64,000 nt of DNA from Macrotrachela quadricornifera (lineage: Eukaryota; Rotifera; Eurotatoria; Philodinida; Philodinidae): the NCBI GenBank assembly GCA_022393335.1, contig JAJEKB010020494.1:672906-736905 (forward strand), given 5' to 3'. Positions 1-64,000 of this stretch are shown here, piece after piece. The stretch's first letter is position 1; every line of letters begins with the position of its first letter. The notes beneath the pieces were generated by a model, which had not been told where the DNA came from, did no database searches, and saw nothing but the letters and a program-made list of their open reading frames with translations. The translations under genes and the position numbers were made by a program.

Positions 1-2
1 AT

Positions 3-2057
3 AGTTTAATTAAAGCAAGTGAAAATTTCAAATTAGATAATCGTATGGAAGAATTTTTTTTTCAATTATTAATTGAATTATCATCAGATGGAATATCATT
101 AAATACTCAAGTGAAAAACAAATTTCAAATTGCTTTAATAAATTTAATATTAATATTATTAATAACAAAACAGAAAAAACAAGATATGAGTGAAGATGAT
201 GTACGAGAAATTATAGAAAAATTTCCAAAAGATATTCAAAATCTTTTAACAATAATTGATACTATAACGGCTTTAACTGATAAAACAAAACAAACATCAT
301 TACCTAAAGAATTTTTTGAAGCAACAAATGATATTTCAGGTTATATTATTGATTTAAATCAAGATGATTTTGAAAAATCAAATCAAGTTTTTAATGATAT
401 ATCCGATCAAGAATTAATCAAATTTATGAATAATGATCAAAATTTACTTAATAATTCATTTAATACATTTATTGAAAATCTTCCAACTGAATCTGAACCA
501 AATCCAACATTTTACAAAACCTATTTATCATTATCAAATATTCCAGCTGATTGTATTGAAATACGTGCAAAATTTATTTATTTATTTAATAAATTTATTG
601 CAAATAATCTTTCACTAATTGATCTTAGTGTACCATATGGACAAAATATTCTAACAGATCATATTCAATCAATAAAACATTATTTATTATCATCAATAAA
701 ACATGATTTACTAAATACATCATTTGAAAAAACTGCAACTAGTCATAGTGATGATTGGCTTATGATTATTTTTGATACAGTTAAAGCAAGTACTGATACT
801 GAAAAAAGTGAATATACAATGTTTTATCAAGCCTATCAACAATTACATGATAATGCTCATATTGTATTTCGACGACCAAATGATCAACTTTGGCATGCAC
901 AATATCTTGATATGCATAGTACAGATGCTGGTGGTCCTTATCGAGATTCAATAACTCGAATTTGTTCAGATATATGTTCTACACGTTTACCATTATTTAT
1001 TTTATGTCCAAATGGACGTACAAATAGTGGTTTAAATCGTGATTGTTGGATTCCAAATAGTTTTCCACCAAATAAATCAATATCAAATAAAATTAAAAAA
1101 CAATATAGATTTATTGGACAATTAATGGGTATAGCTATACGAAAAAAACATTATTTAGATTTAAAATTTCCTATTTTATTTTGGAAAAAATTATTAAATG
1201 AAAAAATTACTATTGAAGATATTGAAGCAATTGATATACAAAGTTTTAAAATTATTGATGAAATGGAAAAAAATATTGAACAAATAAAATTAATTAATAA
1301 TGATAATGATATTGATTCTTTCTTTACTAGTATTATGAATGAATTACGATTTGACGTTGTTAGTTCATCAGGAAAAATATATGAACTTATTCCTGGTGGT
1401 ACAGATATTCCAATAACAATTAATAATTTTAAATCTTATTGTTCTTATTATCGACAATATCGTCTTAATGAATTTAATCAACAAATTGATTTTATTCAAC
1501 AAGGTTTATATAGTATTGTTCCATGTTATTATCTTAATTTATATACTCCTTATGAACTTGAAGAAGCAATATGTGGAAAAGGTGAAATTGATATTGAAAT
1601 TTTAAAACGAAATACTTCTTATGGAAATAATTATGATCAAGATTCATCAATAATTCAACGATTTTGGACTGTTCTTAGTGAAATGTTTAATGAAGATCAA
1701 AAAAAATTATTTTTAATATTTGTTTGGGGTAGAAGTACATTACCAACTCGAGATATTGATTTTAATTCAAAATTCACTATAAATAGTTACGATATATTTG
1801 AAGGTGATGTTGATAAAATGCTTCCACGTAAGTAGAAATATATTCTAATATTTAGATTATTAAATTTAATTAATATATTTTTAGGATCACATACATGTAC
1901 GTTTTCTATGGATTTACCAGCTTATTCAACAAACGAAATAATGTATGAACGTTTAAATTATGCTATTACTTGTTGTTCAAGTATTGATGGTGATGGTATG
2001 GGAAATGACGCAACTAATTTAGAAGATTTTATTACCGATGCGGATTTTATTCAATAA
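3..2057 (+). CDS. HECT-type E3 ubiquitin ligase, C-terminal part (gene runs off the left edge)
   Basis: The frame is open from the first bases of the window, so the ATG at 45 is probably internal. Exon 1 ends at 1827 (donor GTAAGT) and exon 2 runs 1885-2057. The splice rebuilds the HECT active-site motif LPRSHTC, with the catalytic Cys at 1896-1898, and the protein ends ADFIQ. HECT hallmarks upstream are the DAGGPYRDS segment, the CPNGR segment, YRFIGQLMGIAIRKK, and an IPGGTDIPIT segment in the C lobe. HECT ligases take ubiquitin from E2 onto this Cys and pass it to substrates in the cytosol. The DAGGPYR variant and the long helical stretch before it suggest a giant HECTD4/HERC-like ligase, but the subfamily is inference. 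No substrate-binding domain is visible here. Confidence 0.9.
1828..1884 (+). other. 57-bp spliceosomal intron in the HECT gene
   Basis: The intron begins GTAAGT and ends TTTTTAG. Removing it joins codon phase 1 and restores the catalytic HTC motif. It typifies the short AT-rich introns of this window. Confidence 0.88.
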
Positions 2058-2480
2058 TAAAGTTAAAGAAATATTTATCTTTATATGACTGATTTTTATT
2101 TTAATATTTTTTACTTGAAATAAATCGATTCTATTTGAGATAATAACAAAAACAGAATAAAAAATAATTTGAATTGTAGATACATATTAATGATGTAAAA
2201 CGATAAAATTCATTTTATGAGAAAAACTTTCTTGAAGTTAATATGATGAAAAATCTATTATCCCTATATTGTATCTGTAATTATAGTTAGCTGAAAACAA
2301 TCTTGAAAATAAATAAATCAAATCTTAAAAAATTTTGTTAAAGCTTTTTAGAAACAAAACAATTTATGAATAGATCAAGAGAAATTGAAGTATAATTTCA
2401 TTACAATATTCGATCGAGAATAATAAAACGAACAACTAATTTTAATATAAACTGTAAAGTTCAGGAAGAAATTTGATTGA
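2058..2480. other. Intergenic space between convergent genes
   Basis: This AT-rich 423-bp stretch separates the 3' ends of the HECT gene (+) and the DHH gene (-). It should hold both 3' UTRs. No further coding signal was seen. Confidence 0.6.
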
Positions 2481-3613
2481 TCATTCATCCTTGACAAGAG
2501 AAATAATTTCTTTACGAATAAAAACATCATCACATTGACAAATGTAAGCATCTAATTCTTGACGAAGTATAGTTTTATCTTCTAATACTCGTTTGATAAT
2601 ATCAACCATGTATTGATCGGTAAAGACAAAATAAGTATGACCAAGAAATATATCAATAATAATTAAAAATATCGCATCGGCATGACGATTAAATCGTATG
2701 TTATCGAGAGCATTAAAAATTGATAGTTTGTTATTGATCACAAATTGATGTGCATCAACAAGTTCAAGTTGACCTAAAATTAAATTTAAAAGAATTCTGA
2801 AAATGTTTCAAGCAATTGAAGAATAAAGAATATAAGATTGGCATACTAACCAACAACAGTTCCTTTTCCTTTGATAATTACTAATGAAGCTGGTAAATCG
2901 TAATCAATAGTCCATTCTATATCATTGATAATAGACTTTGCCAGAAACATTTCATTAACAAATGTATCATCGATATTGATATAATTTTCGAGCCAAGCTA
3001 ATATTAATACATCCTGAGATTTTGTATTATGACTTTTACATTTAATTGTATTTGATAGAATAGCAAGGTACAAAAGATTGGCTGCCAATTGACTTGGTTG
3101 ATATTTTGCATATTGTAATAGGAGACCAACAAGTGTTGCTGCTGCTCCCATTTCTTCAATCCAAATACCTTCAACATTTTTGAATTCTTGTGTTTTGCCA
3201 TATGATCGATGATCAATGATAATTTTAACTTGATCATGTGAAATAAACTCAGGTAAACCTGCTGAATCACTATAATCAACTAAAATGACTTTATCCATTT
3301 TATTGATTTTGTCTAATTGTGGAAGATCGAAAGAAAATTTTGTCATAACCCAACGAGCTTCAATCTGTGGTTCGAGAAAAATCATTGCTCGACAATGTGA
3401 ATAGTTCAATCTATTAGTTAAGAATTCCGAAAGAGCAACAGCAGCAGCTATTCCATCAAGATCGGGACCACTGTAAGTGGTGATAATATATGAATGTGTT
3501 CGATGATGATCATTTGTTATGGTATTGAATATGTGTTGTCCGGCAGGTGGAAGTAAAACAATATCGTATCCAGCAGTAGATAATGAAAAACGATAAAGAA
3601 TTTGTTTTAACAT
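2481..3613 (-). CDS. DHH-family phosphoesterase-like protein, two exons
   Basis: Exon 1 is 2851-3613 and exon 2 is 2481-2773, with a 77-bp intron. The joined product is about 351 aa. Exon 1 holds the DHH-type metal-site motifs: GPDLDG (D51, D53), VDYSD (D113), DHR at 134-136 where DHH is usual, and EEMGAAATLV at 153-162. Exon 2 reads like the small DHHA2-type C-terminal part. DHH enzymes are Mn/Mg-dependent hydrolases of pyrophosphate, polyphosphate, short RNA or cyclic dinucleotides. The GAAATL motif points to the prune/exopolyphosphatase/bacterial DHH side of the family, so a bacterial origin is possible. The second His of the DHH triad is Arg, so activity is uncertain. The first exon is preceded by TTATAG, so an upstream exon cannot be excluded. 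Confidence 0.82.
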
Positions 3614-6050
3614 CTATAACAGAAAAAAACTTTTTTTTTGTTAATAAATTTAATAATAGGATAATTTGTAATATTTAAAACTTTGCATACAACGACTTTA
3701 TTCATTTGTTCTTCCTAATCGAATGTTAAGATTTTATCTGAAAAAAAAAATTTTTGCCATTGACTAAATTCAATTTAGTATGATTTTTTCAGACAATTTA
3801 TGCACTTCTGTTTTGCACTTCACATTTGTGTTTTCATATAGTAGAAACTTATATTGACAATAAAATAAGCACAGAATAGATGTGAAATCGTGACATATGC
3901 ATTTGACGAGAAAAGAGAATGAATATACATCGAATGCATGTGATGTTGGATTGTCAATACATGTGGAAACTAATTTTTTCTTTTCTTGCACATCAACGAA
4001 AAAATTTTTTTATCGTAGATTCTTTCATATACAACACAATGCATAGGATATCATGATTGTTAAAATTTGTGCTATCTTATCCAACAGACGAAGTAAATTA
4101 TCTAGCATAATTTCAGAAATTCTTGTTGGTCAATAACAATAGCATATGACTAAGCTATTTTCTTGAAATATTCATTCTTAAATATTGATAGATAGTTTAG
4201 AATATTAGTTTAGTCTAGAGCAGAAAGTCATACTTGTGTTGATACTGAAAGCAATGGATTTCCATAGCTCACTATCGAAATAAAAAGAAGCACAAACATT
4301 TTTGTTGTTTTACACTGCTTTTAATAGAACTTTGAATTAATTCATGAGAAAGATGTTTTTCTTAAGTTGCATTATGCCATAAAAAATCTGTTACACAATT
4401 TGATTAGAATAATGGAATAATACACAGTCATAGGCTCGCCTACTGGAGGGAGTAGACGCAAATTGAACAATACTGCAGATTTTTATCACGATGAATCTTT
4501 TTTTATCATCCAAATGAACTCAGCTCAGTAAAATGAAATAGAGGAGCAACGATAGCAAATACTTGACCACGCTAAACTGTACTAAACCATGGCCAAATCT
4601 ATTCAATCATTCAAAATATATATTGTTTGACAAACGAATAATAGGTCTAATATTATTCGATTTTTTAAATTAATTCTGACTCTTTTTTTCTCTATTCATT
4701 CTTCTTTCATTATGTATTATGTATGATCAAATAAACATTACATGAATGTTTCATGCTGATTTTGCGAAGGATTTTCTCCCAAGATATGGATCAGTTTGGG
4801 AGTTGGTCTTTATAAGTTGATAGCATCACTTCGAGACTACAAGTTCATGAAATGATCAGCATGGGATTCCTGCAAATGGCTTGTAGTGAAAATCATCTTT
4901 GGAAACTATACTTATAGGATCAATAGGTCACATATAGAATTTTATGAGTTCGACTCTGGCTTTTATTCTAATTTATGTAGTAGTCTTGGGTAGTTTTTAC
5001 CGTAGAATACAATGCTCATATTTATTTTTCTTAATTATAAATTCTCTTTATACAAACAAGAGGTAAAACATCGATATCTGATAGAATAGTTAAGATATGA
5101 AACTATCCCTTCACTCACGTAAAATAACAACAATTTCTATGATTGATATTAGATTGTCGAACATGTATTTCATCCTTCCTTTTGATTCTCATAGTATAGT
5201 AAATGGTTATCGAGGCGGAAAATAATTTAAAATCTCCCCTGCTAGAATACGATCTCAGGCTAGGTACGTTGAAATTGCATGAAATGTTGAGGATATGTTT
5301 GAGCTTGTTGTAAGAAACTACGATAAAATTTTCAGTTCTATACTATGACGTTTGAGGAAGATATTCACCAAACAAAGGTCAAAAATCCAAGCTCATTGAA
5401 AATTCTTCTTTTAGTTTTTACTTTCCGAGAGAAAAAAAGAGATGACAAATTTAATTGCTCGAAAAACTCAAAAGCTTGCATACTAGTTGTAAAACTAGTT
5501 TTCCTTATAATGATAACAGGTCTTTTTCAAAAAATGGATTCTTATAGGCACTGCAGTTTCACACACTCCTTCAAACAAAAACGATATTTCAGTTTCAGAA
5601 AATAATTTTATCCAGTATAACTCATTAAAGAGAAGGACGATACTCAATGAAGATGAGAAATTAGTTTTTCACATCTGAATTCATGATAACCGTAAGCAGA
5701 TCAGTGAATATTAGTCTAGGATAACTATAGAACAGCTTAACTCATTTGCTAAGTTATCTCTTTAAGAAAGAGTAACAATCGGTGGGTCAGGGAATTTTTT
5801 TGGCGGGACAAAAATTATTTAAATGTGCAAAACATCTATAAGAAAATATAGGCTTAAATTTTCTTTATACACTTCGATCATCATGCTAAGAACTTTCTAC
5901 TGTGTTCATCCTGTTCATTTAATATTTATTACTTTCACTCTTAAAACGATGACAGAAAAAACAAAAATAAATATCATCAACAACTTATCATAAAAGAACT
6001 TTACCAATACAATTACAATAGTATTTTTCTGGTATTCTTTGCTGATATAA
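3614..6050. other. Long non-coding stretch
   Basis: AT-rich sequence with poly-A and poly-T runs and no ORF that resembles a protein. The 5' end, just above the DHH gene, should include its promoter. The open frames at 3770-3991 (-) and 5345-5605 (+) lack family features and look like chance. Confidence 0.5.
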
Positions 6051-6059
6051 ATTCTTTTA

Positions 6060-8060
6060 TTATTTCTTCATAGTCGATTTCAACTTCATGTTAAACGTTC
6101 AGTAATGCAAGTCCTGATAAACAATCTTTATTTGTTGTAGATCGACGATAAGTTTTAATTCTTCGTAATGTTGAAAAACTTCTTTCACATGTACCTGTAT
6201 TTATAGGTAAACAAACATTCAAATGAATCTTCAGAATAAACGATTTAATTTCAGATAAACTTACTTGAGGGTGAGAGGTAAGAATAGATAATTTTGTCTT
6301 GTATAAACGTTGCTCATCGCGTAGATCATTATTATTTCATGAATAATGTTTTATTTAAAAATTATTTTTCCATTCATAAAATGTATTTCATCGAATCGAT
6401 TTTCAATAGATGTAATAATTGTATTTAGAACGGCATAATAAGTATTTATTTTGTAATCATCTTGAATATTCAAGTCATTTAATGTTTTTTCTCCACTTTC
6501 AAGACAAACAGAAATCTAAACATTAAAAAATTATGAAATTATTTAAATAAAATAACTACGATACTTGAATTATTGTTTATAAAGTTATTGAACGACTTAG
6601 CTGTTTCTTCCTGGGTTCTTTCAGTGGATCGATTTCATTTCTTTAAGTTGATGAAATATTTGCAATTAAATATATTTCAGATATAATAAACAAATGAAAT
6701 ACAAAGCCAAACGTTTTCATTGAATGAAGAAGTAAATGTGATTCTGGTGCTTCGATTACTTGAAGAGTTGAAATAATTTGTGGATGTCTAATCAAGGCGA
6801 CCTTGAGATAATTTCATCTACATGTCCACCTTGTATGTGAAATTTCTTGTTGTACTTCTTCAAATATAAAATGCCTTTTGGCAGAACTTTCAATTAACCC
6901 ATACAATAATGAAATAATTCCAAAATTATTTCTGACTGAAAGAACCATAACTGAAACATCAACTAAACATAAGTTTAGTATATATCCGTTGCAATGTATG
7001 CAAATTCCTTCGAATGATAAAAAGAACAACGTTATAGATTTAAGGAAAAAAAGAGAAAAAACTTTATTCTTTACGTTTTTTACTACATGGCACATCTTCT
7101 TTCAGACGCGCTGCAACACCTTTGTACTCGCTTCGCATTACAGACGCACTATCAAATGATTGTGCAACAATATTTTTAACACCTTAATTCAATTTCTTCA
7201 ACCATTCTAATAATAAATTGAGTAATGTTTCACTTACCATTGATGTTGTTCTCTGGAAACTCTTAAATCTCTCATAAACATTAACCTGATCATCAGTATA
7301 TCTAATTACCAAAGCTACTTGTTCTAATTTTGATATGTTGACTATTTCATCAATCATAATAGAAAAATATTTAGCTTGTTGTAATTGTACTTCTTCTTTC
7401 TTTCTTTTAGTCAGTTCGTTATCGTTGCTTCTTTACTTCAGCAATTCAAGAAGATTACCTTTGTTATTGAAGTTCGTATTTTCACGATGATCACGAACTA
7501 AAATATGAAGAAATAACTTGATTAAAGAGAATAATATTTGCATATGTCTTACAGCTGATTCCTTGTCGTACAAGAAAAAAATTCAATTTTAGTTGCTTGC
7601 TTAGAATGCTGTTGATTAATTAATTTCAATACATTCATATTATCATCTTTTAAAACCTTTTTTATGACAATTTGTTGCTTGATGATCATTTAATCGTATT
7701 GTTCCATTTTTCCAATGATTAAAACTTATATTCATAGAAGCATTGTTATGTTTAGTATCATATTCTGCATGAAAACGACGAGCATTTACAGTTATAATAT
7801 TTGCTTTCGGTTGAAATGGACCCAATAGTATATATTCTTTTGCTTTGGGAAGACCATGGTAAAGATTCGTTTCATATGATGATGATAGGATGGATGATGC
7901 TATCGTTGAACTTATAATGAAAGCAGTAGTAGTACCGGTGGTAGTACTTATTGTGGAATCAGCCAATTCATTTGGTTTGAATCGTTTTATATGAAGAACT
8001 TCAGTTTCTTTAGTTGAGTTTGATTGGATTTCTAGTTCATTAACTTCTTTAACATTATCG
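6060..8060 (-). pseudogene. Decayed hAT transposase (TTF zinc finger, DUF4371, dimerisation tail)
   Basis: Read on the minus strand the order is typical of ZMYM/TTF-type hAT proteins. Around 7640-7966 is the TTF-like part (GPFQPKANI, then a NHWKNGTIRLNDH segment). At 7180-7380 is FSIMIDEIVNISKLEQVALV, then NIVAQSFDSASVMRSEYKG. At 6814-7000 is HCNGYILNLCLVDV followed by ISHTRWTCR. At 6100-6190 is the C-terminal ERSFSTLRRIKTYRRST segment. Several stops and frame breaks interrupt it, including a stop just before GVKNIVAQS, so the copy cannot be active as it stands. An intron-like AT stretch lies near 7015-7090. Terminal repeats were not identified. Confidence 0.8.
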
Positions 8061-8829
8061 ACGATATTTTTTTTCTTGAAGTAATTAATTAATGAGTTTT
8101 AGATACAGATATTTTACCAGAATTAATCCGAAACCTTTTTACATACTTTTATTTATCGATATATTTAACACAAGTTATTTTCATTTCAACAAATGTATAT
8201 GAACAGAACACAATTTGTCCTTTAGTTAGAAACGCCTGTCATGATTAAGCAGACTAATTCTTTTCAATTGCTCTCCTTCTTCTGTCTATCTCTATCTATA
8301 TATAAATATACAATAGAAAGTTCATCATTTTGAAGATGACGAATATATTCCTCGAAAAAAAAGCCACGTTGAATAAATCAATAACTAAACATGTTGAAAA
8401 GATTTAATAAGGTATGTTTCAATTGATTGTGAAAATTATTTTGTTACTTTATTCAAGTGTAAGATGTCTTTAAAGAACTTTGTTCTTTCTTATTTTGAAA
8501 TCAGTAGAAAAACATGATATCCAAAGAATGAATATAAAATAAATGTACTTGAAAATATACGGCTTTACGCAATCTTTCTTTTCTTAGTTAAAAACTATTC
8601 TGAAGAGTGAAAATCTTTTTAAACTTCCAAAAAACTAATGAAAGAACACAAACAAATAATCAATGTCTATATCAGCTTTAGAAAAAAATGAACGAATCGC
8701 CTCCATACGAATAAAAATTTTTGGTGAGGCAATTGCTCCAGTGTGCTCCAATGGTGGCCCGCCGATACGTTACAACGCAACTCCGTATAATTGACGAAGT
8801 AGCATCATGAAACTCGCCAAAAAAAATCA
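8061..8829. other. Non-coding stretch 5' of the hAT relic
   Basis: AT-rich DNA with short ATCTATAT-type repeats near 8285-8310. No gene was seen. Confidence 0.45.
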
Positions 8830-9780
8830 TTATTTCTGACATACTAGTTGGCCAATTGGCGACAAGACTTTACTCCGGACATAGAAGCAATGTGAGAACT
8901 CACGACACACAACAATCATTATGGATTAGAAAACCAGCAGATCCTGTGATGTCATTTGTTCTGGATCCTAGAGTCCACAGTACAAATCTAAAAAAAGGCC
9001 ATGCACGCCGAAGCCAATCAAAGGTTTCAACAACTGACAAACCAACTCAAGGAAGATCTTATTGATTGATCGGATCAAATATCAGCAAGAGTTGAACACC
9101 TGATGTCAAAAAATGAGATCGAATCGATTTCATAAAACTATTTCATCGCGGCACTACAACATTTACTGACCAAACACCGGTCGATGGAAATGTTACTGTA
9201 AATTTCAATCAAGGAGCGATGTTTTCAGTCATCGGATCATGGATTAGGATGATCGACAAATTTGCAGCAATCGCCAAAAGACCTGTCGAAGAAACTTTCA
9301 TATTGGCAACATTCAGATTACAAGACGATGCCAAAAAATGGTGGGAGAGTAAGTCAGGTGATATTAATTCCTGACCAATACTGAGAAGTAAGTTGATCGA
9401 TGTGTTTAAGTTTGAATAGAAAGCTCTCTTGAATAATCGTTAATAATAACTGAACGAACTAGTCGCTAAATATTGGAATGATATAATGCATTACTGCTCC
9501 TTGCCCGGATTTAGCATGTAGAAAACTGTCTACACTTCTCAAATGGGAAACAAGAATGGCCAAATCTGACAACTAGTTTCGAACATGCATCGCGCCTTGG
9601 TTCTATAACACTAACACTAGTTTACCAGACTTTCCAGGATTCAACTGCATCATCAAGTAGTTACGACAACCGATTGGTACTTCATGGATGAGATTCAAAC
9701 CAACAGCAGCCAAACGAATGCTTTCAACACAATTGTTGGTATACCTCAAATTATCCTAAATAGAGTTGGGGTCGTCGAAA
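8830..9780 (+). pseudogene. Decayed Ty3/gypsy gag-like fragment
   Basis: Between about 9175 and 9375 the sequence encodes a gag capsid-like stretch including MIDKFAAIAKRP, then LATFRLQDDAKKWW. The FRLQDDAKKWW segment is the usual 'L.G.A..WW' signature of gypsy/chromovirus gag. It is interrupted by a stop just after SKSGDINS and by others downstream. The flanking ORF at 8856-9065 is in the position of a gag N terminus, but is not recognisable. No zinc knuckle, protease or LTR was found with it. Its right edge nearly touches the outer end of inverted-duplication arm A. Confidence 0.6.
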
Positions 9781-9847
9781 GAGGATGGTGATCCCATAAG
9801 TACGAATATTAAGCATCCATCCTTGTTTTGCATCATCGCTGTGGTTA

Positions 9848-12800
9848 ACAATCTTGAGGTGAGGGTGAGAGTATAGAGGAAGCCGTCACCACATATATAT
9901 GTATTTTTCAGTAAATGATGACTTTTTTATCTTTATTTTTTTAAGATATAAAAGGGATAGAACATGTTATGCGCCTCCTATATAATATTACCATAGCATA
10001 TATCTAATAATGACAAGATGAATTCTGTCCTGTCAGTTTGATCACCTTTTACAATTAATAATCTACGCGCAAGATTGTATGATATTAAATTACAGCAGCT
10101 CGTATTGTCTTAAATAAAATCTTTGAATAATACCACGCACCTCATTCATTATACGACGAAAATTTTCGCAATTAAAATGACCAACAAAGTAAGAATGGCA
10201 ATAACGATTTTTCTCATCAGCTTTTGTGATTTTCTACAATTCAAAAATGTGAGGAGAGAAATTAAAAGAAATCACTCACTAGAAACTTGTCACGTATAAA
10301 ATTCTTGGCTCTGATCACTTCGGTGTTTTCGAGCATGGCATGGTCTAAAAACATCACTGGAGTTATATATGTAAGAAGGGCTAAATTTGATAAGTTCATT
10401 CTATAGTAAGTGCTGATTATCACTTCACTGCAATAGTTTTGCTTTTATCGAACGAATCAAACACAATAGAACTTTTGTTGATTACTTTCGAAAGAATTCA
10501 TCAGATGAGAAACATACCTGATTGTGACATATTATCTGTTTCTACTGGTGATAAATGGTAGGAAGCAAAATCAGGAAAATAATCTTCGAGTCGACGGCCC
10601 GAATTGATTTTCTCTCTCAAAATATCTTCGCCACACAGAAACAGAATGAAAGATTTCGTATGTAGCCATCTATAAGTATAGCCATAAGAAACTTCTTGTG
10701 TATATATTCTTCGTCAAGTGATCATCCTACTTGTTGTTCCAAATACTTTGAAACAAATTAATCGATTCTTGCAATTGATTTTCATCTTCATTATAGTTAA
10801 ATCTTGTATTGAAACTACTACAGTTCGTGACATACATGATTGCAATGGCATCGCTAAAGTATTGCATCCACCTTTGTCTTTCTGATGATTGTCCAAACGG
10901 ATAAGTCACCCTCGAAAGCAAAAAATACTTTTTATCTTGCACAATATATTAATAAACATACTTAAAGCGTACTCCTTCGACGGTGAAAATTGCGTCAATC
11001 AAATTCGATTTATAATCGTAGCCACGATACATATCCTGCACGAGAAGAGTTTCAAAATGAACATATGCAAAAAGTCTTTACGACAACATTTGGATATATC
11101 TCCTGCTGTGAAATACTGGACAGTTTGAAATATTTTTCATAAAAACTCTGAGCCGTCGTTTACTGAGCTCTTGATGCTGAATATTCACATTAATAATGTA
11201 CGATCTCTATAGAAAAACTTCTGATGATATATTTTCCGAGTTTAGTGAAGATTCTTCTGTGTAATACATGAGAAAACGTTTATCTTACCGCTTCGCTAGG
11301 TATATAAGTTGGTTCTTTAATTTCGTTGATACGATCAAGAAAACTACAAACCAAAACGAAATGGGATCAAGAAGGGATTGATAAAAATACAAACTATTTG
11401 GCATTGAGTGGAAGTTGATATTCGTCAGATCGTTCAAGACATGTTTGAACACCAGCATCAGCTAAAAGAATGCATGCATGTTCAAAGAACTCAGGTGGAT
11501 AATCAAAATCAGGTTGTTGAGCTTTTGTCAACATGTAGATTGCACGCCACTGATTTTCTGGATATTCAAGTTGAATCGGTGGAACAATAATATCGAAAGC
11601 ACGTATAATGCACTAGAATTGAAATGGAACGAAATTCTTTTCATTGTAGAACTTTCAAAGATTCAAAGCTTTCTGGTGCTGCTATTAAGATAAACAGATT
11701 TAAAAGCCGTAAAAAATCGATGATTTTCGCTTAAAACCTATACACAAACCGATACAGTTTAAGCATAAAACAGGGATGACTGTTTCTTAATCATCAAAAT
11801 GAAGGTTCGTTCACAATCCTTACACTCAGAATTAATCAATTAATCCACATGATTTTGTTTTCCCGAAACACTTATCTACAAAGCACATGACGGGTATGAG
11901 CTTTTTATTGTTTATTAATAGATATTTTATTATAAACACATAGTTGTCAGATAAGACGCTCAAGAATATCTCCCAGTCGTTGATTGATCGACTAATATAA
12001 CATTAAAACTACATTCATTAACTGAAACGTTGCAGAGTTTCGACACTGATCGAAGAATAGGTTTTCTGATATAGGTACATTATCTGGCGAAATCATGATA
12101 CATAGATTGTGAACACCAATATAATGGTTGGAATTTTTGATCTGGAAAAAATCATCTTATTCTTCTTAACTTAGTCTCATTCATTATCCTTAGTTGAAGT
12201 GATACGCTATTACATTTTCGTTTCACTGAGAAATAAAAAAATCAGAATATTGAAGAAAATTTCAGACTAACGCGTAAATAAGAATGTCTTACGAAAAAGT
12301 CTATTTGACATACGTACTGTGAGAGAATCACGAATAATACGTTTGATTTCAGAGATTCTGTTGATTTTTTCTCTAGAAAAAAAGCGCTGAAAACGTCGAA
12401 ATAGAAAAAACAACACTGACTGATGCGAGTGAGGATCACCCGAAATACGCATGCAATACAACATAGACAACTTGGTTACTTCGTCGTCACCTGAAAAATA
12501 AAAAAAAAACAAGTAAATGTTGCTGCTAGTTGAAATATAGAGAAAAGCTCACCTAATACAAGAAGTCGATATGTAGACTTGTAGATCATTTCGTCTTCTT
12601 TCAATTTAGCATCAATCCGTTTGGATATTTGGTGCTCATTTTTATGTGCTCGAGAACAACTGCACAATTTTGGCATTTTTATGATGTTGTTTGCACGTGT
12701 TCTTTTTCTGCTCTCTTCGTCAACAGAATAACGATTGTATTTAACAAACGGCAGTGAGTAAGTCGTCATTTGAAACCATACATGTACATATGTGCTTCTA

Positions 12801-13842
12801 AACGAGAGCTATTAGTCTACTTACAAGCAATATTTTTTTTTGCGCCTTTAATTTTTGGCAAAATAATATCTGACTATAATAAGAAATTTCGATGTCCTGT
12901 CTTATACTCATGAAGTGCAAAAGTGACATCATGCTGCTATGAATTTTACCGATTTCCTTCATTTTTGTTTTCTTCATCTAATTCTCATTAAACTACTACA
13001 AGATTAACAATGACACTAATTGTGAGTTTTCAGATCAAAGGGGAAACATCGGATTTGGGATTCTTTAGAGTTTTGACCCTCTTTCTCCTTCTCTATGAAG
13101 TGAATACCAGGTTTTCTTTTATAAAACAGTGTTCTACCGTCTTGAGACCCAGTAATTTGACTGAATTGAAGGCACTTTTTCAATCACAAAAAAAAATATA
13201 TTTAAAGGCTTTTGGTCAATCAGGTGGTCCTAATTCACATTAAAAACGTTCTTCTACATTAAACTTTTGCCGTTTCTCGTGTTTTTCTCTGTACTGACGG
13301 TTTCACTCGCTTTTAACTGATCACTATTGAAACTTCTTAATCAATATTCACTAATACGTGATGAACAAGTATGAGTTAGTGATAGGAGTGTCACAATACC
13401 AATAACGTCAATAACAAACCATTTACTATTGAGTGGTATTTTAATTGATATTGACAAGGACTACGCCGGTTCAAAACCAAAAGCTTAGATCGTTTGTGAA
13501 AAAATTTGATTAAAAGATCGATTCTAAGAACTCATTTTTTTAGGCAGCTTCCCACAACTTCTCAATTTGTATCTAGAAATGGCTTCTCGAACTCGTCGAG
13601 TCTGCGTGGGAATGTTGTCTAGAATCTGTTGGGCTATATCTGGGGATGCTCTCTCGAAATTTTCGATTTTTGCTGGATGTCATAGAATCAATAACTATAA
13701 TAACAAAGCATTCCTCAAAATGACTGCATGTCTCTATGCACAATAATAAAAAGTGATTTCAACTATAACTTCATGATGAATTGTATTGTTTTCCACGACT
13801 TTATTTAGTACTCTTTGAGTAATCAATTTTTTTTCCTTGAGA
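9848..13842 (-). repeat. Arm A of a ~4-kb inverted duplication (partner 40353-44558)
   Basis: The reverse complement of this stretch aligns with 40353-44558 across all ten Gs-alpha-like exons, their introns and about 1.1 kb beyond the 5' end. The outer edge is near the shared ACAATCTTGAG (9848 here, 44558 there). The inner edge is near the shared GAGTAATCA and TTTTTTTTCCTTGA segments. The arms lie 26.5 kb apart. Both genes point outward, with 5' ends toward the spacer. Confidence 0.88.
10090..12769 (-). CDS. Gs-alpha-like protein with degenerate nucleotide-binding motifs, copy A (ten exons)
   Basis: Exons on the minus strand: 12769-12553, 12490-12440, 12370-12318, 11612-11395, 11343-11289, 11035-10962, 10910-10731, 10669-10518, 10344-10280, 10233-10090. 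All joins keep frame and give about 402 aa, against 394 for vertebrate Gs-alpha. A second start, MPKLCSC at 12676, would give 371 aa and put cysteines next to the N terminus, as in acylated Gs. Fold and family are clear: [52 protein letters not shown] and the C-terminal LRQYELL. But the P-loop is GDDEVTKLS instead of GAGESGKST, switch I lacks the catalytic Arg and the Mg-binding Thr (YDYKSN), DVGGQ is YPFGQ, NKQD is CGED, and TCA is VGH. It likely cannot bind or hydrolyse GTP normally, while the receptor-contact tail is intact. Function is unknown. Confidence 0.85.
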
Positions 13843-13949
13843 TATACTCAAGGTATTTAAAAACTATTTTTGTCTTTTTCATTTACGGTCTTTACAAACC
13901 GATGCAATGAAACGTACTCATCACGAGTATCATATTTTTTTTCTATCTC

Positions 13950-14665
13950 AATCGAGCGATAATAGACATGTTGGACATCTTTGAAAGGCTGAAAAATCAG
14001 TTTCTAGTCTAAAGGTTTGTTATTACCAAGTGTAAGATCGTTGGTATTACATTTTTTCAGTGTAGAAGTTTTCTCTGTATTAGAACATATAAGAAGATTT
14101 CGGAAATAGAATTCTTCTTGAGAATTTGTTCAATGAATACCATCCGATATGGAATCTTGCTATCATATGCAATGTTACAGTACGCCAGTGAATCAACGAG
14201 CTTTTTATGCATATAAAGTAGGTCGACGTGCTCTTTCTAATGAAATTATTTATAACGATGATGACCAATGTTCTGGTTATAATTATAGGCACATTCTCCC
14301 TAACTCAGAATGCCTATACAAGCGGTACAAGAGCAGTACAAACAGTGTTGAAAGTAGTTTCATTGAAAAGAGTTCGTCGAGTTATCTTTTGTACATAAAA
14401 ACCTCGTTGATTCACTGACGTAAAGTAACATTGCATGTAACAGTAAGATATCAATTGAGTGTGATATTCTCCGAATAACTTTTCAAGAAGAATCTTATCT
14501 CCGAAATCTTCTCATATATTCTGATAGAGAAAAAGATTCTGCATTGAAGAAGCCTAATACCGACGATTCATGCCCGAATATTAATGACATTTTAGACCTA
14601 AAACTGACTTTTTCATTTTTCAGACATGCCCAAGATACCTCTTATTATTTAACTAATATAAAAAT
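13950..14665. repeat. Fold-back element, ~300-bp arms and ~110-bp loop
   Basis: The left arm (about 13960-14254) and right arm (about 14360-14660) are imperfect inverted copies. Shared blocks include GTGAATCAACGAG, ATGCAATGTTAC, AGAAGATTTCGG and TTAGGTCTAAA-like segments. The short ORFs on both strands here come from the palindrome and are not genes. It sits directly beside the inner edge of arm A. Confidence 0.75.
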
Positions 14666-14679
14666 ATAAGATGATATTC

Positions 14680-15650
14680 GTGATTAGTATACTTTTTTTC
14701 TATCGATCTGTCAAAATTATAAACAGAAAAATGACGAAAACGCTTTATTGAGTACCTAAGGAATACAAGAGATCCCAGTCATAAAGAGTTCACTTTTCGC
14801 TCAATAAGAAATAAAGTCTTAGAAAATGATTCTAGTCTATCAGACTACTTTAATTAATATCAACTTTTATCTTACATAAAGTCATAGACCAATTTCCATG
14901 AATGTGTTGTTATTAGAGATAGTACCTGTACAATCACCAGTGAAAGTCAGAAAACCTGAAGATAGTAACCATAGGTAAGATCCAAAAGGTTCTAGATGCT
15001 ATTCTTGGGTAAACTCCAATACATTCTAGATAACACATACAGACAAGTTCAGCAAGATCCGGATGATATCTCATGTAGGATGCAATAAGCTCTAGACGAT
15101 GCTGAGGTAGGAACCAGCAAACCCTGAACGACACCCTTGGCAGAGATCAGTAACTTCCAGATAACCTCTACAGATAGGGACGAAAAGTTATTGGGAGCTG
15201 TTTAGAATAGATTATGAAGAGTATTCGATAAGTTCAAAGAATTGATCTGTTTAATCAAAAGCTTCCCACAAAGAGTCTAAGCGTATGATCTAGAACTGTT
15301 TCGATCCTAATCTATATTGATACGAAACAATACTAAATGGTATTGATATTGGCATTGTGACTGACGTAATAGGCATTGATTGGAGTTAAAAGTTATCTTT
15401 CGAAAAAAATGTAATTTATTATTAATAACAGTGGGATAACAATATTCTCTCACTCCTTAATATAGTAATTAGATGGTTAATAATAGAAAGATGCTATGTT
15501 TGATCAAAATTTGAATTCCTATCAATATATCATATATGTAATACTTGAAACTTGAATTCAAATATTCAACTTTGAGACGATGGGGCCAAGCTCAACAGGG
15601 ACAGCTTAGAGTGAGAGTGCGGTTTTTTGGAGAAAGGTGGGACTAAACTC
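14680..15650. other. Non-coding stretch with degenerate repeats
   Basis: From about 14937 to 15190 short blocks such as TTCTAGATG and CTCTAGACG recur imperfectly. Near 15290-15370 is a diverged copy of a segment also present inside both inverted arms (about 13390-13500 and 40715-40850) and at 17390-17470. It ends in alternating 'GGTATTGATATTG..ATTGTGAC' text. No gene was seen. Confidence 0.45.
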
Positions 15651-15734
15651 AAAAGGATCAACTGAGAGTGAAGGCGCAATTCTTCGCGGAGGAGCAAAAC
15701 CTAGCAGAAGGAGACGGATGGTTATGCGAGTTTA

Positions 15735-15905
15735 CTTGAATAGTTGTATACTTGAATGATTGAATACTTGAATATTTGAATACCTGAATGGTTGAATACT
15801 TGAATGCTTGAATAGTTGAGTATTTGAATAGTTGAATACTTGAATGACTGAATACTTGAATGGTTGAATACTTGAAAACTTGAATGATGGTTGAATATTT
15901 GAATT
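15735..15905. repeat. Minisatellite of TTGAATA(C/G)-type units
   Basis: The stretch is a tandem array of about 8-10-bp units, TTGAATACT alternating with TTGAATGGT/TTGAATAGT, giving a period near 16-18 bp. The open frame through it on the minus strand is a product of the repeat. Flanking TTGAATTCAAATATTCAA-like text occurs in inverted form on both sides (about 15552 and 15893). Confidence 0.8.
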
Positions 15906-16038
15906 CAACTTTCAAGTTTACACTACTGAATTCTACTGGAAAAATCTAAAAAAAAATTTCTCGTATGAATACTGCTTCCATTAAATGTTTAAAATAACGC
16001 GGAACCGACCGTTTCCGTGTCATATTGTTCGCCGTGGG

Positions 16039-16914
16039 ATTATACTTTGTTTAGCAGATTTTGTATATGGCATGTATACCTGAGACTATGTACTATTATA
16101 ATCCAGGATAACTTTTCAAATCATGCTGTCTTTCTCATAATATGCCACTTAGAGTAAACCTGGTGATCGTGGTGATAGTCGTAATCATAGTAGGAGATCA
16201 GGTGCTGGTAAATCGCCACTAGATCAAAAATAAATACTAGAGATTGAATATCAAGCCGTAGTATTACGTGCACGATGGAGTGCATTTGAAGCTTGCCAGC
16301 ATCTAATTAAATTCCTTTCTGAATTATTGAATCCAAGAGGAAGATCATATAGTATTGCAGAAAATGAAATTGTATTATTATTTATACTGAATTTGATGGT
16401 AGAAGAAATGAACAAAACAGAAGCATGTGTACATGTACCAAAACGTTTACACCGCGATCAGTAACTATTATATCAACTTATTAATTATTTCTTTGAGCAT
16501 AGAAAAGTAATTGATATAGGTAGTGTTAATCGTGATCATGGTGCACCTATATATGTACACACATTTTATCATTTATCTACGGAACATATTTCGTCGGTTG
16601 GTGAATTCATTATCACTATACAACAAGAAGATACTGGTAGTGCAACATTATCTATTGCTCATCATCTCAAATCAATTTTCAACATTGACGTACACCACAG
16701 TACTCTATATAATATTTGTTTGTTTTTGTAGTGGCCGTCTACCAGCATCTCGTCTCCCTCTATCATAACCATGACCATTACTATGACTACCACGTGTACT
16801 CTATGTCATATTATAAGAAAGACAGTATGGAATAAAAAGTTATTCCGGAATATGATAGTAGATAGTCCCACGTATACATATCATATATAAAATCTGTTAA
16901 ATAAAGTGTAATAT
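16039..16914 (+). mobile_element. Terminal-inverted-repeat element with a transposase-like fragment
   Basis: About 175 bp at 16039-16211 recurs in inverted form at 16736-16914; shared blocks include CTGTCTTTCT, GGTGCTGG/GATGCTGG and TTTA(G/A)CAGATTTT. Between them, 16230-16735 (+) reads as one mostly open frame with a single stop after KRLHRDQ. It contains ARWSAFEACQHLIKFLSEL and later TLSIAHHLKSIFNI next to HHSTLYNI, which resembles the helix-turn-helix N terminus of IS630/Tc1-type transposases. No DDE catalytic part is present. It is probably a non-autonomous deletion derivative. The family call is inference. Confidence 0.6.
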
Positions 16915-16919
16915 AAAAA

Positions 16920-18290
16920 TAAAAATCAAGTTTCTAATAGTGATTGCAAGAGCACTTCCCTCGAAACTATATAGTGATTATGCACATACAGAAAGAGATA
17001 AAAATGTAAGATTAACAGTTTAGATGCAGAATCACTAGTGAGTTATAATGGTAGACATATGGTCAGTCCATATCAGTCTACAGTATATTACAAACAAGAG
17101 AACACATCATCATAAAATAAAAATGAATATTAAAAAAAATTCAAATTTCAATTCAGACTTTTGATTGATCAGACTATAGTGCAAAAAAATAACTATCAAT
17201 GGCTCAATAGATCATGAGTCAGTTAGATGTATACTCAGTTCTGCTGATGCTCAGTCCTCAATCCTAACTAGGGACTGCTGCACACTTACTCTCCGGAAAC
17301 TTTACATTTTTTCGTGAAGCCCTTCAGGACTTTGCAAGAGAGAGTCAACTAGGGAATAGATCTCATAATTAGATCTTCAGCGTAAACGATTTCAACTTAT
17401 GATCTTGGACTGGTAGCGGTTCCAATCGTTATCAATAACAATACTGAAATAATATTGTGACACACCTCCACAGATTTATTCCGTATCGGGTAACTCCTAT
17501 CCATTTAAAACTTATCATAGTCTAGCACTGCAAAACTCATAATACCGTGTCATACTTCTTTTTAGTCTGATTGCAGTGTCTGACTGTTGGCAAACTTGAA
17601 AATCACGGAATAAATTTATTTAAGTTTGGAGCAGGTTAGAAGCATCACTAACATTTGAATTTAGTTGTGATAGTTTTGGAGTTTACGAACTCTTTTTTTT
17701 TGGAGTTACATAAATTTTTTGGGAATTTTCGGGACTTTCTGAGAGTTTTTCAAATTTTTTGAGATTCCTCGGATTTTTCTAGATTTAAATCCCAAAAAAT
17801 CCGTTTTTTTCACCTTGGGTTGGACTCTTAATGCGGAGGAAGCAAAATTTCTGGAGTGTGTACTTTCTACTATGCTCCTCTGTGCTCTATTGTACTCCAC
17901 AGTGCTCCTCTGCACTTTCACTGCACTCGCATTGTACTCCATGAGTACGGACTTCTCGACTTTTCCGATTTAGTTGGATTTTAATATTATAGAAAAAATT
18001 GTCCTAATTTACATAAGAAAAAAGTTCCTGAATGTAAAATATAATATAGATTGCTGCTGACAATGTTAACTCAGTGACCTTTATATTTTTTATAAATATG
18101 TAAATAATGAATGAACAGATAGGACGTACATACATATACATTAGAAAAAAACTTCTGACGAAGAAAACTTGTAAATTATAATATAGATATTTTCTTTGCG
18201 TTCTGTGGCCAATCATATAAAAGTCCTAGAACTGAAAAAGTTCGTCTATTTTAATATAGATTATCTTGTTCAATCAGTGTATTCTACGCT
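16920..18290. other. Non-coding stretch
   Basis: Holds a diverged copy (about 17390-17470) of the repeat seen in the inverted arms, a poly-T rich block (17690-17815), and at 17860-17945 a short degenerate array built on TGCTC/TGTACTCCA words. No gene was seen. Confidence 0.45.
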
Positions 18291-18300
18291 TCTAGCAGTG

Positions 18301-19210
18301 TGAATATGATCAATGATCTCATTTCTGTCTTATATGATAAAAAGACTGGCGATGATGTTTTGATTTTAATTCAAAATTTAATGAGACTTTCAAAAATGGT
18401 TAGCTTTCACTGCACATGTTCCAAAATACCCAATAATACTCTCGTTTTGACTTAACATGGTGTGTTATGCAATTTGAAAGAAACTTTAATTCTGAATCGA
18501 ATGAAACATGTCTTAAATATTAGACTTATTTTCATAAAAAAAAAATAAATATAAAGTATGGCAGATCCCCAACTTGATTAGAAGATTGTCTGTTTTTGTA
18601 TGCATAATAGTCATGTACACTTAACTAAATGCGTCAATGCATCTTATTTGTGGTTCGAATCTGATTACACACGTATTGATCTGAATGATCCATACACTCA
18701 TTCATTTTACATACAACATTGTAATTTTGGAGAAGATGAAGCATGTCTCTATGTCAATGCAGAAGCTGATTAAATAAGGAAAACTAATATATGTATTCAC
18801 TGATCTATCAAATTGTGTGAAATTCGTAATCATTTATACTACCCAAATGAACTGCTAATGTTAATGCCGTTGTCACATGGTACAATATTGATGAGTGAAA
18901 CAAATATTTTGATATTTGTCTTTCTCAATTATCTTTTCTACTTTGCAATTACTATTTCCCTTATAATACATCAAACAGCCAATCAGTTCAGTTAACTTCT
19001 AATAGTTTTCAGAATTTTATTCAGGTGACTTCTAATAAGATTTGGGTAAAGTTAAAACATACTTTGATTATATTGAAGAAACACTTCCAAATAATATTAG
19101 TAATTTACACGATATCGGTTTTTCATACCGACCTTTCATCACTAGTTCAATAACTAATGGTGAACCTCTACTGAGTATTTTACAAATTTTAGATGGAAGA
19201 AGTAGATTTT
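18301..19210 (+). pseudogene. Unrecognised decayed coding fragments
   Basis: Three open pieces with protein-like codon use follow each other on the plus strand: 18306-18440 (beginning MINDLISVLYDKKTG), about 18590-18774 (with VNASYLWFESDYTRID and HCNFGEDEACLYV), and about 19037-19217 (with KTYFDYIEETLPNN and FSYRPFITSS). Stops and frame changes separate them, and no convincing splice set joins all three. I do not recognise the family. Confidence 0.3.
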
Positions 19211-19455
19211 CTCAATGATGATATTTTTTCTTATAGAAAAGCCTAATCTGATATTAACTATTCGATATTTCAGTTATATGCACTGTTGTAATTTAGGAGA
19301 ATCTTACAAATCATTTGTTTTCTTCAACTAAACATAGGTTTTTATATGACATTAAATCTCAATATATTAACAAAAAAAAAAATATGTATTTAATTTTATT
19401 ATACAACAAGAATTAGCATAGACATTCAGAAATCAAATATCAAACTTTGTTTCAC

Positions 19456-20592
19456 TCATAGAAATATTTTTAAATCTGTACGAAAATAAACTTTTTGATA
19501 AAATTGAATTAACATTCGACTAGACCATGAAATATTACAATTTTTTAGATTAACTGTTTTTAATGTTCGATTAAACTTGATTATATTAAAAATTGAATAA
19601 AAAGATGAATCTGTTATTAATTTATTTCCCATCAAATTCAATCGTTCCAGTTTGGAATTTTGATGAATAATTGCATCAGCTAACATTTTCATCCCTTCAT
19701 TACTTATTATATTGTATGATAATTCCAAACGAGATAAAGAATGATTTTCTCTTAACATTTCAGTTAAATATTTTGTACCAACGTCAGTGACATGATTGTC
19801 ACAAAGGTTTAGATATTCAACAGAACTGTTAATGGAAAGAGATTCGGCTAGAAAGAAAACACCAGAATCATGCACAGAACACTTTTCAAGTTCTAAAATT
19901 TTTAATGAAGTATTACCAGGCAATGCTAAAGCTATAAGCAAGACATTTTCTGGTAAGAGATCACGACCAAACAAATTGAGATGCGTGCATTGTTTATTAT
20001 TAATAGCCACTCTAGCTGCAGCTGCAATTTCTTGCTTTGTCACATGTTCTATTTGTGGATTCACTTTCATAAAAATCACATTATTCCCTTTATTTAGTAC
20101 TTGAAAAATTGAACTTGAGTTAACCACTTCTATTTCATTATTACTTTCTTTGAATTTGAACCTTGATGGCTCTAATGTGCATGTACTTAAATGACTTTGA
20201 AGTTCTTCACGCAATCCTTTCCATGAACAATTGATATTATTATTTGGACATCTGATAATCGTTTTTGGACATATTTTATTAATATGATCTTGAAAATTAC
20301 CTCGTTGTATTTTGGATTGATTACATATTTTACATTTAACAAGAATGTGATCGAGCATTGCAAGAAAAGGAAGAAGCGTAACTAGTGTTGGACTATGTTT
20401 GGACATTATATTTCGACATGTCGGACACGTTAAACGATAGTTTTCGAGCCATTTTCTCAAACATTGACGACAAAATGTATGATGACATGGAGTTGTAACA
20501 GGATTAATGAATGGTCCTTTGCAAATCGCACACTTCAAATTCACATCAACGGATGCTTCATTTTCATATTCGTAATGGTTACTACTTGCCAT
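19456..20592 (-). CDS. RING finger - TRAF-type zinc finger - LRR protein, single exon
   Basis: The 378-aa product starts MASSNHYEYE and is intact. A C3HC4 RING finger occupies residues 21-59 (C21, C24, C36, H38, C41, C44, C56, C59), typical of E3 ubiquitin ligases that bind an E2. Residues about 87-139 form a TRAF-type zinc-finger region (CKIC..H..C, then RCPN..CSWKG..H...C). Residues about 200-360 are leucine-rich repeats of the ribonuclease-inhibitor type, with recurring LxxLxLxxNxIxxxG patterns. The likely role is a cytosolic ubiquitin ligase whose LRRs choose the target. RING-TRAF heads with an RI-type LRR tail are not a standard vertebrate layout. No neighbour is clearly linked to it. 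Confidence 0.88.
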   Translation of the reverse strand: MASSNHYEYENEASVDVNLKCAICKGPFINPVTTPCHHTFCRQCLRKWLENYRLTCPTCRNIMSKHSPTLVTLLPFLAMLDHILVKCKICNQSKIQRGNFQDHINKICPKTIIRCPNNNINCSWKGLREELQSHLSTCTLEPSRFKFKESNNEIEVVNSSSIFQVLNKGNNVIFMKVNPQIEHVTKQEIAAAARVAINNKQCTHLNLFGRDLLPENVLLIALALPGNTSLKILELEKCSVHDSGVFFLAESLSINSSVEYLNLCDNHVTDVGTKYLTEMLRENHSLSRLELSYNIISNEGMKMLADAIIHQNSKLERLNLMGNKLITDSSFYSIFNIIKFNRTLKTVNLKNCNISWSSRMLIQFYQKVYFRTDLKIFL

Positions 20593-20599
20593 TTAGTTG

Positions 20600-21330
20600 A
20601 CATACAAAAAGTTTGAGATGTAGTTTAGACAAAAAGTATCTCATAAAGTATATGGGTTTTTATATTGACATTCTTCTATTACATCATTGTCTTCTCTGAT
20701 TCAGTTGTGCAAACAAAAGATAATTATACTTTTAGATGCTTCATGGATAAATATAACAACGCAAAAGAAAGACAACAACTATTTTTATTATAATGAATAA
20801 ATAAATTGGTTATTACGAACAACATCATTTTTTATCAGCTATGATATTAAAGATTGTGAACTTTATCCTTGTTGTTGCTTCGTTATCTTAGAAAATTTCT
20901 ATAATTATCGTGTAAAAGTAAAAAGAACTTTTGACATTGATATTTTTCTCCCTTTTTGTTAACAAGAAAATAAATCAAATTTCGAAGGATGTTTAGTCGA
21001 CTTTATTGTTCATAAATAAAAAATAAAAAATACCTACTATTAGTCCATAAAAAAGTTCTTCCACTAAATTATTGTCGAAAAGTCCTTAGAGCTCGTTAAA
21101 CTATCTGAATTTGAATTTATTTCCCCAATAATTAACTAAGTCAAAGTTTGATAACCATAAAGCTTTTTTTTAAAAAGAACTACTGAATTTTAGTATGATA
21201 ACCGAATTATTATTTTGTATGTCTGCCTCTGTTGATTCTCTCTTTTATTATCAACAGTAAGTTAATGTTGACAAATGAAGACAATCTTTTAAAAACTGAC
21301 AGAAACAGCTAAGAGAGCTTTTACCGGGTG
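20600..21330. other. Non-coding stretch 5' of the RING/LRR gene
   Basis: Very AT-rich. It should contain the promoter of the RING/LRR gene at its left end. No other gene or strong repeat was seen. Confidence 0.45.
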
Positions 21331-21334
21331 TTTG

Positions 21335-22096
21335 AAAAGTCACTTACCAAAAAAAAATCTGAATATCTCCCTTACGGTTCGAGCAAACGAACTAATTTTT
21401 TTATCAATGATAGAGGCATGTTCAAAGTTTATATCCATAAAGACATGTCTAAAGAGACGCTTTGCTAAGTAACATTATTAGTTTGAACAAAAAAAATTTT
21501 ATTTTTTCACAAATAGGAATAGGGTGAGCCAAAAGCCACCTTACCAAGAAAAAATTGAATATTTCGACTACAGCTTAACCAAACAAACTGATTTTTTTAC
21601 TCATAATAGCGGCATATTCACACTTTAAATCCATACGGACAAGGTTAGAGAAAACCTTTGTTAAGTATCACAAATGACTTCAACAAAAAAATGTTTACTT
21701 TTTCACAGATAAGAAAAAAAACCAATATGATTAACGAAGAATTTCTCTAGGCATGTCTTTATGAACCTGAAGGTTCGACATACCTCTATTATTGATAAAA
21801 GAATCAGCCCGTTTGCTCGAACTGTAATGGAGATAATCAATTTTTTCTCCGTTGTGTAATTTTTGGGCAATCTTGAAAAGTCATTTTGTCCAAAAACAAA
21901 TTGAATATGTCCTTTAGGGCTCAAGCAAACGAGCTGATTTTTTTATCAATGATAGAGGTATGTTCAAGCATCATATTGATAAAGACATGTCTAGAGGAAT
22001 CTTTTGTCAAGTATATTGTTTTTTCTTCCTATCTGTAAAAAAGTAAACGTTTTTTCGTTCAAATCAATAATGATACTTAACAAAGTGCCTCTCTAG
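21335..22096. repeat. Cluster of ~165-bp repeats in both orientations
   Basis: Units read roughly AAATTGAATATCTC...TCGAGCAAACGAACT...ATCAATGATAGAGG...AAAGACATGTCTA. Copies lie at about 21350-21515 (+), 21545-21700 (+), 21705-21875 (-) and 21895-22055 (+), with a further inverted piece running to 22096, where the hAT element begins. The same family forms the ends of the fold-back element at 48261-49313. Some units start with a GGGTGAGCCAAAAG-like terminus, as in short inverted-repeat transposons. Confidence 0.7.
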
Positions 22097-23180
22097 TAGG
22101 CATGCACCAAATCCAAACTCAAACCCAAACCGTTCGGGAGTTTGGGTTTGGTTTAATGAGTTTGTGTTTGGGTATTGAGTTTGGGTTTGGGTCTGAGCTT
22201 GAGCTAAGCAGTCAAACTTATTGTAAGATTTAAGTTTTAATCTCGGTTTGTTTGTATTGTATCCATTGTCTTTAACATTCATTTTCATCTTTCAGAACTT
22301 CACGGTCATTAACAGCAGCTTTCTATTTGAGTTTATTATTATTTGTAATTGTTGCAGCAATTGTTCCCGTTTTAGTTCATGCTTATCTTCTAAGAAAAAG
22401 ATCTAACAGTTGCAAAGAGCAATAATTATACTTATTATTTAATCTCTAAGTTGTTTCTTAGCTTGTTGATATTAGTCGACTTCTCTCTGGAAATGCTTAT
22501 ATTGAACGATAAATGTCAACTATGTATTCCTGTACCCCGGAATCAGTTAGCATTAACAAATTAAGAAACGACTTAGAGATTAAATAAGACTTCTAGCATT
22601 TTGATTTTTTTCAAAAAATCTGAAGATTTGTTTACACATAAATAGAGATGAAACTAGTGTTTGAATCATAACTTCTTATTAACACAATCGATAGAGTTCA
22701 CGTTGATGCTTGCGATCACAGTTTTTTACACTCTATTTCTGGTAAAAATTTCATGAAAAACCATCCAATTCTTGTCCGGGTATCACACATCCAGGGATTT
22801 ATGACTAGCAGTGTATTACTGTTTGTTATTTGTTTGGGTAATTCAACATTCTACCTAGTATATTCAGCCTCTACAACTGCTTCTTCTTTTTCGCTTTTTT
22901 TTCGAATTTTGCTTTCAATCCATCTTAGTCAAAATTTGTTTTTTTTTTCATATGAGAAATCTGAAAAGAATATTTTATCAGATAATACTCCGACAAAGTT
23001 ATTAAAAGATATTTTAAAATTAAGAAAATTTTATTTTTGCTATAGAGAATTCAATAGAATCAAGGGTACGACTGTTGACTATTATTTTCTGTATCTACAC
23101 TGTGAATTTGTTGGGATAATTAAGAATTAATTTAAGGATATATCTGAATTGTTCATCTTTAGCTTATAGGAACAATGTTG

Positions 23181-23345
23181 GTTCAAAGGAACATAATTGA
23201 TTAAATGCAATGTCACGGTTCAAAGGAACATTTCTCTCATATATTATATACGATGGTGACTGACGAACGATGTTGATTTAGACGATCAGAATAGAAAAAA
23301 ATGACTGAATTTAGCTTCAGAGTTCAAAGGAACATTTTTCTCTCT
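23181..23345. promoter_or_regulatory. Three copies of GTTCAAAGGAACAT upstream of the hAT transposase
   Basis: Identical 14-mers start at 23181, 23218 and 23332, the last 146 bp before the transposase ATG. The core GTTC-AAAG-GAAC is an interrupted palindrome. The array could bind a regulator or the transposase itself; the role is inference. Confidence 0.4.
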
Positions 23346-23490
23346 CTCTCGTTTGTCTCTTACTATACGAAAACAAAATTTTCGAACGATTTTTAAAGTG
23401 CAACTTGTTTTCCTTATTGCATATTAATACCGATAGATCCAATTATTTTTCTTTCTATAAAAATCAACAATAATTGTTTTTTACGTTGAA

Positions 23491-26400
23491 ATGAAAACGC
23501 GACGTCATACTACAAATTCTCATTCATCTTTATCACATATCGAAGATGTTACTATACTTTCCTCAACATCAACTGGCCAAGAACAACCAGCTACAGTATC
23601 ATCGGCTCAACAACAATCATCAACTACAGTATCATCGGTCCAACAACAACCAACTACAGACGCATCGTCTCAACAATTAACTGCAACATCAGCAACTTCA
23701 GATATTATTGAAATTGCTCCAAAATCTACTGTTTGGCAATATTTTGAACGATGTACTGAAACTGTACCTTTAAAAGCAAAATGTTTGTTATGTCAAACTG
23801 AATTATCTACACCTAATTATGGTACTTCAAGTCTTAAACGTCATTTGGAACAACGGCATAGTATAAAACAATTTGGTTCAACTAATACACCAATCATAAC
23901 TATCATTCACACGAAATTGTCAAAAACAGAAAAAAAAAATTTGGACTTATTGACTGTACAAGCAATTATTCAAGATGCTCGAAGTTATGATGATTTACGG
24001 AAACCTGGTATGAAAAAATTCATTGATGCTTTAAAAGCGGATAAGAATCTTTTCTGGTTGTTCTCTGATGAATAAGGTGATATTGAAGTAATCTCTACCA
24101 GTTCAAATCACTTTTAGAACATAGTAAACTTAGGAAAAGCTTGATCAGGTATTTAAAATAAATTGAATCAAATTGTGAGCTTCACCATCTTAAAATAAAT
24201 AAACTTTTGGCTGAACAACAATAAAAATTCATAAGGAGTATCAAAGTTTTGAGATCTAGTTTTGAAAGAACTTAAACCTAATAGGCAGACATGGGCTCTC
24301 TATAAGATAATTATTGTAAATTAAACTAAACTATGTTCTTGTAAAGATATAATTGAAATGAAATGTTTTAAAGAGATTATTTTAGTTTATGAATTCATAA
24401 CTTTCTGCTCTTGACATTCTCTAAAAATTAACGACTCCTGCTATATCGAAGCTTATATTGATAGCTTCAAAGTGATTGATACTTGTGGAAGAAAAGTCGG
24501 ATCATTAAGAATCCTAGCTTCTATCAAAAATACTAAGATTTATAAGTGGAACCACTGAAATCTATCAGAATCCAAGAAAATTAAGTAAAATAGGGATAAG
24601 TAGCCTTTACCATCTTGACAAGAAAGAAAAGACAAATATGAAAGATTAGAATCTTGGTAGATCGGAATGATTTAAGTGGATCGTAACAGACTTTGTGGTT
24701 ATGCGATCAAACAGAATCCATAGTTTCTATATTGGTTTTAGATAAGTGTAAAAGTCTGAGGCCTTTTCTACAATCTGGTAAACTTCAACTAGTTCCAATG
24801 AACTGTGTTGAATTTAAGCGAATTGTAGTAAGCATTGATAGAATACATATACTCCAATAAAACATTTTTAACGTACATCAAAATCAGTTTTCCCTGTCTT
24901 TGTTGAACCCGTAGAAAATATATTAATTATACTAAATTAATATATCAATCTCAACAAAAGAAAGTTGAATAAATAAAATTTACCCTATTTTTTATCAATC
25001 GAACAATAATAATAATACTCTTTTTTGATGACTTCCTCGAACCCAAATCCGACATAGCATAGAATTCTAAGGTTGAAAGATAATTTATTCGTAATGATTC
25101 TTTAAAACTTGATAGTTTTTTTGTTAATCTTGAAAAATGTAACGCCAACATTTTAAATCTATGCTTTCTTATAGGATACAAAACGCCACACCGAAACGTC
25201 GTTGTAAAACAATTGAAACGTCTCCATGACCATCATTCTAATCAAACAAAAATAGTATTTGAAGAAGCCAAATACTTATCTATTACTTGAGATTTCTGGA
25301 CAGATCGTAAACGTAATTCATACCTAGTTATTACCGGACATTATGTTACTAAAAAATTTGATCAATATTCGAAAATATTAAAATTTATGTCATTTAAAGA
25401 TCGTCATTTTTCACCATTGATTGCAAACGAAATTGAAAAACAATTAATTAGTTTAAAATTATATGATAAATTGATTAGCATTACCTGTGATGGTGCAGCA
25501 AACATGCGGGATATGTTTACCTATTTTAATCGTCGAAATATTAAGTATATTAATTGTATTGCTCAAACTACATTTAATTATATGCAATAGCTTAAACTTG
25601 TGGGTAACATCAAAAAAAAAGCGGAATACAACAGATGCTGAAGGAGATACTGGAACTGGTATGACTGAAGATGATGAAGATGAAACACAATCTGGTTTAA
25701 GTCAAATGGTACGAACAATGTCCTTTGATACTGCTCCATTATCCGATGATATGACCAGTTACGATAGCGACAGTGAAGATACATCAAAAGTAAGCAATGA
25801 ATTTTCATTCTTTATGGTATTAGCTTTAGAAGATTAAATATAAATCTTGTAATAGTATTTAAAAAAATCAAACGAGCGTTCAATTTGGAGAGTAAAATGT
25901 GATTCAACGGTAATCACAGATTGAAAATATTTCTTATACGAATCTTATTGTAGAACATTTATCATTGAGTAGATTATGTAGTAATGGCGTGAGAATATTA
26001 TTGAGCTTGTAGAATATTTCCAAATGATCTATTGAAAATGAAGTGTGAAGTATTGTTCATCACGTTGATTATATTTTATCTGACAATGTGTGACATAAAT
26101 ATTTTTGATCACCATCATCATTCTTCCTATAATGTATGTCCTACTTTAATATTTACCGTGTAAAACTGTTGGATATTCCCACTAGTACTCACTGTATCAT
26201 GTATATGATGGAACTTAACTATATTGTACAATGTTCGTTTTTTTTAAAGACATACGTTAAAGAGGTTATTGTGGACACTAATTTAGAGACAAAATATCCT
26301 AATAATTTTCTCATTGTATCAGTGAATGAAGTCATTTATTATCAGTAATATTGAGCAACATGAAGATAATAATAGGGAGACCGCATTGCTGTGAACAATA

Positions 26401-28833
26401 GACTTCTAATACAAATACTGTATGTGTCATATTATTGAGCAATCACTTGTACATAGAACTGATATAATTGTTCAGTTTATTTAGCTACATTCAAAAAAGC
26501 GGTTAATACTTAATGAAGTGTAAGCGCTATTAAAAAAAGACAAACCATTTGAATCAGTAAACAGTTTTAAGCTACACTTTGATTTAATTTTATTTAATTA
26601 ATAGCTATTGAATTTATAAATAATAACTGATTATTAGTCATACTAAGGACGCCCGATTTCCTACTGATATGCTTAATGAGTATTGCTCGAGTTGTGTGTG
26701 TATAAACATTTTTTATAAAAGAAAAAAAATTACAAGCGTTTTGTGATTTCAAAAAAAAAATAATACGTTCCTTATGAAATTTAAACTTTATGATAGATGT
26801 CAAGTAGAATAAGTTTTCAGTCTTACTATCGACTAATGTAATACCGCGCTACAAACTCGAGCCGTATTCTAAAACTTCAATCAGTATGAAGTCTTATATT
26901 ATTGATTTTATATTTCAGTTTTCTATCTAGGAAAATCATGATGAAGATGATAATGTCAATGATGGTTTTGAATCAAGTGGTGAATTAACTGATGTGGCAA
27001 CGGATGAAGAATGGGTGGATGAGGAAGATGGTATTGAAGAAACAACAGATAATTTTGTTGAAGGAGTTAATACTAATGAAACATCACTTGACCATATACC
27101 ACAAATGGTAAAAGACGTTATTGATAAAACACGTGAAATCGTTCGAAGAATTAAATCATCATCAATATTAACTGGATTTTTAGAAAAAAAAAGATTGATT
27201 TATAATGCACATGTTAAGATGCACAAAAAGATTAAACAACGTTTAATAATTGATGTTCGTTCACGTTGGAACAGTACTTATCGAATGCTTCATACATTTC
27301 ATATTTATCGAGATTTTATTAATGATTTATTCAAGTCAAAAGCTAGTCTCGATATTACACCTAAACAACGACGTAATTTAACTCGTATTGAATTATCAAG
27401 TAATGATTGGGATATTTTGAAATTGAGTATTAATTTGTTACATCCATTTTATAATGCAATAAAAGTATTAAGCAACAAGACATATCCAACTATTGGATCT
27501 GCATTATATCTCATGAAAGGTTTAGAAGATAATCTTAAAGAAGAAGAAGATAATGAAATTTTATTTGCTTTAAAACAGATGGTATTAGGTAAATTTGAAC
27601 GATATATTACTAATGATGTTGAACAATTTGATAATTTAAAGGTAATATAGATTAATTTAATATTTTACATGTATAATCTTGAGATTATTTTTTTAGCTAT
27701 TTTCATATTTTGATCCAACAGGTTTTTCAGCTCTTACACAAACTGAACAAAATAAAATTGAAAAAGAAATTACAAAATTGTACAAGAATTTTTTTGTGCC
27801 ATCACAACCTTCATCATCAACATCAACAAATTGTCAAACAACAAAACCAACAAATATCGATAAAGCTTGGCAAGCATTTCTTAAATCTACCAAGAAAGAT
27901 AAAATTCAAGAATCACAAACAACGTTTACCACCATTCAAGAAGATATAAAACGTTATCGAAGTCTTGCAACTAAATTGTACGTATAAGAATGTTTGATGA
28001 GGATGAAAGATCACTTGATTATGTTTCCGATAAATTAGTAACTCGTCTTGTTATGAGTGTTAATATTTATCTGATTGCGGGTGCTGCTAGTTGTCTATTT
28101 CTTGATGGATATGATCGTAATGTACTACCCTCATTTGGACATAATATTTAGCCATGGTTTTTTATTGTTAAAATTGGATTATAGTTGACTACTTTGGGTT
28201 TTTTCTTTTATTCGTAGCATCGCGTATAGTTCATACTATTCCATTCGTATGAAAAATTCAGTTTAAAAAATATTATTTTAAATCGCTTTGTTAGTGAATA
28301 TTATCTGACATAGATTTATATGAATTCGTGTAAATGACCTTATAAAACCGCTCGTAGCGACATAGATATTGCTTTTTCACAATTTGTGAAAGATTTGTAT
28401 GTATTTGTAGCAATTCTAGTACTTCAAAACAATTTTTATTAACGTCTCCCTTACCAATATGAGATACGAATATTCTTTTGTCAGCGGTAAAAGAATTGGC
28501 CTCTCAGATTAAAGAGTTATTAGAAAATTCGTTAAATTATGGACAATTTTCTAAATTAAAGTCTATATTAATTAGAGTTCAATAATATAAGATAGTTTTA
28601 TTGGGAATTTTTTCATTGATCATCAATTTGAAAATCCTATGCATTTTTGGAAACAATATGCCGTCGATCTTCCACTATTGTCTGAAATGGCACGATGTTA
28701 TTTAGCAGCTCCAGCAAGAAGCGTTCCGAGCGAATCGGCGTTCAGTATTTCTGCACATTATGGAAGAAAAGAACGCTCTCGTCTATCACCTGATAATTTG
28801 GCAATGTCAGTTTTTCTCAAAGATAAACTTTGA
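23491..28833 (+). pseudogene. hAT transposase (BED zinc finger to dimerisation domain), broken
   Basis: Piece 1 (23491-24075) has a Ser/Gln/Thr-rich N terminus, then a BED zinc finger (VWQYFE, CLLCQ, LKRHLEQRH). Piece 2 (about 25200-25590) has YLSIT, a TGA, then DFWTDRKRNSYLVITGHY, and CDGAANM, matching the hAT catalytic-core segments; the TGA at 25288 is a nonsense change. Piece 3 (26910-27650) has an acidic stretch, then RIKSSSILTGFLEKK and RSRWNSTYRMLHTF. Piece 4 (27700-27987) follows in frame order. Piece 5 (28625-28833) is the C-terminal dimerisation region with ARCYLAAPARSVPSESAFS. Gaps at 24076-25160, 25840-26900 and 27990-28620 carry no hAT match and may be insertions or introns. As it stands it is not functional. 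Confidence 0.82.
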
Positions 28834-29464
28834 AATGAAAAAAAGGATGCAACAAGAATAGTTGATATTAAATCGATCTGAAATGAAAGTTTTTCGTTTT
28901 TCTTCATGAAATTATATTTTCTGTTTGTCTATATTGAAAATAAAAGAACTCCAATTACACGTGAAAATAAATTATTATATAACAATAGATAGCAAGATTT
29001 TTCTCTCTAAATGAAATTCAGTATCGTTCAAAACGTAGGGTATTTTATGATTTAAAATTCTGAAATAGAACTATTTTTAAATAATATTTTGCCAAAATGA
29101 GTTGTTTTTTTTCTTCGAGTGTGTTGATAAACTTTCCACTTCATTAGAAATGTGATATTTTTATATAAGTTTCGAATATACATACACCAGTCTCAATTTC
29201 ATTTTTACGCGATAATATCAATCTCAATCATATAATTACACAAATTAGAATCTACGACTAAGATATTATCTACTTTAGTACTATATAGCGACTATACATA
29301 CACAAGACTGAACTCACACCCAAACCCAAACCCAAACCCAAACCTAAACCCAAACCCAAACTCTATACCCAAACCCAAACTCAATACCCAAACCCAAACC
29401 CAAACCCAAACCGTTTGGGTTTGGTGCATGCCTAGTAACAAATTTAACGAAAGCAAACTGAAGC

Positions 29465-31401
29465 AAATTTACTTGGAGAGAATCACAAAAAGAAGCATTT
29501 TTACAATTGAAACAATTGTTGGTAACTTCTCCTTTATTCTTGGATTATCCGGATGATGATCACCCTGTTATTTTGACACCAGATGCATCAAAAGTTGATG
29601 TTGGGGGGACATTACAACAACACATTAACGGGGAAATTAAGAATTTTTATTATCACACTCAAATGACATCATCCATTCAAAGAAGATATGATCCAATTGA
29701 ATTAGAAGTTTTAGCAATATGGATGTGCTTCCAACGTATGCGACCTTATCTATTAGGAAGATCAATTATTATCTATACAGATCATTGTCCATTATGTAAC
29801 ATGATGGAATCAACAGTAAAAATCGAAGAATTGATCGCATATCAATATTATTACAAGAATTCAATATTGAAAAAATTATACATATTAAAGGTCAACACAA
29901 TTGTTTAACTGACTATCTATCCCGTAATCCTGTACCGAGAGAAGAAGAAATATTTGATGAAGATTATGGTATTGCTAAACGAGCTCAAAGGGAACCAACC
30001 GTTATGGGACGTGTTCCTGGTGATAATCCTCCACTAGTTGGAGCAATTACGACAAGATCGAAAGTGAAACAGTTGCAATTAGAACAAGATCAACATTCAA
30101 CAACAACACCAACAGATAGAAATAAGACAACAGTACCACCAATAGAAGAAGAAATTGATCAAATGAAAGAAGATTCACCACAATTTTCTGCAAAGAATAT
30201 GCTGGATATAAAACAATTAAAGATCGAACAAAGAAAAGACTTGAAAATTCAACAAAAAATTACCGAAGTTATGAAAAATCCAGCAAAAGGTTCTTATGAA
30301 TTTAAAGATGGGTTATTATATAAGTTAATGATTATGCGAGAAGGCTGTAGTAAGAAGAAAAAATTTATTTATTTACCCTCATCCATGATTAATGATCTCC
30401 TACAAAATTTATCATAATGATCCTCTAAGTGACTATTTTGAAGTTCAGAGAGCATATTTGAAAATTAAAAATACATATTGGTGGCCAAACATGAAACAAG
30501 TCATCATTCAATACACACAATCATGTTTACCGTGTCAACAATATAATATTAGTAGATCGAAGAAACCCGGTCATTTACAACCGATCCCACCTCCTGATGG
30601 TCCATTCAAACGAACACCTTGTGGTAACCAATATGTATTATGTATTACAGACTATTTTACAAGATAGGTGGTTGCTGTTGCAGTACCTGATTGTTCAGCA
30701 CAAACAACAGCTGAAACACTATTTAATGAATTCATTTGCAAGTATGGGATACCAGCAGTAATATTGTCGGATCAAGGAACACATTTTTAGAATCAACTAA
30801 TGGAAGCTATGGCGAGGTTGATTGGATATGATCATACCTATTCAACTACATACCATCCTCAATCTAATGGAATGATAGAAAGATTTAACGCAACATTTGT
30901 TCCTCAAAATGCTAAACTTCAAGACAAAGAGAACAATAATTGGAATGAATTTTTGCTACCTGTAGTATTTGCATATAATACAGGAACACATGCAACAACC
31001 CAATATTCACCATTTCAATTATTATATGGTCGAGAACCAAGATTACCTACGGATGGAAAAATATCCTCATTTGCATTTCGTAAACCAAGTGATTATTATG
31101 AACAATTGAAGAAAAGTATGAAATTGATACATGAATATGCTCGTGAAAATATGCTTCGTAAACAACATCAATATAAAGTTCAATATGATAAAAAACGTCC
31201 TGATCCTCATTATGCAATAAATGATCGTGTTTTAATTAGAAGACATGGATTACAAAAAATAATTTGGAATCAATATTTTCAATTACACCACAAATTATTA
31301 TTCGTGCACAACATCCTGTTTATGTTGTTAGAGATGAAATAACTCAGGTCGAAACACAAGTGCACATGAATGATATTAGACCTATTTATATTCAAAATTA
31401 A
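29465..31401 (+). pseudogene. Ty3/gypsy pol, 5'-truncated: RT end/RNase H and integrase
   Basis: Coding begins in the reverse-transcriptase connection (FTWRESQKEAFLQLKQLL), followed by the RNase H start (LTPDASKVDVGGTL, YDPIELEVLAIW). An integrase zinc-binding region follows (NTYWWPNMK, SCLPCQQYN), then the DDE core: CITDYFTR, LSDQGTHF and HPQSNGMIERF supply the D, D, E positions. The C-terminal part ends ITQVETQVHMNDIRPIYIQN. Damage: a frame change near 29840-29900, another near 30405-30415, TAG stops at 30664 and 30787, and a frame change near 31255. The first zinc His pair is also altered (DYF where GHF is usual). The 5' half (LTR, gag, protease, most of RT) is missing at the hAT right end. 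Confidence 0.85.
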
Positions 31402-32215
31402 ATTAAAAAATAATTTAAATATTAATTATAACAAAATCAACAACACGAAATTTATTAATATTATATATGTATATTTTCATTAACATTTTTATAATTTTTA
31501 TTATTTATTAATTGTTAAATATTTCTTATTAATGTTGGAAATGAATTGTTTTAATGGTGTTAATGTTAAACCAAATTAAACGTATGCGCAACGATTGATA
31601 TGGATTAACATTTATCATCTATGATATTGGATTAATTGATATTTTAATATGCGCGCATTAAAAAATCAATTCTATTACCAAATCCAAATGGGAAATTAAT
31701 AATGGTAATATTTACAATTATAAAACAAAAATGATGATGACTCATTGATGGAAACTTTCTCTAAAGGATTGTTTCTGAACAAAACCAATTGTATTAAGTG
31801 TTAAAATTGTCCTTGACCTTAGCAACATCCTTAAGTTATTTATTTAATATGTACAATTCTCCTATTTATGGATTAACAATTTTATTGATTATTCAAGGTT
31901 ATAATTCATACATATGTTATTTATTTTATTTTAACCCATTGAAGTGTTTGTTTAATTCTTGATTTCATTGTTCAGCTGACTTTGTTCAATTGATCAGCTG
32001 ATAAGTTGTTGTTCACTTACATTTAATAGTGATTCGTACGCTTAATCATCCATCAAGTTAAATGTTCAGAATAAGCTGCTTATGTTAATTGATTTATTAT
32101 GATGATTAAATATTTATTTATTTATTTTTTATTTTACCTATTTATATTTAGATTGTCGAGTAATTTACTTAATTGTCGATTCGTTTGTTTGATTATTACT
32201 TAATCAATTATCTTC
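31402..32215. other. AT-rich non-coding stretch after gypsy pol
   Basis: Almost pure A/T with TTATTTATTTA runs and two TTGATCAGCTGA-like words (about 31974-32003). No gene was seen. It separates pol from the downstream ORF region. Confidence 0.45.
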
Positions 32216-33754
32216 ATGTCCAAATCAAATCATTCATTCCGTCAGTCGACATCTTATTCTTGTTCATCATTTCAACGTTCATCATCTGATTCTTATTATC
32301 AATCTTCTCAACATTTATCATCTCATTCATATCGTTCATCGTATGCAAAACATTATCCCACATTTTATGTTCACTCGTCAGATTATGAATTAGTATTTAT
32401 CAACAACAACACATCAACAAATACGATAAAGAAATTAAGTTACGTGAATACGTGCAAACAATATGCAATAGACACAGATTCTGAACAAACGAGCAATCAG
32501 TTATCATTGATCCAATTAATTCAATACCAATTAGAGCACCATCACATGTAATTTTATTCGAACTGAAGCATTTACCAGATCAACATTCACAAAAGTATGA
32601 CAAAAATTCTTCAATTGTTTTAATTAATTTTTAGGTTGAGCAATGAAATTTATTCTTGGGGGGACATGCAAAGGGAACTTGAACCAGCAAAAGATTTAAT
32701 TATCTGGCCAATTCCTGCGACATTAATTGATATTCAACCATATTATTCAATGTGGTATAATTGAACATGGACTCAGTGTGGAGTCCACAGTCTGTCACAT
32801 CGAAATGATGTGAACGATAATAATGAATTTCTACAACAACATCATCAACAATCATCATGTCATTGTCATCCACCATCACCATATAAAATTAATAAACTGT
32901 GATCCCTTCAAAATGCATTTAGGTATGGATGTAATTTATTTTTTGATAAGTCGTGCACATTGAGCCCTTGATCATCAAGTTTATCATCAAATTATTCATC
33001 ATTATCATATGCTGATTAAAAGAAGATGGTTCATTATGCTATAGACAATGTTATGGCTGTTACATTTTTTATATCACCAATAATTGAAAATTGGACTTTT
33101 GAAAAAATTAAAAATAGGAAGATCAGTGAAGTGTTCGTCGCATTTAAATCAACTAAGCTTCCACCATTACCAACATCAACAAATAAAAAGAATAAAAAAA
33201 TCAAGCACATCAATCTGCAGCAGCTGGCCACAATATTTAGATGCAATGGCTCGGATATAGAAGACATATCATCCGATGAAGAAATTTATGTCAATCAATT
33301 AGCTGGACCAGTTGCAAATGATTATAATATCGAATTACAAGTTAAAATACCAACAGCTGATATTAAAATGGATAATGATCACGATATGGAAGTGGGGAGT
33401 GTTGACAACCGCATTGTAGTTGTTAACGAGGTGGATGATTCACCTGAACATCAACACCAACGATATCCAAAAAAAAGATCATTTCAATCAAGATAAAAGA
33501 AAAACAGAAAAAGAAACATCCAATTACGAGTAACTCGATTTAAATACTATTTAACTAGACCATTTTATTATAGATTCAAATCAAGAACTGCGAGAAAAGT
33601 TCTTCGTCATTATCGTGTGCGATTTCGACACATCAAATTTGTACGTGATCGAGTGGTTATTGGTGTTAAAAATGATGAAATTCGACGTGATTATGAAGAA
33701 ACATTACTATACTATTGTTTCAACAATGAGAATTACCACATATTTAGTAGGTGA
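32216..33754 (+). pseudogene. Decayed ORF region downstream of gypsy pol (possible third ORF)
   Basis: Open pieces follow on the plus strand: 32216-32551 (Ser/Tyr-rich, starting MSKSNHSFRQST), 32640-32760 and on with a TGA at 32762 (SWGDMQRELEPAKDL), 33026-33496 (acidic, with IEDISSDEEIYV), a TAA, then to about 33754 an Arg-rich segment (VLRHYRVRFRHIKFVRDRV). I see no signal peptide, membrane helix or known domain. Position right after pol would fit a third retrotransposon ORF, and low complexity plus a basic tail would fit nucleic-acid binding. Both are inference. It may also be an unrelated decayed host gene. Confidence 0.35.
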
Positions 33755-33759
33755 TCATT

Positions 33760-36700
33760 AACTAAACCAACAATTTGTTTCTATTTTTTTTCTCTTCTCT
33801 TTTTTCTATTTTTCATTTATCAGATTTTCTTTCTTTGTTTGTTAGACAGTTGGTTTTTCTTCTTCATATGTCTTTCGCTATTTTTGTCTGATATCACAGA
33901 TATTTCTAGTTAGGTTTTTTATTTCTCCTTTTTTTGAAATAGTAAAAAGTTTTTGATGAACAATAAACTTTTTTCTCTGGTGTATAACAACGTTATACCT
34001 TACCATCTATATATTTATATTTCTTTCGTGTGTGTGATTGTTTCTCTTTTTCTCTTGTTATTTTTTTGTTATATATATATATGTTTTTGAAAGTAAAATA
34101 AAATTATGTTATGCCTAATTATAAATGAACTTGTCGTCCTTAATATTAAATGCAAAAAATTAAGTATTAACACGGTGATTTCCGACTTGCACATATACAT
34201 TCATCTGATCCTACTATTTCATTATTGAATGTTTCACGCTTTGACCCTCCCCAATGCCTGCTTCAACTTTCGACTACACAAAATCACCAGAGTTACACAA
34301 TCTAATAATTTCAACGCAAAAATTGCGAGCACGCTTGATGGAAAATCCAGGACGGCTAAGCAATGGTGACATTCACATTAGTTCTAAACAAAAACCTACA
34401 ACAGATAGAAGTGTCTTTTCCCGCAAGCATTCACCAACACAACTAAATATCTTGTTAGTTTTTAAAGAAAGCAAGCACTAAAATAAGATTAGTCCTTATA
34501 ATTATCTTCTTTAAAACCAATAATAAGTAGAGAACTAATTAGTACATTGCGTGGAGCAAATTTTGCTCTATCAAATCGATTATATCATTTTTATAGAAAA
34601 TCTAATATTTTAGTTAATTCAGAATCAGTATTCTTATTCATTCTTTCCTTCGTATGTGTTATATAAGCCATACAAATATCATCTCGATATGTAAGCATTT
34701 CATATTAAAGATCGTTAATTTCATGCAAATTCTGGTCCAATTTTTCATAATCTGTTCCTTTGTTTCAGTTGATTTTAAATTTAATTAAACAGAGATGTCT
34801 TATCAATTTCATCTGTAGAATAATAGATAATTTTTATACATAATAAACAAAAGCAAAAGTAATGTATTCATAGTACTTAACTTGTATTATGATTAAAATA
34901 CGGGTTTACTGCTACATAATCGAGTATAAAAATCATCGACGTAACAACCATTACAAAGTCTTAATGTTACTGATGAATTTTGAACTGGTTTCTGATATAA
35001 TTCATTAATATATGACGACTATATGCATCGAAATTCACTAAATAATGGTAGTATATAGTATTATTGACATTCGCCGCTTTCATGGGAGTAGCTGTGAGGA
35101 AAACAAACTAATGCATCTGGTAGAGCAAGTTTTTCTCTATCGAACTTCCAATACCAGTATCCTCGTTTATTCTACTTTCCTGATCAAATTTTTCAAACAC
35201 TTTCGTTAAGTATTGCTTAATATAGTGAAGCAAGGGATTCGAAAAAAGTCCATAAAAATTCTTTTAATTTCTACAGATTCTGATGTAGCTTTTTACAAGA
35301 AATTAGAATATGCCATTGGTTTAATGATCCGAGTGACAAATTATGACATATCATAAATTTTTCGATTCTACTCCGACCTTAGTTTTTGTAAATCAATGCA
35401 AAAACTACAAAAATGGCCTTAAAGTATTTTGCCCATATCTCAATGAAAATAGGATCAAATTATAATTTTTTTTTACCAAAATGATCAGCAAAAAAAGCTC
35501 TACAAGTCCTGAAAGTTCTATTAGATTTGGACGATGCCGCCGGATGAACTGGCGACTTTCCATGGATACACCCATATATTATTCGAAACAGTTATACAAA
35601 AAAGATCAAGTAGTTTTGTTCGAATGTTAGAATTTAATGGAGGAAGTTAGAATTGCTTATTCTTATAAAGTTGTTAGGTCAATTCTTCCCACGTTGGCAC
35701 CTAGAAAAAAAATACTTCTGCCTTTTGCAGTCGAGAGTGAAATGAGTCAAGTTGACGAACGTTACTTGTAAGCAATGTCTAGCGGAAAAATGATATGAAA
35801 AAAAGTTAAAATGATCTAGCACATAAAGAAGTATATTATAAGCTCTCGTATTACAAACAATCTCTAGCGGAAAAATGAAAATCAAATAGAAAGATGCTCT
35901 ATTTCATTTACATTTAAATCGGGACATAGTGGTCTGTGCTGTGTGTGTTATATTTCTAAATATCAGATTGAAAACCTTTTTATCTATTCAGAAATCATTT
36001 TGGAAAAGTTTTGTATTTCGCGATTGTCATAGTTGATAATAGAGCAGTTTTATGTAGACGAAGAAAAAATGTGAAACGAATGACGAAAATGTTTCAAGAA
36101 ACTTTTGGTTGTTTACGTTTTTTTATGTATAGTTGTTGATTTTTAGAGCTGTACGAAATTAAATTATACGTAATACAAAGTTTGTTTGGATAGAGAAAAT
36201 ACGGTGTGACAAAACATTAAAAATATAAATGTGGATGGCTAGACTAATAAAGACGAAGAATGTGAGAGGTTCGAGGTTTTTATTCAAATGTGCACATATA
36301 ATAGAAGAAATCGTTGTCTGATGCGTGTTGTCTTTTGCTGTAGTCGTATGTTAAAAATTCCTCGATATATGTATATATACTATGTATTTTTCTTCTATAT
36401 TACAGTAATGTTAAACACAGAAAGGAAAGAAAAAAGCATTTTTAAATTAGAAGTCGTTTTTCTGCGAGAAACGTCTCTTTCTCATCGATTGAAAAATTGC
36501 TCAGTGCTGTATAAATATTGACATATTTTCAGAAAAGAGTTCTGGTAGTTAAGAAACAGTTCCGTATTTTCACTGAAAAAATGATGAAGAGTTGTGCAAA
36601 ACCGATCAAACCCTTCTCTTTCAATGATTCTGCATGTGTGGCAGAAGCTCATCTCATGTGAAAATTTTTACCCTATTCAACTATTCATAAGCGGGTTACA

Positions 36701-37918
36701 AGAGCTGATGCTACAGTCAGGTACTTTAGAGCACTTAAATTTTAGTCGTTGCAAGTTTTTGAAAGTCGCTTCGCCTAATTAAACTGCTTAAAAGACCATA
36801 GAAAATGTTTTTATAAGTGCTTTACAGCATTTATACTATAAAGTATTGAGAACACTGTGATTTTCTTATATTCAAATTTTATAATATACTGTAATGTTGG
36901 ATATATCAGAACGAACTTTCATTTTGGAAGTTCTCATTGGGACACTCTATACATCTCCATTCTTCTCAAACTTAGAATAGAAAAAAAAAGAACGCATATG
37001 GCTTTCGCCATTAAGAAGACAATCAACTAAATAAAATGTCCTATGGGATGGGATTGTCCCACTCGACTTGATGCTCTAATGAGAAGTCAGTAGCGACGTT
37101 TTCTTAATCATTTCTTATATTCAGATGTCTACTGTATACAATTGTGCAAGACAAAAGAAAATAAAATCGACATAATAGTGAATGATTTTGAAAATATGAG
37201 AAAAGGACAACAATATCAAATTTGATCGTTTTCGAATTTTTTCATTTTAAAAGAGTCAATTTTCGAACACAATATTATTGAACCTGGATAAACATAGCTT
37301 GAGTTTTCTATAAATACACACAATATTTCCATGAAATTTATATAGACCTACTCAGAATATCGTTTTCTTGATTCTTAATAAATAATTTTCAACTTTTATA
37401 TTTTGTATGTCGCATAGATGCAATTAGATTTTTTCTTGCATCTGTTATCATAGAGTATTATATTACAGGCCATATATTTCTCTCTCGCGCTTAATCATTC
37501 GATTTCTTTTTTCTTTTCTTCTATATTCTCGTACTGTATGTGCTAGGCACTACTACTTTTGGGTCGATTGTTCTTTCATTAAACGTGTCTAGCATATTTA
37601 TTATTTTTTTGCGATTCTCTACTGTAATGGTAAGTATGATAAGAATAACTCATACATCTATATATAAACTGAGAGGAAAAGATAAGACAGTAGGAAAATG
37701 ACTCATAATCGTATGAGATTTCAGTAATGATAGAATGCATATAAGAATATACATTCATTCTAAACAAATATAGTTGTTGATATGTTGGAACTTTCCCCAC
37801 ATGATATATTGAAACTCCTGTAAGAAGCAATGCGTTTTTTCCTTAGCATTCTGTGTGTTTATATGTTCGATTTTTGTAGCCTTCATGTCACTGTCTATAC
37901 TATTAGGTATTTTTCAAC

Positions 37919-37951
<33 letters not shown>

Positions 37952-38380
37952 TGTCCATGTTTTCCTTCTCTTCTCCTGGTTATTCTTGTTCTCGTTACTT
38001 TTTTTCTTCCCTCTACTTAATCTTCTTCATTATTCTCTTGTCCGCTTGTTTTGATTATTTTTGTGTGAGTGATTTATGAAACAGATCGAACTCACACACT
38101 AAAACTCACAATCGTATTTTAAATTATCTTACGATTAGTATCTCACTTCTTCTGTCTTAGTTGCGTATCGAAAAGAACAATTATTAATCGAAATAAAGAG
38201 TTAATATATTTTTCACATTGTAAACAAAGATTTGCTTCATGTTTTCTCAAATTCTATTAAAACTTCCTTTTTTTTATTTCAGAGATACCAATTATAGTTG
38301 CGGTCTATCTCATATTATTATTTCCACCTACTATTGAATCGAATTTTTTTACTGTGTACTACTTTGTATGAAATATAAAA
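33760..38380. other. Long gene-poor stretch
   Basis: AT-rich DNA of 4.6 kb with poly-T rich blocks (33780-34080) and a repeated word TCTAGCGGAAAAATGA at about 35776 and 35864. Open frames such as 34254-34481, 36288-36521 and 36594-36782 show no family features. The last few hundred bases should hold the promoter of the DED gene. Confidence 0.45.
37918..37952. repeat. (AT)n microsatellite
   Basis: A run of alternating A and T of about 34 bp, flanked by ACATATATAC and GTCCATG. Confidence 0.9.
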
Positions 38381-38389
38381 TATATAACG

Positions 38390-39792
38390 ATGGATCCTCA
38401 TCATTTGCGTGCTCTTATATTGAAAATCCAAGATCATCTTAGTGACAATGATCGAAAACGTTTGCATTTCTTTTTGGGCCCCGATGTTCCACGTCGAATC
38501 CGAGATGATCCATCACTTGCTGGCACTTTAAATCTTATGGAATGTCTCTTTGATCAAGATAAAATTAATGAACGAGATTTTACTTTCTTAATAAATGCAT
38601 TCGATGAAATACAATGTATCGATGCTGTGAAAATTTTGAGAGGTAATTTTGCCTTTTCGGCTATATATGTTACTATTTCTATCTGTATAGAACATATGAA
38701 AAAAATGTACCAACATGGACAACAACAATCGATGCAAAGTTTAACGTCGATTTTATTTCAAGATCAGGATGAAGATAAATGTGGAAGAGAAGATCGTCAG
38801 TAATAACAATTTTCTGATGATGACATGTCTAATTTCTTCTAGTCTTTTCAGTGAAATTTATTCAATCAACTATTAAAGGAGATAACAATATACAGATCAA
38901 TCATAATACGAAAAATATCAATCCAGCAGCCTTCATTGATGATCAATATTCTTCACGAGTGAAACAAAGACGTCTATTAAAGTTATCGACAAGGATTGCG
39001 CAGTTCCTCTTATTGCTCTCCGTACTGGTAAACGTTGGATTAGCAGTAGCAATGAGTTACTGTATCATAAAGATCAACCAATTGAACGAAGAATTGGCAG
39101 GAATAGCTACGGTTAGTCCTGTTTCATCAATAACGAAGATAACTGGAATTCCATATCCCACTGGCTCTCGAGACTATTGTCGACAAAATAATGGTATGCT
39201 AAACACAATAATCTATTTTGACAGTAACTGGCAGAGAAATACAAACTATTTTTGCACATTGAATAAACTTTAATTGAATAAGCTGATAACAATTGCTGTA
39301 TTTTTATACTCTATAGTTTATATTTTTACTTTAGGTTCAGCTGACCAGACGAAAAATGTAGATTGGGTGGATGCTAAAGATGGTGAAATCCCACAACATG
39401 CTTTTGAAGGTGGTCAAGAAGGCAATCGAAGTGTTTATGTGGTGCGTATCAAATTAGCAGACAATGTGATTCCAGGCAAACTCATTGAAAAGAGTAAATT
39501 AGCAGAAGCTGAATATCATGGACCTCAAACACAACCCACTTATCAAGTACTGACTAATCCAGGTTCAAAGAGAAGATTCGAATGGGTTCCAACATGTCAT
39601 TCTAAAGTAGCAGCATGTGCTATACCAGCAGGCAAGGAAGGCCAGATTGATCTTTACGTGGGCCGAATTTTAATTTCTTCTAACATGACTTTTATCGGCA
39701 AATACAATGGACCTAGCGGTCCACTTTATTACTTGGACCAAGGAGTAAACAAAGAAGCGAATGCAAATGTTCAAATACTTTGTATTGTTTGA
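38390..39792 (+). CDS. DED - transmembrane - DM9 protein, four exons
   Basis: Exons: 38390-38642, 38691-38795, 38852-39193, 39335-39792; joins keep frame and give about 385 aa. Residues 1-84 form a death effector domain: LSDNDRKRLHFFLG, then VPRRIRDDP and FDQDKINERDFTFL, lining up with caspase-8/FADD DED helices. Residues about 168-192 are one membrane helix (FLLLLSVLVNVGLAVAM) preceded by RVKQRR, so the N side should be cytosolic. Exon 4 encodes a DM9/DUF3421 pair: WVDAKDGEIPQHAFEGG, YVVRIKLADNVIPGK, EWVPTCH, then LYVGRI. DM9 proteins bind mannose-type glycans in other invertebrates. The layout is that of a type II receptor passing an outside glycan signal to a DED pathway; that role is inference. 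The donor of exon 2 (GTCAGT) is weak. The in-frame starts at 38851 and 39274 are GTG and TTG, which supports splicing over separate genes. Confidence 0.8.
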
Positions 39793-40352
39793 AGGATTAT
39801 TTTTCAAAATCTTTTTTTTGGTTAACAAAATTACTTGAAAAACCTCTAACGCATAGATGTGTAATGCTCATTGTATTTTTGCTGAAATAAAATTAAAACA
39901 CATGGAATTTAAAAGTCTTTGCATAATTGGACAACCCTAAGAAATCAATTATTAAAGGAGAATCTTCTAGTGTGGAGCAGTCATCCTATTTCGCAATTTT
40001 GAACATTGTGGAATCAGTTCCATCGATTCTGGTAATGCATTAAATCGAGACAGCATCTAATTTCGGATTCGATTGCACTAGTTCCAACCAATTTCGAAAT
40101 TGCCGCTACTAATTCCAGCGATTCCTACTGATTTCGGAATCTGTAGGTCTATTACCATACTATTATCTTCACAAGTAACGTTCATCGTCTGTCGATTCAC
40201 TTGGTCCTAGACTGACACAATAGGGATGTCAATAAAATTGCTCATAGATGTGAACTGGAATTCATTATGTTTGCATGAGTATAACAGAGTAACTTGGTTA
40301 TAGTGTTCATCTCGTGACTATAGTTGCAATAGTTGTGGAGAATATCATAAAG
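39793..40352. other. Non-coding stretch between the DED-DM9 gene and arm B
   Basis: Begins with the 3' UTR of the DED-DM9 gene (AATAAA-like AAATAAAATTAAAA near 39885). Words of the type GATTCCGG/ATTTCGGAAT recur between 40010 and 40145. No gene was seen. Confidence 0.5.
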
Positions 40353-43300
40353 ATCACCGTCAAGGAAAAAAAACTGATTACTCACAGAATACTAAATAAA
40401 GTCGTGGAAAACAATACAATTCATTCATGAAGTTAGACTTGGAGTCACTTTTTATTATTGTGCATGGAGTCATGCACTCATTTTGAGGAATGCTTTGTTA
40501 TTATAGTTATTGACTCTATGACACGCAACAAGCATCGAAAAATTTCGAGAGAGCATCCCCAGATATAATTCAACAGATTCTAGACAACATTCTCACGTAG
40601 GACTTGACGACTTCGAGAAACCATTTCTAGATGCAAGTTACAAAATTATGGGAAGCTGCCTAAAATACATATAAGTTCTTAGGATCGATCTTCTAAACAA
40701 TTTTTCCGCGCAAAAGATCTAAACTTTTGGTTTTGAACCGGTGTAGTCCTTGTCAATATCAATACCTCAATATCAGTCAAGATCAATCCCAATATCACTC
40801 AATAGTAAATGGTTTGTTATTGACGTTATTAGTATTGTGACACTCCTATCACTAACTCATACTTGTTCACCACGTAATAGTGAGTATTGATTAAGAAGTT
40901 TCCATAGTAATCAGTTAAAGGCGAATGAAACCTTGAGTACAGAGAAAAACGCGAGAAACGGTAGAAGTTTAATGTCGTAGAACGTTTTTAATGTGAGTTA
41001 GGACCACTTGATTGACTGAAAGCCTTCAAATATATTTTTTGTTGTGATTGAAAAAGTGCCATCAATTCAGTCAAATTACTAGGTCTCAAGACGGTAGTAC
41101 ACTGTTTTATAAAAGAAAACCTGGTATTCATTTAATAGAGAAGGAGAAAGAGGGTTAAAATTCTAAAAAATTCCGAATAATCATCTCTGGATTTGAAATC
41201 TCAAATCCGATGTTTCTCCCTTTATTTGAAAACTTACAACTAGTGTTTTTGTTAATCTTTTAATAGTTAAGTGAGAATCAGATGAGAAGAACAAAAATGA
41301 AAGATATCGGTAAAATTTATAGCAGCATGATGTCACTTCTGCACTTCATGACTACAAGACAGGACGTCGAAATTTCTCATCATAGTCAGATATTATTTTG
41401 TCAAAAACTAAAAGCGCAAAAAAAATATTGCTTGTAAGTAGACTAACAGATCCCGTTTAGAGGCACATATGTACATGTATGATTTTAAATGGCGGCTCAC
41501 TCACTGCCGTTTATTAAATACAATCGTTGTTCTGTTGAGCAAGAGAGCAAAAAACGAACACGTGCAAACAACATTGTAAAAATGCCAAAATTGTGCAGTT
41601 GTTCTCGAGCACATAAAAATGAGGACCAAATATCCATACAAATTGATGCTAAGTTGAAAGAAGACGGAAGGATCTACAAGTCTACATATCGGCCTCTTGT
41701 ATTAGGTGAGCTTTTCTCTATATTTCAACTAGCAGTAACATTCACTTATTTTTTTATATTTCAGGTGACGACGAAGTAACTACATTGTCCATGATGCACT
41801 GCATGCATGTTTTCTTTAGTCCTTACTCGTATCAGTCAGTGTTGTTTTTTCTATTTCAACGTTTTCAGCGCTTCTTTCTAGAGAAAAAATCGACCGAATT
41901 TCTGAAATTAAACGTATTCTTCGTGATTCTCTCACAGTACGTATATCTAATAGACTTTCTCGTGAAACATTCTTATTTAGGCGTTAGTCTGAAACTTTCT
42001 TCAATACTCTGACTTTTTATTTCTCAGTAAAACCAAAATGTGTCAAAATATGACTTCAACCGAGGATCATTAATGAGAATAAGCGAAGAAGAACGAGATA
42101 ATAAATTGAAATCGGATGATTTTCTATAAATCAAAAATTCCAACCATCATGTTGATGTTCATGATATATGTATCATGATTTCGACACATAATGCACCTAT
42201 ATGATACAACCTATTCTTCGATTATTGTCGAAACTCTGCAACGTTTCAGTTAATGACTGTAGTTTTGATGTTATAATAGTCAGTCAATCAATGATTGAGC
42301 GATATTCTCGAGCGTCTTACTTTCTAAGTGTTCTACTTGAATTTACTTATGATTATCTGACAACTATATATTTATAAAAAAATATCTATTAATAATTAAT
42401 AAAAAGCTCCGACTCGTCATGTATTTTGCAGATAGGTGTTTTGGGAAAATAAAATCTTGTGGATTTATTGATAATTCATCACACTTTTGTGTTTGACTAG
42501 TTCGAAAGACACGATGACGACAATCATTAGTCGTCTGAGAATCATTTTCAATTCTGAATTTAAGGATTGTAGACAAACCTTCGTTTTGATGATCAAGAAG
42601 CAGTCATCCCTGTTTTATGCTTTAATTTTATCGGTTTGTCTACAAACTTTAAGTGAAAATCATCAAGTTTTTACGTCTTTTAAATCTGTTTATCTTAATA
42701 GCAGCACCAAAAATCTTTGAATTTTTGGAAGTTCTACAATGAAAAGAATTTCGTTCCATCTTAATTTTAGTGCATTATACGTGCCTTGGATGTTATTGTT
42801 CCACCGATTCAACTTGAATATCCAGAAAATCAGTGGCGTGCAATCTACATGTTGACAAAAGCTCAACAACCTGATTTTGATTATCCACCTGAGTTCTTTG
42901 AACATGCATGCATTCTTTTAGCTGATGCTGGTGTTCAAAAATGTCTTGAACGATCTGATGAATATGAACTTCCACTCAATGCCAAATAGTTAGTATTTTT
43001 ATCAATCCCTTCTTGATCCCATTTCGTTTTGGTTTGTAGTTTTCTCGATCGTATCCACAAAATTAAAGAGCCAACTTACATACCTAGCGAAGCGGTAAGA
43101 TAAACGTTTTCTCATGTATTACAAAGAAGAATCTTCACTAAACTCGGAAAATATATCATCAGAAGTTTTTCTATAGAGATCGTACATTATTAATGTGAAT
43201 ATTCAGCATCAAGAGCTCAGTAAACGACGGCTCAGAGTTTTTATGAAAAATATTTCAAACTGTCCAGTATTTCACAGCAGGAGAAATATCCAAATGTTGT

Positions 43301-44558
43301 CGTAAAGACTTTTTGCACGTGTTCATTTTGAAACTCTTCTCGTGCAGGATATGTATCATGGCTATGATTATAAATCGAATTTGATTGACGCAATTTTCAC
43401 CGTAGAAGGAGTACACTTTAAGTATGTTTATTAATATATTGTGCAAGATAAAAAGTATTTTTTGCTTTCGAGGGTGACTTATCCGTTTGGACAATCATCA
43501 GAAAGACAAAGGTGGATGCAATACTTTAGCGATGCCATTGCAATCATGTATGTCACGAACTGTAGTAGTTTCAATACAAGATTTAACTATAATGAAGATG
43601 AAAATCAACTGCAAGAATCGATTAATTTGTTTCAAAGTATTTGGAACAACAAGTAGGATGATCACTTGACGAAGAATATATACACAAGAAGTTTCTTATG
43701 ACTATATTTATAGATGGCTACATACAAAATCTTTCATTTTGTTTCTGTATGACGAAGATATTTTAAGAGAGAAAATCAATTCTGGTCATCGACTCGAAGA
43801 TTATTTTCCTGACTTTGCTTGCTATCATTTACCACCAGTAGAAACAGATAATACGTTACAATTAGGTATATTTCTCATTTGATAGATTCTTTTGAAAGGA
43901 ATCAATAAAAGCTCTATTACGTTTGATTAGTTTGATAAAAGCAAAAATATTTCAGCGAAATAATAATCGATACTTACTATAGAATGAACTTATCAAGTTT
44001 AGCTATTCTTACACAAATGACTCTATTGATGTTTTTAGACCATCTCATGTTCGAAAACACCGAAGTGTCCAGAGCCAAGTGTTTTATACGTGACCAGTTT
44101 CTAGTGAGTGATTTCTTTTGATTTTTCTTCTAGTATTCATGAATTGTAGAAAATCACAACAGCTGACGAGAAGAATCGTTATTGTTATCCTTTCTTTGTT
44201 AGTCATATTGATTCCGAACAGTTGCGTCGTATGTTCAACGACGTGCGTGATATAATTCAAACATTACATTTAAGACAATACGAGCTGCTGTAATTTAATA
44301 TCATACAATCTTGCGCGTAGATGATTAATCGCAAAAGGTGATCAAACTGAAAGGACAGACTTCATCCTGTCATCATTAGATACGTGCTATGGTAATATTA
44401 TATGGGAGGTACATAACATGTTCTCTCCTTTATAACGAAGTATACAGATAAATGAGCCTTCTTATATCTAAAAAAATAAAGATAAATGAGTCATTATTTA
44501 CTGGAAAATACACACATTGAGTAACGGCTCTCTCAGGACTCTCACCCTCAAGATTGTG
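40353..44558 (+). repeat. Arm B of the ~4-kb inverted duplication (partner 9848-13842)
   Basis: Homologous in inverted orientation to arm A over its full length, exons and introns alike. Similarity is uneven: about one mismatch over 235 bp around exon 7 and its upstream intron, but about 24 mismatches in the 144-bp last exon. The sequence just outside either end of the two arms is unrelated. Confidence 0.88.
41489..44293 (+). CDS. Gs-alpha-like protein with degenerate nucleotide-binding motifs, copy B (exon 2 donor lost)
   Basis: Exons: 41489-41705, 41765-about 41815, 41884-41936, 42771-42988, 43040-43094, 43348-43421, 43473-43652, 43714-43865, 44039-44103, 44150-44293. Every exon is open and matches copy A. 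Motif state: P-loop GDDEVTTLS (the Lys kept in copy A is Thr here), switch I YDYKSN, YPFGQ for DVGGQ, YDED for NKQD, VSH for TCA; the C terminus LRQYELL is intact. The GT donor used after exon 2 in copy A (GGGTGATC) reads TTTAGTCC here, so exon 2-3 joining should fail or shift. The alternative start MPKLCSC lies at 41582. It may be a pseudogene or give an altered transcript. Confidence 0.75.
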
Positions 44559-44687
44559 GATCTGAATAGACTATCAGACGTAGTTTTTAGCGCTGATCAC
44601 GAATCTGACATTGGTTTTTGGGAAAAATCAGTTTTTTTCATCAAAAATTAGGTTTTAAACTTTTGAAAAACTGTATTTTCGATAATC

Positions 44688-46400
44688 TCTGGCCTCGTAG
44701 TCGTCCTATAATTCCTATAATTCTTATATTTTTGAAATCAGTCCTATAATGTCCTATTTTTCTCTAAATTTTCCTATATTCCTATATTTTTGGAAAAAAG
44801 GAACATTTCTCTTAGAAAAGTCATATTTTCCTGAAAACGATGGCGTTAAATTGTCTTCAAGAATTTGATTAATGAATGTACTTAGAGCATACCAAAAGTA
44901 GTGAGTGACACTTTAATACTGTATAATAGGCTTTAAGAAACTTTCTTTCTATGTAGTCTTCATGAGAAAAGAATGCTCTATCTTTCTATGCTGTTTAATC
45001 ATACTTCAACTAATATGATAATAAATTTTCGATAAGACTTTTTTCCTTAGCATTCGTGCTTATTCTACTAGACCACAACGTGTGAGACAACTTAGTTTTC
45101 AATCCATTAAGATATTGTATGAACATCTAAAATATACCATAAGAAGCAGCGTAAAAAGCTCTACAATTTACATAACACTACTTATTTTATAGCGACACTT
45201 TTTGTTTTCAAAATGGACAAAGTTTTGAGGCATCAAATTTCTGGCATTGCGAAAATTGACCACATAGAATTTTCCTTTTTCTGAAAATAATTACAATAAG
45301 CTTCACTGTATAGGTTGTAGAACTCTTCACGCTGCATCTTGTGGTATATTTTGTTTTCCTTTTGATAAAGTATATCCAGTGATGAAACAATGAAATAACC
45401 AAAAATGAATTCGCTGTGTATCGAAAATGTCATTTTTTTCCATGCCCGAAGCTTGATTGCTTAAAATTTTGTCAATTTTAAAAATAAGAAACGCAGCTAT
45501 AAAATAAGTGGTCTTATGTAAATTGTAGAGCTTTTCATGCTGCATCTTGTGGTATATTTTAGTTGGTCATACAATATCCTACTGGATTGAAAACTAAGTT
45601 GTCTCACACGTTGTGATCTAGTAGAACAAGCACGAATGCTAAGGAAAAAAGTCTTATCGAAAATTTATTATCATATTAGTTGAAGTATGATCAAACAGCA
45701 TAGAAAGATAGAGCATTCTTAAAGTGTTACTACCACTACTTTTGTATGCCCCAAGTAGATAGAGCTTCTATATTAATTGACGGTGGTGATATGAAGAACA
45801 AATCGATTAGTGAACAACTGACAATAATAACTGAAGATTTAATTAAAATTAAAAAAAACGAAAAGATGTTTTTTGCCAACAACAAAAGCTCAAACGACAA
45901 AAGTTTCAACCAATTAATCAGTAAATATAGATTTTCATTTATCATAATTATTTTATTATGCGTTTTCAATATTGGTAGACATTGTTTTGTAAATATTTAA
46001 ATATATTAAATACTTTAGTTTTGATTATAAAATGAAAAAAATTTTTTTTTGTGGTATTGATTCATATTGTTTTTTAAATAGATTGTGGGGTATATACGAT
46101 ACTTGAAAATAAGTTTAATACACCAACTTTTATTTTTCTCCAGAAAAAATCTGTTGGTTTATTAATTTTACCGGTCTAATACTATGTTTTTACTGAAATT
46201 ATCTGATAAGATGTTAGTGAAAGAGTGCATCTTTCAGTTCTATCACTGCATTAATTAACGTTTCTACTAAAAAGACTCGAAACTAATTCAAAATGGATAT
46301 CCTATCAATGTCCTATATAGGAATAGGTGATTCTATAAAAATAAAGCTTTAAAATTCTATATAATCCTATATTTTTACAAAGTGTCACTACGAGGCCAGA
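44688..46400. mobile_element. 1.7-kb element with 13-bp inverted ends and 6-bp target duplication
   Basis: The ends are TCTGGCCTCGTAG at 44688 and its reverse complement finishing at 46400. ATAATC stands immediately outside both ends (44682-44687 and 46401-46406). Just inside the ends are repeated TCCTATA/CCTATATTT words on the left (44700-44795) and on the right (46305-46375). The middle holds a large imperfect palindrome (about 44896-45760, mirror blocks AGACTTTTTTCCTTAGCATTCG and their complements). The only candidate ORF is 45746-46000. Confidence 0.7.
45746..46000 (+). CDS. Small ORF inside the 1.7-kb element, putative C-terminal membrane anchor
   Basis: The 84-aa frame starts MPQVDRASILIDGGD, has a Lys-rich middle (LIKIKKNEKMFF) and a hydrophobic stretch near the end (FSFIIIILLCVFNI). 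It starts at the edge of the internal palindrome. I do not recognise it; it could be a truncated exon carried by the element or chance. Confidence 0.2.
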   Translation: MPQVDRASILIDGGDMKNKSISEQLTIITEDLIKIKKNEKMFFANNKSSNDKSFNQLISKYRFSFIIIILLCVFNIGRHCFVNI

Positions 46401-46406
46401 ATAATC

Positions 46407-48255
46407 TAAACAAAGAAGTTTTTCAGAAACTGGCGAGAGACACATCACTCAATGTAGAATTTTATTCTCTACAAAATGCCATATTTGACTTTAACTTTTA
46501 TGGCAAAGGACAGGTTGTAAATTGTGAGACATTTTCTACCTCGGAATTCAGCTTGTGACCTCCCATATTATTGAATCGATCTCATTCTTAGGTATGAAAC
46601 TAAATACACCGAAACAACTAACACTTGTAAAAATGAAACCATTCGGACCATGTTAAGTACCTGAAAATCGATAAACAAAAATCTATGTCACAACGTTACG
46701 TTCATTTTTGGGATTTCCTTCAAGAGTATTGATACTTAGAAAAAAATCTTTTTATCATTAAAAAGGTCATTCAAAGCTCTACAAAATCTACATTTTTGCT
46801 AATTCATTTGGACAGACGATTTCTTGGAAATTAAAGCTTAAGTAGAGCGCTGAAGGAAAAAGGTCTTTTTATGTCACGATGTTACGCGACTAAAAAATCT
46901 TACTAGAGGCTCCAGACTTCAACCAAAAATATTCATTTTTATAGCACGAATAGAGTATAATGAGCTGCATCGAATGACGTTTGAATGGACTTTCTAGCTA
47001 TTATAGTTCCTGAGATAATTGAAAGACAATGTGTCAAAAATGTCACAACGTTACGTTTGAACAAGCTTATGGGTCGGAGAGCACTAATATTTTCGAAATA
47101 ACTCATAAAGGATACGAGCTATCCGGACCAAATTGTTTTCATTTGATGACCCATATCAATATCTACAAAACTGTATATTTACCAATATCATCGAATACTT
47201 ATTTTCTGACCAATAGCAACGTGTAATGAGGTTGGAGGGTAATTTTGGCTATTTAGGGGTCATTTTTTATTGACAAAACTATGGTTTCAATCAAAACTAA
47301 TGTCATATTCGGAAGCAGCATGAAAAACTAGGTCGATATAAGTGTGTTTCAGAACTTTCTGAGCACCTCAATTTTCCTCGAAAAAATGGCCCCTACTTTC
47401 CCTCACCCCTCAAGGAGTCCATCAAAACATGACCTGTCCGAAAAACGCAGTTTTATGATTGAAACGTAAGAATTTCCTAAACAGACGGCTATTAGTATCA
47501 GATCTGTATTAACCACATATAACTTGAGCTAAATTATACTGTTTCGGTTGCTATTTCTCCTGACTAAACATGGTTTTTTATTCCAAAGAAAAGTCTCAGC
47601 ATTAAAGTCTGAAATACTGCAGGAAAGTCCGACTACAGCATGCACTATCAATGTCATTAAGCGTTAAATTTAAACAGTATTTTTTAAAAAACTTTCGTAT
47701 CTCAGCCAGTTTGATAGTAGTAGTCGGAAAAATTTTTCTATATTCTCTTCTCATATAGTACTATAGAATGCGCTAATCACAGTATTCAAAATCGAAAAAA
47801 TGTTTTTTTCGTTCATATTTTCACAGAACGGTATAATAATTTTGCAATTCACCCATATGTGTATATATATCAATTTTTTTTTAATTTTTGGAAACTTTTT
47901 CTCTTGAAAATAAATTTGATTTATATGTTTTATACAAAACTTATTTATAATATGAAAAACTGTTGATCTTTCAGAATGTTTTATATACTTGTTATATTTT
48001 ATCAAATATATGTGAATTTTTTTCGACTTTCTTTTTTGTTATATAAACAAAGTATTAGAAAGGTCTTGCAATTATGATTTCACAAATCAAAACGCACAAA
48101 TTCAATTAGATCTTTCAAAACTACTTCAATAAAACTTACTTATGATTGAAGGAAAAAATCACTCTTATGTTTGATGAAAACTTATCAAGAGATTAATCTT
48201 TTTATCAATAGATTAGTGTTTTCATTGATATATTTTTTTTATATTATGAAGAACA
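46407..48255. other. Non-coding stretch with three TGTCACRAYGTTACG words
   Basis: The word TGTCACAACGTTACG occurs at 46686 and 47041 and a variant TGTCACGATGTTACG at 46872. Sequence between the words is not clearly repeated. No gene was seen. Confidence 0.4.
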
Positions 48256-48260
48256 AATAT

Positions 48261-49313
48261 AGAGTGAACCATAAATATCTTTACGATAAAAAATTTGAAT
48301 ATCTTCATTGTAGCTCGAACAAATGAGCTGATTTTTTAATCAATGATACAGACATATTCAAGGTTTATATCAGTAAAGACATATATAGAGAGATCCTTTT
48401 GCAAGTATCGTTATCGGTCTCAACAAAAAAATTTTACTTTTTTACAAATTAGAAAAAAAATAATGTACTTAACTTGAAGGCTGCTATTATGTGAATTTGC
48501 TACACTAAGTATCCTGATCTCAACTATGAAACAATTATCTACTGAAGCCTGTCCACTGAGAATCTATAGTCAAAACATTTTCTCACCATATGATAAGGTG
48601 ACAGTAATGCAAAATTCTAGTGCCTTTTATTTTTCCTTTAAACATGTATTTCTGGATTCAGTTTTTGACGCTGATGATGAATATCTTGTTATGTTTTCAA
48701 TTTAACAAAGTCTTCGTGGAGAAAAATGCAAAATACTGGGAAAATGTCAAAAATTGCAAAAAATGCTAACTTTTCTAAATGAACATGTAGTATGTGATAA
48801 AGTTATAAAAAACGTTTCTAAATACAATTTTACATAATAAATTCAAAAATCATATTGATAAAAACGAAAAGTAAAATAGTGATGGATTGAATGTTGCTTT
48901 TCTATAAGTAAGCATTTATTGAAATTTTTGACATGTTTCTCTATGAAGACTTTGTTAAATTGAAAAAATAACAAGTTAGTCGTGATCAGCGTCAAAAACA
49001 GAATCTAGAAATACATGTTTAAAAGAAAAATAAGAGATACTAGAATTTTGCATTACTGTCACCTTATCATATGATGAGAAAATGTTTTGACTATAGATTC
49101 TCAGTGAACATGCTTCAGCAGATAATTGTTTCATAGTTGAGATCAAGACACTTAGTGCAGCAAATCCACATAATATCACTCTTCCCTTGCAAGCATATCT
49201 TCATGAATATAAATCCTAAATATGTTTCGATCATTAATTAAAAACTAGGCTCATTTGCTTGAGTCGTAATAAAAATATTCAAATTTTTTATTGTAAAGAT
49301 ATTTATGGCTTAT
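48261..49313. repeat. 1-kb fold-back element with an open frame in each arm
   Basis: Left arm about 48261-48720, right arm about 48940-49313, inverted relative to each other. The outer 200 bp belong to the repeat family clustered at 21335-22096 (CATAAATATCTTTAC, then ATTTGAATATC and the TCGAACAAATGAGC-like block). Inside, both arms encode the same peptide: the left arm (+, about 48493-48704) and the right arm (-, 49179-48976) both read ISTMKQLS, then RIYSQNIFS, YDKVTVMQNSS and FKHVFLDSVFDAD. Confidence 0.75.
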
Positions 49314-49454
49314 CCTGTATATGAAGAATGTATATAATGAAATATGTAAATTGTATGAAATATTTCTCACTTCGTTATTTATATGTGTAGGCGAGAGAAT
49401 GAATATAATAATTAACACAAAAAAATATTATCTTTATTGAAAAAAAGATAAAGT

Positions 49455-49943
49455 TTATATATTTGAATTATTTTTAAGATGATCTCTAACTTTCATTAGA
49501 GTAATTCCTAATTGATTTCTTCCTGATCCATCTCCTCCATCTCCCCAATATGAATCATTTGTTGTATGTTCAACCAAAATACGATCACCGGTAGATAATA
49601 ATAATTGTTTAAGATTCGGGTGTTGCTCAAATTTAGCCATACATGCTTTAAGCATGACATCATCTTTTACATTAGCCCAGTCAGGTCGTACAGAAGATTT
49701 ATGAATTCGAACATATTCAAATGCATCACGAGGACGAGGTAATCCTAAGACTGTGTTAAAGTGTGTTTCATCCGAAGTAAATTTTTGTGCTTGAAAATAA
49801 TGTTCAGTAGTTGGCCAAGTGTATCCATCTAATTCAATTGGAGCACGATAAAAATTACTAAATTCACCAAATGGTTTATCAAGATCATAAAAATAAACAG
49901 GAGTATTATCTGTCATTTTCTTTTGCAGTCGTCTATACCGCAA
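49455..49943 (-). CDS. NADAR domain protein (YbiA/RibX-like), single exon
   Basis: The 162-aa product is a single, complete NADAR domain: GEFSNFYRAPIELDG, WPTTEHYFQAQKF, a DWANVKDDVMLKA helix, TGDRILVEHTTNDSYWGDG and GRNQLGITLMKVR. A second Met nine residues in (49916, MTDNTPVYFYD) fits the family's usual start better. NADAR proteins are N-glycosidases: YbiA-type ones cleave phosphorylated intermediates of riboflavin synthesis, and others remove ADP-ribose from guanine. The enzyme should be soluble. It lacks introns, unlike its neighbours, and the family is mostly bacterial, fungal and plant, so transfer is possible but not shown. Confidence 0.9.
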   Translation of the reverse strand: MRYRRLQKKMTDNTPVYFYDLDKPFGEFSNFYRAPIELDGYTWPTTEHYFQAQKFTSDETHFNTVLGLPRPRDAFEYVRIHKSSVRPDWANVKDDVMLKACMAKFEQHPNLKQLLLSTGDRILVEHTTNDSYWGDGGDGSGRNQLGITLMKVRDHLKNNSNI

Positions 49944-50846
49944 TATACTAAATGTTTTTTTTTTCTACGATGTTGGATGAAAGTATTTTTTTCTTTTCTT
50001 TCCTTTTCTTTTTAGTCGTGTGTTGAAGATGAAGGAATAATATTTGAATACATACTGACGTTATTTATTAATAAGAACAGAAAAAAAAACATTTTTTTGA
50101 TTCTCGGCTATTGGTACGTTTACTTTTTCTTTTGAAAAAATGTTCTTTCATAATTCATACGTGAAATAATGTAAGATTTCATCTGACAAAAAATGAAATT
50201 TCGGATGATGAAATGAATATTATAATTAAACTTATTGTACTAAATTTCAGTTTTTTATTTAATTATCAATAGAATTTGAAACCGGATGAGATGAGATGAG
50301 ACAGGGTTAGAGTTACATAATTCTGGACATTTTGATAGTGATGCACTCAAAACTATCAAAACAAAAAGTATTTAAAAAACCCTTTTTATCAAAATGATTA
50401 GAATTAAAAACTTCACAAACGCTGAAAACGTTCGATCTCCTCGAAGTCAGACCAGAAATCCAAACTTTTTGTAAAGCATAGACACATCTTACTAAGGTCT
50501 ATAAGATGTGCAAAGCCTTGATCATATCACGGCAGGATAAAAACAACATGCTGACAGATGACGTAACTGCTCATGTCATTGTCATGAAGAAGAAAATATT
50601 TTGTTAATAATCATTAAGATTTCTATAAGATGTGATATCATAAAAATCATCAAAGAAAGTGAAAGATTATTTAAAAAACTTGTAAGATATGATGCCTGAC
50701 ATTCTAAAATATATGTTTAGAGCACGATAAATAATTAAATATACGTAATCATCTGGAAAAGTCACAATACATTGCTAATAAATAAAGAGACTTGATAGTA
50801 CAGAATAAAAAATATCTCTGACTTAGTTCATTTTGTCTTATACTAC
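49944..50846. other. Intergenic stretch between divergent NADAR and receptor genes
   Basis: About 900 bp between divergently transcribed genes, rich in T and A runs near the NADAR start. It must hold both promoters. No coding signal was seen. Confidence 0.5.
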
Positions 50847-53800
50847 TTGATAAATGATATGGTACTTCGATGGGTGCTATTCGGTTTCATCTTGAGTTTA
50901 TGTGGATCGTTTATTCAAGCAGGACCTTATGATTGGATACTCTATTCGGAAGATGAAAAGAATGTTCAATGTTTACTATATGATCATCGGTATTTCTGTC
51001 ATTCGACATTCGATAAATTTCTATTGAAACAAACAAATATTTCATGTACTAATGGCATTCTATGGCCTTTTTCAAAATTAAAATAGAATAATATAGCCAC
51101 TGATGAACTGATCAATTGGTTTATTCCATTTGATATTATTGAACAGTATGCAAGTTATTTGAATTCTAGTTCTTTTATATCGAATGGTAATACTACCATT
51201 TGCAATTGCACTGAAAATCGAATTGGTGCAGAATGTGAATATAAACTAATATCTGATTCATCAAATATTGGTCAAATAATCGTAAATCAAATGCATGATT
51301 ATGGTGCACGTGATGAAGAAATAGCAACTTCTCTTAACGATGATATAGAATGTGATGCAAGCGGTCTTACCTTGGAATGGCGACAAGTGTGTGATGGAAT
51401 CATCCATTGTCAAAATGGAGCTGATGAGCTCAACTGTCAGTTATTAGAATTTAATAAATGCAATCAAGATGAATATCAATGTCGAAATGGAATGTGTATT
51501 CCGAAGGAATTTGTATTTGATGCTTTTCCCGATTGTATGGATTCGAGTGACGAACAAGAAATAGATGATATCTATGAACGATATAACAGATGTCCGAAAA
51601 AATCAGCAATCGAATGTGATGAACGTCTTTGTCGCAAAGATCAATTTTTATGTGGTGATGGACAATGTGTTAGTTGGTCAAGTGTTATTGATCACCTTGA
51701 TCGTTGTGCAAATTTGCGCAATGCAGCTTATTTATGTGAGACAGTTGATTTTTTAGTAAACACTGGCTTGGTGTTTAATGGTATTTGTCTCCAAACACGT
51801 TCACCACTTCCTCAATTAACAAATACATCAAGTTGTGTAGTCAGTCTTCGTCATATGTTACTTGCAAGTCAAAGTAAACAACCGAATATAATTCGAGAAA
51901 TTTCATTGAATAATATTATTGATCGTTGTCCAGAATTAATTCAATATCCAGAACGACCTGTTCTCTCTCCAATACTCAAAATGTTCTATAATAAATCATG
52001 GATTGTAAAATTTTACAAACAACGACAAAATTTTCATCATCAAATGCCAAGACGACCTTATCTTATATGTCTAAGTGGTTCAATGATGTGCAATGGAATC
52101 TTGATGACTCTTCGACAAGACGATTGTATGTCACACGATGTCTTCAAAACATTAGCTTCCTTTCCATTCTATCCGATACCTCATTTATTCTGTCAAGTGG
52201 CAGCAAAACAAGCAGCGTTTGAAAGGTTAATTATATCCCTTTTGAAAAATTTCAGAACTAGAAATATAGTCAGAATCTAGATGCTGACGAGGAAATTCCC
52301 AGAAGTGATTCATCACTTTTTAGTCTTAGACTATATTCAATGAATAGTGCCTAGTGAGAGTAGGAAAATATCTTAAAGGAATTATTTGTATCGACTTTTA
52401 TTACTGATATATTGAATATTTGACCTGTTTGTCAGCGGAATACTTTCGATTTGAAATTCCGGAATTTAACTGTAAGGGATATTGCATAGCATTAGTCGAA
52501 ATACAAAGTTTCATAATTTTTAAGATTATCGATACAGAAATATAAATGAACAAAACAATTGAATCTCTTAAAGATTCAACCGATAAGAGAGACGTTTCTC
52601 TTTTAAAACTCATAACACTACAACAATGGTTTCATAATTCTGAAACTTCGTATTTTGAGTACCACTGTGAAGAATTATTTGCAGTTAAATTTTCAAAGTC
52701 CGATACACGTCGAAAAACAGTTTAAATATTCTATATCTCAACAATACAACTTTTTCCACTTTTTTAATATTGCAGTACTACTACTTTGTTGCCATCATCA
52801 TCATTCTTTACATGTCCGAATTCGTTATCAGATCATCTTGCATTTCGTCGTGTCAATGATGGTTATCACGATTGCCTTTACGGTGAAGATGAAAAGAATA
52901 ATGATTATAAAATGAATGAACCCTATCGATATCGATGCCAGACAGTATCATTGCCAGTCCAGTATGTGAGCTTTCAACGATTGGGTAACGGAAAAAGAGA
53001 ATGTGCGGATGGAAGTGATGAACTCTCGTATGAACTCCATTGGCCCTTTTCCAAATGTAATTATAACGATACTTATGCTTGTTGGGTATTTCAAGATGAT
53101 GGAATCATCAACAATCGAATAAAAGATGTTCGATTGCTCTTTCATCGATATTGTGATACAGTTTGGGATACAATTGATGGTCGAGATGAGCAAAATTGTT
53201 CTCATTGGATTTGTGGACATGATATGTATCAATGTAACAAAACTGGTCAGTGTATTCACAGAACACGTTTTTGTGATGGAGAGTTCGATTGTGATGATGG
53301 TGAAGATGAACTGAGTTGTCCAACACGACCACGACAATGGCATCTTGAATTTGAATGCAATAAGACTCATGAACACTTTTGTATTACTTCACAATATCTG
53401 CAAAATCGCACACTTAATCGTCCACGTATTCCTTATAGTCAAGCCGGTGATGGACAAATTGATTGTATAGGAGGTCGTGATGAGCGTAATGTATTCTCTT
53501 GCTCAGATCATCTGATGTTAGGTGATCGATTTCTCTGTGATAATCAAACAAAATGTCTCAATTATACTGTTCTATGCGATGGAATAGATGATTGTTTGGA
53601 TAGAACAGATGAACTTATTTGTTTTTGGGATCGTACAAAATGTGCTGTGGGACAATTCGCTTGTTCCGATGGAAGAGGATGCAAAAAACATCGATGCGAT
53701 CCAAAAGAGCTTTGTTCAAACAGAGCAAATTGGTTTTGGTGTCCAAATTCGACAGCAGCTGCAACTCTTTATCGTCCCACCAAATATCGGCGTCTATCAA

Positions 53801-56217
53801 ACTACGAGACATTTTGTTATAGTCACTCTACTGTTCAACACATGTCACCTATTACTGACGCTTCATCAACCTCACTTTTTAGCAGAAAGGCAGGCAATTC
53901 TCGTCCATATGGCTTCTGTAATCGTGGTTTCTATCTGACCACACACAATGATACAGAACGTATCTGTTTTTGTCCGCCGAGTTTCTATGGTGATCGTTGT
54001 CACTATGATAGTCGACGGATCACCGTACGTGTTCGTTTTGATCGACGCCATCGATCTGATCTTCCATCAGTGATTTATGTGTTGGTCTCTCTTGTATTCA
54101 ATGATACTCTAATTATCGATCATCAGACTTTTGTCGACATCCATCAAGATTTACCACTAAAACATAACGTCTATTTGCTCTATTCGCGTCCTCGATTCAA
54201 AGGCAAGTATTCAGTTCGTCTGGAAGCTTATCATTCGACTAGTCTACTAGCAATATGGGAGTATGCGATCAGTCCATTCGATTTTTTACCCGCTTTTCGT
54301 TTGGCCAAAATATTACGCTTTCCAGATCGTGTTCCGCCATGGTTATGTTCATACAATCAATGTCAAAATAATGGAACATGTTACAATGTGAATAATGATG
54401 GATATTTATGTTTATGTCAACGAGGTTGGCAAGGTGTCTTTTGTGAGAAGAAAATCGATCATATTAAATGCTCACCTTATTCTCTTGTACGAGATGGAAA
54501 TGTCTGCATTTGTCCATTTGGATACCTTCAACCTCATTGTTTCGTTCGTAACACAGTATGCGAAAGACCTCATTCCTGCTCAATTAATGAAATATGTCAT
54601 CCACTTTCTATTCAACCATTTAACCGTTACAGATGCGTGTGTAATAGCTTGAGCTGCGATATTCAAAAGTCGGTAATTGTCATGCACCGGCAAGAACCAA
54701 ATAAAGAGCCATTTCTTCTTCAGTTACTCAAGTTCTCTTCTGATTATCCACGTGTACGACAACAAATTCTCGTTGGTGTCCCAACCAAATTTCCGATCAC
54801 TAGAGTGATTGATACACGTGATGTGCGCCATCCACAAGGTGCAGTACCCGAAATCGGTTTACTCTTTACATTTGAACCACAAATTCGATCAGTTAGTATC
54901 ATTCTTAGTCTGCTCTATATTAATTGCACAAATCCTCTTCGAAATTACACCGTCGATCTCGATATTCAGCCACAACGATGTCGATCGCTGAACGCAGTTG
55001 AAAGTCGTTCAGTGAAACTCTTTCATACATTCTGTCAACAACCAGTAAAACATTCCTGTTTCTTTACGGCGAGTTATGTTTGTTATTGTAGTTCGAGAAC
55101 GTCGAATCGAACCGAATGCATGTCGTATCTTCAACGAAATACAGCCTGTGCATTCTGCCTCAATCAAGGATATTGTATTCAAGGTGATTTACAGAACAAG
55201 AGCAACATTGTTTGTGTCTGTCCTAAATGTGCATCAGCAATACTTTGTCAGTTTTCACCAAGCCGTTTCTCGATTTCTTTGGAATTACTAATCGAAAAAA
55301 CAAATTGGAATGGTCTTCACTTTATTGGACCCATTATATTCTTCATCGTTGGCGGACTTTTTAATAGTCTCTGTGTTGTTACATTTACTGAACCGAAAGC
55401 CCGTAAAACTGGCACTGGACTTTATCTTCTTCTCAATACGATCATAAGCCAAATCGTACTCGCTCTTTTGCTTCTTCGTGTTTTATATCTCTATATTGCA
55501 CGTCGAATCAATATTCAACAACAACTCAGTACAAGTTTATGTAAAAGTTTACCCTATCTTATGACTTCACTCGATTATGTCAGCTTATGGCTCATGGTCT
55601 TGGTTACAGTAGAAAGAGCCTTGGCTGTAACAGTGCCAACACGATTTTATTCCTTACGCACACCCAAATCAGCTTCTATCATTACTGCAGTTATGTCTGT
55701 CTTTCTTTTTGGTTCTTTCTATATTTATATTGGTCAGTACAAGTTAGTTAGTCATCCAGATGACCTCTATCCGTGGTGTATTCGTGAAATTCAGCCAAGT
55801 CAAGAAGGTCTTATCCAGTATACATCACTTGCACATCAAATCACACTCTTTTTCGTTAATTTAGTGGCTGGTTTCATCATTATACTTGTCATCAGTCGTT
55901 CAAAAGCTGCCAGTCACCATCTCGCACAAAGCACTGTTCTAGCAAAACAAACGCGCGAAAGACTCGATCTTCTTCTTGGTCCTGTAGTATGCTTCATAAC
56001 ACAGCTACCACAATTGATCATTCTCTTTCTCGATGCTTGTCACTACGAACATACTTCTTGGTTTGTCCATCTTACTCTGATAACTTACTATATTTCATTC
56101 ATGCCACAAATCAGTCTTTTGTTTATCTATGTTCTACCTTCATCACTCTACAAAGAAATCCTTTTCACAAAAACAGTGATGGGTCAGCGACTTGCCGAGA
56201 TGATGCGTCGTTCATAA
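50847..56217 (+). CDS. LDLa/EGF-repeat receptor with a C-terminal seven-helix domain, two exons
   Basis: Exon 1 is 50847-52225 and exon 2 is 52776-56217; the join (AG+T) keeps frame and gives about 1606 residues. A signal peptide opens the protein (VLFGFILSLCGSFIQA). The ectodomain has LDL-receptor class A modules, for example VCDGIIHCQNGADELNC, FCDGEFDCDDGEDELSC and LCDGIDDCLDRTDELIC, then EGF-like modules (CQNNGTCYN, CLCQRGWQGVFC) and a later Cys-rich EGF-like unit. The last ~280 residues are a seven-helix domain starting IGPIIFFIVGGLFNSLCVV, with VERALAV after helix 3 as in rhodopsin-type receptors. No GPS cleavage site is obvious. It should sit in the plasma membrane and signal through G proteins. 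A TAG at 51084-51086 interrupts exon 1 in frame; coding is open on both sides of it. Confidence 0.85.
52226..52775 (+). other. 550-bp intron of the receptor gene
   Basis: It starts GTTAAT after a codon phase 2 exon end and finishes ATATTGCAG. It is the longest intron in this gene and contains imperfect inverted words around TTTCATAATT (about 52509 and 52630). Confidence 0.75.
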
Positions 56218-56451
56218 ATGAACTAATGAGATTAACCTTAAAAATGACAGATGTATCTTATGTGGCTTAATGTTATTAAGTGTTGCGTTACTTCAAATAT
56301 AATCAGTATCAAAATTAAAATCAAAAATTAAGTTATAGCTAATATATGTGGACTTACTATTTTTTTTTTGTCCGCATTGATCTTCATTTAAAAATTTTGT
56401 ATGAACAAAGTATATTTATTTAAGAAAAATCTACAAAAATAATAATTCTCT

Positions 56452-59400
56452 CTATAATTTATATAGAACAGGTACATGAAGTTTTTCATATGATTGAGCA
56501 AGTGGATAACATGATAATTTACTTTTCCATATATGAACATTATCAATCCATTCAAACTAGAAAAATTAAAAACAAAATAAATAAATCAAAATAGATTAAT
56601 AATAATTTTACTTCAGGTAAATCAATTTCTTGTTTAGTTAAAATATTTTCTGTTTCCGTGGTTACAGCAATATCCATTAATTCATTTTCATTTTCAGCAT
56701 TATTTATTTCATTAGTTTGCATTTGAAGTGCCAATGAAGATGGATTAACATGAACAGATAATTTACGTCGATAAATTGAACTTGGTGATATATAATGATC
56801 ATAGAAATAAAGTAAATCATTACGTTCTAATGTTTTTATTATTTCACCTTCAAGTAGAGCTAAAAAATAAATTTTTAATTACAAATATTTTTATAATATT
56901 TGTTCATACGACGATCGAAACAAAACTGATGATTAATTATTTCATTCCAAAACTGATTTCCTTGATCATGCATGTTTTTTGGTACTTCCAATTTTTTACC
57001 AATATAACTTTCACGTTGTTTTTTAAATAATTCATCAGACATTGTCGAAATATAAACCTATTTAAAATAATAATTTGTGTCATTTTCTCTTCGTTAATAG
57101 TATTTATTACGGACTATGATAATGATATGTTGATGTGTTTATGATATTTGTCATCTTTTTATACAATAGAATACATCACAACTAACAGCTTATTATCATC
57201 AAATACGTTTTAATAGTATCTAGTGGTATAATAAGTAGGATTAGAGGTATCTCAGTTAATAACATCTATCAATTTTTGACATTTTTATATATTAAGTTTA
57301 GCATATATTTACTTAGATCTAAACAAAAGTTCGATATATTTTAAATCGATACCATATAAAAATTCGTACTATTTTGGAAATAGATCCGAAAAAAATTCAC
57401 GGAGAACTTGTAACAGATTTCGGACGCAATGCTCCATCGTATCTAACAATTGCAAGAAGAGTAAAATGTTTTCTTGCGGATAGAGAAGATGTCAATGATG
57501 ATCATCGATTTGATCGTTCACTATCCAAACTTACAGATGAAAATATTGAACTAGTATAATAGGTTATCAACATTAATCCACATATAACTTATGATGAAAC
57601 TATAGTTGAGACATTTCTCTCTATCTCATAGAACAATAGAACGAATTATCCGCAATGAAGGAAACTTGAACCAAAAAAATTATTCTGTATATTCTTTAAA
57701 TCAAATAGTCCTGTTCTTATACATGTCCTTGATGAAAGCAAGACTATCGATCATAACTATTATATTGAAAACTGCTTGAAGACAATGGTCAATGCCACAT
57801 CTACTATATTCATCTAACCGACCAATTAAATGAAAAGTCATTGACTAGTGCGATTTTCAAAATAATGAAAAATATTTGAGAATAAGAATTTTAAAAAATT
57901 ATAAAAGATAGAACTTTGTATAAATAATCGTGTTGACTATTTTCCTACATACTCTTATTGAATCCATGAATAATTCAATACGTTGATTAACATAATCAAG
58001 TTCTCGAGATGATTGAACAGTAATACTAAAACCTAATATACCAGATGAACGCCATACTCCTGAATTAATCATATAACCTAATTGTTCTTTTGTTCGTAAT
58101 TGATTAAAACAAATTTCTTTAATTAAATAAGAAAATAATCCAAGTAAAGCATTATTTTTCAATGTTTCTTGAAAACATTGTAAATATATAACAATTGCAT
58201 GTAATTTATATGCATCATTAAACATTGAATATGCATAATTACAATCTAAGAATATATTTTTATTTAAATAAATAATAGAAATCAAACAAACTATTAGGTA
58301 ATATTAATTGACGATGATTAAACGATATACTAGAAAAAAGTGGTTGATAAAAAGATTTTTCTTGAAATTTTTGTTCAATTAAAGTCATATATTCAATTGC
58401 TTGCTATTCAAAAAGAAACAACAAATATTTAAATTCAAATGAAATAAAATAAATCTTTATACATTTTTTGTTAAATTTCCATACATTAATGAATTAATAT
58501 AAAAATGTTTTAATAATCGAGGAATAAATGATTCAACATCATATATTGTAATATCTTATAAATAAAAATAAAAGAAAATCTTTTTTTTAATTTAATTTAA
58601 TTTTTTAAATATTACCATCAAGACAACTAAGTAATTCATTATTATTCCAGTCATATTCAGCTATTAAATATGTAATACCAAATTTTGCCATTACAGAAGG
58701 TATACCACAACGAAAATATTTTAATGATTGTTTAATCTAGAAAAATATTTTAATAATAAATTGAATTTTTCTTATTAAATATCAATTACTTTTTCTTTAA
58801 TTATTTCAAATTGTTCGATTTCAAATTTAATATTAATCATATGATCAATAATTCTATTAAGTAATTCTTTTATTTTATGATTAAAACCATAAATATTTAA
58901 CTAAATTAAATCAAATAAAAGAAATTATTTTTATAAAAAAAAATTAATATTTAAATACTTGAATACTATCATTACAATCATATAATTCATATTCTAAACT
59001 ACCAAGTTGTGCTGAATAGACATATTTAGTTAATGAATTATTAATTAATTCAACATAAATTGTATTCAAATTGGAATGTATTGGCTCAATATATACTAAT
59101 GGACTAAATAATATGAATAAATCAAAAACAAAAAAATACATTGAAATAATCATTCTCTTACTTTCGAAATTCAATATAAATATAAGCTTTAGGAAATTTA
59201 TAAAATGAATCTTCAGCATAATAAAGACGATAATATTCATTTTCCTTTTAGAAAAAAAAACGAAGTATTATTTTTAAATTAAAATTAATAAAATAAGTTT
59301 TTACTTTAATCTTTGTTGGTATTTGTGGTCGCGTAAGATTTTTCTCTTCAGAAAATAATCGAAAATCTGTTGGTATAAATTCATTTGGTATTGGTAAATA

Positions 59401-61885
59401 TAGTGCAGAATTAATATCACATGTTTCACATTGTTTAATAAATTCTTCCGATAAATATTCTTCTTTATATTGTGTACCATACCATTTTTCTTTTTGTATT
59501 GCAATTGATAGAAATTCTTTACTTGTAAGAAATATTCTTAAAAATCATTAAAATGATATTAAAAAAAAATTCTAAACCAAATGGTTAAGATCTAGAAATA
59601 CAAACTCTTCTGTACCTGTCTATAATCACTCAGTATTTATAGTGTATCATCGTTAAATTATTTAGTATGATTAGTTTATTAATAATTTAGAATTTTATAA
59701 GTGAATATGAACATAAAATAATCTCTATCTATAAAGAAGAATGTGTCTGTTCCTTCGCTATGCATTTCAACATAGTACGAGAAAATGCAATGAAATAAAC
59801 TATAATTATTAGACAATCACTATAATCAAGTTCTTCTTAAAGACAAATAAATCGACTTTCAATGAATATTACTTGTTCTTTTTTACCTCATTTTACTTGG
59901 AATCAAATATTCATTAAGAAGTTCATCTATTAAATCTGGACGAAATTCACGCATTTCATATGGACCAGATAAACATTCATTTAATGGATAATCCTTAAAG
60001 AAAAACAAAATCAATTCATATTAATGTTTTCTTATTTAAATATCCGTACTCTTATTCTCCCAGCTAAATTTGATACAATATAACGTGGTTGTCCTTTTTC
60101 TTGAAATTGAAATTCCATTTGATTTATATTCTACATATAAAACAACACAAAAAAAAAGATTTTTTTCCTTTAAATTTAAATCTTCATTCTACTTTTCCTT
60201 CATGAAAAATCCATTCTTTTGGTCCTTCTTTATGTAACATAGCCAAATATTGATAAACACTATAAATAACTCGTTCCCATTGATCTAATTTAAATAAAAG
60301 AGAAAATATTTAATTATTAATTTTTATATTTTATTTACTTAATCCTTCAATAGTTAATTGAATATCAATAGAAAAAAAATTAAATCCAGGTGCAGAACTA
60401 CTTTCACCAGCTATCAATTCCATAGCAAGACCCAATGTTTTTAAGTATGATGATAATGATCCATCACTTTCATGTCCAATCAAATGTGATAAATACGATT
60501 CGGGCTGAAATATTCAATATATACATGAAGTAGTTAAATGATCTATATATACTTTGCAATAATACAATTCTCTATGGTCAGGTATAATCCAATTGATTGT
60601 TAATTGACGAGATTCATTTACAAGAACATTATAACAAATTGTCTTTAGAACAAAAAAATCAAGTTTTTTTTTTCAAAAAAAAAGGAAAAACAAACTTTTC
60701 GTTTGCTTTCACCATATGGATCAGAAGGATATATTGCTTTTTTCAATTTTTTATTTTTTATTTCTTTGAAACTTTTAATAACAAATGATTGAACTTCAAT
60801 CATTGAAGTTCATCAAGTGATTCTAAAAATAAAACTTTTTTTTATTTTTACTTAAAAAATTAATAATATACGATTGCCAAGTACAGCTAAACTCATTCGA
60901 TTTGATGAATATTCCATTTTATAAAAATTCAAAAGTACTTGTCGAATATCAATTCCATATTGTTTAGGTATTATTTTTAATGATTCTATATTCCCAATAG
61001 AAAATCCTGTATATGGATGTTGTGAATCTGATGTAGATTTTTCTAATTGAGATATACGCCATATATCTTTAAATAAATTTCCTTCATATTCAGAATTAAT
61101 TGCTTCTAATTCACGATCAATTGATGATTCATCAAAGAGTGGAGAAATAAAAAATTGAGCAAAACTATATTAAATAAAAATATTTATTTTCATCGAAAAG
61201 AAATCAATAATAACTAAACAAACATATCAAGTGCATCAGCTAATAAGTTTGGATTAATATCAAAATTAAAATTAGTATGATCATCACTTGTAAAAGCATT
61301 TGAACAACCACCATTTTCTAATATGAATTTTGAATATTCATTTTCAATTGGATACTAATAAATTTATAAAATTGTTTTTATTATTAATCAGTGATATTAA
61401 AAATCTATTATGCTTTGAAGAGATTCTTGGTCATATTAAATTATTTGCAGATATTCTCGAAAGGAACTATCTTTAATAAAAAGAGATCTATATATAGAAT
61501 ACAAAAGAAAATTCTTGCGATTACAGGTCAAAATCAGTTTGTTGAAGTTATGACAAAGTAAATTATGGATTGCAAAAATATTATACTCTACAGGTTTCTA
61601 TTGTAAACAAAACCTTACCTTTGAACTACCCATAAACAACATGTGTTCAAGAAAATGAGCAATACCAGGAACATCTTTTGGATCAGCTAAACTGCCAATT
61701 GATACATCAAGAGCAGCAGCAGCTTTATCAATATTTGGATCGCTTATAAGTATAACAAGCATTTCATTTGAAAGTTCTAAACCACGATAATTCCATGAAT
61801 CACTAGCACTTTTTTTAATGTTTTCAACAATACGAACGATTGTTGAATCTGATGATGAAAATTGTTGTTCAGATTTCATAATCAT
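56452..61885 (-). CDS. Insulin-degrading enzyme (M16A metalloprotease), ~15 exons, exon 4 frameshifted
   Basis: Exon 1 is 61885-61619 and holds the inverted zinc motif HFLEH (H77, E80, H81). Next are 61354-61224 (NGGCSNAFTSDDHTNF), 61164-60872 (FAQFFISPLFDES, zinc-ligand region RELEAINSEYEGN), 60822-60696, 60642-60553 and 60504-60339 (YLSHLIGHESDGSL). Later exons give EWIFHEGK, YEMREFRPDLIDELL, EKWYGTQYKEEYL, PNEFIPTDF, YVYSAQLGSLEYEL, and 58245-57953 (NQLRTKEQLGYM). The last ends VPVLYKL and stops at 56452. The order and spacing match insulysin, a cytosolic/peroxisomal protease of insulin, amyloid-beta and other small peptides. Exon 4 carries a 14-bp insertion (about 60789-60802) that shifts the frame just after SLDELQ. 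Without it the frame continues SFVIKSFKEIKN. Confidence 0.88.
57330..57700 (+). pseudogene. Mariner-type transposase N-terminal fragment inside an IDE intron
   Basis: The frame 57374-57559 reads KIHGELVTDFGRNAPSYLTIARRVKCF and then LTDENIELV (split here for length), which is the paired helix-turn-helix start of mariner-family transposases. After a TAA the match continues as NPHITYDETIV and SHRTIERIIRNEG up to about 57670. No DDE core remains. It lies antisense within the intron between the exons at 57953 and about 57060. Confidence 0.7.
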
Positions 61886-62920
61886 AAAATGAAATAAACA
61901 ATTGAACAGACAAATTATACCAGCAGGAAAGGCCTAGAACGAAAGTAAATCATTGACAATAGCCAAGAAACAGTAATATCCAACGAAAATCTCAATTGCT
62001 AAGCCAATCATAACCTTTTTAATTAATGATATAGCACTAGTTTATCATTCATCAAAATAATAGTTCTGATGCTTTCTAGAAGATCTAAAGTATGTTTCTG
62101 TTGAATGAATAATTTACGATATCTTTTTAAAAATCTCATCTACTGATATAAACATTCTTTTTCAACTACGAATACAAATTACGTTCAATTAATTCTTATG
62201 AAAGTTTCAGTTTTATGTAGATTTAGTGGATAGTATCATATATTCGTATTATAGTACTAAGAATTAAATATTCAATAAATTTTTATAATCGGATAATTAT
62301 TCTATAAGAAAATATAATTTTATATTAAAATGTTTATTGCTAAATTCTCTATAAAATAAAAGATATTTTAGCAATCAACTATTTTTTCTATATTTACAAA
62401 TAAAATAATCTTTTTCATTAAATCTCACACTGAGAATATTGTATCTTCTTGAAATATTTCTATACAAAGCAAAATTCTTAAAGAAAGATAATATTGCATG
62501 AAATACTATGTAATTTATGTCAGTCTGTGTATATATGTTTTCTGGGCACTGATTATTTTTCTTAACATATAAAATAGAAGAATTTACATTTAGATACTGA
62601 TATATTTCTTGTCTATCTATATTCATTTTAATAAAAATCGATTAAAACTTATCCTTTTATTATCTGTTTATTCGTAAATGAAACTGAAAAAACATACGAT
62701 TGATCGGTCTTTCTCTTGATGTTTTTCGTTACTCGTCAAATAGATAAAATGTCAGCAACACGCGCATTCAATTACTGAGGACAATATCCACTAGAAGCTC
62801 GACGTACAGTAGAAATGAAAACAACAATAAGATATCCATGAATTCATATGGACTAGAAGTTTTTTTTTCTGCTTTCTGTTGCTACCCATGTAACTAAAAA
62901 ACCAAACACATTTCATGTAA
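61886..62920. other. Non-coding stretch 5' of insulin-degrading enzyme
   Basis: Very AT-rich. The left part should hold the IDE promoter. The open frame at 62375-62626 (-) shows no family features. Confidence 0.45.
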
Positions 62921-62998
62921 ATGGTTATTTTCAAAAATTTCATCATTTAAATGGTTATTTTCAAAAATTTCATCATTTAAATGGTGATTTTTTAAATT
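62920..62998. repeat. Three tandem ~30-bp units
   Basis: The unit begins AAATGGTTATTTTCAAAAAT and ends TTCATCATTT; copies start at about 62919, 62949 and 62979, the third diverged. Confidence 0.8.
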
Positions 62999-63049
62999 TT
63001 CATCAAAAAAATTGCATGACTTCACTTCTCTCAAAAGTCACCAAAGTCA

Positions 63050-63600
63050 TCACATTACTTTCATTATTTTTACATCAATATCATCCGATGATTTTGATTA
63101 CTTCGGAAAAATCAAAATCATTACATTATTTTCATTATTTTTGCATCAATTTCATCCGATGACTTTGATTAGTTCTGAAAAATCAAAATCATTACATTAT
63201 TTTCATTACTTTTACATCAATTTCATTTGATGACTTTGATTACTTCTGAAAATCAAAATCATTACATTATTTTCATTACTTTTACATCAATATCATCCGA
63301 TGATTTTAATTATTTCGGAAAAATCAAAATCATCACATTACTTTCATTACTTTTACATCAATTTCATTTGATGACTTTGATTACTTCTGAAAATCAGAAT
63401 CATTACATTATTTTCATTACTTTTACATCAATTTCATCCGATGATTTCGATTACTTCGGAAAATCAAAATCATTACATTATTTTCATTACTTTTACATCG
63501 TTTTCATTTGATGATTTTGATTATTTCGGAAAAATCAAAATCATTAGATTACTTTCATTACTTTTTCATCGTTTTCATCGAATGACTTTGACGTGAAATA
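63050..63600. repeat. 70-bp satellite array, about eight units, each with a hairpin
   Basis: Units begin TTCATTACTTTTACATCAA and contain ATGATTTTGATT followed, after a short loop, by its complement AATCAAAATCAT. The period is 69-70 bp. Related ATTTGATGATTTTGG/AATCAAAGTCATC text continues at 63890-64000, so the array may extend past the window in diverged form. The open frames here are read through the repeat and are not genes. Confidence 0.9.
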
Positions 63601-64000
63601 CATCATGTATCATGATGTTTTTTAAAAAATGCACCAGGAAAATGATGAATTTAGAGTACACGTCGACATCTGTCTTTACAAATATCCTTTTCAATGTTTT
63701 CGAGAGAGAACTCTATGTGTGAGAACACACAAAATCTTATGCCTCAGTTTTCTAGCAGAAATTAACTTTCTTACTCTACCCAAGTAATCAAAACATGACA
63801 AAAAATTGATGACTTTCATGTAAAAAACACGAAAAAAATGACATTTTTTTGATGAAACTGGCATAAAAATCGTTGATTTTCATTTTCATCAGTTACATTT
63901 GATGATTTTGGTTTTTAATCAAAGTCATCAAGTGACATTGATTTTTAGTCAAAATCATGAAATGACACTGATTAAAAATCAATGTTTAACCAAAGTCATT

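Follow-up and report, generated by a model that had tools for sequence, protein, structure and literature searches.

A family of Gs-alpha paralogues with broken G boxes and open reading frames in a bdelloid rotifer: candidate pseudo-GTPases

Precedents have been published for G-alpha proteins that act without a normal GTP switch. The plant XLGs are described as G-alpha relatives that work with Gbeta-gamma independently of nucleotide (PMC8584482). Several nucleotide-defective G-alpha mutants are reported to couple dominantly to receptors; among them, Gao K46E forms a stable inactive complex with D2R and Gbeta-gamma, and dominant G-alpha mutants also sequester Ric-8 (PMC12423288). One dominant-negative version of Gs is described as carrying A366S (PMC7435274). 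Pseudo-GTPases that bind no nucleotide are defined as class I, for which the S. pombe septin Spn7 is a proposed example (PMC10731463). Dominant-negative G-alpha serves as a tool in the laboratory and is a mechanism of disease. No animal G-alpha pseudo-GTPase was found among the matches listed, a minority of all, in keyword searches of the open-licence PMC literature; one may already be in print. The genes described here would be pseudo-GTPases, a known kind of protein, in this case in an animal heterotrimeric G-alpha.

The window, which is the whole stretch of 64,000 nucleotides analysed here, comes from the bdelloid Macrotrachela quadricornifera. The genome carries at least four genes of this family, copies A and B in the window and copies C and D on a homologous contig, C898. 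Whole-gene alignment showed that each copy had 1137 nt of coding sequence in ten exons, with all introns GT-AG and no indel or internal stop, and the four had in common the G3 sequence YPFGQ and the terminal LRQYELL. The genome (450 Mb, 5695 contigs) was searched with the PF00503 profile alone and 121 of the 136 candidates were scored, so more copies may exist. BLAST of the window against itself revealed an inverted duplication, the arms of which paired in two blocks (90.4% and 83.7% identical):

9860..13840, strand not assigned, duplication arm with copy A
40360..44550, strand not assigned, duplication arm with copy B
41582..44293, plus strand, copy B, the inverted duplicate of copy A, intact with ten exons and 1137 nt

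Copy B, a second intact copy in the window that was absent from the earlier note, shared 322 of 378 residues with copy A and also had five broken G boxes. In reverse orientation, contig C898 followed the same order as the window, and outside the duplicated arms its blocks were 92-98% identical to it; a matching exon 7 lay at 434 kb (copy C) and a related exon 7 at 314 kb (copy D). Copies A and C occupied corresponding places and looked like alleles (dS 0.055), and B and D, at the other corresponding place, were more divergent (dS 0.20). The interval between the two places was about 7 kb in the window (22097-29463) and about 79 kb in C898 (344.6-423.5 kb). The possibility that copy A alone had degraded, raised at the outset, did not hold within this genome, as all four members carried G-box losses and open frames.

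The earlier note had described an uninterrupted ten-exon Gs-alpha-like gene, and this was borne out for copy A, which lay on the minus strand at window 10090-12676 (ATG at 12676, stop at 10090) and encoded 378 aa in 1137 nt without internal stops, frameshifts or indels. All nine introns were GT-AG, with lengths of 46-705 bases. The exons were as follows:

12553..12676, minus strand, exon 1, MPKL start, alpha-N region, ending in YRLLVLG
12421..12490, minus strand, exon 2, broken P-loop with GDDEVTKLS replacing GAGESGKST
12318..12372, minus strand, exon 3, start of the helical domain
11395..11612, minus strand, exon 4, helical domain with YPPEFFEHA retained
11289..11343, minus strand, exon 5
10962..11035, minus strand, exon 6, switch I YRGYDYK without R201 and T204
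10731..10910, minus strand, exon 7, G3 YPFGQ replacing DVGGQ, switch II helix, IWNNK
10518..10669, minus strand, exon 8, G4 CGED replacing NKQD
10280..10344, minus strand, exon 9, RAKNFIRDKFL
10090..10233, minus strand, exon 10, G5 VGH replacing TCA, alpha-5 helix, LRQYELL end

A second in-frame ATG upstream, at 12769, could add 31 residues and coincides with the end of the span given earlier; the matching codon of copy D was GTG, and a similar upstream extension was present in the canonical Gs genes L013, L015, and L016 of the same genome. The Pfam G-alpha profile PF00503 matched residues 16-367 of copy A at 1.1e-63, and a PDB sequence search returned 9m55_A, a G-protein alpha subunit, as the best chain, followed mostly by Gs-alpha chains. 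This full-length G-alpha homology places copy A in the Gs-alpha family. An open stretch in intron 3 of copy A was considered as an extra exon and rejected, since it contained stops in B and C, as expected of unconstrained sequence, though D was open throughout. The gene models of the four copies were built by hand and script from genomic DNA alone, and the introns were predicted by hand with no RNA, which would leave room for an assembly or gene-model artefact. Such an artefact is scarcely credible, as the same model was obtained from four copies on two contigs and the canonical Gs of this genome shares the ten exons and their phases.

The canonical Gs genes are L013 and a pair, L015 and L016, that are nearly identical to each other; each gene encodes 378 residues with all boxes intact and the LRQYELL end, in ten exons with the same phases as in copies A-D. 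Copies A-D were 54-58% identical to canonical bdelloid Gs (copy A, 54-56%). The shared ten exons and phases indicate a duplicate made at the DNA level and not a retrocopy. A tree of 20 sequences, which left out three long or partial ones (Hypsibius, P0040, and the partial P0007), separated 13 (copies A-D, a second degenerate lineage E1/E2, and bdelloid Gs) from seven other animals with 100/100 support, and did not settle where A-D branch among the bdelloid Gs. In a tree of 23 sequences, A-D stood beside L013, P0001, and P0002 with support of 92/79. From its sequence, copy A is thus placed as a bdelloid Gs-alpha paralogue by descent. The dS between A-D and canonical Gs was 1.0-1.5, compared with 0.62 between the two canonical types; the split therefore looks old, with values near saturation. 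The canonical bdelloid proteins started with MPKLWSC or MPKLLSC and the four copies with MPKLCSC, unlike other animal Gs (P0005, P0006, P0010, and P0014), which started with MGC, so the lipid anchor may differ. Third-position GC was 0.30-0.32 in copies A-D and 0.12-0.21 in L013, L015, and L016.

Alignment with canonical Gs revealed the changes in the nucleotide site. The human Gs residue numbers used here (K53, R201, T204, Q227, D295, A366, and so on) are our assignment to these positions, and which residues contact what in the Gs-alpha-like protein is likewise assumed. In copy A, GAGESGKST of the P-loop had become GDDEVTKLS, LRCRVLT of switch I had become YRGYDYK (R201Y, T204K), and DVGGQ, NKQD, and TCA had become YPFGQ, CGED, and VGH, respectively. 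Residues G52, S54, R201, T204, D223, N292, K293, and A366 were lost in all four copies, with His or Asn at the A366 position. The claim that all five motifs were replaced stood in the sense that each box was broken as a motif, but 7 of the 28 box residues survived in copy A (G47, E50, K53, one switch I Arg, G226, Q227, and D295). None of the four copies had the five intact G boxes of a functional Gs-alpha GTPase. Twelve canonical Gs proteins agreed at 214 positions; of these, copies A-D kept 5-7 of the 27 G-box sites, compared with 113-121 of the 176 sites outside the G boxes and the tail, and the deficit was significant in each copy (Fisher p 2.5e-4 to 9.9e-6). This comparison showed that the predicted nucleotide-site positions were lost preferentially and not at random. 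Loss of several pocket residues in an otherwise conserved fold likens A-D to class I pseudo-GTPases such as Spn7, as they are described in PMC10731463, and to the pseudo-GTPase domains of p190RhoGAP (PMC5593906); unlike A-D, these are no heterotrimeric G-alpha and have no receptor coupling.

Reading copies A-D as pseudo-GTPases agrees with the broken boxes, the omega below 1 and the four open frames. G226, Q227, and D295 remain in all four copies and K53 in three. These survivors would suit a rebuilt pocket that still binds nucleotide (a class II or III pseudo-GTPase, or one of changed specificity), and septin pseudo-GTPases are described as having altered pockets that hold nucleotide (PMC10731463). 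A rebuilt pocket is nevertheless improbable, given the eight residues gone from every copy and the continuing variation among copies at three of the four G4 sites and two of the three G5 sites. Across all boxes, A-D varied among themselves at 11 of 28 positions, compared with 82 of the 345 outside them (p 0.07). Copy A would probably belong to class I and is predicted to bind no nucleotide.

The terminal LRQYELL was reported earlier as kept, and the alignment agreed: it was the same as in canonical Gs in all four copies, so the receptor-contacting C-terminus on which a receptor decoy would depend is present. Of the last eleven invariant residues, A, B, and C each kept nine and D kept all eleven. 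The excess over background was not significant for A, B, and C (p 0.33-0.34, against 113-114 of 176) and reached p 0.035 for D; the receptor-contact tail of the first three is intact but not significantly more conserved than the rest of the protein. The alpha-5 stretch kept 17-21 of 26 sites, the switch II helix 6 of 11, and the alpha3-beta5 stretch 5-7 of 9. The ordinary conservation of the tail in A, B, and C and the partly kept switch II and alpha3-beta5 regions would fit a maintained pseudo-GTPase with a job other than that of a receptor decoy, as a nucleotide-independent adaptor or a chaperone sink (for Ric-8B, a Gbeta-gamma scaffold or adenylyl cyclase). Precedents have been described in the severe Gao variants that sequester Ric-8A/B (PMC12423288) and in the use of Gbeta-gamma by XLGs without nucleotide (PMC8584482). 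Such a job is possible, if somewhat less likely than a decoy role, and against it stands that the last seven residues were the same in all four copies, whereas E1 kept only two of the seven.

Selection on the copies was estimated in several ways. By NG86, omega for the six A-D pairs was 0.33-0.54, with upper limits of 0.505-0.856 (200 bootstraps), and that for the canonical pair L013-L015 was 0.13; a free fit in IQ-TREE gave 0.496 for A-D. Codon likelihood with our own implementation (separate omegas, 373 codons) gave 0.405 for the A-D crown and 0.055 for canonical Gs, which differs from A-D in this as in keeping its five G boxes. Omega = 1 was rejected for the crown (2dlnL 29.0, p 7e-8) and likewise, at p 1.5e-5, for the A/C locus, where omega was 0.254; the stem gave 0.095, on a saturated branch. 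On the main topology, a model with more omegas could not distinguish B (0.75) or D, taken singly, from 1. On an alternative topology, which fitted worse by 16 log units, omega = 1 was rejected too for the crown (2dlnL 29.4) and for the A/C tips (0.27, p 0.001) and the B/D tips (0.48, p 0.0005). The results showed that copies A-D are under real but relaxed purifying selection. A dN/dS near 1, which had been named as evidence against a maintained gene, was not observed, the values being 0.40 for the family and 0.25 for the A/C locus, from copies within one genome.

A slowly decaying family, in which relic constraint in recent copies, chance and gene conversion have kept the frames open, would account for several of these features. 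The omega of 0.40 is about seven times that of canonical Gs (0.055), and B and D could not be separated from 1 on one topology. Raw divergence was close in exons (0.026-0.119) and introns (0.041-0.129), and exons even exceeded introns in the A-D pair (0.094 versus 0.085) and the C-D pair (0.101 versus 0.085). Copies A and B differed by 1 base of 180 in exon 7, by 4 of 253 in intron 5 and by none of 51 in intron 6, compared with 10-25% in their other parts, a patchiness such as gene conversion would give, and no orthologues were present among the matches listed for other bdelloids. Decay is nonetheless unlikely. Both topologies rejected omega = 1 for the crown and for A/C, the alternative one did so for the B/D tips as well, and the G-box sites were lost preferentially. 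No exon indel was found in any of the six pairs, against 3-13 intron indels per pair. Neutral simulation of L013 to 56% identity introduced 9.2 stops on average and never fewer than 3 in 300 runs. Simulation over the A-D tree produced a mean of 13.1 stops and no stop-free run in 2000, with branch lengths set by hand from the dS table and starting at D; intron-based lengths would give fewer stops. As a family, A-D showed none of the marks of a pseudogene (frame disruption, an intronless copy or omega about 1), B and D being singly indistinguishable from 1 in one model. The earlier argument that motif loss without frame loss speaks against simple decay is therefore supported by omega below 1 and four open frames. 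Copies A-D are very probably a maintained pseudo-GTPase family and not a decaying one.

Counterparts were sought in other bdelloids. A search with the copy A protein matched 46 proteins, and the bdelloid ones found were canonical Gs. A profile of D, A, and E1 gave 843 matches, of which the best 120 were at most 57% identical to D; the best matches listed were Gs of Rotaria sordida, R. magnacalcarata, Rotaria sp. Silwood1, Adineta steineri, A. ricciae, and Didymodactylos carnosus. Exon 7 of copy A alone gave no candidate in the protein database. No A-D orthologue in another bdelloid genus was thus present among the 46 matches, the best 120 of 843 or the exon 7 search, and the same motif changes, which the earlier note had proposed to look for in bdelloid proteomes, did not recur among the database proteins listed. 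Under strict motif patterns, all five boxes were present in 121 of the 143 proteins fetched, and the remaining 22 were without one to three; none was without four or five, and several of the 22 were short models and some were only pattern variants, such as P0039 with GTKESGKT and DVAGQ. The canonical bdelloid Gs P0001 (385 aa) is on a contig of 1503 bases, too short for introns, so bdelloid transcripts are apparently in the database and the absence of the family is mildly informative. The apparently intronless bdelloid contigs there included canonical Gs and no gene of the A-D family, so that no transcript of the family turned up in these searches, and this absence counts mildly against a working gene. 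That no orthologue was found among the proteins listed for other bdelloids, despite an apparently old split, also counts against the explanation preferred below.

A second degenerate Gs-like lineage, E1/E2, was found in the same genome as an open frame of 371 residues on L011 (3225-5171, minus strand) and L012, two contigs that were 95.7% identical over 7 kb. Its P-loop was GDDECGKT and NKQD was kept, G3 and G5 were broken (the alignment at G2/G3 is uncertain), and the C-terminal end was altered to LQQHIPSI or LQQYIPSI. NG86 omega between E1 and E2 was 0.25, from 14 differences. A single degenerate clade of A-D and E1/E2 was neither supported nor rejected (p-AU 0.48). With NKQD kept and the tail lost, E1/E2 suggests that Gs has been degraded in two different ways in one genome. 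Another degenerate G-alpha paralogue, L019 (C4511, about 94-95 kb), had the P-loop IDTEEYGKST and DASGQ for DVGGQ; it resembled a gene on L014 and L003, presumably Gq-like, whose boxes are present.

The explanation that we prefer, with a probability of roughly 0.45, is that copies A-D are a maintained nucleotide-free Gs family that occupies a partner of normal Gs. A canonical Gs gene would have been duplicated at the DNA level to give the ancestor of A-D, which would then have lost its nucleotide site and been retained for long under relaxed purifying selection. The protein, presumably unable to cycle GTP, would act independently of nucleotide by occupying that partner, most likely an activated Gs-coupled receptor, alone or together with Gbeta-gamma, and the occupancy would damp cAMP signalling or set its threshold, as a dominant-negative G-alpha does. 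A decoy role would be plausible; given a maintained pseudo-GTPase, a receptor or Gbeta-gamma decoy has about an even chance, and in a functional gene it stands at near-even odds with other nucleotide-independent roles, with the decoy favoured. Against this explanation, a G-alpha might lose its stability when no nucleotide is bound. The P-loop Lys changed in Gao K46E, which we take to be equivalent to K53 here, was kept in A, C, and D and was Thr in B, so that the parallel is only partial. Dominant-negative Gs, Gao, and Gai3 mutants, as described in PMC12423288 and PMC7435274, resemble the proposed role in combining impaired nucleotide handling with receptor coupling, and A366 is changed in A-D as in one such Gs version (PMC7435274). 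Those mutants are engineered or pathogenic, whereas A-D are members of a gene family that selection has retained. The XLGs differ in having an extensive extra N-terminal domain and a plant G-alpha origin, whereas A-D are Gs-sized and Gs-derived. Copies A-D are candidates for proteins that naturally block hormone-receptor signalling or act in it as adaptors. A Gs-alpha that occurs naturally, is under selection and lacks a GTP site would point to an animal use of the G-alpha fold without the GTP switch, in parallel with the XLGs of plants, and would make it straightforward to test what G-alpha can do in a nucleotide-free state. We raise only tentatively that bdelloids may possess, in a selected family of nucleotide-free Gs-alpha proteins beside normal Gs, an inherent branch of receptor signalling that is dominant-negative or independent of nucleotide.

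Other features were observed in the window. Open frames with LDLa repeats (PF00057) lay at 51087-52277 and 52768-56214 on the plus strand, and the latter also had a 7tm_1 receptor domain (PF00001); both frames share the window with copies A and B. Three segments of 0.4-0.8 kb (48476-49184, 21656-22085, and 13915-14689) were self-palindromic, with 70-79% identity to their own reverse complements, and at 63042-63591 there was a tandem repeat whose units, 86-90% alike, recurred about every 70 bases. Probable remains of a retroelement were present at 29462-31339 on the plus strand, where the frame 30791-31339 gave a weak integrase match (rve_3) below the curated cut-off.
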